48,646 nucleotides of DNA, from positions 1 through 48,646 of the forward strand of contig VFZX01000012.1 of the NCBI GenBank assembly GCA_016871015.1. Reading direction: 5' to 3'. Shown here piece by piece: positions 1-48,646 of the stretch; the stretch's first letter is position 1; each line of letters begins with the position of its first letter. A program made the position numbers and the translations under genes. The notes beneath the pieces are model-generated. The model did not search any database, was not told the origin of the DNA, and worked only from the letters and a program-made list of their open reading frames with translations. This DNA is from Acidobacteriota bacterium. GTDB lineage: Bacteria; Acidobacteriota; Terriglobia; Bryobacterales; Bryobacteraceae.

Positions 1-131
1 GGCAGCCTGGCAACGAAAAATCGTGCTACGCAACAACCACACTTCGACCGGCGGCGATGAGCGTTCGCCCGTCAATTCTCGGACAGGCTCCTAGTGCGCA
101 TACCCGGATGAGCCCGGCTACTCGGCCGGCT

Positions 132-1082
132 TTACTTCAACTGTTCCGTGACCGTGAGCGGCGCGGTGAGCCGGAAGCTCACGCGTGTTTCGACAGACAG
201 CTCCGCGGCCTTCCCGCGGCCGAGCAGGACACCTCCCGCTCCGGCGCCAGCGCCAGCTCCCGCTCCGATTCCAGCTCCGCGTCCGCCACCGGCGATTGCA
301 CCGATCGCGGCCCCGATTGCCGCTCCGGCTCCAACCTTGGCCGCGTCCTCCTTCGTGGAGGACTGCGCCCTCCGCTCGAACGGCTCAGTCCGCAGTTCCA
401 GTTTTTGCCCATCGGCGGTTGTGAGCCGGGTGAGCTCGATTGTTAGGAACGCCGTACCCTTGACGCGCCCGCCCTTGTCCGACTGGATGACGCGGCCCTC
501 GGCCCGCGCGCTCCGGTCTGCGATCACGAGTCCGTCGACCACCAGGGGCTCGGACAGCGTCGCCGCGAACGTGTCACCCGACGCGTGAGTGTTGCTGCTG
601 ATCCGCTCCATCACCCGTACGTTGAGCAGAGTGCCTGCCGGGATCGTCACGGTGTTCGGCTTGCGAACTGGGGGTGCCGGAGGCTCGGTCTTGGTCCCCG
701 GCGGCGGGACAAGGACAGGGGCCGGTGTAGGCGCGGGCAGGGGCGTCACGGGCGGTTCCTGGACCACCGGCGCCGGTGCCGGACTTGGCGCTGGCACACT
801 GGCAGGAGGATCGGCCCGGGAAATTTGGACCGGAGGATCCGGCTTCCGGACCGGGGCTGGAGACGAGGCGCGAGGCTTCGGTTCCGCGCGGGGAGTGGGC
901 GCTGGGTCTGCCACTGGCACGAGTGCCGGTGCTGGTGTTGCAGCAGGCTCAATTGGCGGCGCCGCGGCCACTGTTGACGGGGCAACCGGCACGGGCGGGG
1001 CGGCAGGTCCGCTCCTCATTACCAGCGCCACACCGGCGGCGACCACCGCGCCCGCCGCGAATCCGGCCAACGTCTGTTTCAT
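132..1082 (-). CDS. membrane-anchored Pro/Ala-rich protein with Gly-zipper C-terminal domain
   Basis: A 316-residue protein of unknown function. The start at 1082 is preferred over one 16 codons upstream because an AGGAG box lies just before it and it begins directly with a hydrophobic anchor (about residues 5-22). Residues about 30-150 are a low-complexity Pro/Ala/Val linker that would span the periplasm. The C-terminal 160 residues hold a compact domain starting at IPAGTLLNVRV, followed by a Gly/Ala-rich zipper stretch and a final beta-rich segment. Similar domains are frequent in Acidobacteriota and are usually annotated as hypothetical. It is the last of four minus-strand envelope genes and follows the TPR gene by 48 nt. 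The GC-rich repeats in the zipper region produce long false ORFs on the other strand. An envelope-spanning role is inference. Confidence 0.75.
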   Translation of the reverse strand: MKQTLAGFAAGAVVAAGVALVMRSGPAAPPVPVAPSTVAAAPPIEPAATPAPALVPVADPAPTPRAEPKPRASSPAPVRKPDPPVQISRADPPASVPAPSPAPAPVVQEPPVTPLPAPTPAPVLVPPPGTKTEPPAPPVRKPNTVTIPAGTLLNVRVMERISSNTHASGDTFAATLSEPLVVDGLVIADRSARAEGRVIQSDKGGRVKGTAFLTIELTRLTTADGQKLELRTEPFERRAQSSTKEDAAKVGAGAAIGAAIGAIAGGGRGAGIGAGAGAGAGAGGVLLGRGKAAELSVETRVSFRLTAPLTVTEQLK

Positions 1083-1130
1083 GGCTATCTCCTGGTCAGA
1101 TAAACGCGGCTCAATGTCCGCGAGTTTCAC

Positions 1131-1751
1131 TCATTTGCCCTTGGCACGTTCGACATGGACACGGGCCACGTCCCACATGTAGTGTCCCACCGGGTATTTT
1201 TCCGCCGCCAGCCCGATGTGCTTGAGCGCGCCGGACTTGTCGCCTTGCGCTTCGAGATAAAGACCGATATAGAGATGGGAATAGAACAGCCGCACATGCA
1301 GCTCGCGCTCGGCCGGGTTCCCACGGCGCGCCGTTTCGAGCACCTTTTCGGGTGTCGACTCTCCACGAAACATCGCATAAACTTCCATCATCGGGATCCG
1401 CGTGTCGGACTGGATCGGGATCAAGCCTTTGCGCGCTTCGCCAGGATTCTTCAGACGCGCGACGCACAGGTAGTGCCAGACGGCGTTCTCAACGTCTTCC
1501 GGATTCACCGTCTTGTGAATCTCGAACTGCTTCCGGCAGTCGTCGAACCGCGCCACGTAGTACAGCGAGATTCCACGCTGCCAGTGCTCGGGCGCGTAAC
1601 GCGGCTCAAGTTTGATGGCCATGTCGAAGTCGCGGATCGAATCCTCGATCCGGCCCTCCTTGAAGGCCCGCGATCCGCGCTCGTTGTAAAACTGGGGAGA
1701 CTCCTGCGCCGTGAGCCCCAACAATGGAACCGCCGCGAGCCAGAGCCTCAT
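1131..1751 (-). CDS. secreted tetratricopeptide-repeat protein (NlpI-like)
   Basis: A 206-residue TPR protein. The start at 1751 has an AAGGAGG box about 7 nt upstream and gives a short signal peptide (MRLWLAAVPLLGLTAQ), so it is preferred over the 32-codon upstream extension. After the signal peptide come at least two TPR-like helical pairs (about residues 20-85; FYNERGSRAFKEGRIEDSI, then YAPEHWQRGISLYYVARFDD). A longer helical part ends with a third TPR-like unit (LYIGLYLEAQGDKSGALKHI). The layout resembles NlpI-type TPR adaptors, although there is no lipobox cysteine. It lies 14 nt downstream of the beta-barrel gene and is probably co-transcribed with it. TPR proteins act as protein-interaction adaptors; the partner here is unknown. 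Confidence 0.8.
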   Translation of the reverse strand: MRLWLAAVPLLGLTAQESPQFYNERGSRAFKEGRIEDSIRDFDMAIKLEPRYAPEHWQRGISLYYVARFDDCRKQFEIHKTVNPEDVENAVWHYLCVARLKNPGEARKGLIPIQSDTRIPMMEVYAMFRGESTPEKVLETARRGNPAERELHVRLFYSHLYIGLYLEAQGDKSGALKHIGLAAEKYPVGHYMWDVARVHVERAKGK

Positions 1752-1765
1752 GGGCTTGCCTCCTT

Positions 1766-2596
1766 CTAGAAGGTGAATGAGAGGGCGATATCGACTTGGT
1801 CGGCACGGGTCCGCGCGGTGAGCAGGTCGAACGAGCGGCCAAACCAACGCGTGTAGCGGACCTCGGGCACAAGCTTGATGCCGAATTCGTCGGTGAACTG
1901 GGCGCCGACGCCCGCCGACATTCCCTTCGCGAGCTTGTTCGCGACAGGATGTGGAGCCGTGTCACAGCAGGTCTTGTTCCCACCGAGCGTGGTCTCGGTC
2001 GATGACTTGATGTTGCGGACCTTGCGGAACGAGGGGCCGATCTCGGCAAACCAGCGATTGCCTTCCTCATGGCGGTCCTTGCCATAGCGCCGGAGCATGA
2101 ATGTGAAGTCCCAGAACTTCGCACGGGTGTCATTGACCTTGGTGGTGATGCGGCGTTCATCCTGGATCGTGTTCGGCCGGTCGAAGCCCTCGAAGGTCGT
2201 CGTGGTGGCGACGAACTTCACCGGGCGGAGCCTCCCGGAAACGACGGCGGCGAACTTCTCAGTCACGGCGGCCTGGACGAACGCGCCGAAATACATGTAC
2301 CGCTTGGTAATGTCGGTCTTGTTGTCGATGTCAAGAGCCGTGAACGACTGCTTGGTCTCGCCGTCCTTCATCAATTGCATGGGTGAGGCGAGAACGGTGA
2401 CTCCCGCGGAGATTCGCCGGACATAAGCCGGACCTTTGTCGGCAGCAGGCCTGTCGCCCTCGGCCGGCTTGGGATCGGCCACGGGTTTTGAGTCAGCTAC
2501 AGGCTTCGGGTCGGCGGCGGGAGGGGCCTGCGGAGGATTCTGAGCGAAAAGAACGCTGGCGGCTAGGAGCGCCACCAGGCGGGACGAGACGTACAT
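1766..2596 (-). CDS. outer-membrane beta-barrel protein
   Basis: A 276-residue exported protein. It has an N-terminal signal peptide ending near LFAQN and then a Pro/Ala/Lys/Asp repeat linker (PKPVAD repeated, about residues 25-55). The rest is rich in alternating hydrophobic and polar strands and ends in a terminal phenylalanine (ALSFTF*), the usual outer-membrane insertion signal. Two adjacent cysteines (TCCDTAP, about residue 205) could form a loop disulfide. No enzyme motif was seen. There is no properly spaced Shine-Dalgarno, but a TACAGT hexamer at 2603-2608 lies exactly 6 nt before the ATG and may be the -10 box of a leaderless transcript. The TPR and Gly-zipper genes follow on the same strand. 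Porin-like or structural function is inference. Confidence 0.7.
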   Translation of the reverse strand: MYVSSRLVALLAASVLFAQNPPQAPPAADPKPVADSKPVADPKPAEGDRPAADKGPAYVRRISAGVTVLASPMQLMKDGETKQSFTALDIDNKTDITKRYMYFGAFVQAAVTEKFAAVVSGRLRPVKFVATTTTFEGFDRPNTIQDERRITTKVNDTRAKFWDFTFMLRRYGKDRHEEGNRWFAEIGPSFRKVRNIKSSTETTLGGNKTCCDTAPHPVANKLAKGMSAGVGAQFTDEFGIKLVPEVRYTRWFGRSFDLLTARTRADQVDIALSFTF

Positions 2597-2608
2597 CCTT
2601 CCACTGTA

Positions 2609-3556
2609 CTAAAAGCGCTCGATGCTCACGCCGCCGTTGGTGGTTCGAGCATGGATCACGGGCCCCCCCGACCCCAGCTCAGCGTCGAGACTGCGCCGGC
2701 GCCGGTCCAGCTTGTGCCCGACCGGAAACTCGGTGGAGATGTGGCCGTTCGAGGTGTTGGCTCTCAGCCGCGCGTTGATGTTCGACGGCAGGCGCAGCTT
2801 GACGCGTCCATTCGTGGTTGAAACTTCGACGTCGCCGGTCTTCCCACCGTTCAACTCCAGGTTCACGGACCCGTTGGTGGAGCGCAGGCGGTGAACCTGT
2901 CCGGCTTCGAGATCTTGCGCGCTGATCTCGATCGGGCCGTTGGTTGTCGAAGCCGTCAGCCTCCCGGTGATCCCAGTCGCGTGGATGCCGCCGTTCGTCG
3001 TGCTGATGGCCGCGGATCCGCGGAAATCGGCCAGTTCCACCCGTCCGTTGGTGGTGTTGAGTTCGGCTTCTCCACGGACACCGGCGACTTTGATCGTCCC
3101 GTTGGTGCTCCGCAGGCGCACCGGCGACTCGATCGACTGCGCGGTGACAGCGCCGTTGGTGTTCTGGATCCGGTCGAGCCGTGTCTTGCGCGGGACCCGG
3201 ATCCGGTAGCGGACACCGCCACGGGCGCGGCGGTTCCAACTCTCCGGACGGATGGTCCGCACTTCGACGACATCGGCGCTCTTGTGAACGTCGATCTTGA
3301 GATCATCGAGGTCGGCCTTGGTCTTGGCGAACTTGGTCGCCTGGATGTCGACGCGATTCTGGTCCCATCCAATCACCTCGATCGACCCATTTGCGTTCTC
3401 CAGTGTGAGCCGTCCGCCGGGATCCAGGTCGAGCTCCTTGCGGAACTCTTCGGTCACTGCGTCGCGCGCGAGGGCTTCCTCGGCGAAGTCGAAATCAAAG
3501 TCGCAGCCCGCCATCAGAACGATGGCAAAACTGGCCCCCAACACTTTGGGAGTCAT
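2609..3556 (-). CDS. DUF4097-family lipoprotein with TNG-repeat solenoid
   Basis: A 315-residue lipoprotein. The N-terminus carries a lipobox (LMAGC, about residues 14-18), so it should be lipidated and held at the membrane. From about residue 50 to the end the chain repeats a roughly 20-residue unit whose turn is T-[NST]-NG or close to it: NANG, NTNG, STNG, TTNG (three times), STNG, TTNG, TSNG, TTNG. This is the signature of DUF4097 putative adhesin domains, predicted to fold as a right-handed beta-helix. The repeats show at DNA level as recurrent CCGTTGGTGGT-like blocks. It is transcribed divergently from the amidohydrolase at 3628. A CATAGT hexamer (3565-3570) sits 8 nt before the ATG. An envelope-stress or surface role is inference; no catalytic residues are apparent. 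Confidence 0.85.
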   Translation of the reverse strand: MTPKVLGASFAIVLMAGCDFDFDFAEEALARDAVTEEFRKELDLDPGGRLTLENANGSIEVIGWDQNRVDIQATKFAKTKADLDDLKIDVHKSADVVEVRTIRPESWNRRARGGVRYRIRVPRKTRLDRIQNTNGAVTAQSIESPVRLRSTNGTIKVAGVRGEAELNTTNGRVELADFRGSAAISTTNGGIHATGITGRLTASTTNGPIEISAQDLEAGQVHRLRSTNGSVNLELNGGKTGDVEVSTTNGRVKLRLPSNINARLRANTSNGHISTEFPVGHKLDRRRRSLDAELGSGGPVIHARTTNGGVSIERF

Positions 3557-3627
3557 GGTTGAGCACTATGACGAACGAACCGGCCCTGTTGTTCCGAAAT
3601 TTCTTGCATTGGTAGACTGATTCGTGA
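3557..3627. promoter_or_regulatory. divergent promoter region, DUF4097 gene / amidohydrolase
   Basis: This 71-nt spacer separates two divergent start codons, so it must carry both promoters. Minus strand: CATAGT at 3565-3570, 8 nt before the ATG. Plus strand: TAGACT at 3613-3618, 9 nt before the ATG, with a weak TTGTTC at 3589-3594 spaced 18 nt upstream. Neither gene has a clear Shine-Dalgarno. The hexamers were picked by eye. Confidence 0.4.
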
Positions 3628-4962
3628 ATGCGGAATAGCCTGATCGCCCTCGCCGCCGTGGCGGTATCCTGCACCGCACCGCAGGCGATGCGGCGGGACG
3701 CCAAGATCATCCGGGGGGTGACATTGATCGACGGGACCGATGCCGTGCCCGTCGCCAACGCCGCCGTCGTCGTGGAAGGCAACAAGATCACTGCAGCCGG
3801 TCCGGCATCTACGGTTGCCGCTCCGGAGGGTGCGGAGAAAATCGACGCCACTGGCAAATTCTTGATCCCCGGACTGATGGACCTCCACGTGCACCTTGGA
3901 TCCACCGGTGGACCTGGGTTCCGGCCCGATGACTACACGCGCGACCGGGTGTTGCAGAACCTGAACTCATACCTGTATTTCGGGATCACCACTGTGCGCA
4001 GCGTCGGCACCGAGCGTGGGGCCGGCATGCTGCTGCGCGGGGAGGAGCGGCGCAAGCCCACCACTGCCCGAATGTTCACAGCGGGACGGGGATTCACGGC
4101 GCCGGGCGGACATCCTTCGCAGGAGATCGGGGCGATTGCGCGTCAACCGAAGGATGAGGGCGATGCCCGCGCGCAGGTCCGTGAGCTGGCCGGGCAAGGC
4201 GTAGACCTGATCAAGATCTGGATCGACGGGCGCCGGGGCCAGTCGCCGAAGATCGAAGCCAAGGTGATCGAAACGATCCTGGACGAGGCATCGAAGCACA
4301 AAATCCCAGTGCATGCCCACATCCATTCGCTGGCGGACACGCGGCACTTTCTCGAACATGGCGGCGCGGGCTTGCTGCACATGGTGCGGGATACCGAGGA
4401 CCTCCCCAAGGAGATGGTTGATCACCTCAAAACCCGCCGCATCGCATTTGTTCCCACGCTGATCCGGCAGGAGCTTGCTTGGTACTACCGGGACAAGCCG
4501 GAGCGGCTGGACTCGCCGGATGTCACCGGACTGGTGACCCCCGATACTTTGAGGGCGATGAAAGAGGCCGCGGCAAGCGCTCCAGCGCCAACGGATCTCG
4601 CGAAGAAGGACTTCGACATTGCGCTGCGCAACTCGAAGAAGCTGGCCGCGCTGGGAGTGCCGATCGCGATCGGTTCGGACGGCGGATCGCAGATGGACCT
4701 GCCGGGGCTGATGACCCACCGGGAATGCGAGCTGTTCGTCCAGGCCGGATTCACCCCGATCGAGGTGATCAGAGCGGCAACTTCGAACGCGGCTCTCGCT
4801 CTCGGCCGCCAGGATGAACTCGGGTCCATCGCCGCGGGCAAGCTCGCCGACCTGGTACTGCTGGACGCGGATCCAACCGCGGACGTCACGAACTTGAAGC
4901 GGATCCACCGGGTGATGCTGGATGGCAACTGGGTGGATCGCGGATCGCTGCGGCTCAAGTAA
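3628..4962 (+). CDS. secreted amidohydrolase-family metal-dependent hydrolase
   Basis: A 444-residue member of the amidohydrolase superfamily (imidazolonepropionase/prolidase-like branch). The N-terminus is a signal peptide with a possible lipobox cysteine (C15). The beta-sandwich segment with VTLIDGTDAVPV leads into the barrel, which opens with the metal motif H87-x-H89 (MDLHVHLG). Later come a lysine that may be the carboxylated bridge (DLIKIWIDG), two histidines in VHAHIHS and the late aspartate in AIGSDGG. The C-terminus closes the sandwich (GKLADLVLLDADP). Full length suggests an active enzyme. Relatives hydrolyse cyclic amides or Xaa-Pro type peptides; the substrate cannot be read from sequence. 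It overlaps the convergent lipid kinase gene by 8 bp. It is a single-gene unit. Confidence 0.88.
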   Translation: MRNSLIALAAVAVSCTAPQAMRRDAKIIRGVTLIDGTDAVPVANAAVVVEGNKITAAGPASTVAAPEGAEKIDATGKFLIPGLMDLHVHLGSTGGPGFRPDDYTRDRVLQNLNSYLYFGITTVRSVGTERGAGMLLRGEERRKPTTARMFTAGRGFTAPGGHPSQEIGAIARQPKDEGDARAQVRELAGQGVDLIKIWIDGRRGQSPKIEAKVIETILDEASKHKIPVHAHIHSLADTRHFLEHGGAGLLHMVRDTEDLPKEMVDHLKTRRIAFVPTLIRQELAWYYRDKPERLDSPDVTGLVTPDTLRAMKEAAASAPAPTDLAKKDFDIALRNSKKLAALGVPIAIGSDGGSQMDLPGLMTHRECELFVQAGFTPIEVIRAATSNAALALGRQDELGSIAAGKLADLVLLDADPTADVTNLKRIHRVMLDGNWVDRGSLRLK

Positions 4963-5869
4963 CGCCGGCGGGCAACAGGATCGTCAGGGCTGAGGGCACG
5001 ATACGGATCTCCGCCGGCAGCATCCCGGCGGGCTCGCCGTCGACTTGCACGTGCGGGCGGCCGGACACCGGTTCGCACCGCAGGGTGCGGGCACGGGTCA
5101 CGGACACTCCGGGCACCAGCGCCGCCTTACCGAACACCGCGCCACCAAGGTAGGCGATGAAGGGCAGAGGATTCGATCCTCGGAAAGTGACCAGCTCAAA
5201 GTCGTCCGACAGGAGACTGGCTCCGGCCGCGATTACGAGGTCCCCGCCGTAGTTGCGGACGCGGCTGGCGAGGGCGAACGCGGTGACGTGGTCCGCGCCG
5301 CTGACGGAGGCCCGCAGCAGCGGGAGACGCCTGGTGAGCATCGAGAATCCAGCGGCCCAGTAGGCCAGTTTGCCGATCTTGCGCTTCCAGCCCTCGTTGA
5401 GATAGTGGAGGACTTCGGCGTCGAGTCCGCAACCGGCCATGAGCAGGAAATAGCGGGGCTTCGGCCCGGTGGCTTCCAGGAGTCCCACCGAGATCCGGCG
5501 GGGGACCAGGTCCGGGAAGAGCCGTGCGGCGCGGTCCGGGTTGGTTCCGATGCCAGTCTCGCAGGCGAACACATTGGCCGTGCCGCAGGGGAGCACGGCC
5601 AGAGGCACGTTGCTGCCCACCATCCCGTTCAGCACCTCGTTAACCGTTCCGTCTCCCCCAGCAGCAATGATCATCCCGGCGCCGGAATCGACGGCGCGGC
5701 GCGCCAATTCGGTTGCGTGGCCCGCGGCCTGGGTGGGATTGAGATGAAGCTCAAAGCCTTGCTGCCGCAACCGGCCGAGAGCAGAATCGAAGAGGTGCTT
5801 CTTCCGGATAATGGTGCCCGCATTCGGGTTGTAGATAAGCTGGGCGGATCGCGGACTCAGAATCACCAC
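4955..5869 (-). CDS. diacylglycerol-kinase-family lipid kinase (YegS/DgkB-like)
   Basis: A 304-residue soluble lipid kinase. The N-terminal catalytic domain shows the nucleotide-binding motif GGDGTVNEV (G71-V79) preceded by NPNAG, and the LPCGTANVFA block (about 93-102), both hallmarks of the DAGK catalytic family. The C-terminal half is the beta-sandwich lipid-binding domain ending with HVQVDGEPAG. Family members phosphorylate diacylglycerol or related lipids at the inner membrane using ATP. The start is GTG; a second GTG follows immediately, so the exact start is uncertain by one codon. Only 22 nt separate it from the divergent cysH gene, and its tail overlaps the convergent amidohydrolase. 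The specific lipid acceptor is unknown. Confidence 0.88.
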   Translation of the reverse strand: MVILSPRSAQLIYNPNAGTIIRKKHLFDSALGRLRQQGFELHLNPTQAAGHATELARRAVDSGAGMIIAAGGDGTVNEVLNGMVGSNVPLAVLPCGTANVFACETGIGTNPDRAARLFPDLVPRRISVGLLEATGPKPRYFLLMAGCGLDAEVLHYLNEGWKRKIGKLAYWAAGFSMLTRRLPLLRASVSGADHVTAFALASRVRNYGGDLVIAAGASLLSDDFELVTFRGSNPLPFIAYLGGAVFGKAALVPGVSVTRARTLRCEPVSGRPHVQVDGEPAGMLPAEIRIVPSALTILLPAGVT

Positions 5870-5891
5870 AATAACAAGGGATAATGGGGGA

Positions 5892-6626
5892 ATGGAAATT
5901 CAAGACCTGGAGCGGTTGCCAGCGGACCGCCTGGTCGAGTGGGCGGTCCGTACTCATAAGCAGCGATTCGCCGTGGTGACCAGCTTTCAGGCCGAGGGGA
6001 TGGTGATCCTGGACATGGCGGTGAAGGCCGATCCCAACGTCCGGATCATTACGGTCGACACGGGGCGCTTGCCCGAGGAGACCTACGCGGTGATCGACCA
6101 GGTGCGGGAGCGCTACCAGATCGCGGTCGAGATCGTTTTTCCGGACACGGCCGAGACTGAGCGGATGACGGCGCTGCACGGGGTGAACCTGTTCCGGCGC
6201 GAACCCGTGTTCAGGCGTTTGTGTTGCCAGATCCGGAAGGTGCGGCCCCTCGACCGGGCGCTGCAAACAGTGGATTCGTGGGCGACCGGACTGCGCCGCG
6301 AGCAGTCGCCGGACCGGGCGGGGACGCGCCCCGCGGAGCAGTCGCATGGGAGGCTGAAGCTAAATCCACTGGCTGACTGGACGAGCGAACAGGTGGAACG
6401 CTACACGGCTGAGCACGGTCTGCCGCGGCATCCGTTGGCCGCCCAGGGTTACGCAAGTATCGGATGCGCGCCCTGCACGCGTGCGATCCAACTCGGAGAT
6501 CCCGAGCGCTCCGGCCGGTGGTGGTGGGAAGAGGGGATGTCGAAGGAGTGCGGGATCCACGTGACGCCTGACGGCAAGATGAAGCGGGCTCTTGACGTGC
6601 TGTTGGGCGATATACTGTCCAATTGA
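5892..6626 (+). CDS. cysH: assimilatory APS/PAPS reductase, Fe-S type
   Basis: A 244-residue phosphoadenylyl/adenylyl-sulfate reductase that reduces activated sulfate to sulfite with thioredoxin as donor. The PP-loop-type nucleotide site is near VVTSFQAEG (28-36), and IITVDTGRLPEET follows. The cysteines place it in the [4Fe-4S] class: C111-C112 (RLCCQIRKVRPL) and C192-x-x-C195 (GCAPCTR). The catalytic cysteine is in KEC220GIH. This cluster is typical of enzymes preferring APS, although some reduce both substrates. A GATAAT hexamer at 5880-5885 lies 6 nt before the ATG, which suggests a leaderless transcript. No sulfate adenylyltransferase or sulfite reductase gene is nearby. The stop codon overlaps the start of the PHP phosphatase, so the two are translationally coupled. 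Confidence 0.92.
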   Translation: MEIQDLERLPADRLVEWAVRTHKQRFAVVTSFQAEGMVILDMAVKADPNVRIITVDTGRLPEETYAVIDQVRERYQIAVEIVFPDTAETERMTALHGVNLFRREPVFRRLCCQIRKVRPLDRALQTVDSWATGLRREQSPDRAGTRPAEQSHGRLKLNPLADWTSEQVERYTAEHGLPRHPLAAQGYASIGCAPCTRAIQLGDPERSGRWWWEEGMSKECGIHVTPDGKMKRALDVLLGDILSN

Positions 6627-7480
6627 TCGACCTTCACACGCATACCACGGCGTCGGACGGAACGTACTCGCCTGGAGAGTTGGTGGACGCTGCGGCCGCG
6701 ATCGGGCTGGAGGCGTTGTCCATCACCGATCACGACACCTTCGACGGATTCGATGAAGCCGCTCCGCTCGCAGCGGAACGGGGACTGCGGCTGCTGTGCG
6801 GGATCGAAGTGAGCACACGGTTGCCGCGTCCGGGTGGCGGGCGGGCACGTTCCGTGCACTTGCTCGGATACTTTCCGGCAGGACCAGGTGACAGCTTCCG
6901 CGCGTGGATCCGCGTCCAGCAGCAAATTCGTTACGAGCGGAACCTGGCGCTGGTGGACCGGCTCCAGGAACTAGGGATCGACATCCAGTACGGCGAGGTC
7001 CGCGCGATTGGACGCAACATGGTGGCGCGGCCTCACTTCGCGCGGGTCATGGTGCGAAAGGGATATGTGAAGGATCTGCAGTCGGCGTTCGACGAGTACC
7101 TGGACGAAAGCGCGATCGCGTACGTGGAAAAGCATGACCCGGGCCTGGAGGAAGCGATCACCGAGATCCGGCGCGGCGGGGGAATCCCGTCGGTGGCGCA
7201 TGCGGTGCGGATCGGACTCAGCGACGCGGCCGAAGTCGAGCTGCTTCAGCGCTTGATTCCGGCCGGCTTACTGGCGATCGAGACTTGGCATTCGGATCAT
7301 TCCGTGGAGCGGCGGCGGAAGTATCAGGATCTGGCAGTGTCTCTCGGGCTGCTCGAAACCGGTGGATCCGATTTCCACGGAGCCAACAAGGGGGATGTCG
7401 AACTGGGAACCGGACGCGCGGGAAATTGCCGTGCTCCGGTGGAAATCCTGGAACCCCTGCTATCAGCCCTGGGAGTGTGA
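6623..7480 (+). CDS. PHP-domain phosphoesterase, YciV/RNase AM and 3',5'-bisphosphate nucleotidase type
   Basis: A 285-residue stand-alone PHP protein. The metal motifs are clear: DLHTHTTASDGTYSP (H5, H7, D12), ITDHDTFDGF, GIEVS, RPHFARVMV, a histidine in SVAHAVRIG and GSDFHG near the end. Order and length match E. coli YciV (RNase AM/TrpH) and the PHP 3',5'-nucleotide bisphosphate phosphatases that convert pAp to AMP. The start is TTG and overlaps the cysH stop by four bases (TTGA), so translation is coupled. A TATACT hexamer at 6611-6616 lies exactly 6 nt before the TTG and could drive an additional leaderless message. The link with sulfate reduction suggests clearing of pAp made when PAPS is used. 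Function in 5'-end RNA trimming is an equally good alternative. Confidence 0.85.
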   Translation: MIDLHTHTTASDGTYSPGELVDAAAAIGLEALSITDHDTFDGFDEAAPLAAERGLRLLCGIEVSTRLPRPGGGRARSVHLLGYFPAGPGDSFRAWIRVQQQIRYERNLALVDRLQELGIDIQYGEVRAIGRNMVARPHFARVMVRKGYVKDLQSAFDEYLDESAIAYVEKHDPGLEEAITEIRRGGGIPSVAHAVRIGLSDAAEVELLQRLIPAGLLAIETWHSDHSVERRRKYQDLAVSLGLLETGGSDFHGANKGDVELGTGRAGNCRAPVEILEPLLSALGV

Positions 7481-7522
7481 TAGGCTGTGGTCAAAGTTCA
7501 GCAGATTCAATGGAGGGTCTCG

Positions 7523-10500
7523 ATGGCTCGTTTGTTCGCGGTTGTCCTTCTCGCCTGCCTGCCGTTGCTGGCACAACTCGGCACGCAAGGCGCAATTTTG
7601 GGGGTCGTCACCGATCCAGCAGGAGCGGTCATTCCAGGAGCTGAGGTCATGGTCAGCAACACGGAAACCGGACTCAAGCTCACCACCAAAACGAACGATG
7701 ACGGCCTCTTCGAGGTGCTTGCGCTGCCAATCGGGCAGTATTCGGTCACGGTCAGCCTGCGCGGCTTCCGCACGTGGACCCTCGATCAGACGCGGTTGAC
7801 TGTCGGCGAGCGCAAGCGTTTGTCACCACAGCTTGCGGTTGGTGAAGTGAGTGAGCGCGTGCAAGTGGAGAGCACGGTCGAGCTGGTCCAGACCGAGCGC
7901 GGTGCGGTGGACTCCGTGGTGGAGCAGCGCCAGATCCGCGATCTGCCGCTCAACGGCCGGAATCCGGTGGAGCTGGTGAACCTGGTTCCCGGCGTGAGAT
8001 TCGTGGGACGCGGCGCGGCGGATCGCGATTCGACTGTTCAAGGCAATGGGCACCGCTCTGATGGCACCGAGTTCCAGATCGATGGACTGGTGGCGAACAC
8101 CGGACTCGATGAGCGCGGAGCCGGGATTCCAAACGTCGATACGATAGCCGAGTTCAAGGTGGAGACCTCGAACTTCGGAGCGGAGAATGGACGCCATGCA
8201 CTGCAGGTGCTGATGGTGACCAAGTCCGGCACGAACGAGTTGCACGGGACGGCGTGGGAGTTCCTGCGCAACGAGAAGCTGGACGCGTTCAATACGTTCG
8301 CCAAGACACCGGGGGCGCGGAAGCCGAAGCTGAGCCAGAATCAGTTCGGATTCTCGGTAGGCGGGCCGGTTATCCGGAACCGCACGCACTTCTTCGGCGC
8401 GTATGAGGGAACCCGGGTGCGGCGCGCAAGGATTTACAATTCGTTGGTCCCGTCGCTGGCGCAGCGCAATGGCGACTTCTCGGCGCTGCCCCGTGATCTC
8501 CGGGATCCAGCCTCGGGACAGCCGTTCCCGAACAAGCAGGTTCCGGCGAGCCGGATTTCGCCCGCCGCCCGGTTTTTTTTCCAGTACCTGCTGACGCCGA
8601 ATTCCGGTCCGGACCGCTTCCGCACCACCGCGCCGACGACCAACGATGTCAATGAGTACACGATCCGGGTGGACCATCAGATTACGTCGAAGCAGCGCGC
8701 CTACTTCCGCGGTGTGTTCATCCGCGATAACGGCAACACGCCAAACTACAGCCCGGAGGTGGTCAATCTCCGCGAAACGCCACAGCACAACCTGGGCGCG
8801 AGCTACAACTACACGATCAGCCCGACGACTTTGCTGACGGTGGATGTGGGCACGATGCAGTCCGTGATCAACCAGAACTGTGTGTGCGTGGGTGGAGAGA
8901 ACCTCACGCAGCGCGCCGGGATCCGCGGCTTTCCGACGGAAGGGCGGGGAGCCTCGGTGGGGCTGCCGAACAGTGTCGCGATTGCTGGTTATGAGGGTTT
9001 GGGAACTCCGTTCGGAGTCCCGTACCGGCTGTGGTGGACCACGGCGGGCGGGAAGGCGAGCTTGAACATGATCCGTGGGTCGCACACGATCAACGCGGGA
9101 TACCAGTTTCACCACCTGACGACGATCGGACGGCATTCCTCAGGCTTCGCGCGAGGGGCGTTCACCTTCAACGGGCAATACACGACCGACGGGTTCGGCG
9201 ACTACATGCTTGGGCTGGTGCAGACTTCCTCGCGTAACTATCCTCTGCAGACGTTCGGCACCAAGGACGCGCCATATTCCGCACCGTACGTGCAGGACTA
9301 CTGGAAGGTGTCGCGCAAGCTGACTCTCAACTTCGGTGCGCGGCTGGACTATTGGCACGAAAAGGACCTCGTACGGGGCAACGCGGCGAGCTTCAGTCTC
9401 AAGCTCGGCAAGATCATTGCGGGAGTCGACAAGAACGGAAAAGTGGACCTGGGAGCGCAGCCGGTGGCTCCGTTCCTGGCGGCGGCGACCGCGGGATTGT
9501 GGGTTCCGGCAAACGAAGTGGGTGCGCCGCACGGACTTTTCGATGGCAACGGATTCGTGTCGCCAAGGCTGGGATTCGCCTACCGCGTGAAGGATTCAAA
9601 CGACCTGGTGATCCGCGGCGGGTACGGAATCTTTGCGTCGAGCTTCCCGGCCAACCGCTCGGCATCGGCGATCATTGGTCCCCCGTACTGGACATGGGAG
9701 ACGCAGGTGTTTGCAGCCGCCACGCTGCAGCCGTGGGAGACCGCATGGCCGGACGATCCGCGTGCGTTCGTCGCCACTTCCGTGATCGCGCCGGACATCT
9801 ATCTGAAGGCGCAGAAGAACCACGAGTGGAACCTGTCGATTCAGAAGTCGCTGCCGTTCTCCTCGGCCATCACGGTGTCTTATGTAGGCAACCGGGCGCT
9901 GGATACGATCACGCGTGATCCGTTCAACGAAGTGGCGCCCGGCTCGTACGCGAACCTGCAGAATGCGCGCCCCTATCCCCGGCTCGGCTCGAGCGAACTG
10001 TACGTGAATCGCGGCCGCACCTGGTACAACGCGTTCCAGACGAAGGTGGAGCGGCGGTTCGTGCGCGGCCTTTCGACAACGCTTGCCTATTCGTTCTCGA
10101 AGCTCCTGCTCGCAGACACCGCAACGGAGCACACCGGAATCCTGGAGCCGTTCGCTCCGCAAGGTTACAATCGCGGCCGGTCGGACCTGGACCGCACCCA
10201 CCTGCTGGCGTGGAACGCGGTGTGGGAGATTCCATTCGGGCGGGGCCGCAAGATGGGCGCGAGCATGCACCCTGTGCTGAACGCCGTGCTCGGTGGATGG
10301 CAGGTGAACTTCATTTACCTGTTCCAGTCCGGCGCGCCGCTCACGTTCAATGTCCCCGGCGCGACCTTGGGCAACGGCCGCAATACGAGGGCGGACGCGC
10401 TGCGGAGTCCCAAGGTGTCCAATCCGACGCCCGACCGGTTCTTCGATACCGCGGCGCTGGCCGCGCCCGCGGCCCGTACATTCGGCAACTCAGGGTTGGG

Positions 10501-10723
10501 GCTGATCGACGGACCCGCACGGCACACGCTCGACACTGGGTTGACGAAGAACTTCTACGTCACCGAGAAGCGGTTCCTGCAGTTCCGTTGGGAAATGTTC
10601 AACGCCCCGAATCACGTAAACTTCGGGAATCCGAACACGAATCTGAACCAGCCCACAACAGCCCGTATCCTTTCGGCGTCTGGCGCCCGTGAAATGCAAA
10701 TGGGATTGAAGTTTATCTTTTGA
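7523..10723 (+). CDS. TonB-receptor-like outer-membrane protein with carboxypeptidase-regulatory domain (1)
   Basis: A 1066-residue outer-membrane protein. The chosen ATG has a GGAGGG box five bases upstream and opens a signal peptide ending around LLAQ. Residues about 20-105 form a carboxypeptidase-regulatory-like beta-sandwich (ILGVVTDPAGAVIPGAEV). A plug-like domain follows with DLPLNGRNPVELVNLVPGV and the conserved EFKVETSNFGAENGRH and LHGTAWEFLRNEKLDAF. The remaining 700 residues are barrel strands ending in F (GLKFIF*). This is the large receptor type abundant in Acidobacteriota, thought to take up oligomers, although no classical TonB box was seen. It is first in an operon with the PSD1 and DUF1501 genes; the stop overlaps the next start. 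A run of eight T at 8573-8580 encodes part of RFFFQ. Confidence 0.9.
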   Translation: MARLFAVVLLACLPLLAQLGTQGAILGVVTDPAGAVIPGAEVMVSNTETGLKLTTKTNDDGLFEVLALPIGQYSVTVSLRGFRTWTLDQTRLTVGERKRLSPQLAVGEVSERVQVESTVELVQTERGAVDSVVEQRQIRDLPLNGRNPVELVNLVPGVRFVGRGAADRDSTVQGNGHRSDGTEFQIDGLVANTGLDERGAGIPNVDTIAEFKVETSNFGAENGRHALQVLMVTKSGTNELHGTAWEFLRNEKLDAFNTFAKTPGARKPKLSQNQFGFSVGGPVIRNRTHFFGAYEGTRVRRARIYNSLVPSLAQRNGDFSALPRDLRDPASGQPFPNKQVPASRISPAARFFFQYLLTPNSGPDRFRTTAPTTNDVNEYTIRVDHQITSKQRAYFRGVFIRDNGNTPNYSPEVVNLRETPQHNLGASYNYTISPTTLLTVDVGTMQSVINQNCVCVGGENLTQRAGIRGFPTEGRGASVGLPNSVAIAGYEGLGTPFGVPYRLWWTTAGGKASLNMIRGSHTINAGYQFHHLTTIGRHSSGFARGAFTFNGQYTTDGFGDYMLGLVQTSSRNYPLQTFGTKDAPYSAPYVQDYWKVSRKLTLNFGARLDYWHEKDLVRGNAASFSLKLGKIIAGVDKNGKVDLGAQPVAPFLAAATAGLWVPANEVGAPHGLFDGNGFVSPRLGFAYRVKDSNDLVIRGGYGIFASSFPANRSASAIIGPPYWTWETQVFAAATLQPWETAWPDDPRAFVATSVIAPDIYLKAQKNHEWNLSIQKSLPFSSAITVSYVGNRALDTITRDPFNEVAPGSYANLQNARPYPRLGSSELYVNRGRTWYNAFQTKVERRFVRGLSTTLAYSFSKLLLADTATEHTGILEPFAPQGYNRGRSDLDRTHLLAWNAVWEIPFGRGRKMGASMHPVLNAVLGGWQVNFIYLFQSGAPLTFNVPGATLGNGRNTRADALRSPKVSNPTPDRFFDTAALAAPAARTFGNSGLGLIDGPARHTLDTGLTKNFYVTEKRFLQFRWEMFNAPNHVNFGNPNTNLNQPTTARILSASGAREMQMGLKFIF

Positions 10724-13650
10724 AGCGCGCTGTCTCCATTCCGGTTTTCCTGATTACGGGGGCGGGACTGTGCTCCGGCCAGTCCCTCTACCAGGACCAC
10801 ATCCGGCCGGTGCTCGAAAAGCAATGCCATGCGTGCCACAACGCGACAACCAAACAGAGTGGTTTGGACCTGACCGCGCGTGAAAAGATGTTGCGTGGCG
10901 GGGACCGGGGTCCGGCGGTGGTCCCAGGGAGCGTGGAAGAGAGCCTGCTGTACGCCTACATCACGCACCGGAAACAGCCGGGAATGCCGGTGGGAGGCAA
11001 GAAGCTCGACGACGCGGTGATCGGGCGGTTCGCAGAGTGGATCAAGGCGGGTGCGCGGTTCGATGACGGACGCACGGGTCCGGCGGCGCCCACGCACTGG
11101 TCGTTCCGCAAACCGGAGCAGGCGCCCGTTCCGAAGGTGCGGGACGCGGCTTGGTCGCGGAATCCGGTGGACGCGTTTCTCGCCGCCGAGCATGCGCGGA
11201 GGGGGGTGTCGCCGTTGGGCGAGGCGGACCGCCACACGCTGCTGCGGAGAGTTTCGCTCGACTTGACCGGACTGCCGCCGGCTCCGGCACAGGTCCGGGC
11301 GTTTCTTGCCGACACGCAGCCCGGCGCCTACGAACGCGCAGTGGACACGCTGCTCTCGAGTGCAGCATACGGCGAGCGCTGGGGCCGGCACTGGATGGAC
11401 ATCTGGCGTTACAGCGACTGGTACGGCAGCGGGACAGCCGAGGTCCGCAGCAGCCAGCGGCACATCTGGCAGTGGCGCGACTGGATCATCGAGTCCCTGA
11501 ACGAGGACAAGAGCTATAGCCGGATGGTGGAGGAGATGCTTGCCGGAGATGAGATCGCGCCCACTGATCCAAAGACGCTGCGTGCGACCGGATTTCTGGC
11601 GCGCAACTGGTACCGGTTCAATCGCAACGTATGGCTGGTGGACACGATCGAATCGACGACGGCGGCATTCCTCGGGGTGACGCTCAAGTGCGCGCGCTGC
11701 CACGATCACAAGTACGATCCGTTTCCACAGACCGACTACTACCGGTTCCGCGCGTTCTTCGAGCCGCACGATGTCCGCATCGACAAGCTGCCGGGGCAGC
11801 CGGACCGCAAGAAGGGCGGAATGCCGCGGGCCTACGACTCTGAGCCGAAGGACGCCAGTCCGGACCTCGACGGCGGGTCGAATTTGATGCCGCAGATTTT
11901 TGGCAAAACGTACCTGTTCGTGCGGGGCGACGAGAACAATCCGGACAAGGAGCAGGAGATGCTGCCGGGTACGCCCGCGGTGCTGGGTGGTCCCCCGGTA
12001 CGGATTGAGCCGGTGGAGCTGCCAGTAGAGGCGTTCTATCCGGATGTCCGGCCGTTCGTTGCCGGTGATTTGCTCGCGGGTGCGCGGACCCAGATCAGCG
12101 ACACGGAGAAGCGGCTGGCGCGGATCCGGCAGGAGATCGAAGAAGCACGGGCGGAGCTGGCTTCGCCGCGGAAGGAACCCGAGGGTCCAGCGGTGGACTT
12201 CGCCAAGGAGATCAAACCGGTCCTCGAAGAGCGCTGTTCCTCCTGCCACCTGGGCCGCAACAGCAGGGGAGGGCTCAGCCTGGGCTCGGAGCAGACGATC
12301 AAGACGGGCGGCAAGGGCGGGTCCGCGGTGGTGGCGGGAAAGAGCGGCGAGAGCCTGCTGATCCAGTTCTTGAAGGGCGAAAAGCAGCCGCGGATGCCGC
12401 TGAACGGCGCCGCGCTCAGTGGCGATCAAATCGCGCTGATCGCACGATGGATTGACCGGATGCCGCGCAAGAAGCCCGAGGATGTTGTCAAGGATGGTCC
12501 GTTCAACATCGCCGTGACCGAAAAGGAGCTGGCGAGTGCAAAGGCATCGCTGGTGGCGCTTGAAGCACGGATCCGCGCCGAGCACGCCAAGTACGCCAAG
12601 CCGCCCGCGGCCAATCTCGAAGAGCTGGTAGCGGCGGCACGGACCGCCGAGCGGGAAGCGAATCTGCTCAAGGCCGACGAAAACGTTTTCCGCGCGCAGC
12701 ACCGCATGGCCGAGTCTCGCGAGAAGAACGCGGCGTCGGCCAAGCGCGACTTGCAGACCGCGCTCGATGCGCTGAACAAGCCCGCCGATGCGTATTCGCC
12801 CCTGGGGCCGGTGCATCCCAAGGTGAGCAGCGGCCGGCGGCTGGCGCTGGCGCGGTGGATTACGAGTCCGGAGAATCCTCTGTCGGCGCGCGTGGCGGTG
12901 AATCACATCTGGCTGCGGCACTTCGGAGCTCCGCTCGTGTCCAACGTGATCGACTTCGGGAAGAACGGAAAGCCGCCGGTGAACCAGGCGCTGCTCGACT
13001 GGCTGGCGGTGGAGTTCGTGAAGAGCGGCTGGAGCATGAAGAAGCTTCACCGGATGCTGGTGACGAGCAAAGCATACCGAATGGAGTCCGGACTGCCGGC
13101 GGCGGATCACGCGAATCTGAAACTCGATCCGAACAACGTGTCGCTGTGGCGGATGAACAGCCGGCGGCTGGAGGCGGAGGTGATCCGCGACAGCCTGCTT
13201 GCGGTGAGCGGGTCGCTGGATCCCAAGATGGGCGGGCCCGAATTGCACGAGGAGACCGATCAGGACACTCCGCGCAGGAGCCTCTATTTCCACATCACGC
13301 CGAGCGCGCAGTTGCAGTTCCTGAAGGTGTTTGATGGGGCGGATCCGCTGGCCTGCTACGCGCGGACGCAATCGATCGTGCCGCAGCAGGCGCTGGCGCT
13401 GGCCAACAGCAAGTTGAGCTTTGAGCAGGCCGGGATACTGGCGGCGAAGCTTGGTGGCGTGGAGGCTGCGGCGGAACAGTTTGTGCGGGACGCGTTCCTG
13501 GCGGTGCTGGCCCGGCCGGTGTCGGAGGCCGAGCGGTCGAAATCGATGGCGTACCTGGAGCGGCAGTCGGCGGCGTCCGGGGCGCGGAAGGCGCGTGAAA
13601 GTCTCGTCCACGCGTTGTTTAATAGAGATGAGTTCGTCAATATCCGGTGA
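10720..13650 (+). CDS. PSD1-type protein: Planctomycete cytochrome c + DUF1549 + DUF1553
   Basis: A 976-residue exported protein. A signal peptide (to about residue 20) is followed by a PSCyt1 domain with a heme motif C36HACH40. DUF1549 spans about 140-345 and contains the conserved C324ARCH328 with HKYDPF. A second cytochrome-like module at about 490-585 carries C506SSCH510 in the same context (EIKPVLEERC). A charged helical, probably coiled-coil stretch (about 595-680) leads into DUF1553 (about 700-965). Such proteins are typical of Planctomycetes and Acidobacteria and are nearly always encoded with DUF1501; the reaction is unknown, and redox chemistry on imported organics is the usual guess. 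The start is TTG, overlapping the receptor stop by TTGA. The second cytochrome module inserted between the two DUFs is notable. Confidence 0.9.
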   Translation: MKRAVSIPVFLITGAGLCSGQSLYQDHIRPVLEKQCHACHNATTKQSGLDLTAREKMLRGGDRGPAVVPGSVEESLLYAYITHRKQPGMPVGGKKLDDAVIGRFAEWIKAGARFDDGRTGPAAPTHWSFRKPEQAPVPKVRDAAWSRNPVDAFLAAEHARRGVSPLGEADRHTLLRRVSLDLTGLPPAPAQVRAFLADTQPGAYERAVDTLLSSAAYGERWGRHWMDIWRYSDWYGSGTAEVRSSQRHIWQWRDWIIESLNEDKSYSRMVEEMLAGDEIAPTDPKTLRATGFLARNWYRFNRNVWLVDTIESTTAAFLGVTLKCARCHDHKYDPFPQTDYYRFRAFFEPHDVRIDKLPGQPDRKKGGMPRAYDSEPKDASPDLDGGSNLMPQIFGKTYLFVRGDENNPDKEQEMLPGTPAVLGGPPVRIEPVELPVEAFYPDVRPFVAGDLLAGARTQISDTEKRLARIRQEIEEARAELASPRKEPEGPAVDFAKEIKPVLEERCSSCHLGRNSRGGLSLGSEQTIKTGGKGGSAVVAGKSGESLLIQFLKGEKQPRMPLNGAALSGDQIALIARWIDRMPRKKPEDVVKDGPFNIAVTEKELASAKASLVALEARIRAEHAKYAKPPAANLEELVAAARTAEREANLLKADENVFRAQHRMAESREKNAASAKRDLQTALDALNKPADAYSPLGPVHPKVSSGRRLALARWITSPENPLSARVAVNHIWLRHFGAPLVSNVIDFGKNGKPPVNQALLDWLAVEFVKSGWSMKKLHRMLVTSKAYRMESGLPAADHANLKLDPNNVSLWRMNSRRLEAEVIRDSLLAVSGSLDPKMGGPELHEETDQDTPRRSLYFHITPSAQLQFLKVFDGADPLACYARTQSIVPQQALALANSKLSFEQAGILAAKLGGVEAAAEQFVRDAFLAVLARPVSEAERSKSMAYLERQSAASGARKARESLVHALFNRDEFVNIR

Positions 13651-15137
13651 GTATGATGAAACCGTTTGCAGCTTGCACATGCGGCCGCGTGGGGCGGCGC
13701 CAACTCCTCACCCAGACCGGGATGGGATTCACGGGCCTCGTGTTGGGGTCGATGTTGCACCGCGAGGCGCTGGCGTCGGAAGAAAAGCCTTGGTCGCCGC
13801 CGGACGGCAAACCGCACTTTGCGCCCAAGGCGAAGAGCGTGATTTGGATCTTCCTTCAGGGCGGCGTGAGCCACCTCGAGTCGTTTGATCCCAAACCGGA
13901 GCTGAACAAGTGGGCTGGCCGGACCATCGCCGAGACTCCGCACAAGGGAGTGCTGGATTCGGCGTTCGTCAAGAAGAACGTGGTGCAGTTCACCGCCGTG
14001 GAGCGGAAGCTGATGACCTCGGTGCTGCCCCTGCAGGTTGCGTTCAAGAAGCGCGGACAGAGCGGCATTGAAGTATCGGACTGGTGGCCGGAACTCGGCG
14101 GCGTGATCGACAAGCTGGCGGTCGTGCGGTCCGTGTGGACCACTGACAACGACCATGCGGCGCAACTGCAGTTCCACACCGGGCGGCACATCTTCCAGGG
14201 ATTCCATCCGTCGATCGGCTCCTGGGTGCATTACGGGCTGGGGAGCTTGAACGAGAACGTCCCGAAGTTCGTGGTGGTGGGTCCGGCGGTTCCGCCCCAC
14301 CTGGGCGGGACAGGAGTGAGCGACGGCAATTATCTTGGTCCGCAGTATTCGGGCGTGCATTTGTCGAGCGACCCGGCGAATCCGCTGCCGTATGCGTCGC
14401 CTGGATCCGCGCAGACCGCCGCGGAGCAGAAGAGCGAGTTCGAGTTTATTGAGGAGTTGAACCGGCTGGACGCGGAGCGTTATCCTACGGATCCGGCGAT
14501 CCGGGCGCGGATCAAGTCCTATGAGCTGGCGTTCCGGATGCAGACCGCGATTCCCGAGGTTTTTGAGTTCAACCAGGAACCGGAGCACATTCGCCGGCTG
14601 TACGGGATGAGCCAGGAGAACACGAAGCACTTCGGCCAGGACCTGCTGACCGCGCGCCGGCTGGTGGAGCGCGGAGTCCGGTTCGTGCAAGTGTTCCATG
14701 GGTATCGCACGGACGGCAATGGATGGGACGCGCACAGCGAACTCAAGAAGAACCACTCGAAGCTCTCCGCCGAGGTGGACCTGCCGCTGGCGGGGCTGAT
14801 CCGTGACCTGGATCAGCGCGGCCTGCTGAACGAAACGATCGTGGTGTGGGGCACCGAGTTCGGACGGACGCCGGGCGTCGAGGGGAATCGCGAGGGCCGG
14901 GACCATCATCCGTTCGGGTTCTCGTGCTGGATGGCAGGCGGGGGGCTCAAGGGCGGGATCGCGCACGGGGCGACGGATGAGCTGGGATTCCACGCGGTGG
15001 AGAACCGGCACTACGTCACCGACCTGCATGCGACGGTCCTGCGGCAGATGGGCCTGGATCCGAGACGGCTGGAGGTGCCCGGGCACAAACGGCTGGATAT
15101 CGATTTCGGGGAGCCGATCCGCGAAATCATCGCATAG
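13647..15137 (+). CDS. DUF1501 sulfatase-like protein, Tat-type signal
   Basis: A 496-residue DUF1501 protein. The N-terminus holds a twin-arginine-like signal (GRRQLLTQTGMGFTG, about 16-30). The mature part begins KSVIWIFLQGGVSHLESFDPKP, the family hallmark. A central part has RSVWTTDNDH and FHTGRH, and the C-terminal part has WGTEFGRTPGVEG and GRDHHPFGFSCWMAGGG. These motifs resemble the alkaline-phosphatase/sulfatase fold, with His and Asp residues placed for metals. The GTG at 13647 overlaps the preceding stop (GTGA); in-frame ATGs at 13653 and 13656 are alternative starts. It ends the receptor-PSD1-DUF1501 operon. DUF1501 proteins co-occur with DUF1549/1553 proteins across phyla, so the two likely act together in the periplasm; the substrate is unknown. 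Confidence 0.9.
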   Translation: MSMMKPFAACTCGRVGRRQLLTQTGMGFTGLVLGSMLHREALASEEKPWSPPDGKPHFAPKAKSVIWIFLQGGVSHLESFDPKPELNKWAGRTIAETPHKGVLDSAFVKKNVVQFTAVERKLMTSVLPLQVAFKKRGQSGIEVSDWWPELGGVIDKLAVVRSVWTTDNDHAAQLQFHTGRHIFQGFHPSIGSWVHYGLGSLNENVPKFVVVGPAVPPHLGGTGVSDGNYLGPQYSGVHLSSDPANPLPYASPGSAQTAAEQKSEFEFIEELNRLDAERYPTDPAIRARIKSYELAFRMQTAIPEVFEFNQEPEHIRRLYGMSQENTKHFGQDLLTARRLVERGVRFVQVFHGYRTDGNGWDAHSELKKNHSKLSAEVDLPLAGLIRDLDQRGLLNETIVVWGTEFGRTPGVEGNREGRDHHPFGFSCWMAGGGLKGGIAHGATDELGFHAVENRHYVTDLHATVLRQMGLDPRRLEVPGHKRLDIDFGEPIREIIA

Positions 15138-15157
15138 GGAAGTGCAATCGATCACAC

Positions 15158-15345
15158 GGCGGGAGACTGTCGCGCCGGTACCTGGCGGAGCATGGCCGCA
15201 ATGGGGGGCTGGTTGTCGTGGAGCGCGGACGGCTGGTGTGTGAACGTTATTTCGGACTGGGGCGCCGCGTGATCCGAAGGTGCAGATGGAGGATCGCGTG
15301 GTGCGGGAGGAACTGCTGCGGATGTTGTGCCAGGCAGCCGGTTAG
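15158..15345 (+). pseudogene. remnant of a serine hydrolase (beta-lactamase-family) gene
   Basis: The 214-nt gap between the DUF1501 gene and the convergent MBL-rhodanese gene contains two out-of-frame coding scraps. At 15182-15268 one frame reads LAEHGRNGGLVVVERGRLV followed by CERYFG, which resembles the N-terminal strand pair of secreted class-C-like serine hydrolases (VVVRHGKLVYERYFG-type). At 15271-15345 another frame reads DPKVQMEDRVVREELLRMLC then QAAG and a stop, which looks like a protein C-terminus. The middle, including the SxxK catalytic motif, is absent. No start codon or ribosome site is evident. Interpretation as an internally deleted gene rests on the look of these short peptides only. 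Three GTTAG units follow at 15341-15355. Confidence 0.4.
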
Positions 15346-15351
15346 GTTAGG

Positions 15352-16743
15352 TTAGGCGACGGGCAGACGGGCGGCTTGCCATGCGGCGAGGCCACCGGCC
15401 ATCTCGATCAGATTCGTCAGTCCGTACTGATGCAGGATGCTGACGGCGATCGACGACCGGTAACCGCCGGCGCAATGGACGGCGAGGCGCCGGCCGCGGG
15501 GGACCTCCGCGATGCGCTCCTGCAGGTGGTTCAGCGGGATGTTCACGCTCCCGTCAATATGCTTGGCCGCCCACTCCCCCGGATTCCGGATATCCAGCAG
15601 CCACGGCGGATCCTCTCCCGCCAGCTCTTCCGCCACCATCGTCGCCGTGACGCGGTCGGTGGGCCATACGAGATCCGGCCGGGACGCCAACGACTCCATG
15701 CCGTCCCGCAAGTAGCCTTTGACGTGATCGAAGCCGATTCGGCCGAGACGCATTGCGGCTTCCTGTTCGCGTCCTGGTTCTGCGATGATCACGATCGGCT
15801 TGACGCGGTCGAGCACCGTTCCCGCCCAGGTGGCGAACTGCCCGCCGAGTCCGATATTGATACTGCCTGCCAGGTGGCCCTTGGCAAACTCGGCCGCGTC
15901 GCGGACATCCAACATCTGGCATCCCGCGTCGCCCATTCGCAGGACCTCGTCGAGATCGATCGGGTGCAGCACCCGCTCCAGATTCTGATCCAGCGTGGCG
16001 CGCTCGCGAGTATTGAGAATCGCGTCGTAGGTGAAGTAGGCGGGTGCCTCGGGCTGGTCTGCCGTTACAAGAGCGATGAACTGTTCCTTCGACATCGGCT
16101 GCAGCGCGTAGTTCCAGCGCCGCTGATCTCCGAGGGTCGAGACCGTGTCGGAGGAAAGCTGCTTTCCGCACAGGGATCCGGCACCGTGAGCGGGGTAAAC
16201 CAGCGTCTCGTCCGGGAGCGGCAACAACACGTTTTGCAGCGAGTCGTACAGGTGCCCGCCGAGCTCCTGTGCGGTCCATCCGAGAGACGCCCGCAGGTCG
16301 GGGCGTCCGACGTCACCGATAAACAGGGTGTCGCCCGTGAGAACAGCGTGGGGTTTGGCGGGATCCTTCCGGAGATCGAAGACCAGGATCGAAATGGACT
16401 CGATCGTGTGGCCCGGGGTCTCCAGAACCTCGATCCGCATTCCAGGGAAGTCCAACCGGGCGCCATGCTTCATCGGCACGAATGCGTACTCTGCCTTGGC
16501 ACGGGCCCCGAGATGAATCGTGGCGCCGCACCTGTCCCGCAGCTCCAGGTGGCCAGCGACGAAGTCAGCGTGAAAATGCGTGAGAAAAACGTGCCGGATC
16601 TGGAGGCCAAGTTCTGCAGCATCGGCGAGGTATTGTTGAATGTCGCGTTGGGGGTCGACGGCGATGGCCGTCGAACTCGCCTCGTCGCCCAAGAGGTAGG
16701 ATGCGTGGGCGAGGCAGCCCAGGTAGTACTGTTTGAGGATCAT
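15352..16743 (-). CDS. CstB-like persulfide dioxygenase fused to two rhodanese domains
   Basis: A 463-residue fusion. The N-terminal metallo-beta-lactamase domain has H56-x-H58-x-D60 in THFHADFVAGH, PGH112T, TGD138TLF and PAH186G, the ligand set of ETHE1-type mononuclear-iron persulfide dioxygenases. The first rhodanese domain (about 255-350) has no cysteine in its active loop (IIAEPGREQE), so it is a pseudo-rhodanese. The second (about 365-463) has the catalytic C424 in VHCAGGYRSS. This order, dioxygenase, dead rhodanese, live rhodanese, is that of staphylococcal CstB, which turns persulfides into thiosulfate and sulfite. The start at 16743 gives the family N-terminus MILKQYYLGCLAHASYL; earlier ATGs at 16764 and 16809 are less likely. 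A cytoplasmic role in sulfide detoxification is probable. It is divergent from a receptor gene. Confidence 0.87.
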   Translation of the reverse strand: MILKQYYLGCLAHASYLLGDEASSTAIAVDPQRDIQQYLADAAELGLQIRHVFLTHFHADFVAGHLELRDRCGATIHLGARAKAEYAFVPMKHGARLDFPGMRIEVLETPGHTIESISILVFDLRKDPAKPHAVLTGDTLFIGDVGRPDLRASLGWTAQELGGHLYDSLQNVLLPLPDETLVYPAHGAGSLCGKQLSSDTVSTLGDQRRWNYALQPMSKEQFIALVTADQPEAPAYFTYDAILNTRERATLDQNLERVLHPIDLDEVLRMGDAGCQMLDVRDAAEFAKGHLAGSINIGLGGQFATWAGTVLDRVKPIVIIAEPGREQEAAMRLGRIGFDHVKGYLRDGMESLASRPDLVWPTDRVTATMVAEELAGEDPPWLLDIRNPGEWAAKHIDGSVNIPLNHLQERIAEVPRGRRLAVHCAGGYRSSIAVSILHQYGLTNLIEMAGGLAAWQAARLPVA

Positions 16744-16811
16744 CTCGTGCCCTGGTCCAATCATATATACTCGAAGCACGTCCATCCAGGACGGTTGTGG
16801 AGGCTTCATCC
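16744..16811. promoter_or_regulatory. divergent promoter with overlapping -10 elements
   Basis: This 68-nt spacer lies between the persulfide dioxygenase (minus) and the second receptor (plus). An AT-rich core at 16763-16771 reads ATATATACT. On the plus strand it gives TATACT (16766-16771), about 40 nt before the receptor ATG, which has a GGAGG box. On the minus strand it gives TATGAT (16760-16765), 16 nt before the dioxygenase ATG. The overlapping hexamers imply that the two genes compete for polymerase. -35 elements are not obvious. Confidence 0.45.
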
Positions 16812-19800
16812 ATGCGCTCGCTATTGCTCTCGTTCTGCGCCGCCCTGTTGGCGGTTGCGCAGGTAAACCCGGTCGGTACGGTCGATGGGACGATCAAGGA
16901 CTCGACCGGCGGCACACTGCCGGATATCAAGGTCACGCTGCGGAACGTCGACACCGGAGAAGCGCGTGACATTTCCACCAACGATACCGGCTACTTCTTC
17001 TTCCCGCTGGTGAATCCCGGCCGGTACGAGGTGTCGGTGGAGAAGACCGGATTCAAGAGAGGCATCCAGGAGATCGTCGTGCGCACCGGCATACGGTCCA
17101 CGGCGGACTTTTCGCTTCAGCTCGGCCAGGTGAGTGAATCGGTGCAGGTGACGGGCGAGGCTCCGTTACTTGAAACCTCCACGGCCTCGGTGAGCCGCAA
17201 CGTGACCCAGCGGACCGTGCAGGACATGCCGCTGCTGGCGCGCAACGTGCTCATGCTGATCAATCTCGCGCCGGGTATCACCAACAACGCGCCCACCGGC
17301 AACACCAACGGACTGATCGACATCGACAGCGTGTCCTACACGTCGGCGTCGGGCGCCAACAACCGCACCAACGAATTCCTGATGGACGGGATTCCGAACA
17401 ACGTTTCGGATCGTGTGGCCTACATTCCGAGCGTCGACGATGTCGAGGAGTTCACCGTGTCGACCAACGCGCTGGACGCCGAGTACGGACACGGCGGCGG
17501 GATGTACGTCAACGTGGTGACCAAGGGCGGTACCAATGAACTGCATGGCAACCTGTACAACTTCTTCCGCAACGACAAGCTCAACGCGAATTCGTTCTTT
17601 GCCAACCGGGCGGGAACGCGGCGGCCGGTGTTCCGGTTCAACCAGTTCGGGCTGACAGCGGGCGGTCCGGTGATCAAGAACAAGGTCTTTTGGTTTTTCA
17701 ATTTCGAGGGGCTGCGGCAGCGCACGCCGCGGGCCTACCGCTTTACGGTGCCCACGGCGGAGCAGCGGGCGGGGGACTTCTCGCGGACGCTCAACGTCGC
17801 GGGCGTGCCGTTTCAAATCGCGGATCCGCTGACCACCACGCCACAGGGCGTGCGCACTCCGTTCCCCGGCGGCCGGATTCCGGCCAACCGCATCAACCGG
17901 GTCGCGACGAACGTGATCAACCGGTATCCTGCGCCGAGTCTCCCAGGCGACCTCAATACCAACGCCAACAACTTCTTCGTCGAGGTTCCGGCGCCCTACG
18001 ACGGGGAGAATTATTCGACCCGTATTGACACCAATGTCCGGCGGCACCGGCTGTTCGGGCGTTGGTCTCAGAACCAGGGCTTCCCGGGGACGCCGACGCC
18101 TTGGGATATCGGAGGCCGCGGGGTGGGAGAGCTGGAAGGCAACAACCGTGCGCAGACCTCCATTGGCCTCAGCGACGTGTTCACCTGGAATCCGGCGACG
18201 GTGATCACGGCGCAGGGCGGATTCACGCGTTGGACGCAGCAGGGCACGCACCCGGAATTCGATCAGACCACGATTGGGATTCCGTCATCACTGATCGGGC
18301 TGATGCAACAGAATATCTTTCCGCGTATCAACAACTCCGACATGTATTACATCGGGTCCTCCGAGGGGCGGTGGTTTGAGCACACCAATACGTTCTCCGG
18401 CAACTTTGGCGTGACCATGAACCGCGGAAGCCACAATATGAAGTTCGGCTTCCAGGTCCAGGTGAAGCAAAACAACTCGCAGGGCGCGCAGCGGCCGGGT
18501 GGCGAATACAATTTCACCCGGGGTTTCACGCAGCCGAGCGCGTTCACTCCCGGAAACAACCTGGGCAACGGCATCGCGAGTTTCCTGCTCGGGTATGCGG
18601 CGACTGGACTCGTGAACCTGCGGGCGGCCACGGCTCCGCAGAGTCCGTTCTATGGCTGGTATTTCCAGGATGACTTCAAGGTGACGCCGAAGTTGACGCT
18701 GAACTTCGGGCTCCGCTACGACCTGATGCTCGGCATCACCGAACGGTACAACCAGAACAATTTCGGATTCAACCGGACGGTGTCGAATCCAATTGAAGCT
18801 GCGGCGAAAGCTGCGTACGCGGCGAGTCCGATTCCGGAGCTGGCGGCGGCAAACTTCAACGTCCGTGGCGGGCTTTTCTTCGCGACTCCGGACAACCGGC
18901 GCAACGTGATCGCCGACAAGACCAACTGGCAGCCGCGTATCGGCGTAGCATACCGGCTGTTCCCCAAGACCGTGCTGCGGACCGGATTCGGAATCTTCTA
19001 CTCCGTCTGGTGGCAGCCGTTCGTGAACGCCACTGGATTCTCCGCCCAAACCGACATGGTTTCGACTCTTGACGGCGGACTCACACCGGCCGACACGCTT
19101 TCGAATCCGTTCCCGAACGGCCTGGTCCAGCCGACGGGCGCGACGCTCGGGTTGCGCACACTGCTCGGCCAAACCCTGGGGCCCTACGACTACGACCGGA
19201 AGAACATCCGCAACGACCGGTGGAGCTTCGGGTTCCAGCATGAGCTGATCCGCGATCTTCAGGTGGAAATCAACTACGTGGGCCAGCGCGCGCCGAACCT
19301 GATCGCGAGCACGGGTGCAGGCGATGCCGGCGTGGTAATCAACGCGGGCTTCAACGGCAACGGCGGCACGTTCGATCAGCGGTTCTACGGCCTGGGTCCG
19401 CGGCTGAACGCCACGCTTCCGAATCCGTTCCTGGGACTGATTCCAGCGCCGAGCGGGCTGGCGGGCCGGACCATCACCGTCGCGCAACTTCTGAATCCGT
19501 ATCCCTCGTTTGGCAACATCAACCTGAACCGGACGCCCGGGGGCAAGAGCCACTACCACTCGCTCCAGATGAGCGGCCAGAAGCGGTTCAGCAATGGTCT
19601 CAACGCGCAGTTTGCTTATACGTTTTCCAAGCAAATCGAGACGCTACGGTTCATTGAACCGAGCGATCCGGCGCGGTCGAAGATGATCGGGCAGTTCGAC
19701 AATCCGCACCGGTTCTCGACGGGGATTATCTATGAGCTGCCATTTGGGCGCGGCAAGCTCCAGTCAAGCGTTGGCGCGGTGAATAAGATCATCGGCGGCT

Positions 19801-20204
19801 GGCAATGGAGCGGGATGTATATCTACCAGACGGGCGCGGCAGTGTCGCTGCCGGCGGCGGTGGCGACGGGAGTGAGTCCGAAGCTCGATAATCCGACGAT
19901 CGACCGGTGGTTCAACGGTGCGTCGATGGCGGTGCTGCCCGCGTTTGCCGCGCGGCGCAATCCCTACTTCTGGACACACCTGCGGAATCCGGCGATCAAC
20001 AACTGGGACATGGGGTTCATCAAGAACACCCTGGTGTGGAAGGAGCGCTACAGGCTCCAGTTCCGGATGGAGATGATCAACGCGTTCAACCGGGTGTGGT
20101 TTGGCGGGTTGAACACCGGGATCACGAGTCCGACTTATACGCAGTTGTTGTCGCAGTCGAACTCGCCCCGGAACATCCAGCTTGGGTTGAAGTTCAGCTA
20201 CTGA
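16812..20204 (+). CDS. TonB-receptor-like outer-membrane protein with carboxypeptidase-regulatory domain (2)
   Basis: An 1130-residue paralogue of the receptor at 7523. The start at 16812 has GGAGG eight bases upstream; the signal peptide ends near LLAVAQ. The regulatory-like domain covers about residues 22-105 (GTVDGTIKDSTGGTLPDIKV). The plug-like part has DMPLLARNVLMLINLAPGI, then a TonB-receptor-like segment (EFTVSTNALDAEYGHGGGMY) and LHGNLYNFFRNDKLNANSFF. The barrel ends LGLKFSY*. It stands alone on the plus strand, divergent from the CstB-like gene and convergent with the Uma2 gene, which it overlaps by 7 bp. The ligand is unknown; lack of a co-transcribed hydrolase sets it apart from the other two receptors in this window. 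Confidence 0.9.
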   Translation: MRSLLLSFCAALLAVAQVNPVGTVDGTIKDSTGGTLPDIKVTLRNVDTGEARDISTNDTGYFFFPLVNPGRYEVSVEKTGFKRGIQEIVVRTGIRSTADFSLQLGQVSESVQVTGEAPLLETSTASVSRNVTQRTVQDMPLLARNVLMLINLAPGITNNAPTGNTNGLIDIDSVSYTSASGANNRTNEFLMDGIPNNVSDRVAYIPSVDDVEEFTVSTNALDAEYGHGGGMYVNVVTKGGTNELHGNLYNFFRNDKLNANSFFANRAGTRRPVFRFNQFGLTAGGPVIKNKVFWFFNFEGLRQRTPRAYRFTVPTAEQRAGDFSRTLNVAGVPFQIADPLTTTPQGVRTPFPGGRIPANRINRVATNVINRYPAPSLPGDLNTNANNFFVEVPAPYDGENYSTRIDTNVRRHRLFGRWSQNQGFPGTPTPWDIGGRGVGELEGNNRAQTSIGLSDVFTWNPATVITAQGGFTRWTQQGTHPEFDQTTIGIPSSLIGLMQQNIFPRINNSDMYYIGSSEGRWFEHTNTFSGNFGVTMNRGSHNMKFGFQVQVKQNNSQGAQRPGGEYNFTRGFTQPSAFTPGNNLGNGIASFLLGYAATGLVNLRAATAPQSPFYGWYFQDDFKVTPKLTLNFGLRYDLMLGITERYNQNNFGFNRTVSNPIEAAAKAAYAASPIPELAAANFNVRGGLFFATPDNRRNVIADKTNWQPRIGVAYRLFPKTVLRTGFGIFYSVWWQPFVNATGFSAQTDMVSTLDGGLTPADTLSNPFPNGLVQPTGATLGLRTLLGQTLGPYDYDRKNIRNDRWSFGFQHELIRDLQVEINYVGQRAPNLIASTGAGDAGVVINAGFNGNGGTFDQRFYGLGPRLNATLPNPFLGLIPAPSGLAGRTITVAQLLNPYPSFGNINLNRTPGGKSHYHSLQMSGQKRFSNGLNAQFAYTFSKQIETLRFIEPSDPARSKMIGQFDNPHRFSTGIIYELPFGRGKLQSSVGAVNKIIGGWQWSGMYIYQTGAAVSLPAAVATGVSPKLDNPTIDRWFNGASMAVLPAFAARRNPYFWTHLRNPAINNWDMGFIKNTLVWKERYRLQFRMEMINAFNRVWFGGLNTGITSPTYTQLLSQSNSPRNIQLGLKFSY

Positions 20205-21061
20205 GCGTCCGGGTCGACGCCGAGTTTGCGGAGGAGGGCTCTGAGGTTAGCGGCTTCCTGTTCGGCGGATGCCGCCTTTTGCTCCGCGGATTTTGCTTGC
20301 TGCTCCAAATCGGCGAGTTTTCGCTCAGCTTCTTCCGCCCGCCGCCGCTCCTCGGCTGCCCGCTCTTCCGCCCAGTTCGCGCGTAGCTGATTGTCGTCGG
20401 CGCGTCTGGCTTCCTCTGCTGCCTTCTCGATGCCAGCCTTCAGGATGTTCCCTTCGGCATCGCACCAACGGACGAAAGTAGCATGCATGCCACCGAACTT
20501 TCCAGTCCACGGGGTTAGCCCGATTCCGAGCTCAGGGAAGAACGGAACGTCCATGGGTTCGTACTTGCCGCCGCGGAGTTGGAACGTATACAGCTTCGGT
20601 TCGCCCAAGAAACCGGCCGGATCGAACACCGCATAGTACTTGATCCGCCATTCGGCGTATTGGACCGGCCTGGTAGTCAGCTCGTTCCCCTCATCATTGG
20701 AAACCACCTCCACGACGATCTCCGGAACCTTAAACTTGCGCAGATGGTAGGCCCGGTTCTTTTGCCAATTTTCCGGACGCTTCACGTCCATCGAGATAAA
20801 CAGGTCTGGCGCCAGAATGCAGATCCGGCCGTCCAGCGTGATTCCGACGTCCGCGGACGCCCAGAAGTCGCGGAGCACGCCCGGCCTCAACGGATCCGGG
20901 GGTGGCACGAAAGAAGTGTTGATTGGATCGAAGAGCAGGTACTGCGATATTTCCGAATAGGGGCTATCCAAAGGGTCCTCCGCCTCCACGATTCGTTCGA
21001 TGGCAAGCAACTCGTCCTCGTCCAGGACGACAGATTCGGAGGCGGTGAGCGGCGTAATCAC
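20198..21061 (-). CDS. Uma2-family (DUF820) endonuclease-like protein with C-terminal coiled coil
   Basis: A 287-residue protein. Residues about 15-200 are a Uma2 restriction-endonuclease-fold domain: the acidic motif APD86LFIS, the core strand PEIVVE118VVS and the downstream YAEWRIKYYAVFDP, where conserved aromatic and lysine residues complete the PD-(D/E)xK-like site. Residues about 205-280 are a long Ala/Glu/Lys coiled coil (EERRRAEEAERKLADLEQQ). The start is GTG at 21061, only 3 nt after the stop of the receptor gene, without a strong Shine-Dalgarno, so translation may depend on coupling. Uma2 genes occur in many copies in Acidobacteria, Cyanobacteria and Chloroflexi; their biological role is unsettled. 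The tail overlaps the convergent receptor gene by 7 bp. Confidence 0.85.
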   Translation of the reverse strand: MITPLTASESVVLDEDELLAIERIVEAEDPLDSPYSEISQYLLFDPINTSFVPPPDPLRPGVLRDFWASADVGITLDGRICILAPDLFISMDVKRPENWQKNRAYHLRKFKVPEIVVEVVSNDEGNELTTRPVQYAEWRIKYYAVFDPAGFLGEPKLYTFQLRGGKYEPMDVPFFPELGIGLTPWTGKFGGMHATFVRWCDAEGNILKAGIEKAAEEARRADDNQLRANWAEERAAEERRRAEEAERKLADLEQQAKSAEQKAASAEQEAANLRALLRKLGVDPDAQ

Positions 21062-21064
21062 GTT

Positions 21065-24000
21065 CTAGAATTGCAGCTTCAGGCTCATCGTGATCTGGCG
21101 CTGGCCGTGTCCCTTTTCATCGTTGATCGTGCCGAACGCCGTATTCACGGGCGCGGTGTTCGGACTCGCCAATTGCACATGGTTCAGTGCGTTGAAGGAC
21201 TCGAACCCGAACCTCGCGCGGATCCCTTCCTTGATCCGGAAGATCTTGAACATCGACAGGTCGAAGTTGTTGATGCCGTCCGCCCGGATTCCGTTGAACC
21301 GCGAGTTGAGCGTCCGGAGATTAGACCCGAGCTGGCGCGCGTTGCTCCGCTCGAATCCGGCATCGACATTGAACCAGCGCTCGGCCCGCCGCTCGCTCAC
21401 GGGGATCGGGACGTTCTTCAGGTCGCCCGTAAAGATCGCATTGCCGAAGCCAAGCGCGTCACCGGTCTGGCCCTCGAACCAGCCCTGCAACTGCCAGCCG
21501 CCCAGAACCGCATCCGCCAACCGGTTTACCTGGTTCATCCACTTCTGCCCACGGCCGAACGGGAGCTCAAAGATCCCGCTGAAGACGAATCGGTGGGTGA
21601 AGTCCTGGTCGGAGACGACCTTTTCGAGATACGGATCGGTTTCGTTCAAGAAGCCCGTGGCCTGCATGAACTTGGACCAGGTCCAGCTCGTCTGGAACGT
21701 CAATCCCTTGCTGAACCGCTTCTCGACGCTGGTCTGCATGGAATGGTAGTGTGAGTAGCCTGCCGGGAAACTGGCCGTGATTCCCGTGAAGTGGGGGAAT
21801 GGACGGAGCAGTTGGTTCAGACCCACGCGCAGATTTCCGAGTCCCGTGCCCGCGAACTCGGGAATCCCGAAGAACGGATTGTTGACCTGCCGGGCGAGGT
21901 TGTCGATGGCGGCCTGGTCGCGGACCGGTGAGGTCGACAAGTATTCCCGCGGAACGGGGTTCAACTGGGTCGCCACGGCGAGCTTGGTCCCGCGGTTGCC
22001 CACATAGGACACATCCATCACGACGCGGCCGGGGAGTTCCCGTTGGATCGAAGCCGACCAGCGCTGCATATACGGATTCAACGGACTCCCCTGGAAGAAG
22101 CTCACGGCGCGCCCCAGGAATGTGTTCAGCCCGCCAGAGGCGCCCGGAGGAACTTCAAGTCCATTGGGGAAGGGGTTGGAGAGCGTGGCCGCGAAGGTCT
22201 GGCCGTTGTCGAGCGAGGGGATCAGGTTGGTGGGTTGATTGAACCCGCCCTGGTTCACATCCTGGCGGTCGACGCCCAGGACGTCGAAGAAGATCCCGTA
22301 TCCGGCGCGAAACACCGTCAGCTTGTTGATCTGGTAGGCGAGGCCCACGCGAGGCGCAAAGTTGTTCCGGTCGCCGGACCACAGGTCGCGGCTCAGGCCT
22401 CCGTTTCCGGCGAATCGCAAGCCGCCGAAGGTGCGGAACTGGGAAACTGGCAGCTCGGGGATGGGGCTGCGGTTGTAGTTGGCCAGCGCAGCGGCGGAAA
22501 CCGGACTGGCCGCCGAGAAATCGAAATCCTTGATGCTACGGTTGAAGCGCTCCGTGGTGGGGCTCTCGTATTCGTACCGGAGTCCGGCGTTCACCGTCAG
22601 GCGCGGCGTCACGCGCCAGTCGTCGTGGACGAAGAAGGCCCAGTAGTTGGACTGCTGCGCGTTTGAGGCATTGGTGTTGATCTCTCCGCCGGTGGGCAGG
22701 CCGAGCAGCATTGACGCGAGTCCCTGCCCGATAGGCGCGACGGGTGAGGTGTCGAGCGGCCCCCTGGTCCAGGTCTGGGCGAAGTCGATGCGAGGCGCGA
22801 CGTTGCCGAAGCCATAGTTGAATTCACGTTGCACACGGAGTTCCGCGCCGAAGCGCATCGAGTGGCTGCCGGAAATACGGGTGAGCGTGGATCCGAAGTT
22901 GTGATAGACGGTCGAGTTGTCGCTGCCGCCGTTGGCGCCCAGGGTGTAGAACGCGCCGCCGTCGATGACTACCTGCGGGAAAGCGATGCCCGCCACCTGG
23001 TTCTTGGAATTGATCTCGTTGATCAGCCGCGACGGGAATCCGAGAGAGCCAAGATCGAAGCCCTGGCTGAAACGGCTGGTGAGCTGGTTCTGGACGGTGA
23101 TGCCGTACCGGAAATTTACGAGCAGGCCGGGGTTGATCACGTAGACGTCGTCGATGGCGGCGCCCCAACCCGTGCGGTCGATCAGGTCGCCGGTGGCGAT
23201 ACTCGGCAGGAAATCGGCTTTGTTGTCGTGCTGGCTGTTGTTCACACGCAGGAAGAAGCGGTTCTTCTCGCTGAAGTTGTGGTCCACGCGTGTTACGTAG
23301 GTATAGTTTTGGCGGAAGATGTTGCGCGTCCGGAAGTAGTTGTTCTGGAAATCGCCGGTACCCGGCTGGTTGGGCTGGGGATAGAAGGATAGGAGTTTCG
23401 TCGCCAGCGGATCGATGCGGCTTGCCGGAACGATGTTGCCGGGGAGCGGCTGGCGCGCGAATCGTCCATTCGGCGCAGGCGTAATGGTGCGCGGGTCGTA
23501 GATCTGGTAGGTCGAGTCTCGCCGCAACAGGGGCGAGAAGTCGCCTCGCAACTGGGCCTCCGTCGGCACGGTGGCGGTGAGTGTGAGATTGCGGCTGATG
23601 TTCAAGTCCTCGAACCCGAACGTCCAGAATGTTCTGTTGCGGCCGTCGTAAATTTTCGGGATCCACACCGGACCGCTGAGGGTGGTTCCCCAGCGCTGGT
23701 GGAACCAGGACGGGATCTGCGCCGCACGCTGTTCGGGCGTGAAGTTGTTGCGGGGGTCATAGAGGAAGCGGTTGGTGAACCATGGTACGGCTCTGATGCG
23801 CGAGTCGAAGTAGTAGCCGGTGCCATGCAAGCGGTTGGTGCCGGACTTCATGCTGACGTTGGTCATCGCTCCCGCCGCGTGTCCGATGGAGGCGTCGTAG
23901 GTGGCGGTCTGGATCTTGAATTCCTGCACGAGATCCTGGGGCGGCGAGAACACCGCGGAGCGGTTGGTCATGTTCGCCACGCCATCCACCATCACTTCGC

Positions 24001-24565
24001 TCGATCCGCTGCGAGTGCCATTAACGATGACGTCGGTCGCGGCGCCGTTGTCCATCGGGTTGCCGGCGGACCGGCCGCCGCTCGCGATCACGCCGGGAGC
24101 AAGCCGCGCCAGGTAGAACGGATTTCCGCCCACCATCGGAAGCTCGGACACGCGCCGCTCATCCATCACCATGCCGACCGAGGCGGTGGCGGCTTCGAGC
24201 AGCGGCGTCTCGCCCGTCACCACGACGGATTCGGCCACCGAGCCGAGCTCGAGGGTGAAGTCGAGCGTGAGGCGGTCATTGACGCGCAGGGCGATGCCGT
24301 CGCGGACCGCCTTCTTGAATCCATCGAGTTCGACATCGACCCGGTAGGTCCCCGGCAACAGGTACGGGATCTCGAAGTTGCCGTTGTCGTTGGACACCGT
24401 GGAAACTCCGGCGTTGGTCTCCGTGTTCGTTGCGCGGACTTTCGCTCCTGCGATCAGCGCGCCGGAGGGATCGACCACGCGGCCAATCACCGTGGCGCGC
24501 GATTCTTGAGCGAAAATGGCACCCGCGGTCAGCGCGACGCCAGCAAGCATCGAAATCGGTTTCAT
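21065..24565 (-). CDS. TonB-receptor-like outer-membrane protein with carboxypeptidase-regulatory domain (3)
   Basis: An 1166-residue receptor, the longest of the three. The signal peptide ends at IFAQ. The regulatory-like domain runs about 25-105 (TVIGRVVDPSGALIAGAKV). The plug-like part has ELPMVGGNPFYLARLAPGV, EFKIQTATYDASIGHAAGA and LHGTGYYFDSRIRAVPWF. The barrel ends SLKLQF*. An AGGGGA-type box precedes the ATG. It starts 9 nt after the alpha/beta hydrolase stop and ends 3 nt before the Uma2 start, so the three minus-strand genes form an operon. The hydrolase pairing suggests that the receptor takes up or presents the ester or amide substrate handled by the enzyme; this is inference from position. 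Confidence 0.9.
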   Translation of the reverse strand: MKPISMLAGVALTAGAIFAQESRATVIGRVVDPSGALIAGAKVRATNTETNAGVSTVSNDNGNFEIPYLLPGTYRVDVELDGFKKAVRDGIALRVNDRLTLDFTLELGSVAESVVVTGETPLLEAATASVGMVMDERRVSELPMVGGNPFYLARLAPGVIASGGRSAGNPMDNGAATDVIVNGTRSGSSEVMVDGVANMTNRSAVFSPPQDLVQEFKIQTATYDASIGHAAGAMTNVSMKSGTNRLHGTGYYFDSRIRAVPWFTNRFLYDPRNNFTPEQRAAQIPSWFHQRWGTTLSGPVWIPKIYDGRNRTFWTFGFEDLNISRNLTLTATVPTEAQLRGDFSPLLRRDSTYQIYDPRTITPAPNGRFARQPLPGNIVPASRIDPLATKLLSFYPQPNQPGTGDFQNNYFRTRNIFRQNYTYVTRVDHNFSEKNRFFLRVNNSQHDNKADFLPSIATGDLIDRTGWGAAIDDVYVINPGLLVNFRYGITVQNQLTSRFSQGFDLGSLGFPSRLINEINSKNQVAGIAFPQVVIDGGAFYTLGANGGSDNSTVYHNFGSTLTRISGSHSMRFGAELRVQREFNYGFGNVAPRIDFAQTWTRGPLDTSPVAPIGQGLASMLLGLPTGGEINTNASNAQQSNYWAFFVHDDWRVTPRLTVNAGLRYEYESPTTERFNRSIKDFDFSAASPVSAAALANYNRSPIPELPVSQFRTFGGLRFAGNGGLSRDLWSGDRNNFAPRVGLAYQINKLTVFRAGYGIFFDVLGVDRQDVNQGGFNQPTNLIPSLDNGQTFAATLSNPFPNGLEVPPGASGGLNTFLGRAVSFFQGSPLNPYMQRWSASIQRELPGRVVMDVSYVGNRGTKLAVATQLNPVPREYLSTSPVRDQAAIDNLARQVNNPFFGIPEFAGTGLGNLRVGLNQLLRPFPHFTGITASFPAGYSHYHSMQTSVEKRFSKGLTFQTSWTWSKFMQATGFLNETDPYLEKVVSDQDFTHRFVFSGIFELPFGRGQKWMNQVNRLADAVLGGWQLQGWFEGQTGDALGFGNAIFTGDLKNVPIPVSERRAERWFNVDAGFERSNARQLGSNLRTLNSRFNGIRADGINNFDLSMFKIFRIKEGIRARFGFESFNALNHVQLASPNTAPVNTAFGTINDEKGHGQRQITMSLKLQF

Positions 24566-24574
24566 CGGATCCCC

Positions 24575-26536
24575 TTATCTGGAAGCCTGAATGATCATAT
24601 GATCCCACTCCGCCGCGCCACGCTGCTGGATCCTCGCCACGTCCTGTTCCAGCAAATATCCGCCCGCTACAAGCTCCTGCGCGTATGCGGTCAGCCGCGC
24701 AAGGTAGTCCTCGCGGCTGCGGTAGCGTTCCTCAATCGACAACCGCGAATCTCCCGCACGCTCACGTTCCCGCCGCGTCCGCGCGAAGGGGATGTAGCCG
24801 CCGGTGAGATTGGCGATCTCCGTCTCGGGCCCGGCCGCTCTGGCTATGAGGTTCCATCCCAGGTGCGTGCCCATGGGAACGGCAACCACGGGATTCCGGA
24901 CACCCGAGGTTTCATTACCATCGGCGTCCACGGACGGAAGCCGGGCACCGTACGGCTCGCCGGTGATCTTCGGCGGCTCCAAGGCGATGATGCCCAGAGA
25001 CGTGTAGTCGGGACCGTAGTCGAGCCGGCGGGCCTGCCAGATGCGCGCGGGCAGAGAGACGCCAGGGATCTTCGGGAACGCCATCCGGTCCGGGGCGGAT
25101 AACTGTCCGGCTTCGACGGAGGGATAGCGCGATGGCGGCGGCTCCTTGCCGGATGCCACCCAGGAGTTGAGCGCCAGAATCAGTGCGCGCAGGATGGGCC
25201 GGTAGTCGTTCGTGTTGCCGCGGAAGACAAGATCACGGTTTGGCGCCGGCGGCCACGATCCCGCGCCGTGCTGGCATCCGGAGAGGAGATAGATCCGCGT
25301 CGTCGGTGGTAACTGGGCATCCGCGGAGCCGTCCAGCGAGGTGTGGATCAGCGAGGACGAGCTTCGCCAGTACTCGTTCGACGTGTTCGTGTACATGATC
25401 TTGGGTACCGTGTTGGTGCCGGAGGCGATGCGCAGCAGGGCGTCGTACTCTCCGGTTCTGGGGTCGGTGTCGCCCAGGTCGCGGAACGGGAACAGGTCCG
25501 AATGGAGCTGTGTGCCACCGCGCGAGGGCTGCGCGAAGCGGTGGGTGAATCTGCCGCGGGCCGCGCCAGCGATGTGCGGCATCATGCCATCAAAGACGAT
25601 GCGGCCATGCTCGTCGCCATTGAAGCCCTGGTACAAATAGGTGCGGAGGAAGCGTCCGCTCTGCGAGGATCCGAAGGCGATGGCGCGCTTGAGGAAGCGC
25701 CGCTGGTCGCCAAGCAGTGTGGTGGGACGGCCGCCCCCGTGCTTGAGGAAGGACACAAAGTCGCGGATCGCCGCGGGGCCCAGTCCGGCGACAGCGGGAT
25801 CCTGCGACGTGTACACCACTTCGTAGATCTTGCCGGGCAGGAATCCGCCTTCGAGCGTCACGTTCGTCGAGTCCGTGAACCGCCAGCGGTTTCGGGGAAC
25901 CAGCGTGCGCGGACCCGCGCCATAGTCACGCGAGTAGAGCTGGTGCGCGGGATCCTCAGTGTTGGAGGCCGCGTACGGAACATGTCCGCGGTCGGCGACG
26001 CCCAAGGAAGCGGTCCGGGTGGTGATCGCATCCTGTGACCGGACGTGCCCGGACACACCACGCGCCACCGGAACGCGCAGCGTCAGCTTGCCCCCGCCTT
26101 CCGGAACGTCGAACTGCCAGGCGGCCCAGGCGAGCGTGAATCCCTGGTTCAACAGGAGCCCGTCGCCAGCGCCATCATCCGTGTTGGACCCGTAGTTGAA
26201 CAGGCGCATGAGTCCCATGCCGCCACGGTTGGACACTTCGAACAGCAGCGTCCCGTTGCCTTTGGCCGGATCGCGCGGCTTGATCACATGGACATCAGCG
26301 GAGAACTCGACACGGCCCTCGGCGTTGCGCGGCGCGTACCGGAGATCGGTGATGATGCGATTGGCGGGTAGCGCGGGATCCACGGCGAACCAGGCTTTGG
26401 CGCGGATCTGTTCGTAGGGTCCGGCGGTACTGAACGATTTGCCCATGGCCAGGTCGGTGCGTTCGACGACATGCATGTCCACCAGTGCGGCGGCCGCATG
26501 GGCCGTGAGAGTGAGGAGCGCGAATAGGGTCCGCAT
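24575..26536 (-). CDS. secreted alpha/beta-hydrolase domain protein
   Basis: A 653-residue exported protein with a signal peptide ending near AAAA (about 17). An N-terminal beta-rich region (about 20-160) precedes the hydrolase core. The nucleophile elbow is in IAFGSSQSGRFLRTYL (G289 to G294; Ser291 most likely, Ser293 possible), with a further conserved segment FDGMMPHIAGAARG and the late NPVVAVPMGTHLGWN. This long two-part form is widespread in Acidobacteriota and is annotated only as alpha/beta hydrolase domain protein. It probably cleaves an ester or amide in the periplasm. It is first in the operon with receptor 3 and Uma2. A TATGAT hexamer at 26545-26550 stands 8 nt before the ATG, and there is no Shine-Dalgarno. 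Confidence 0.82.
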   Translation of the reverse strand: MRTLFALLTLTAHAAAALVDMHVVERTDLAMGKSFSTAGPYEQIRAKAWFAVDPALPANRIITDLRYAPRNAEGRVEFSADVHVIKPRDPAKGNGTLLFEVSNRGGMGLMRLFNYGSNTDDGAGDGLLLNQGFTLAWAAWQFDVPEGGGKLTLRVPVARGVSGHVRSQDAITTRTASLGVADRGHVPYAASNTEDPAHQLYSRDYGAGPRTLVPRNRWRFTDSTNVTLEGGFLPGKIYEVVYTSQDPAVAGLGPAAIRDFVSFLKHGGGRPTTLLGDQRRFLKRAIAFGSSQSGRFLRTYLYQGFNGDEHGRIVFDGMMPHIAGAARGRFTHRFAQPSRGGTQLHSDLFPFRDLGDTDPRTGEYDALLRIASGTNTVPKIMYTNTSNEYWRSSSSLIHTSLDGSADAQLPPTTRIYLLSGCQHGAGSWPPAPNRDLVFRGNTNDYRPILRALILALNSWVASGKEPPPSRYPSVEAGQLSAPDRMAFPKIPGVSLPARIWQARRLDYGPDYTSLGIIALEPPKITGEPYGARLPSVDADGNETSGVRNPVVAVPMGTHLGWNLIARAAGPETEIANLTGGYIPFARTRRERERAGDSRLSIEERYRSREDYLARLTAYAQELVAGGYLLEQDVARIQQRGAAEWDHMIIQASR

Positions 26537-26600
26537 GGCTTATCATCATAGCGCCGATGGGCCTGGGCATCGAGGGCCCGAAAGAGTTAGAATTGCGCCC
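26537..26600. promoter_or_regulatory. divergent promoter region, hydrolase operon / propeller-CehA gene
   Basis: A 64-nt spacer between divergent starts. Minus strand: TATGAT at 26545-26550, 8 nt before the hydrolase ATG, with a poor TCGATG at 26568-26573 spaced 17 nt upstream. Plus strand: TAGAAT at 26588-26593, 7 nt before the ATG of the metallohydrolase gene. Neither gene shows a convincing Shine-Dalgarno, which fits leaderless starts. Assigned by eye. Confidence 0.4.
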
Positions 26601-29093
26601 ATGGTGAACCCTCGAACCGCCGCCCTGGCCACGTGTGGCCTGTTGCTCGCCGCCGTGTGCATTCGCGAACGGATCGCGCCTTCAGCCGCGCAGCGCGATA
26701 CCACCGCCTGGGGCGCGACCGATCCCTCCTGGTCGCCCGATGGATCGCAGCTCGCTTTTACCCTGTATGGGTCGGTCTGGGTGATGCCCGCCTCGGGTGG
26801 TGAGGCGCGCCAGGTCACCTCCGGACCCGGGTATCACGCGCATCCCTCCTGGTCGCCCAAAGGGGACCGCATCGCCTACATCAACGGACTTCCGCCGGCC
26901 GGTGTGCTCCCTAATGTCCCCGGACGCCTCGAAGTGGTGAACCTCGCCAGCAGCCGGGAGCGGCTGATCCAGACGCCGCACCCCACCGCGGGGAGTCCGG
27001 CGTGGTCCGCCGATGGATCGTCGATCGCCGTGGGACTCGCGGTTCCCGAAACAGGATCGCTGTTGCATATCGTGCCGGTGGACGGCGGCCAGCCGCGGGT
27101 GATCCAGCAGGCACCGCAGCGCGGACGCGTGGGTGCGTGGCTCTCCGCCTCGTGGTGCCACAAGACGAACGAGATCTTCTTTGGCGGACAGCGCCAGGCG
27201 GCGGTCCAGAACGGATCGCAGATGTACGGCGCTCAGCAGATCTGGTCGATGCCGGCCAATCCGGGACCGATCATGATCCAGTTTCCGTTGACGTCGTATC
27301 GCGCGGCTGACATCACGCAGATCCATTCCGTATCCGCTCTGCCGGATTGCACCGGCGCGATCTATTCGGCGGTGATGGTGAACGGTAAGGGCGACCGGGA
27401 GCTCTACCGCGCGGCGGTGTCGAGAGCCGCGCCTACAGCGGTGACGAATACGCCGCGGGACGAGTTCTCACCGGCGGTCTCGCCCGATGGGAGGCAGATC
27501 GCGTTTGCCTCGAACCAGCTTGGGAACCTGGACATCTACACGATGCCGGTGTCCGGCGGCGCGGCGCGGCATGTGCGGATCACGGGGCTCAAGTTCAAGG
27601 AGCGCGCCGCGTCGTTGCGCGTCAAGACGGTGGATGAGAACAACCAGCCCTCGCCGGTGCGCTTGTATGTCCGGGCGGCGGCGGATAAGGCTTACGGGCC
27701 AGTGGGCGGCCAAATGTTCTACTACGGCCTCGATCCGGGCAAGCCGCGGCAAGGGTTCTTTATCAGCAGCGGCGACGACACGTTCCCGCTGCCCGCGGGA
27801 CAAGTGACGCTGGTGGCGCTTAAGGGAATCGAATACCAGGCCGAGGAACGCACCGTGAGTCTGACGCCCGGTGCTACCAGCGATGTCACCATCGCAATGC
27901 GGCGTTGGACCAACTGGAACCAAAAGGGATGGTATACCGGCGAGAATCACTTCCATGCGAACTACAATGGCAGCTATTACCAGCGCCCGCCCGATTCGCT
28001 CGACTGGCTTCAGGCCGAGGACCTGAACGCGGCGAACATGATTGTCGCCAACTCCGAAGGGGCGTTCATCCACGACAAAGAGTTCTTCAAGGGGATGGTG
28101 GATCCGGCGTCCAAGCCCCGCTTCCTGCTCTATTGGGGCCAGGAGTACCGCAATTCGGATCCGCTGGGCCACATGGCGTTCCTGAATATCAAGAAACAGG
28201 TGCCGCCCTCGTTCACGAGCGTTGTGGGGAGCAACTCGCCGTTTGACTATCCGCTGAACACGATGGCCGCGGTCGAAGCGCGCCAGCAGGGCGGACTGGT
28301 GGTCTACGTGCATCCGTTGTCTGGCGCGCTGACCGATCCGCTTGATTCGAATCTCGGGGCGAAGGAAGCGCCCTTGACGGCGGCTCTCGGCGCAATGGAC
28401 GCAATCGACGTGATGCCCTACGGACCAGCCGCATTCGAGATGTGGTACCGGCTGCTGAACTGCGGATTCCGCATTTCGCCGGGCGCCGGGACGGATGTGT
28501 TCACCAATTGGCGCGGCATCAACCGGATCCCGGGCAACTCGCGGCAGTATGTCGAGACGGGCTCCGAGTTCACCTGGCAACGTTGGATCGACCGTTACCG
28601 GGAGGGGCGCGCGTTCGTTACGAATGGTCCGCTGATCCAATTCACTGGGAATGGGCAGCCGCAGGGCTCGTCGTTTGAGTCGCCGCGAGTGAACCTGGTG
28701 GCGGAGGTCTCGAGCCGGACGCCTGTGGATACGATCGAGATAGTCCGGAACGGGGTGGTGATCGAGTCCAAGACGCTTCCAGGGGGAGTGACAAACACGC
28801 GGATCGAAAAGGAAGTCGCGGTCGAGAGCAGCTCGTGGTTTGCCGTGCGGGTGTCCGGCCCTGCTGCGCGCGGGTGGGGAAACGAGACGGTACGCGCGCA
28901 CTCCGGCACGATCCACGTGCTGCGCGGCGGAAAGCCCGTGCTCGTGCGCGAAGATGTGGAGTTGATGATCCGGTGGCTGGGACGCCTGTGGGGGTATCTC
29001 GAGGAGCGCGACAACTTCGGGTCCGCGGCGAACAAGGCCAAGGCGCAGGCGATGTTTGACCGGGGCGTGGCGCACTACCGTGCGAAGCTTTAG
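26601..29093 (+). CDS. PD40/TolB-like beta-propeller fused to CehA/McbA-family metallohydrolase
   Basis: An 830-residue exported protein. The ATG at 26601 opens a signal peptide; an upstream extension of 54 codons overlaps the divergent gene and is unlikely. Residues about 40-330 are PD40/WD40-like repeats, each with the DPSWSPDGSQLAFT-type signature (also HPSWSPKGDRIAYI, SPAWSADGSSIAVG, SPAVSPDGRQIAFA). A beta-sandwich (about 335-430) then leads to the PHP-like metal domain, which opens at E448-N-H450-F-H452. NSEGAFIHD and VHPLSGALTDP follow, and PGAGTDVFTNWRG is near the end. CehA/McbA proteins include carbaryl hydrolase and peptide-modifying enzymes, but most are uncharacterised. The propeller may bind a partner or polymer. 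The C-terminal helical tail resembles that of the protein at 39368-41572. Confidence 0.85.
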   Translation: MVNPRTAALATCGLLLAAVCIRERIAPSAAQRDTTAWGATDPSWSPDGSQLAFTLYGSVWVMPASGGEARQVTSGPGYHAHPSWSPKGDRIAYINGLPPAGVLPNVPGRLEVVNLASSRERLIQTPHPTAGSPAWSADGSSIAVGLAVPETGSLLHIVPVDGGQPRVIQQAPQRGRVGAWLSASWCHKTNEIFFGGQRQAAVQNGSQMYGAQQIWSMPANPGPIMIQFPLTSYRAADITQIHSVSALPDCTGAIYSAVMVNGKGDRELYRAAVSRAAPTAVTNTPRDEFSPAVSPDGRQIAFASNQLGNLDIYTMPVSGGAARHVRITGLKFKERAASLRVKTVDENNQPSPVRLYVRAAADKAYGPVGGQMFYYGLDPGKPRQGFFISSGDDTFPLPAGQVTLVALKGIEYQAEERTVSLTPGATSDVTIAMRRWTNWNQKGWYTGENHFHANYNGSYYQRPPDSLDWLQAEDLNAANMIVANSEGAFIHDKEFFKGMVDPASKPRFLLYWGQEYRNSDPLGHMAFLNIKKQVPPSFTSVVGSNSPFDYPLNTMAAVEARQQGGLVVYVHPLSGALTDPLDSNLGAKEAPLTAALGAMDAIDVMPYGPAAFEMWYRLLNCGFRISPGAGTDVFTNWRGINRIPGNSRQYVETGSEFTWQRWIDRYREGRAFVTNGPLIQFTGNGQPQGSSFESPRVNLVAEVSSRTPVDTIEIVRNGVVIESKTLPGGVTNTRIEKEVAVESSSWFAVRVSGPAARGWGNETVRAHSGTIHVLRGGKPVLVREDVELMIRWLGRLWGYLEERDNFGSAANKAKAQAMFDRGVAHYRAKL

Positions 29094-29098
29094 AAGGC

Positions 29099-29413
29099 TT
29101 AGGCTTGGCCAGCCGAATTACGGGTGAGCCACTCGTCGACGCTGGCCGCCGTGGGGAGGTCGCGGGCGCACTCGGTGAGGTCCGCGATGTGTTCAAGCGG
29201 CAGCGAGCGGATACGGCGCAAGGTGGACTCTGGAAGATCGCCCAAGCGCCTCTTGAGTGCCAGTTCGGCGATCGCCGCCATCCCTTGTCTCCGGCCTTGC
29301 TCAAGCTCCAATTCCTTAAGCGCCAGTTCCAGTCCCTTCTCAAGCCCCTTCTCGTAACCCTGCTCGTGCCAGTAGGTCCAAAACAGCGGCTCCTCGCGAT
29401 TGGATTTTTTCAT
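29099..29413 (-). CDS. stand-alone C-terminal segment of an Rpn-family protein
   Basis: A 104-residue protein that reproduces only the C-terminal part of the Rpn-family protein encoded immediately upstream (29448-30431). Its start (MKKSNREEPLFWTYWHEQGY) aligns with residues from KISNPEQPLFWTYWHEKG of the large protein. Then come a shorter GLEKG repeat, the helical RRLGDLPESTLRRIRSLP module and an almost identical end. Where the large gene has CTG for leucine, this copy has ATG, with GGAG about seven bases upstream, so it could be translated independently. It lacks the nuclease domain entirely. The spacing is 34 nt, same strand. It is either a truncated duplicate or a free regulatory domain; E. 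coli Rpn proteins are known to be inhibited by a small C-terminal product. Confidence 0.6.
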   Translation of the reverse strand: MKKSNREEPLFWTYWHEQGYEKGLEKGLELALKELELEQGRRQGMAAIAELALKRRLGDLPESTLRRIRSLPLEHIADLTECARDLPTAASVDEWLTRNSAGQA

Positions 29414-29790
29414 CTCGTGCTCCAGGCCTCCGCCGTCAACGGCTTGATCAGCTCGCCGACGGGCCTGAATTCCGGGCGAGCCACTGGTCGAGGCTGGCCG
29501 CCGTGGGGAGGTCGCGGGCGCACTCGGTTAGGTCCGCGATCCGTTCCGGCGGCAGCGAGCGGATCAGGCGCATCGTGGACTCTGGGAGATCGCCCAAGCG
29601 CCTCTTGAGTACCAGTTCAGCGATCGCGGCCATCCCTTGTCCCCGGCCTTGCTCAAGCCCCTGCTCAAGCCCCTGCTCACGCCCCTTCTCAAGTCCCTGC
29701 TCTAGTCCCTTCTCAAGTCCCTGCTCTAGTCCCTTCTCGTGCCAGTAGGTCCAAAACAGCGGCTGCTCCGGATTGGATATTTTCAGTTCT
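29108..29790. repeat. direct repeat of the Rpn 3' segment (29108-29413 and 29466-29790)
   Basis: The 3' part of the Rpn-family gene and the following small gene are two direct copies of one roughly 300-bp segment, clearly alike at DNA level (for example, long identical runs around GTGGGGAGGTCGCGGGC and ATCGCCCAAGCGCCTCTTGA in both). The difference in length comes mainly from the 12-bp repeat array, which is longer in the large gene. Confidence 0.75.
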
Positions 29791-30431
29791 TGCACGACCC
29801 ATTGCTCCTCTTCCGGTTTCAACCGGAGGTATGTGTTCACGAAGCCCGCGATCAACTCCGTCCTCGCCTCGTCCATGCCGAGCGACAGTGTGGACCGCAG
29901 ACACTCCAACTTTACCAGCTTGCGCTCCTCCGGCTTCATGCGCATCTTCGACATCAATGCGTACCCGACGGGATTGCCACTGCCCACGTAATCGCGCCAG
30001 TCCAGCAGGTTCAATTGTACGGTCTCGTACTGGAACTTCAGCACGGCGTGGTCTCCAATCTTGACCTCGTACTCGTTCGGCGCGCGCTCACGCGGCGAGT
30101 CGTAGGTGAGCAATCCCACCGGAAACACGGGCACCTGGTGTGTGAACAGGACCCTCGAGAAATAGCTGAACATCCGTTCGGGAAACACGGCCTGCGGAGT
30201 CCCTTGCGCCTCCACCTGGAACACCATGGGGCCGATCCCTTCCAGCCGGGCCTTCACCAGCAGGTCGGCTTCGTGGCGATCGCCTGCGGTGACATCGGTG
30301 AAGATCTCCTGCTGCAGGAACTCGATCGAGTTCCTGTCCATGGCCGCGGCGAGCTTTGGCCAGAACAACATAATGAACTCAATGAAGAAAACACGGAGCA
30401 ATTCCTTGAAAAGCCGGTCGTGATTTGGCAT
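29448..30431 (-). CDS. Rpn-family PD-(D/E)xK nuclease/transposase-like protein
   Basis: A 327-residue protein. The N-terminal 200 residues form a PD-(D/E)xK nuclease-like domain: HDRLFKELLRVFF, then HEAD56LLVKARLEG and VFQVE74AQ76 (the D and ExQ pair of the active site), and FSYFSRVLF. Residues about 238-275 are a repeat of GLEQGLEKG units encoded by a 12-bp minisatellite. The C-terminus (about 275-327) is a DUF4351-like helical module (RRLGDLPESTMRLIRSLP). Rpn proteins are recombination-promoting DNases implicated in phage defence in E. coli; the closest annotation in Acidobacteria is often DUF4351 or transposase. A TAACAT hexamer at 30437-30442 lies 5 nt before the ATG. A truncated C-terminal copy is encoded directly downstream. 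Confidence 0.82.
   Translation of the reverse strand: MPNHDRLFKELLRVFFIEFIMLFWPKLAAAMDRNSIEFLQQEIFTDVTAGDRHEADLLVKARLEGIGPMVFQVEAQGTPQAVFPERMFSYFSRVLFTHQVPVFPVGLLTYDSPRERAPNEYEVKIGDHAVLKFQYETVQLNLLDWRDYVGSGNPVGYALMSKMRMKPEERKLVKLECLRSTLSLGMDEARTELIAGFVNTYLRLKPEEEQWVVQELKISNPEQPLFWTYWHEKGLEQGLEKGLEQGLEKGREQGLEQGLEQGRGQGMAAIAELVLKRRLGDLPESTMRLIRSLPPERIADLTECARDLPTAASLDQWLARNSGPSAS
29648..29739 (-). repeat. 12-bp coding minisatellite (LEQG/LEKG units)
   Basis: About seven and a half tandem 12-bp units, variants of GGACTAGAGCAG / GGACTTGAGAAG read on the minus strand, encode GLEQ/GLEK within the Rpn-family gene. A length change by whole units would keep the frame and lengthen or shorten the helical linker. 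The downstream truncated copy has fewer units. Confidence 0.8.
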
Positions 30432-30456
30432 GTTTTATGTTAGCTCCGACCGCAAG

Positions 30457-30476
30457 GAACGCCGGGAAGGGCGTTC
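30457..30476 (-). terminator. candidate stem-loop at the end of the antiporter gene
   Basis: A perfect 7-bp stem (GAACGCC / GGCGTTC) with a 6-nt loop begins inside the antiporter stop codon on the minus strand. There is no T tract after it, so it is not a classical intrinsic terminator. It could still define an mRNA 3' end between the efflux operon and the Rpn gene. Confidence 0.35.
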
Positions 30477-31731
30477 AACGCCGCCGGAAGACCGCCTGCA
30501 GCAACGGCGGCGTCATCACGGTCGTCAGCAGGACCATCACGACCATCGCCGAGATCAGCGACGAGTCAAACACCGGCTTCCCCTGAACCGAGAGCGCCGC
30601 GCCAATTCCCGTGAAGATCAGTCCTACCTCGCCGCGCGGGATCATGCCAACGCCCACCGCCACGCGCGAGACTCCCTTGTCGATCACGCCGAATCCGCAC
30701 ACCTGCTTTCCAATAACGGCGGCGACGGTCAAGGCCGCCGCCAGTCCGATCACGGATGTCGAGCCGAAGACGTGCAGGTCCACCTTCAGTCCCATCAGCA
30801 CGAAGAACATCGGCACGAAGACCGCCGTCAGCGGCTTGATCAACTCAGCGACCGGCCGGATTCCGCGCGCCTGGTAGGCCGCGTAGTCGTCGTCGGCGAT
30901 TACGAGACCCGCCGCGAACGCGCCCACGATGGGAGCGAGCCCCAGCCACCCGGCTAGCGCCGCGAGCGCAAAGCAGTAGCAGACCGCCAGCACCAGCGTG
31001 ACTCCTTGGACGCGGAACGACTGGGCGATCTTCAACGCGTTGATGTGGATCCGCCGGCCCACCCAGATCGCGCCCACAAGGAACGCGGCCGCCTTCAGAA
31101 CAATCAACGCGACAGGCTTCCACTCGAGCACCGCCCCGCCTCCCCCGCCGATCGAGGTCACCATCCCCGCCACCACCGCGAGGATGATCAGTCCCAACAC
31201 GTCGTCCACCACGGCGGCGCCAAGAATGATCCGAGCCTCGCGTGTTTCCATCTGATTCAGATCCTGCAGCACGCGAGCGGTGATGCCGACGCTCGTTGCC
31301 GTCAGCGTGGCGGCGGAGAACAAATGCACGTACCAGGGCGACTCGGGCAGGAACACCGCGGTGACGCCGTAACCCAGGAGCATCGGCGCGATCACACCCA
31401 AGTGCGCGACAATCGTCGCCGACCAGCCCACAGCCAGCAGCTCGTGCATGTCCGTTTCCAAGCCCACATCGAACAGCAGCAGGATCACGCCGATCTCCGC
31501 CATGAGCTGCAGGCTGGCGCTCGACTTGAGCGAGTCCAGTTGAGGGAGCCCCACCAGCGCCAGGTTGCCCAGCACGATGCCCGCGGCCAGCTCACCCAGC
31601 ACCGCCGGCTGCCGGAGCCGCACCGCCAGCTCGCCTCCGAGCTTGGCGCCCAGCAGCACAACCACCATCCCGAACAGGACCAGCACCACCTGGTCGCCGT
31701 GGCTTGCCAACCCGTGCGCCGCTTCCACCAT
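30475..31731 (-). CDS. CPA2-family cation:proton antiporter
   Basis: A 418-residue integral membrane protein with about 12-13 predicted hydrophobic helices. The family motifs are present: QPAVLGELAAGIVLGN (about 41-56), FDVGLETD, ATLTATSVGITARVLQDLNQ, and the ion-binding aspartate pair in GAAVVD176D177VLGLI. The end of the transport domain reads GMIPRGEVGLIF. There is no C-terminal TrkA-N domain, as in shorter KefB/NapA-like members. It exchanges Na+ or K+ for H+ across the inner membrane. Its ATG lies only 3 nt after the stop of the RND pump gene, so it belongs to the efflux operon. The antiporter may balance the proton flux of the pumps or help pH/salt tolerance; that link is inferred from position. 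Confidence 0.9.
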   Translation of the reverse strand: MVEAAHGLASHGDQVVLVLFGMVVVLLGAKLGGELAVRLRQPAVLGELAAGIVLGNLALVGLPQLDSLKSSASLQLMAEIGVILLLFDVGLETDMHELLAVGWSATIVAHLGVIAPMLLGYGVTAVFLPESPWYVHLFSAATLTATSVGITARVLQDLNQMETREARIILGAAVVDDVLGLIILAVVAGMVTSIGGGGGAVLEWKPVALIVLKAAAFLVGAIWVGRRIHINALKIAQSFRVQGVTLVLAVCYCFALAALAGWLGLAPIVGAFAAGLVIADDDYAAYQARGIRPVAELIKPLTAVFVPMFFVLMGLKVDLHVFGSTSVIGLAAALTVAAVIGKQVCGFGVIDKGVSRVAVGVGMIPRGEVGLIFTGIGAALSVQGKPVFDSSLISAMVVMVLLTTVMTPPLLQAVFRRR

Positions 31732-31734
31732 CTG

Positions 31735-34700
31735 CTAAGCTGCCACCGGACGGGGCGCCGGCTCCGCTTTTTTCTTTCCCCGCGCCAGGCTTTGCAACTT
31801 CGCCATGTAGGTGTAGACGACTGGAGTCAGGTACAGGGTGACCGCCTGCGAGAAGATCAACCCGCCAACCACCACCAAGCCGAGGGATTGGCGCGCGTCG
31901 CCGCCCGCTCCGTATCCCACCGCGATCGGTACAGCCCCCAGCAGCGCCGCCATCGTGGTCATCATGATCGGGCGGAACCGGATCAGGCAGCCCTGGTAGA
32001 TCGCCTCGCGGGCGTCCAACTGCTGGGTCCGCTCGGCTTCGAGCGCGAAGTCGATCTGCATGATCGCGTTCTTCATCACGATGCCGATCAGCATGATCAG
32101 ACCGACGAAGCCGTAGATATTCAGGTCGAGCTTGAACAGCATCAGCGTCAGCAGCGCGCCGAATCCGGCCGAGGGCAGGCCGGACAAAATCGTCAGAGGA
32201 TGGATGTAGCTTTCGTACAAAATGCCCAGCACGATGTAGACCACAAGGATCGCGACAATCAGCAGCAGCGTCAGGTTGGACTGCGAACCCTGGAACGCTT
32301 CGAGCGCCCCCTGGTGCGCCGTGCTGACACCTGAGGGTAGCACCTCGGCGCCCACTTCGTCGAGCATCCGGGCGGCTTCGCCCAGCGGGACTCCGCGCTC
32401 GGTATTGAACGATACCGTCACCGCGGGCAACTGTCCGTAGTGGTTGATCGTCTGCGGACCCACATCCTCGCTCACCGCCGCCACTGAGTCGAGCGGAATC
32501 AGGCGCTCGCCCGAGCCCTTGAAGTAGATCCGCGACAGTGCGTTGGGGTCGCGCTGATCTTCTGGGAGCAGCTCGAGCAGTACCTTGTACTCGTTCACCG
32601 AACTGTAGATGGTCGACACCCAGCGCGGACCAAAGGCATCATAGAGCGCGTTCTCGATCTGCTCGACGTTCACTTGCAGCGCGGCGGCCTTGTCGCGGTC
32701 AATCTTGACGTTCACCTGCGGCGTGCGGATCTGCAGGTTGTTGGTGACGTCGATCAGGCCGGGCCGCTGCGCGAGCTCCTTGGTGAAGCGGTCGGCGGCG
32801 GTGAACAACTCTTCGCGGTCGGGCGACTGCAGCGAGAACTGGTACGGACTCTTGGTCACCTGGCCGCCGATCTGCACGGTGGGCGGATTCTGCAGGTAGG
32901 TACGCAGTCCGGTGACGCTTTCGAGGTCCTGGCGCAGCTCCGACATCACCTGGTCGACGCCCATCTTGCGCGAATGGCGCGGCTTCAAATGGACAATCAC
33001 CTGTCCGTAGTTGGATCCGCCCAAGGTGGACGCGGTCGCGCCGCCGACGCTCGACACCAATCCCTCGACATTCTCGTTCGCCGAGATGATCTTGGCGACT
33101 TCCCTCTGGTGTTCCACCATCTTGAAGTACGACGTGCCTTCGGTGGCCTCAGTAAAGGCGAGGATCTGATCGGTGTCCTGCTCAGGGATAAAGCCCTTGG
33201 GGATCGTGGTGAAGATCCAGTAGGTTCCGCCGAGCAGCCCCAGGAATGCGGCTACGGTGACGAAACGGTACTTCAACACCCATACGAGCGTCACGTCATA
33301 GATCCGCAGCAGCCACTGGAAGAAGCGCTCGGTGGTGCGGTAGAACCAGCCGTGCTTCTTGCCGTGCGACGAGGTGAGGAATCGCGAGCACAGCATCGGT
33401 GTCAGCGTCACGGAAACGACTCCCGAGATCAGCACCGCGACGCAGATGGTAACCGCGAACTCGCGGAACAGCCGTCCGAGCACGCCACCCATGAACAGCA
33501 CCGGGATGAACACGGCGGCGAGCGACAGCGTCATCGACACGATGGTGAATCCGATTTCGCTCGATCCTTCATAGGCCGCCTGCATCGGGCGCTTGCCCAT
33601 CTCGATATGGCGGACAATGTTTTCAAGCATCACGATGGCGTCGTCGACCACGAAGCCCACCGACAGGATCAGGGCCATCATCGACAGGTTGTCGAGGCTG
33701 TAGTCGAGCAGGTACATCACGGCGAATGTGCCGATGATGGAAAAGGGCAGCGCGAGGCTCGGAATAATGGTGGCCGACATGTTGCGCAGGAACAGGAAGA
33801 TCACCATGATCACCAGACCCAGTGTCAGAAGCATGGTGAACTTGACGTCCTCGAACGACTCCGTGATGGTCTCCGAACGGTCGTAGAGGACGTCCATTTT
33901 GACGGACGGCGGAAGCTCGCTCTGGAACACCGGCAGCAGCTTCTTGATGTCCTGCGTGACGGCCATCGTGTTCGTTCCCGGCTGGCGCTGGATGGCCAGG
34001 ACCACGGCGCGCTGCTCATCGCCGTCCTTGTAGTACCAGGAGGCCGCCTTGTCATCCTCGATCCCGTCATTCACCTCGCCCAGCTCTTCGAGGCGGATGG
34101 GGGATCCGTTGCGGTAGGCGACGATCACCGGCCGGAACTGCTGCGCATTCATCAACTGTCCAGTGGCCTGGAGCGTGAAGGCGCGCTGGGGTCCGATGAT
34201 ACTGCCGATAGGAAGGTTGACGTTCCAATTGCGGAGCGCGCTCTCGACTTCGTTGATCCCGACCTGGCGCGCCGCCAGCGCCCGCGGATTCACCTGCACA
34301 TGGACCGCGTACCGCTGCGCGCCGAGCACCTGGACCTGCGCGACGCCGTTCACCATCGAGATCCGTTGGGCGACCCGCGTCTCCGCGTATTCGTTCAACG
34401 TCCACAGCGGCATCGTGCCCGAGGTGAGCACCAGATAGAGGATCGGTTGGTCCGCCGGATTCACCTTGGTGAACGTCGGCGGCGTCGGCATCCCTTGAGG
34501 AAGCAGCCGCGCCGACTGCGTGATCGCCGCCTGGACATCAACCGCCGCGCCATCCAGGTTGCGGCTCAAGTCGAACTCGAGCGTGATCCGCGTGGCGCCG
34601 AGCGAGTTAACCGAAGTCATCGACGCCAGGCCCGCGATCATCGTGAAGTTGTTCTCGAGCGGAGTCGCCACGGCCGAGGCCATTGTTTCCGGACTCGCGC

Positions 34701-34857
34701 CGGGAAGGCTCGCGGTGACGAGCAGCGTCGGCAGGTCGACGTTCGGCAGGTCGCTGACCGGAAGCGCGCGGTAGGCTACTGATCCGAACAGCGCGATGGC
34801 CGCCATCAACAAGCTGGTGGCGATGGGGCGGAGGATAAAGGGTTCGGAAACGTTCAT
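31735..34857 (-). CDS. RND efflux pump permease (HAE1/MdtC-like), second subunit
   Basis: A 1040-residue inner-membrane RND transporter of the hydrophobe/amphiphile efflux family. It shows the N-terminal helix (ILRPIATSLLMAAIALFG), the periplasmic porter halves, and the transmembrane proton-relay motif GFVVD405D406AIVMLENIVRHIE in TM4. The second half repeats this plan and ends with Lys/Pro/Ala-rich residues. The full RND length suggests an active pump. It is 3 nt downstream of the paralogous permease, an arrangement like MdtB-MdtC, in which two different permeases form a mixed trimer. It takes the periplasmic adaptor from the same operon. No outer-membrane channel gene is present nearby. Confidence 0.93.
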   Translation of the reverse strand: MNVSEPFILRPIATSLLMAAIALFGSVAYRALPVSDLPNVDLPTLLVTASLPGASPETMASAVATPLENNFTMIAGLASMTSVNSLGATRITLEFDLSRNLDGAAVDVQAAITQSARLLPQGMPTPPTFTKVNPADQPILYLVLTSGTMPLWTLNEYAETRVAQRISMVNGVAQVQVLGAQRYAVHVQVNPRALAARQVGINEVESALRNWNVNLPIGSIIGPQRAFTLQATGQLMNAQQFRPVIVAYRNGSPIRLEELGEVNDGIEDDKAASWYYKDGDEQRAVVLAIQRQPGTNTMAVTQDIKKLLPVFQSELPPSVKMDVLYDRSETITESFEDVKFTMLLTLGLVIMVIFLFLRNMSATIIPSLALPFSIIGTFAVMYLLDYSLDNLSMMALILSVGFVVDDAIVMLENIVRHIEMGKRPMQAAYEGSSEIGFTIVSMTLSLAAVFIPVLFMGGVLGRLFREFAVTICVAVLISGVVSVTLTPMLCSRFLTSSHGKKHGWFYRTTERFFQWLLRIYDVTLVWVLKYRFVTVAAFLGLLGGTYWIFTTIPKGFIPEQDTDQILAFTEATEGTSYFKMVEHQREVAKIISANENVEGLVSSVGGATASTLGGSNYGQVIVHLKPRHSRKMGVDQVMSELRQDLESVTGLRTYLQNPPTVQIGGQVTKSPYQFSLQSPDREELFTAADRFTKELAQRPGLIDVTNNLQIRTPQVNVKIDRDKAAALQVNVEQIENALYDAFGPRWVSTIYSSVNEYKVLLELLPEDQRDPNALSRIYFKGSGERLIPLDSVAAVSEDVGPQTINHYGQLPAVTVSFNTERGVPLGEAARMLDEVGAEVLPSGVSTAHQGALEAFQGSQSNLTLLLIVAILVVYIVLGILYESYIHPLTILSGLPSAGFGALLTLMLFKLDLNIYGFVGLIMLIGIVMKNAIMQIDFALEAERTQQLDAREAIYQGCLIRFRPIMMTTMAALLGAVPIAVGYGAGGDARQSLGLVVVGGLIFSQAVTLYLTPVVYTYMAKLQSLARGKKKAEPAPRPVAA

Positions 34858-34860
34858 GGA

Positions 34861-37800
34861 CTAGTCGCCTGCCGCAGCCGGAGATGGCGTCGGCACGGGC
34901 TTAGGTTGGGAGAGCTTATTGAAGCGGTGGACAATCGCGTCGAGGTAGGTGTAGACGACTGGCGTCAGGTACAGCGTGACGAACTGCGAGATGATTAACC
35001 CGCCCGCCACCGCCAGGCCGAGCGGCCGCCGCGCCTCACCGCCAGCGCCGTATCCGATGGCGATCGGCAGCACGCCCAGCAGTGCCGCGAGCGTCGTCAT
35101 CAGAATAGGACGGAACCGGATAATGCAGCCCTCATAGATCGCATCCCGCGGGCTCATGTTGTCCTTGCGCTCCGCTTCAAGCGCGAAGTCGATCTGCATG
35201 ATCGCGTTCTTCTTCACGATTCCGATGAGCATGAACAGTCCGACGAAAGCGTAGATGTTAAGCTCCTGGCCAAAGATCAGCAGCGTAGCCAAAGCCCCCA
35301 GAGCGGCCGAGGGCAGCCCGGACAGGATCGTGATCGGGTGGACGTAGCTCTCATAGAGGATCCCCAACGAGATATAGACCACGGCCACCGCGATGATCAG
35401 CAGAAGGGTCATGTTCTGCAGCGAATCCTGGAACGCTTTGGCGGTTCCCTGGAAGCTGGTCTTGATCGTTCCCGGCAGGCGCGACGCGGCGTCTTCGATT
35501 CCCTCCACCACGTCGCCCAGCGCCGTACCCGGCCGGAGATTATAGGAGATCGTCACCGACGGCAACTGGCCTGAGTGGTTGATCATCTGCGGACCTGCGT
35601 CCATATAGGTGCTGGCGAAGGCGTCCATCGGCACCAGCACGCCCTCGCGGTTCTTGAAGTAGAGCTTGGAGAGCAGGTCCGGGTGCTGCTGGTATTCAGG
35701 CAGCAGCTCGAGCAAGACCTTGTACTGCGCGTTCGGGGCGTAGATCGTCGACGACCAGCGGGGACCAAAGGCGTCGTACATGGCATTGGAAACATCGCGC
35801 ATGTTCAGGTGCAGCGCCGCGACCTTGTCGCGGTCTACATGGACATTGAGCCGCGGGTTGCGCATCTGGAGGTCGGTGGTGACGTCGGTGATCCCGGGGA
35901 TCTGCGCCATCGCCATTTGCAGCTTCGCCGCCTCGCGGTACAACTCGTCGGAATCGGTGCCCTGGAGCGTGTACTCGTACTGGCTCTTGGACATCCGTCC
36001 GCCGATGCGAATCGACTGCGGCGCCGTGAGGAATACACGCGCGCCGACGAACGCGTTGAACTGCGGCCGCAGCTTTTCCATCACCTGGATGACCGACAGT
36101 TCCCGTTCCTTGCGCGGCTTGAGGGTGATGAACGAGCGTGCGGAGTTGGCGCTCGCGTTGAACGATCCGCCCGCGCTGGTCATCATGTTCTCGACGTTCG
36201 GGTCCGACGAGATGATCTGGGCGATCCGCTGCTGGTAGTCCGCCATCTGGTAATAGGAGATCCCCTGGATGGCCTCGGTGTTGGCGTACATCGAGTCGGA
36301 ATCGGTGTCGGGGATAAAGCCCTTTGGCACCAGGTTGAAGAAGTAGTACGTAAGGTAGATGGTCCCGAGGAACACGGCCAGCATCACGGGGCGGGCGCGC
36401 AGCACCAGCCGCAGAGACCAGCCGTACCAGCGCAGCATGATGTTGAAGAACCACTCCGTCATCCGGAACAGGATCCCGGGCCGGTGAGTCTCAACCTGCC
36501 GCGCCTTGAGCAGCTTGCTGCACAGCATCGGCGTCAGCGAAACCGACACGAAGCCGGACAGCACGATTGCCACCACGATCGTCACCGCGAACTCACGGAA
36601 CAGCCGCCCCATCAGGCCACCCATGAACAGGATCGGAATGAAGACGGCGGCCAGCGACACCGTCATCGACACGATCGTGAAGCTGATTTCCTTCGATCCC
36701 CGGAAGGCCGCCTCCTTGACGCTTTCCCCGCGCTCGATGTGGCGGACGATATTCTCCAGCATCACGATCGCGTCGTCCACCACGAATCCCACCGACAACA
36801 CCAGCGCCATCATCGACAGGTTGTTCAGGCTGAATCCGAACAACAGCATGAACGCGAGAGTTCCGAACAGCGACAGCGGAAGCGCAGTGGCCGGAATGAA
36901 GGTTGCACGGCCGTTGCGCAGGAACAGGAAGATCACCAGGATGACCAGGATCATCGCCGACAGCATCGTGAAGCGGATATCGTGGAACGCCTCGCGGATG
37001 TTCCGCGACCGGTCGCCACGGATGGTGAGCTCGGCGGAGGGCGGGAGCTCGGCGATGATATCGGGGATCAGCTTCCGGATCGAATCGTTCACCTGGATCA
37101 CGTTGCTCGACGGCTGCCGCATCACCGCGAGATTGAGCCCCTTAATTCCTTTGCCATTCTGGAATAGCCAGGATCCGGTCTTATCGTCTTCCACCGAGTC
37201 GATCACGCGGGCGACATTTTCGAGCAGCACCGGCGCGCCGTTGCGGTAGGCGATTGTCACCCGCTTGAACTGGTCGGCGCGGCGCAACTGTCCGTCGGCG
37301 CGGATATTGAAGGCCTGCTTCTCGCCCCACAGGGTACCAGTGGGCAGGTTCACGTTCCACTGCCGGAGCGCGCGGCCGACCTCGTCGATGCCGATCCTGT
37401 GGGCGGCCAGGCGCTCCGGATCCACCTGGACGCGGACAGCGAACTTCTGCGCGCCGAACGTGTTCACCTGGGCAACGCCCGGAACCACCGATAGCCGCTG
37501 GGCGATCTGCGTCTCGGCAATGTCCTGAAGGTCATAGAGGGGCAACGAGGTCGATGTCAGGCCGAGGAACATGATGGGCGAATCCGATGGGTTCGACCTG
37601 CGGAAAGACGGCGGGTTGGGCATCCCCGGGGGGAGCAGCGGGATCGCCGCGGCGATGGCGGTCTGCACGTCGACCGAGGCGCCGTCGAGATCGCGGTCGA
37701 GGCTGAAGGTCAGCGTGATGTTGGTACTGCCCGTCGAACTTGTCGAGGTAATCGTGTCGATGCCCGCGATGGTGGTGAACTGCCGCTCAAGAGGTGTCGC

Positions 37801-37989
37801 CACGGCCGAGGCCATCGTGTCCGGATTCGCACCAGGAAGATTCGCCGACACCGACAGCGTCGGGAAGTCGACATCCGGCAGGTCGGCCACCGGAAGCATG
37901 CTATATGAGATCGCGCCGAACACGGCAAAGGCCAGCATCAGCAGGCTGGTCGCCACCGGGCGGCGAATGAACACGCCGGAAAAATTCAT
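34861..37989 (-). CDS. RND efflux pump permease (HAE1/MdtB-like), first subunit
   Basis: A 1042-residue RND permease paralogous to the next gene. The N-terminus reads FIRRPVATSLLMLAFAVFG; the TM4 relay is GFVVD405D406AIVMLENIVRHIE; the second repeat has ILYESYVHPITILSGLPSA and the late RPILMTTLAALLG. It ends in a Pro-rich tail (PKPVPTPSPAAAGD). A good GGAGG box precedes the ATG, 12 nt after the adaptor stop. It is proton-driven export of drugs, metabolites or lipids in a tripartite complex with the adaptor and an outer-membrane channel encoded elsewhere. A pair of different permeases suggests a heterotrimeric pump, as in MdtABC; this is inferred from gene order. Confidence 0.93.
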   Translation of the reverse strand: MNFSGVFIRRPVATSLLMLAFAVFGAISYSMLPVADLPDVDFPTLSVSANLPGANPDTMASAVATPLERQFTTIAGIDTITSTSSTGSTNITLTFSLDRDLDGASVDVQTAIAAAIPLLPPGMPNPPSFRRSNPSDSPIMFLGLTSTSLPLYDLQDIAETQIAQRLSVVPGVAQVNTFGAQKFAVRVQVDPERLAAHRIGIDEVGRALRQWNVNLPTGTLWGEKQAFNIRADGQLRRADQFKRVTIAYRNGAPVLLENVARVIDSVEDDKTGSWLFQNGKGIKGLNLAVMRQPSSNVIQVNDSIRKLIPDIIAELPPSAELTIRGDRSRNIREAFHDIRFTMLSAMILVILVIFLFLRNGRATFIPATALPLSLFGTLAFMLLFGFSLNNLSMMALVLSVGFVVDDAIVMLENIVRHIERGESVKEAAFRGSKEISFTIVSMTVSLAAVFIPILFMGGLMGRLFREFAVTIVVAIVLSGFVSVSLTPMLCSKLLKARQVETHRPGILFRMTEWFFNIMLRWYGWSLRLVLRARPVMLAVFLGTIYLTYYFFNLVPKGFIPDTDSDSMYANTEAIQGISYYQMADYQQRIAQIISSDPNVENMMTSAGGSFNASANSARSFITLKPRKERELSVIQVMEKLRPQFNAFVGARVFLTAPQSIRIGGRMSKSQYEYTLQGTDSDELYREAAKLQMAMAQIPGITDVTTDLQMRNPRLNVHVDRDKVAALHLNMRDVSNAMYDAFGPRWSSTIYAPNAQYKVLLELLPEYQQHPDLLSKLYFKNREGVLVPMDAFASTYMDAGPQMINHSGQLPSVTISYNLRPGTALGDVVEGIEDAASRLPGTIKTSFQGTAKAFQDSLQNMTLLLIIAVAVVYISLGILYESYVHPITILSGLPSAALGALATLLIFGQELNIYAFVGLFMLIGIVKKNAIMQIDFALEAERKDNMSPRDAIYEGCIIRFRPILMTTLAALLGVLPIAIGYGAGGEARRPLGLAVAGGLIISQFVTLYLTPVVYTYLDAIVHRFNKLSQPKPVPTPSPAAAGD

Positions 37990-38001
37990 GCCGGACCTCC
38001 G

Positions 38002-39309
38002 CTAGTCTTCCGTCTTCTCCTCCGCCGCCTCTGCTGCTTTCTTCTTCCCCTTACCGCCTTTTCCGCCGCCCTTGCCACCACCGCCGCCTTTTCCAGGTCC
38101 GGCTGCGTCACGGGTACGGATCCGCATGCCGGGCGCCAGGCGAAGCTGGCCCTCCGTCACCACGGTATCGCCCGCCTCGACACCTTCGCTGACCACGATG
38201 TCCTGCTCGACGCGGCCCGCCGTCACTACTTTCGCCATCTCCACCGTGTTGTCGGGCTTCACTCGGTAGACGAACGATCCATCCTGTCCCGTCTGGACCG
38301 CCTGGTTGGGCACCATCAACGCGTTCTGGCGCATGCCGAGCCGCAGCGTTACACGCACGAACTGGCCGGGCCACAGCGTGCGCCTCGGATTTTCGAACTG
38401 GCCCTTGAGCTTGATGGTCCCGGTGTTGGCGTCGACAGCGGAATCGATAAAAGTAAGCGTGCCGGTTTCCGGCCGCCCGGGATCGTCGGGCGGGGCGGCG
38501 GTGACCGGCAGCCGTCCACGTGCCATCGCGTCCTTTACGGGGGTCAGTTGCGCCTCCGGAACCGAGAATGCGACATAGACCGGCTGGACCTGGCTGATCG
38601 CGATCAACTCGGTTACGTTGGCCGTCGTCAGGTTCCCTTCGTGCGCGGTGAGTGTCCCGGTCCGCCCGTCGGCGGGCGCGGTCACCGTGGTGTAGCCCAA
38701 CTGGATGCGCGCCGTCTTCAAAGCCGCTTCGCTGGCCTGGATCGACGCCTCCACGCTCGCGATCGCGGCCTTATCCGCGGCCACAGCCTGCGCGACCACG
38801 TCGGCGCTCGCCTGCTGCTGCTCGGCCTGGTCCTTCGAGATCACGCCTTCCTTATGGAGGCTTGCGAACCGTCCCGCCTGCGAAGTGAGGAACCGGAGCT
38901 GCGCCTCGTCGCGTGCCAGATTCGCGCGCGCCTGCTGCAACTGCGCCTTCTCCCGCGCCAGATTCGCCTCGGCCTGGTTCACCGCGGACTGAAACGGCGC
39001 CGGATCGATCGAGAACAACACCGCCCCTTTACGTACGAAATCGCCCTCGCGGAAGTGGACTTTTTCGATCGGTCCGGTGATCCGGGACTTGACCAGCACG
39101 GTCGCGAAAGCCTCAACGTTTCCAATTACTTGGATGTCCATTGGGACATTCCGGGTGGTGACCTTCGCGGTGGCCACGGGCGCGTCTCCACCGCCCTTTT
39201 TTCCGCCTCCCCTCTTGCCCTCAGCGGCGGGCTGGGGAGCACAGGATTGCAGGACTGCGAAGGTGAGGAGGAAAAACGAGGCTCTGCTCAGGGACACGAA
39301 CACCACCAA
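38002..39309 (-). CDS. RND efflux periplasmic adaptor lipoprotein
   Basis: A 435-residue membrane-fusion protein. The signal peptide ends in a lipobox (LQSC, about residues 20-23), so it should be tethered by lipid. Then come a Gly/Lys-rich linker, the lipoyl-like domain (GPIEKVHFREGDFVRKGAVLF), a long alpha-helical hairpin (about 110-200), the second lipoyl half (TVTAPADGRTG), the beta-barrel and the membrane-proximal domain (VPNQAVQTGQDGSFVY). The C-terminus is an unusual Gly/Lys repeat tail followed by Ala/Glu. The predicted start is TTG with no good Shine-Dalgarno; GTG codons directly after it are alternatives. It opens the efflux block, with two permeases and an antiporter following on the same strand. 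Confidence 0.9.
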   Translation of the reverse strand: MVVFVSLSRASFFLLTFAVLQSCAPQPAAEGKRGGGKKGGGDAPVATAKVTTRNVPMDIQVIGNVEAFATVLVKSRITGPIEKVHFREGDFVRKGAVLFSIDPAPFQSAVNQAEANLAREKAQLQQARANLARDEAQLRFLTSQAGRFASLHKEGVISKDQAEQQQASADVVAQAVAADKAAIASVEASIQASEAALKTARIQLGYTTVTAPADGRTGTLTAHEGNLTTANVTELIAISQVQPVYVAFSVPEAQLTPVKDAMARGRLPVTAAPPDDPGRPETGTLTFIDSAVDANTGTIKLKGQFENPRRTLWPGQFVRVTLRLGMRQNALMVPNQAVQTGQDGSFVYRVKPDNTVEMAKVVTAGRVEQDIVVSEGVEAGDTVVTEGQLRLAPGMRIRTRDAAGPGKGGGGGKGGGKGGKGKKKAAEAAEEKTED

Positions 39310-39367
39310 AGGCTAGGCGTGAAGTACAGCGCCTATGTTACTAGACCTCGGGCGTGCGATGCCGGCA

Positions 39368-41572
39368 TCAGCGTCCCGCTTCCGCCAGCAAGCGCTTGTA
39401 CGCCTCCCGCGCGTGATTGTAGGCCTGCTCGAAGTCGCCCCGTTCATTCAGCCGGATCCGGCCCAACTTCTGCTGGTAGCATTTCTCCACCGCCGTCAGC
39501 AGCCATTCCGCGCTCGGACGCGACCGCACTCCCTTCCCGTCTACCGTCACCCACACCGGATTCGTGTGCGACGACGGCAATACCCGCAGTGCCACCCAGC
39601 TCGACCGGTCGATCTTCACATCGAACGTCATGTCGCGCGACACCCCATCGGCGTCGATCTCCCGCCGGATCACCGGCTCGCCGTTCACCAGCACCTCGAG
39701 CGGCACCTTGCGTGTGTTCCCGATGCGCGACCGCTCCAGGTCCCAGTACGGCTTCTGGTCCGCCCGCCGCGACCGGATGGACTCGTCCGGGGTCTCATCC
39801 AGCAGCGCCGCCACTTTCGCGCTCAGCTTCACGGTGCCCGGACCGCCAAGCCTCACGTCCTTGTCCGTGCCCATCTCGATCCCGTTCACGCGGAAGTCGA
39901 TCAAGTGGCTCTTGCCGTCGGACACGTAGTTGCGCCCCTCGCGGAGACCGCGCGCCCAGTCCTCGTAGTCGAGCGCCTTCTGGCGGACGTAGCTGCGGCC
40001 CAGTCCCACGCGCTCGCCGTAGATGCACGGGAAATCGGTCTCGCCGCTGATACGCGCGCGGTAGCCAACATTCAGCGTGTGGTACCAGACGTTCAACTCC
40101 CACGGATACGGCGTGTCGACGGTCGAAATGAAGTCGATCAGGTTGTGCGTCACGCTCACCACGTACTCGTTCGCGCCGATCCCATCAAACGGCGGCATCT
40201 CGGCCGAAGGGAGCTTCGTGTCCTTGATCTGCAGGCCCCAGCCGGAGTGCGCGTAACCTGTGATCGCGTTCTGTGCCTTGGCCCAGCGCAGGATCGGGAT
40301 CCCCCAGCTCGGCCAGTCCTCGATGCGGTGCGTGCCGGGATAATCCTGCTCGCGCAAGCCTAGCAGGCAGATGTGCCCGGTGTGCGACGACGGGTGCCCC
40401 GAGATCTCGACGTCGTACCGGATCCGGTGCTCCTTGGTCGACACCGCGTTCTCCCGCCCCTCGAAGAACGTCTTTTGGAAATACCAACCCGGACCCCAGG
40501 TGAGCACCGAGCCGATCTTGAGATCCTCGCCGAGCACGTGCCGCATCATGTCCTGCGGATAGACGCCCTCGGTGGGACGCTCATAGTGCGCGCACCCGGC
40601 GGCGTGGATGTGGTGGTCGCCCGAATACCAGCCCAGCTTCGCCGGATCGATCCACCGCTCCAGGCGGAAGGTGAGCGTCTGCGGGTTAAAATCCGGCACG
40701 TTGACCTTCTGGACGCGTTTGCGGTATTCAGGACCACGCGAGTACTCGACGGTGTACTTGCCCGGAGGCAGGGCCACCGACTCTCCATCGGCGCGGTAAA
40801 CCTGCGGGTGGAAGAAGAAGTCCGGTGCGAGGCGCTTAGCCTGCGAAGGATAGACACGGTTCCGGTCGTCGCGGATCAGGAACGAGCCGGTGGTGGGCTT
40901 GTCGTCAAAGTCCAGCACCCGTAGCGTGATCTTGGCCGCGGGACGCGCCGTGAACAGGATGTCGACCTCGTTGCGGAAGCCAAGGTCCTGCGATCCCTGT
41001 CCCACATCGAACAACAGCTTGCCCTCGCGCTTGCCCGAGTCCTTTGAATAGATCGACACGACCCGGTATTCGAGCTCCAGTCCGGAAAGGTGGGCGCGCA
41101 AGGGCTGCTTGTTGAACATCTGGATGTCGAGCCATCGCATCTGGACCGCGCGGGCCGGAGAGTTCGCCAACTGGCCCATGTTTGGCGAGTCCACCGCGAG
41201 CACCGCGGTCACGCCCGCCTCGTTGTGCACCTTGACGAGAAACGTCCGCCAGCCTTGTTCGACCAGCTCCGCTTTGGCCGGTCCCTGCTGGACTTTCACG
41301 CGGCTCTCCGGATTGATGTTCACGCCCGTGAGGCAGTACTTGTCGAGGATCGCCTGGATCCGCTCGACTTCCTTCGGTCCGCCGGGCGATTCGGTGAGCT
41401 TCTTCAGTTCTGTTGAATCAGGCGCGGGCATCGGCTCTCCCAGCAGGTCGAGCGATTGCAGCACGCGCGTGACCTGTGCGGACAGTGGCTGGAATTCGAC
41501 TTTGGTCACCAGCGGGAGTTCTTCAGCCGCCGCGATCAGTGCGGAACAGGCAAGCAGGATGAGGGGGCGCAT
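39368..41572 (-). CDS. secreted CehA/McbA-family metallohydrolase
   Basis: A 734-residue exported protein (signal peptide to about residue 16, CSALIAAAEE). The N-terminal 300 residues are beta-rich and include a carboxypeptidase-like beta-sandwich (ITLRVLDFDDKPTTGSFLI). The PHP-like metal domain opens with GDHH321IH323AAGC and continues with WGPGWYFQ, a histidine-rich HPSSHTGHICLLG, TGYAHSGWG and a late GETDFPCI. These are the metal-binding blocks of CehA/McbA hydrolases. Its C-terminal tail resembles that of the propeller fusion at 26601. It precedes the efflux genes by 58 nt on the same strand and may be in their operon. The 22-nt gap to the divergent gene at 41595 holds a GATACA hexamer 8 nt before its ATG. 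The substrate is unknown. Confidence 0.85.
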   Translation of the reverse strand: MRPLILLACSALIAAAEELPLVTKVEFQPLSAQVTRVLQSLDLLGEPMPAPDSTELKKLTESPGGPKEVERIQAILDKYCLTGVNINPESRVKVQQGPAKAELVEQGWRTFLVKVHNEAGVTAVLAVDSPNMGQLANSPARAVQMRWLDIQMFNKQPLRAHLSGLELEYRVVSIYSKDSGKREGKLLFDVGQGSQDLGFRNEVDILFTARPAAKITLRVLDFDDKPTTGSFLIRDDRNRVYPSQAKRLAPDFFFHPQVYRADGESVALPPGKYTVEYSRGPEYRKRVQKVNVPDFNPQTLTFRLERWIDPAKLGWYSGDHHIHAAGCAHYERPTEGVYPQDMMRHVLGEDLKIGSVLTWGPGWYFQKTFFEGRENAVSTKEHRIRYDVEISGHPSSHTGHICLLGLREQDYPGTHRIEDWPSWGIPILRWAKAQNAITGYAHSGWGLQIKDTKLPSAEMPPFDGIGANEYVVSVTHNLIDFISTVDTPYPWELNVWYHTLNVGYRARISGETDFPCIYGERVGLGRSYVRQKALDYEDWARGLREGRNYVSDGKSHLIDFRVNGIEMGTDKDVRLGGPGTVKLSAKVAALLDETPDESIRSRRADQKPYWDLERSRIGNTRKVPLEVLVNGEPVIRREIDADGVSRDMTFDVKIDRSSWVALRVLPSSHTNPVWVTVDGKGVRSRPSAEWLLTAVEKCYQQKLGRIRLNERGDFEQAYNHAREAYKRLLAEAGR

Positions 41573-41594
41573 GGATGTGTTGTATCACGGATAG
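41573..41594. promoter_or_regulatory. very short back-to-back promoter with shared -10 bases
   Basis: Only 22 nt separate the two divergent start codons. Plus strand: TATCAC at 41583-41588, 6 nt before the ATG. Minus strand: GATACA at 41581-41586, 8 nt before the ATG. The hexamers overlap on the same base pairs, so both genes would start leaderless from one opening site. Neither has a Shine-Dalgarno. Confidence 0.4.
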
Positions 41595-42446
41595 ATGAGC
41601 TTTGCAAAACTGGCCTTGATCGCGGCGCAGCTCCGGATCGAACAAACCAGTCCCGTTGGGTTCCGCGTGGACAACGGGATTTTCGCCGCCGACCACTCGA
41701 TCCGCAATGGAATCGACTCCGGAACCCTGCACAAACTGACCTTCAAAGCAGCCGGAGTGTCCTTCGAGCGGACTCCCACCAACTGGATGCACTGGGCTCC
41801 CAGCATGCAGCGGACCGGAGCACGCGCCTACACCAGCATCTCGACTTGGAATCCGGTGCAAGAGTACGAGCACCAGAAGTCGGACCAGCGTCTGATCGCC
41901 ACACGCGAGGGCCGGCATGCGCTCTATCCGGAGGTCCGGCTCTGGACCCGGTACGAGTACGAGGCGGGTGTCCCGTATTTTGTGTTCCACGCGATCCTGA
42001 CCGTCGAGAAGCCGATCGACATGTACTGGCTGCGTGGGCAGGAGATGACCATGGATCGCTTCTTCACTCACGCGGCGTGGCCGGGCGCCGATGGCAGGCC
42101 TGTGGTGATGGACTTCGAATCCCGCAAGCCGGTGCTCGAGAAGCGCCCGGTCCCGGTGGACGCTCCGTGGATCGCATTCCTGAATCCGGAGAAGGGCTAT
42201 GGCTACGGCGCGGTCGTGCTGGACTACAAGGCCACCAAGACCGCGAATCCGATGATGAGCATCAACGACGGTGCGGAGAATGGCAAGTATTGGGACCGTA
42301 GGATCATCAACCAGGTCAGCACGATGCTTGTCCCGGGCGACCGGTTTGAGGAACGGACGGCGTACGTGGTGTTCCGGTGTTCCGCTTCGAAGCTGCTCGA
42401 CGAATTTCTCGATTGGGAGAAGCGGATCCGCGGCCGGAAAGACTAG
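41595..42446 (+). CDS. uncharacterised protein
   Basis: A 283-residue protein that I do not recognise. The codon pattern and composition fit a real gene and the frame is open throughout. The N-terminus (MSFAKLALIAAQLRIEQ) is only weakly hydrophobic, not a convincing signal peptide. The rest is beta-rich with many aromatic residues: GVSFERTPTNWMHWAPSM, EVRLWTRYEYEAGVPYF, MYWLRGQEMTMDRFFTHAAW and MMSINDGAENGKYWDRRI. The aromatic, strand-rich make-up would fit a carbohydrate-binding or mutarotase-like beta-sandwich, but no motif proves it. It is divergent from a CehA/McbA hydrolase, with starts 22 nt apart, so the two are probably co-regulated. Confidence 0.7.
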   Translation: MSFAKLALIAAQLRIEQTSPVGFRVDNGIFAADHSIRNGIDSGTLHKLTFKAAGVSFERTPTNWMHWAPSMQRTGARAYTSISTWNPVQEYEHQKSDQRLIATREGRHALYPEVRLWTRYEYEAGVPYFVFHAILTVEKPIDMYWLRGQEMTMDRFFTHAAWPGADGRPVVMDFESRKPVLEKRPVPVDAPWIAFLNPEKGYGYGAVVLDYKATKTANPMMSINDGAENGKYWDRRIINQVSTMLVPGDRFEERTAYVVFRCSASKLLDEFLDWEKRIRGRKD

Positions 42447-42458
42447 AATGGACTGCAA

Positions 42459-42488
42459 GGCAGTGGCGTGAAGTTTCAGCGCACTGCC
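42459..42488. repeat. 30-nt imperfect inverted repeat after the uncharacterised gene
   Basis: GGCAGTG and CACTGCC arms (7 bp perfect) enclose a further CG and TGA/TCA pairing with one unpaired G on each side. The hairpin lies 13 nt after the stop at 42446. It lacks a T tract. It could be an mRNA 3'-end stem or a REP-like palindrome; no second copy was noticed. Confidence 0.5.
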
Positions 42489-42568
42489 GGAGCAACAGGG
42501 GCACACCGGCGCCGTCCGGGATGCTGACAGCGGCCCCGTTGTGGACGCTTCCATGAAGGAGGTGTCCA

Positions 42569-43419
42569 TTGGAATATGAAGTTGTGGTGAAGGATCTGTT
42601 CGTGCGGGACCGGCCGGTGTTGCTCACGCGGATCGCGCGCGGCAGGAAGCTCGGGCCTCCGTTGAACGTTGAGCTTGCCTTGGTCGAAGGCCGTGTTGCG
42701 GATCTGTTCTTCCGCACGGGCAAACGGAGACTGCTTCACATTGAGGTCAGACGTGGAACTCAAGGAACATGGCGGTGCGTTCAGGCGTGTACGCGCTGCT
42801 CGGCGCTGAGAAGTTCGGCGCCGATTACGTGGATACGGTGGTGCTGTATCTGGGCCGGGGCAGGCTGCGGATGCTGAACTGGCTCGACATCGGGACGGTG
42901 AGAGTCCGCTTCCGTTTGATCAACGTCAGTGAGATCAGCGCGGCCCGCCTGTTGCGGTCGAAGAATCCAGCCGACTGGGTGATCGCGATGCTGGGCAAGA
43001 ACGGGACAAAGGAGCTGAGGACGATCCTGCATCGAATCCTCGCGCTGCCCGCGGAGCAACGCGGCAGGCTGGTGGCGCAGTTGATGGCGCTGTCCGGGTT
43101 GCGCGGAGTGTCGGAAAGATTGAAAATGGAGTTCAAGGCGGCTGGCATGGAAATCGATATTGAAAGCAACGTCCTACTGCGGGACATCCGCGACGCGGGT
43201 TACGCGAAGGGCTTGGCCAAGGGTTTGGCTGAGGGTGAGGCGAAGGGTGAGGCGAAGGGACAAGCCCGGCTGCTCCGCTCACTGCTTGAGTCCAAGTTCG
43301 GGAAAATGCCCGCCTGGGCGACCAAGCGGCTTGCTCAGGCAAGCGCGGACGACATCGCGAGGTGGGGTGCGAAGGTGCTCACAGCGCGGACGATCGAGAG
43401 CGCGTTAAACGGCAAATAG
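42569..43419 (+). pseudogene. Rpn/DUF4351-family nuclease-like gene with a frameshift
   Basis: This gene starts with TTG, six bases after a perfect AAGGAGG. The first 60 codons give an N-terminal nuclease-like segment with D45 (VADLFF) and HIE59V. The expected next residue, Q of the ExQ site, appears only after shifting frame: the second frame continues QTWNSRNMAVRSGVYALLG to a stop at 43419. One missing base at about 42746-42750 explains the break. The second half has a helical region and a DUF4351 C-terminus (LLESKFGKMPAWATKRLAQA). If the base is a sequencing error the gene is intact, about 275 residues. The last 91 codons exist in two further tandem copies downstream. Confidence 0.75.
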
Positions 43420-43425
43420 CTTGGT

Positions 43426-43675
43426 ATGGAAATCGATATTGAAAGCAACGTCCTACTGCGGGACATCCGCGACGCGGGTTACGCGAAGGGTTTGGCTGAG
43501 GGTGCGACGAAGGGACAAACCCCGGCTGCTCCGCTCTCTGCTGGAGTCCAAGTTCGGGAAATTGCCCGCCTGGGCGACCAAGCGGCTTGCTCAGGCAAGC
43601 GCGGACGACATCGCGAGGTGGGGTGTGAAGGTCCTCACCGCTCGGACGATCGAGAGCGCGTTAAACGGCAAATAG
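43426..43675 (+). pseudogene. second tandem copy of the DUF4351 C-terminal module, frameshifted
   Basis: Starts MEIDIESNVLLRDIRDAGYA like the other copies, with six bases between the previous stop and its ATG. After GATKGQT the reading frame breaks: the DNA has ACAAACCCCGG where copies 1 and 3 have ACAAGCCCGG, one base more. The remainder (LLRSLLESKFGKLPAWATKR to ALNGK) is intact in the other frame. As written it would make a 90-residue hybrid protein. Confidence 0.7.
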
Positions 43676-43681
43676 CTTGGT

Positions 43682-43942
43682 ATGGAAATCGATATTGAAA
43701 GCAACGTCCTCCTGCGGGACATCCGCGACGCGGGTTACGCGAAGGGTTTTGCTGAGGGTGAGGCGAAGGGTGAGGCGAAGGGACAAGCCCGGCTGCTCCG
43801 CTCTCAGCTGGAGTCCAAGTTCGGGAAATTGCCCGCCTGGGCGAACAAGCGGCTTGCTCAGGCAAGCGCGGACGACATCGCGAGGTGGGGTGCGAAGATC
43901 CTCACCGCCCGGTCGATCGACAGCGCGCTAAACGGCAAATAG
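43682..43942 (+). CDS. stand-alone DUF4351-like C-terminal module (third tandem copy)
   Basis: An intact 86-residue protein: a short conserved start (MEIDIESNVLLRDIRDAGYA), a GEAKGEAKG linker and the DUF4351-like helical module (LLRSQLESKFGKLPAWANKR...RWGAKILTARSIDSALNGK). It is the C-terminal third of the frameshifted Rpn-like gene upstream, without any nuclease domain. Its ATG is six bases after the end of copy 2, with no clear Shine-Dalgarno, so translation would depend on re-initiation. Whether it is expressed is not known. It could be duplication debris or a free dimerisation/inhibitory domain, as in the small C-terminal products of E. coli rpn genes. Confidence 0.5.
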   Translation: MEIDIESNVLLRDIRDAGYAKGFAEGEAKGEAKGQARLLRSQLESKFGKLPAWANKRLAQASADDIARWGAKILTARSIDSALNGK

Positions 43943-43962
43943 CTGAAACACGCGCATCCCAG

Positions 43963-43991
43963 TTGACGGCGGGAAACCGCTGTCCGACAAT
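43963..43991 (+). promoter_or_regulatory. sigma-70-like promoter of the DUF1592-DUF1552 operon
   Basis: TTGACG (43963-43968), a 17-nt spacer and GACAAT (43986-43991) form the best -35/-10 pair found in the window. The ATG at 44000 is 8 nt after the -10, so the transcript would begin at or next to the start codon (leaderless). No Shine-Dalgarno is present, which agrees. Confidence 0.6.
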
Positions 43992-43999
43992 CGAGTCTG

Positions 44000-46972
44000 A
44001 TGCTCCGGCCAACCACCCTGGCAGCGACCGCGGCTCTTGGCATTGCCTTGGGACAACAGGATCCCCGCGCAGCCCTCGACCGCCAGTTCACCCGCAGCGT
44101 CCGGCCCTTCCTCAAAACATACTGCGTCACCTGCCACGGCGGACCCCAGCCAGCCGCCCAAATGGACCTCAGCGGATTCACCACCCTCTCCGCCCTGATG
44201 CAGGATGGCCGCCGCTGGAGCCAGATCCTGGAGCGTCTCGAAGCGGGCGAGATGCCGCCCAAGGAGGCGCGGCGTCCGCCGCCGCAGGAGCTTCGCGCCA
44301 CCGTCCAGTGGTTCCATGCCGTCCGCGATCACGAAAGACGCCGCAACGCGGGCGACCCAGGCGTAGTGCTGGCCCGCCGCCTCAGCAACGCCGAGTACAA
44401 CTACTCGATTCGCGATCTCACCGGCGTCGACATCCGCCCCGCCCGCGAATTTCCAGTCGACCCCGCCAACACCGCGGGTTTCGACAATTCCGGCGAAACG
44501 CTGACGATGTCGCCCACCCTCCTGAAAAAGTACCTGGCCGCCGCCCGTGAAGTGGCCAGCCACATGTATCTCAAGGAAGATGGATTCGCCTTCGCGCCCC
44601 ATCCAATGCTGGTGGAAACCGATCGCGACAAGTTCGCGGTGCACCAGATCATCGACTTCTACCACCAGCAGAACACCGACTACGCCGATTACTTCCAAAC
44701 CGCCTGGCGCTTCCGGCACCGGGCCGCGCTCGGCGAGCCTCAGGCGACACTGGCCAGCCTCGCGCAACGGCACCGGGTCAGCGCCAAGTACCTATCCACC
44801 GTGTGGGCGGCGCTCGAGACCGCCGAAGACGTTGGTCCGCTCGCGAAGCTGCAGTCAATGTGGCGGACACTGCCCGGTCCGAAGACGGGTGCGCCGGACG
44901 CGGCGCGGGCCGGGTGCGAGGAGATGCGGGCCTACGTCGCCCGGGTGCGCAAGAAGGTCGAGCCGAGGTTCATCAACATCACCGCCGGACCCATCGGCGC
45001 GGCCTGGCAGCCCTTGTTGATCTGGAAGAACACGCAGTACGCGACACACCGCCGGAAATTCGATCCCCGCCAACTGCAGGTCGAAGGCGAGCCGCCGTTC
45101 AATCAGAAGGATGTAGTTGAGCCCGAATGGGACAATCCATTCGGTCCGGGCAAGACGATCCTGGTGGAGAATCCGCCCGGCGATCCGGATCTGGCCGTTC
45201 CCGCCGGCCAACGCGCGCGCTACGAAGCGGCTTGGGGACGGTTCTGCGCCGTCTTTCCGGACATGTTCTACAAAGAGTCCCGCGGGCGGAACTACTTCCT
45301 CACCGGCCGCGATGAAGGACGCTACCTCAGCGCGGGCTTCCACAATGTGATGGGCTACTTCCGCGATGACCAGGCGCTCTACGAGTTGCTGCTGGACCGC
45401 CCGCGGCAGGCGGAACTGGACCGCATGTGGCGCGAGATGGATTTCGCCGCCTCCATCAATATCCGCACCTACGTCGAATTCGCCAAGCTGGGAACCCGCG
45501 GAACGCGCGATGACTTCAAGGACGGCGAGCCAGAAGTCCGCGAGATCGAAGTGGAGCAAATCATCGCCGAACCCAAGCTCAGGAAACTCGAGGCGGATTA
45601 CCTCGAAATGGCCAAGGCCGGAAGCGGCGTCGCCAAGCAGGCGATCCGCAGCTTCTTCAACTCCGCCAGTACCAGCATCGGATGGGTGAAGCAAGCCCGC
45701 AAGGACGCCGAGCCCAGCCACCTGCGCGCACTGGCCGGTTTTGCCGCCCGCGCCTACCGCCGGCCGTTATCCGATGCCGATCGCGCCGACCTGATCTCCT
45801 TCTATCGCGAAGTCCGCGAGCGCTACGGGCTGGACCACGAGAGCGCGGTCCGCGAGGCGATCGTGCTGATCCTCACATCCCCCAAGTTCTCCTACCGCGT
45901 CGACATGGCCCAAGCCCCCGCTGGAGTCCAGCCTCTGCCGGATGCCGGTCTCGCCAGCCGGCTCAGCTATTTCCTGTGGTCGAGCCTGCCGGACCAGGAA
46001 CTGATGCGCCACGCCGCGGCCGGCGATCTTCACAGACCCGCGATCCTCAAAGCCCAGGCGCGGCGCATGCTGCGGGACCCGCGCGCCCGCGCACTCGCGG
46101 TGGAGTTCGGCGGCAACTGGCTCGACTTCCGCGATTTCGAGCAGCTCGCCACGGTCGACCGCGAGCGCTTTCCCGCATTCGACGACGAGCTGCGGAAGGC
46201 GATGTTCGAGGAGCCGGTCCGCTTCCTGCTCGACGTGTTCCAGAACAACCGTTCCATCCTCGACCTTCTGTATGGCCGCCACACATTCGTGAACCCGGTC
46301 CTCGCGCGCCACTACGGGATGCCGGTCAGCGGGACCGCCGCAAGCGATTGGATCCGCGTGGATGACGCCGGTCCCTACGGCCGCGGCGGCCTCCTCCCGA
46401 TGGCCGCGTTCCTGACAAAGAACGCGCCGGGCCTGCGGACCAGTCCGGTAAAGCGTGGCTACTGGGTGGCCAAGAGGATCCTCGGCGAGGAGATCCCGCC
46501 GCCGCCCCCCACGGTTCCGGAGCTGCCGGCGGACGAGGCCAAGATGGACCTGCCCCTGCGCCAGATGCTGGAGCGTCACAGGTCTGACCCCGGCTGCGCC
46601 GCCTGCCACGCGCGATTCGACTCCTTCGGGTTGGCCTTTGAAAAATTCGATCCAGTGGGCAGGCAGCGGACCTCCGACCTGGGCGGACGGACGGTGGATG
46701 CCCGTGCCACGTTCCCGGGAGGCGTCGAAGCCGAGGGACCGCGGGGGCTCCAGCAGTACATTCACGGCCGGCGCGAGGCGGGCTTCGTGCGCGGCTTCAC
46801 CGGCAAGCTGTTGGCCTATGCCTTAGGACGCAGTCTGGCGCTCTCCGACGACCTCCTGATCGAGGAGATCAGCCGCAAGCTCGGCAAGGACGGCTGCTGT
46901 TTTGAGACCGTGATTGATAGTATTGTTACGAGCCGCCAGTTCCTCAACAAGCGCGGCCGGGAGGACAGGTGA
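44000..46972 (+). CDS. DUF1592-family Planctomycete cytochrome c protein (DUF1587/1592/1588/1585)
   Basis: A 990-residue exported protein. The signal peptide covers about 1-18. A cytochrome c-type domain carries C42VTCH46 (LKTYCVTCHGG). DUF1587 follows with RLSNAEYNYSIRDLTGVD (about 125-145), then a long, less conserved middle. DUF1595/DUF1592 begins near LAGFAARAYRRPLSDADRAD, with SRLSYFLWSSLPDQELM. DUF1588 has C866AACHARFDSFGLAFEKFD, and DUF1585 closes the chain (LLAYALGRSLALSDD). The family is paired with DUF1552 in nearly all genomes and is believed to be periplasmic and redox-active; the substrate is unknown. The DUF1552 start follows 7 nt after the stop. A strong -35/-10 pair lies immediately before this gene. 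Confidence 0.9.
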   Translation: MLRPTTLAATAALGIALGQQDPRAALDRQFTRSVRPFLKTYCVTCHGGPQPAAQMDLSGFTTLSALMQDGRRWSQILERLEAGEMPPKEARRPPPQELRATVQWFHAVRDHERRRNAGDPGVVLARRLSNAEYNYSIRDLTGVDIRPAREFPVDPANTAGFDNSGETLTMSPTLLKKYLAAAREVASHMYLKEDGFAFAPHPMLVETDRDKFAVHQIIDFYHQQNTDYADYFQTAWRFRHRAALGEPQATLASLAQRHRVSAKYLSTVWAALETAEDVGPLAKLQSMWRTLPGPKTGAPDAARAGCEEMRAYVARVRKKVEPRFINITAGPIGAAWQPLLIWKNTQYATHRRKFDPRQLQVEGEPPFNQKDVVEPEWDNPFGPGKTILVENPPGDPDLAVPAGQRARYEAAWGRFCAVFPDMFYKESRGRNYFLTGRDEGRYLSAGFHNVMGYFRDDQALYELLLDRPRQAELDRMWREMDFAASINIRTYVEFAKLGTRGTRDDFKDGEPEVREIEVEQIIAEPKLRKLEADYLEMAKAGSGVAKQAIRSFFNSASTSIGWVKQARKDAEPSHLRALAGFAARAYRRPLSDADRADLISFYREVRERYGLDHESAVREAIVLILTSPKFSYRVDMAQAPAGVQPLPDAGLASRLSYFLWSSLPDQELMRHAAAGDLHRPAILKAQARRMLRDPRARALAVEFGGNWLDFRDFEQLATVDRERFPAFDDELRKAMFEEPVRFLLDVFQNNRSILDLLYGRHTFVNPVLARHYGMPVSGTAASDWIRVDDAGPYGRGGLLPMAAFLTKNAPGLRTSPVKRGYWVAKRILGEEIPPPPPTVPELPADEAKMDLPLRQMLERHRSDPGCAACHARFDSFGLAFEKFDPVGRQRTSDLGGRTVDARATFPGGVEAEGPRGLQQYIHGRREAGFVRGFTGKLLAYALGRSLALSDDLLIEEISRKLGKDGCCFETVIDSIVTSRQFLNKRGREDR

Positions 46973-46979
46973 TCGCATC

Positions 46980-48266
46980 ATGAGAACGTCCCGAAGAACA
47001 TTTCTCCGCGGCGCAGGCGTGACCATGGGCCTGCCGTGGCTCGAGTCGCTGGCCGCCGCCACTCCGCCGCCCCAGCGCTTTGCCGTGTTGTTCATGGGGA
47101 CGGGCATCAGTCCGGGGCGCTGGTGGGCGAAAGGATCGGGCGTCGGAATGGAGCTCGGCGAATCGCTGAAGCCGCTCGAACCGTTGAAGGCGAAGATCAA
47201 CGTGATTGACGGCCTGTTCAACAAGTGGGCAACGGGCCAGGGGATCCATCCCGCGATGACTGGCAACATGTTGTCCGGCGTGCCGATTCGCAAGGGGTCG
47301 ATCATCCAGGGCGGGATCACCATTGACCAGGTGCTGGCCAACCGGATCGGGCAGGAGTCGCCGCAGCCAAGTATGGTGCTGGCCTGCGAGCGTGCCATGA
47401 CCGGGTTCCACGAGTCGAATTTTTCGAACGCCTACAGCTCGCACATTTCCTGGCAGAGCAGCGATTCGCCCGTGCCCAACGAGATGTACCCGTCGCTCGC
47501 CTTCGACAGCCTGTTCGAGAATGGCGGCAGGCTGCGCAACACGAGCGTGCTGGACCGGGTGAAGGACCACGCGGTGGCGCTCGGCGGCAAAATCAGCTCC
47601 ACCGACAAGATCAAGCTGGACGAGTACCTGGCGAGCGTTCGCGAAGTGGAGCGCGGCATCGAGCGGATGCGGACGGACAAGGACAAGGCCGAAGAGCGGG
47701 CCAGCGGCGCGGGGCGTCCCCTCTCCGCGATGAAGCGGCCGCAGGACGGCCTGCCCGAGGACATCCGCGACCATACACGCCTGATGTGCGATATCATCGC
47801 CCTCGGGTTTCAGACGGACAAAACACGCGTCGCGTCGCTGTTGCTGGCGCGCGACCTGTCGGCGCTCTACTATCCGTTCCTCAACGTCGGCAAGCAGCAT
47901 CACGGAGCATCCCATTACGACACCGAGGCTGACTATCAGAAGATCGTTCTGTTCCACGTGAGCCAGCTTGCCTACCTGGCGCAACGGCTGGATTCGATGC
48001 GCGAGGGGGAGAGCAGCGTGTTGGATCACAGTTGCCTGCTGTTCCTGTCGAACATGTGGTCCGGGACCAAGCACGACAACAAGAAGGTGCCGGTGGTCAC
48101 CATTGGAGGCCTGGGAGGCAAGCTGAAAACCGGCAGGGCGCTGGACTATTACGATTCGGGTGATGAGAACCGCAAGTTGTGCGGGTTGTACCTGGGCCTC
48201 ATGGACCGGATGGGAGTCGAGCTGGCGGAGTTCGGAGACGCGAAGGCGCGGCTGGCGGGGCTTTGA
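46980..48266 (+). CDS. DUF1552 protein with twin-arginine signal
   Basis: A 428-residue DUF1552 protein. The start at 46980, not the one 22 codons earlier, gives a clear Tat signal (SRRTFLRGAGVTMGLPWLES) and lies after an AGGTGA box. The family blocks are visible: RFAVLFMGTGISPGRWW, a GGITIDQVLANRIG region, and late HHGASHYDTEADYQKI and DHSCLLFLSNMWSGTKHDN, with several conserved His and Asp. The fold is related to DUF1501 and alkaline-phosphatase-like enzymes. Tat export implies folding, perhaps with metal, in the cytoplasm. It is the second gene of the DUF1592-DUF1552 operon; the partners probably act together outside the inner membrane. No third gene follows on this strand. Confidence 0.9.
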   Translation: MRTSRRTFLRGAGVTMGLPWLESLAAATPPPQRFAVLFMGTGISPGRWWAKGSGVGMELGESLKPLEPLKAKINVIDGLFNKWATGQGIHPAMTGNMLSGVPIRKGSIIQGGITIDQVLANRIGQESPQPSMVLACERAMTGFHESNFSNAYSSHISWQSSDSPVPNEMYPSLAFDSLFENGGRLRNTSVLDRVKDHAVALGGKISSTDKIKLDEYLASVREVERGIERMRTDKDKAEERASGAGRPLSAMKRPQDGLPEDIRDHTRLMCDIIALGFQTDKTRVASLLLARDLSALYYPFLNVGKQHHGASHYDTEADYQKIVLFHVSQLAYLAQRLDSMREGESSVLDHSCLLFLSNMWSGTKHDNKKVPVVTIGGLGGKLKTGRALDYYDSGDENRKLCGLYLGLMDRMGVELAEFGDAKARLAGL

Positions 48267-48646
48267 GCCGCCAAAAAATCTCTCCGCGCATGAGCACAAT
48301 CCGCTGCCCCAACCGAATGGAGAGTTTCCACCAGGGCTTCCAATCCGAACATCGGGCGCGACGGAGGACCTATCAACCGGTTCTACTTGGCGTCACGCAA
48401 CAGGGCGGCCCAATTCTGGATAATCACCATCTGGTCACGGGCCTGGGTGCCGGACTCGGGTTCGAGGACCAGGAACCGCTGTCCGTCGAGCGTTTGGAGA
48501 TTGAATATGCCGTCGACACTAGCCCAAGTTCGTCACCTGAAGGGGTAAGAAGGCGGCAAGCCCTTTAGAATCAGTCTAGGCAGTGGCCGAGTCTACACTA
48601 CATTCGCCGTGGGCTCTCAAGACGATCCGGGAGTGTCAGGCCGAGC
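48267..48646. other. 380-nt region without an intact gene at the window end
   Basis: No complete gene is visible. The codon pattern is poor and all frames are interrupted, except for the minus-strand C-terminal fragment at 48383-48532 listed separately. No tRNA, terminator or repeat was recognised. A gene beginning beyond the window edge cannot be excluded. Confidence 0.5.
48383..48532 (-). pseudogene. C-terminal remnant resembling PD40/WD40 propeller proteins
   Basis: A 49-codon open segment on the minus strand, bounded upstream by a stop (48533-48535) and lacking a start codon near its beginning. It encodes SVDGIFNLQTLDGQRFLVLE followed by PESGTQARDQ and VIIQNWAALLRDAK, then stop. The DGQRFLVLEP...NWAALL pattern resembles the last strand and tail of PD40 propeller proteins common in Acidobacteriota (often kinase or winged-helix fusions). 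The upstream 110 bases do not continue it in any frame. It is best read as the broken 3' end of a lost gene. Confidence 0.4.

Follow-up and report, generated by a model that had tools for sequence, protein, structure and literature searches.

Detached C-terminal modules downstream of Rpn-type genes in Bryobacterales appear to duplicate the region of an intragenic antitoxin

Two Rpn-type loci of an Acidobacteriota bacterium are directly followed by detached pieces which, on well supported sequence evidence, duplicate the region corresponding to the intragenic antitoxin of E. coli. Both loci lie in a window of 48,646 nt (contig VFZX01000012.1), the whole stretch of DNA that was analysed. Detached copies are already known as a side-note in E. 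coli; their recurrence in 12 genomes of another phylum is added here. The reading to which we give about an even chance is that the 3' module of Rpn-type loci would be duplicated in tandem, giving a copy of other specificity that would be kept for a while or lost.

The two loci in the window

The features of the two loci are as follows.

29448..30431, minus strand: locus 1 parent (327 aa), Rpn-like nuclease, repeat linker and C-terminal DUF4351 module
29793..29795, minus strand: candidate internal start (GTG) in the locus 1 parent for an intragenic small protein, with GAGGAG at 29805-29810
29099..29413, minus strand: locus 1 detached copy, intact ORF (104 aa) with ATG and GGAG upstream
29430..29478, minus strand: probable locus 1 scar, the parent 3' end and the spacer, aligning in 41 of 49 columns with the interior of an antiporter gene
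42569..42877, plus strand: locus 2 parent, N-terminal frame, first nuclease part through HIE
42769..43419, plus strand: locus 2 parent, second frame, nuclease remainder, linker and C-terminal module
43147..43149, plus strand: candidate internal ATG start of the locus 2 parent (MEIDIES...), Shine-Dalgarno energy -6.9
43426..43675, plus strand: first detached copy of locus 2, out of frame through a single additional base near 43520
43682..43942, plus strand: locus 2 second detached copy, intact (86 aa)

The first-pass annotation had described free C-terminal copies downstream of the nuclease gene at both loci. The match to linker and module on the same strand is borne out, but only two of the three segments are intact ORFs. 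In locus 1 the copy follows the parent stop after a gap of 34 nt on the same strand, its module is 78% identical to that of the parent at the protein level and its linker is 7 aa shorter; the dN/dS of copy versus parent is 0.33 and the Shine-Dalgarno energy at the copy start is -9.3. Chance similarity of copies and parents is excluded by the DNA identity, which is 85% at locus 1 and 92-94% at locus 2 (against the parent module, 246/262 in the first copy, 252/274 in the second).

The presumed catalytic residues of the locus 1 parent are D56, E74 and Q76; in a 12-sequence alignment of this nuclease D56 is invariant and E74 and Q76 are nearly so. The DUF4351 assignment (PF14261), made earlier for both loci, holds for the locus 1 parent and copy modules (26.4 and 32.0 bits, curated cut-off 25) but not for the locus 2 modules, which stay below it (15.2 and 17.7 bits). 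Concerning the nuclease, TIGR01784 scores 25.1 bits on the locus 1 parent, below its cut-off of 52.1, and does not match the locus 2 pieces. Among four clade relatives, two reach 36-40 bits with TIGR01784 and one has 17.6 bits with PDDEXK_2 (cut-off 27.4). NCBIfam FliH gives strong matches that rest on the repeat linker, and PADLOC gives only weak linker matches, named 'putative invertase' (E 0.0015 and 0.0026).

The probable scar of locus 1 matches positions 30822-30869, which lie inside the Na/H antiporter gene upstream. The spacer scores 37 against the antiporter, and random pieces of the window (up to 300) score no higher than 25; a larger tandem duplication that was later partly deleted is the probable origin. 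Conserved synteny was rejected: in two genus relatives, the matches of the flanking genes and the rpn-like matches are on different contigs. The copies of locus 1 and of a paralogous locus (C313) are each other's best match outside their own locus. A single ancestral duplication common to both was rejected, as most informative sites group by locus; the exceptions are two sites near the 3' end that group by position and one that groups crosswise. The duplications may have been independent, or there may have been one that was later homogenised.

The locus 2 parent, previously read as one Rpn gene, is split over two frames: compared with a full-length paralogue of the same genome, it lacks one base near 42748, directly after the HIE in the putative ExQ motif. 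The module is present three times in tandem with a period of 256 bp, every unit joined as TAG-CTTGGT-ATG; the last copy alone has kept its frame. The ATG of this second copy lies 6 nt past the stop position of the preceding module, has no good Shine-Dalgarno (energy -1.7) and is followed by a linker 4 aa shorter than that of the parent. Its dN/dS against the parent module is 0.30; that between the two copies is 1.44 (54 codons). Locus 2 looks to be mostly debris, a decaying array of which one duplicate still reads through.

Internal starts in the full-length genes

The known gene-within-gene toxin–antitoxin pair RpnL/RpnS (PMC10327210) has in common with the Bryobacterales loci a presumed PD-(D/E)XK-like N-terminus, a linker of 4-aa repeats and a C-terminal helical module. 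In the clade, too, the first helix of the small protein carries variable 4-aa repeats, and an internal ribosome binding site and start precede the module; locus 1 itself has only a candidate GTG with GAGGAG, and locus 2 a candidate ATG with a weaker Shine-Dalgarno. Unlike that pair, the locus 1 nuclease falls under the Rpn family cut-off, the locus 2 nuclease frame is broken, and the activity of both is only predicted.

An internal Met precedes the C-terminal module in 81 of 102 full-length genes. At this motif Met the Shine-Dalgarno is stronger than the synonymous expectation in 75 of the 81 genes (mean energy -9.25 versus -5.96 under synonymous resampling), and in 55 of 60 after relatives more than 80% alike are dropped. 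No such shift is seen at 360 control Mets of the same genes (-2.50 versus -2.62; 43% stronger). Single genes reach p<0.1 in only 4% of the 81 (controls 2%); the signal is collective and not gene by gene. The locus 1 parent is one of the 21 genes without the motif Met and stands outside this test; the duplex energy at its internal GTG is -8.3, and two paralogues (C313, -8.3; C177, -12.0) have the same GTG and purine run. The intact copies include the internal start (Shine-Dalgarno energies were calculated for 15 of 17, without L128 and L139). Taken together, the internal Met and the stronger Shine-Dalgarno indicate that the copies are duplicated intragenic-antitoxin (RpnS) ORFs, as had been suggested as one possibility from the window alone; the constraint, the many loci and the published E. 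coli counterpart agree with this.

Recurrence and constraint in Bryobacterales

The search for C-terminal-only ORFs downstream in relatives, suggested by the first-pass annotation, returned 25 small downstream copies in 21 of the 139 locus-strand sets with matches (12 genomes of the order, among the matches listed). The fetched places were the best-scoring of these matches, and the frequency of copies is not an unbiased estimate. At least two matches were present in 25 sets, from which were dropped L072 (matches 3 kb apart), L162 (overlapping fragments) and two full-length arrays (L142 and L178). The copies match the C-terminal module only, lie on the same strand and are close to the parent stop; within the fetched set, the best match of 22 of the 25 is a module of their own locus. 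By our own reading 17 are intact and 8 are broken or partial (L069, L077, L095, two at L097, L173, L179 and the first copy of locus 2).

The check for frame-keeping, also proposed earlier, gives a pooled dN/dS of 0.27 (bootstrap 0.20-0.34) for 16 intact copies versus their parents, a value biased down because it is based on intact copies only. The broken or partial copies were left out, and L139 was omitted because its upstream gene, assumed to be a full-length parent, is truncated to 70 aa by the end of the contig. For comparison, 31 full-length pairs give 0.16 and the half-neutral expectation is about 0.58 by our own arithmetic. In a neutral, substitution-only simulation the probability that all 16 measured copies escape stops is 0.0004, with the caveat that these had been chosen for being intact. 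Presence in 12 genomes of another phylum, together with this constraint, indicates that the arrangement is not an E. coli oddity.

Length of the repeat linker and the E. coli counterparts

In E. coli, the C-terminal modules of rpnE and rpnC are duplicated directly downstream on the same strand, as ypaA (rpnES) and rpnCS; a separate origin from each parent is reported, and synthesis of YpaA/RpnES was detected (PMC10327210). Like these separate rpnS genes of the ypaA type, the Bryobacterales copies are lone C-terminal modules, directly downstream and closest to their own parent. In E. coli, ypaA begins at the internal start, including its ribosome binding site. RpnE belongs to another nuclease subfamily (Pfam Transposase_31), and synthesis of the Bryobacterales copies is a prediction. 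In K-12, rpnE is annotated as inactive and ypaA as a pseudogene.

The length of the repeat linker differs between parent and copy in all 17 intact Bryobacterales copies. The same is seen in all 22 E. coli strains read, out of about 5,400 complete genomes: 13 of 13 for rpnE/ypaA (seven length combinations) and 9 of 9 for rpnC (here a stop interrupts one parent, and no start is annotated for two of the copies). This mismatch was not found in print. Equal linkers occur in three copies outside the intact set: the frameshifted L179 and the two at L097, which have no 4-aa repeats and no start codon ahead of the module. Full-length pairs of like divergence have an equal repeat number in 7 of 31 cases (8 of 42 in a wider set), against none of 16 copies (one-sided Fisher p 0.04, pairs non-independent), so the mismatch of the copies is only weakly in excess. 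Selected avoidance of a matching number is not claimed, since full-length pairs mostly mismatch too. For E. coli rpnE, our own arithmetic from the lengths indicates that random pairing would mismatch in most cases, and hypervariable repeats may by themselves explain the mismatch.

Structure models

The model of the 104-aa copy of locus 1 has a long helix (residues 20-57) and a small bundle (mean pLDDT 79); the RpnA_S crystal structure, for comparison, is a dimer with three helices. Foldseek with this model returned no PDB match below E 0.001 and no RpnA_S entry; a sequence search with the copy gave one match only, at 0.06, and again no RpnA_S entry. For the 327-aa parent the model is of low quality (mean pLDDT 65), with strands around D56, E74 and Q76. 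Foldseek found nothing below 0.001 for it. The weak top match (0.012) is an unrelated integrative model, EndoMS and EcoO109I come next, and Hjc is within the top ten.

Candidate explanations

Under the favoured reading, both loci would be Rpn-type gene-within-a-gene toxin–antitoxin systems whose 3' module, from internal start to stop, was tandemly duplicated. On its own this module would be translated as an RpnS-type small protein, and at locus 1 the duplicate would form an intact small gene with its own start. We infer its translation, its dimerisation via the long repeat helix and what it binds. With a helix length unlike that of its neighbour, the copy would not neutralise it efficiently and would have a different interaction specificity. 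It may persist for a time, directed at other Rpn alleles or serving as a donor, or may be lost again; the broken copies point to turnover.

That the copies restrain the neighbouring nuclease, as first suggested, is unsupported as it stands. As an external cognate antitoxin the copy would be a second, dosage-raising source of inhibitor; its constraint and its position on the same strand near the parent stop agree with this, as does the detectable synthesis of the E. coli protein, but linkers are unequal throughout, and one extra repeat abolished inhibition in one E. coli protein (PMC10327210). Together, the mismatch and the published loss of inhibition argue that the copies are probably not the working antitoxin of the neighbour, a role we consider improbable; modules of other specificity or transient by-products probably fit better. 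The view of the copies as debris, in which 3' tandem duplications through the repetitive linker arise often and then decay, agrees with most of locus 2 (a broken parent, one broken copy and the high dN/dS between its two copies), with the 8 broken or partial copies, the decayed fragments at another place (C431) and the duplication/deletion scar of locus 1. The 17 intact copies, their pooled dN/dS and the simulated escape from stops stand against it, and we regard it as unlikely for the set as a whole.

The reading of the copies as spare parts is compatible with the data and has some support. Here the copy would be a donor for the nuclease C-terminus, a sub-case of the favoured reading whose likelihood overlaps with it, and by itself rather doubtful. 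A single deletion between parent and copy would make the copy the nuclease's own C-terminus and swap the intragenic antitoxin at once, so that the toxin would never be unguarded. In all four single-rpnE strains of E. coli that were fetched, the gene has a ypaA-type C-terminus, and two core alleles of these strains also occur, unchanged, as ypaA alleles where both genes are present; loss by fusion is mentioned for E. coli (PMC10327210). However, the single-gene state could be ancestral rather than fused. In Bryobacterales the core is far more diverged than the pre-linker part in the second copy of L088 (p 4e-7) and in L155 (p 0.002), whereas 4 of the 17 pairs show the opposite and most differences are not significant; in all three tested rpnC pairs conservation is higher in the core than on the linker side. 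The stricter claim, in which detached RpnS genes would persist as specificity cassettes and not as antitoxins of the neighbour, with a repeat length systematically off that of the resident toxin, has a slim chance of being correct.

The mismatch leads to the prediction that the external antitoxin and its neighbour do not fit each other and, if so, raises the question of why copies are kept. If the cassette reading is true, a defence system would change its partner specificity by a single deletion, without an unguarded toxic state. The finding bears on how gene-within-gene systems with a co-evolving toxin and antitoxin may change specificity safely.

Layout of the two loci

The first-pass annotation had claimed that both Rpn-like genes of the window are followed by free copies of their own C-terminal part. 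The copies downstream of both genes are real, and they are detached modules of the RpnS type (RpnS: the small intragenic antitoxin of the E. coli Rpn genes). The arrangement is of a kind already known: the separate RpnS genes of E. coli, ypaA (rpnES) and rpnCS, are likewise detached C-terminal modules. Detached modules are found at both loci, but at locus 2 the frames of the parent (the full-length gene) and of the first copy are broken. The features are:

29448–30431, minus: locus 1 parent, 327 aa; its last third consists of a repeat linker (EKGLEQGLEKGLEQG...) and a DUF4351 module
ATG at 29413, 34 nt after the parent stop, minus: locus 1 copy, 104-aa ORF; GGAG precedes the ATG
29793–29795, minus: candidate internal GTG start of the locus 1 parent; GAGGAG upstream; three codons before the position of the copy's ATG
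43682–43942, plus: reading frame of the third locus 2 module, an intact copy

The similarity of the 104-aa ORF is limited to the last third of the parent, which has CTG at the position of the copy's ATG. The parent end and spacer (29430–29478) resemble an internal stretch of the Na/H antiporter gene upstream (identified by Pfam), aligning in 41 of 49 columns; the spacer scores 37 against this gene and 25 at most against up to 300 random window pieces. The resembling antiporter segment lies at 30822–30869, the spacer being a diverged piece. At the sequence level, the spacer suggests a larger tandem duplication with an internal deletion: in the simplest reading, the 3′ part of the antiporter gene and the rpn gene would have been duplicated in tandem, and a deletion ending beside the internal start would then have taken the nuclease half from the second rpn gene.

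Locus 2 (plus) contains three modules of the same kind as those of locus 1, head to tail; each further unit starts with an ATG six bases past the preceding TAG. Compared with the C9 paralogue of the same genome, the nuclease gene has lost its frame through one missing base near 42748, right behind the HIE of the presumed ExQ motif, and the second module (the first copy) has one extra base near 43520. Assembly error may lie behind both single-base changes; for the larger part, we consider the locus to be decaying. The genes adjoining both rpn loci (26439–29093 and 39368–41572), compared by Pfam only, encode similar GWY(T/S)G(E/D)(N/H)H(F/I)HA motifs.

Distribution of detached copies

Of 257 genomes of the order, 65 contain DUF4351; in a sample of 399 genomes from the class the figure is 29, including two from outside the order. 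The analysis used the two window loci and 139 of 140 fetched regions, the latter drawn from the best-scoring DUF4351 places listed, the own genome and one further place. Among these best-scoring places, 139 locus-strand sets contain 172 profile matches, with at least two matches in 25 sets; after four of the 25 were dropped, 25 small downstream copies were counted at 21 loci in 12 genomes, 17 of them intact by our reading of the frames.

Other arrangements are also seen. Two full-length locus-2-type genes with different linker lengths lie in tandem on C9 of the own genome (L178, 1899–3682), and in a 7.1 kb region (L142) three full-length rpn-like genes form an array in which two module ends are identical and the third is off by one 4-aa repeat. 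L095 has a 222-aa ORF with two DUF4351 modules downstream of a full-length gene. L130 (strand-oriented 57–1714) shows the order remnant, parent, two copies, and its second copy looks like a mosaic of parent and remnant. Decayed core-only fragments with no visible parent are found near a contig end of the own genome (L173, C431). Two rpn-like loci of the family studied here in records labelled Nevskia soli (L230 and L233), outside the phylum, may reflect horizontal transfer or misbinning.

Internal start and identity of the module

An intragenic antitoxin, RpnS, is described for E. coli (PMC10327210). Of 102 full-length genes, 81 have a conserved-motif Met (typically MP[IVL]..DI) ahead of the linker. 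Its Shine–Dalgarno duplex energy is −9.25 versus −5.96 under synonymous resampling, and is stronger than expected in 75/81 genes (55/60 once relatives more than 80% alike are removed); the preceding codons thus favour a strong Shine–Dalgarno more than the amino acids demand. The signal is collective (p<0.1 in only 4% of single genes), and it is absent from 360 other Mets in these genes. Since the motif Met exceeds synonymous expectation while the control Mets do not, the internal start appears to be under selection in this clade, matching expectation for an E. coli-type RpnS. Among the 21 genes without the Met are the locus 1 parent and two paralogues of it, C313 and C177, all three with a GTG behind a purine run.

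In 10 of 17 intact copies, homology to the parent begins within about 10 residues of the internal start; in the other seven (L088 twice, L126, L130 twice, L139, L176) it begins further upstream. All 17 thus include this start, L128 only as an adjoining GTG. The duplex energy at the copy's own start is −8 or lower in 8 of 15 measured (locus 1: −9.3; locus 2: −1.7).

Repeat length of parents and copies

According to PMC10327210, inhibition is lost when either RpnC_S or the RpnC_LS toxin gains an extra repeat, and is restored when the two match. The linker differs in length from the parent's in 17/17 intact copies. The difference is a multiple of four residues everywhere but at window locus 1 (−7), and it occurs even at 94–98% DNA identity (L126 +8, L139 +4, L130 −24, L176 +4, locus 2 −4). 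Only three copies have linkers as long as the parent's: the frameshifted copy at L179 and the two at L097, both of which lack 4-aa repeats and a start codon ahead of the module. Among E. coli strains chosen for variety out of spread listings of 60, rpnE and ypaA differ in 13/13 (seven combinations, e.g. 20/24, 40/28, 52/36) and rpnC and rpnCS in 9/9, a set with one parent with an internal stop and two copies without annotated start. In K-12, RpnE is annotated as inactive and ypaA as a pseudogene; tagged RpnES was detected notwithstanding (PMC10327210).

Because the linkers differ and an extra repeat abolishes inhibition, the copies would not fit the neighbouring nucleases by the published rule, which weakens the proposal that they serve as antitoxins of those neighbours. 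Hypervariability of the repeats alone may explain the mismatch, as the linkers also differ in 24/31 full-length pairs that are similarly diverged; the excess among copies is weak (p 0.04). No published statement of the mismatch was found among the titles listed: of these, RpnS is the subject of PMC10327210 alone, whose passages on ypaA and the repeats are silent on it.

Constraint on the copies

Pooled dN/dS of 16 intact copies against their parents is 0.27 (bootstrap 0.20–0.34), versus 0.16 (0.14–0.19; 31 pairs) for the same module in full-length pairs and about 0.58 expected, by our arithmetic, for a copy unconstrained since duplication; constraint is overstated, since only intact copies were usable. 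In the window, the values are 0.33 (locus 1 copy) and 0.30 (last locus 2 copy). Against constraint, dN/dS between the two locus 2 copies is 1.44 (54 codons), and the eight broken or partial copies represent turnover and count against the copies being kept. By our reading, the frame, whose maintenance the annotation had proposed checking by dN/dS, is intact in 17 of 25 copies. Its alternative of duplication debris suits most of locus 2; the intact majority and the pooled ratio count against it elsewhere.

Possible exchange between parent and copy

All four fetched single-rpnE strains of E. coli have a ypaA-type C-terminus; in two of them the core sequence is identical to that of a ypaA gene from a two-gene strain, and a third was compared at the protein level only. 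That rpnS has been lost through deletion or fusion is mentioned in PMC10327210. Among 17 Bryobacterales pairs, divergence of the core exceeds that of the pre-linker part in 13, strongly so for L155 and the second copy at L088, and the reverse is seen in four; three rpnC pairs show the opposite pattern to the Bryobacterales majority. Short of proof, the data support a role of the detached copies as donors.
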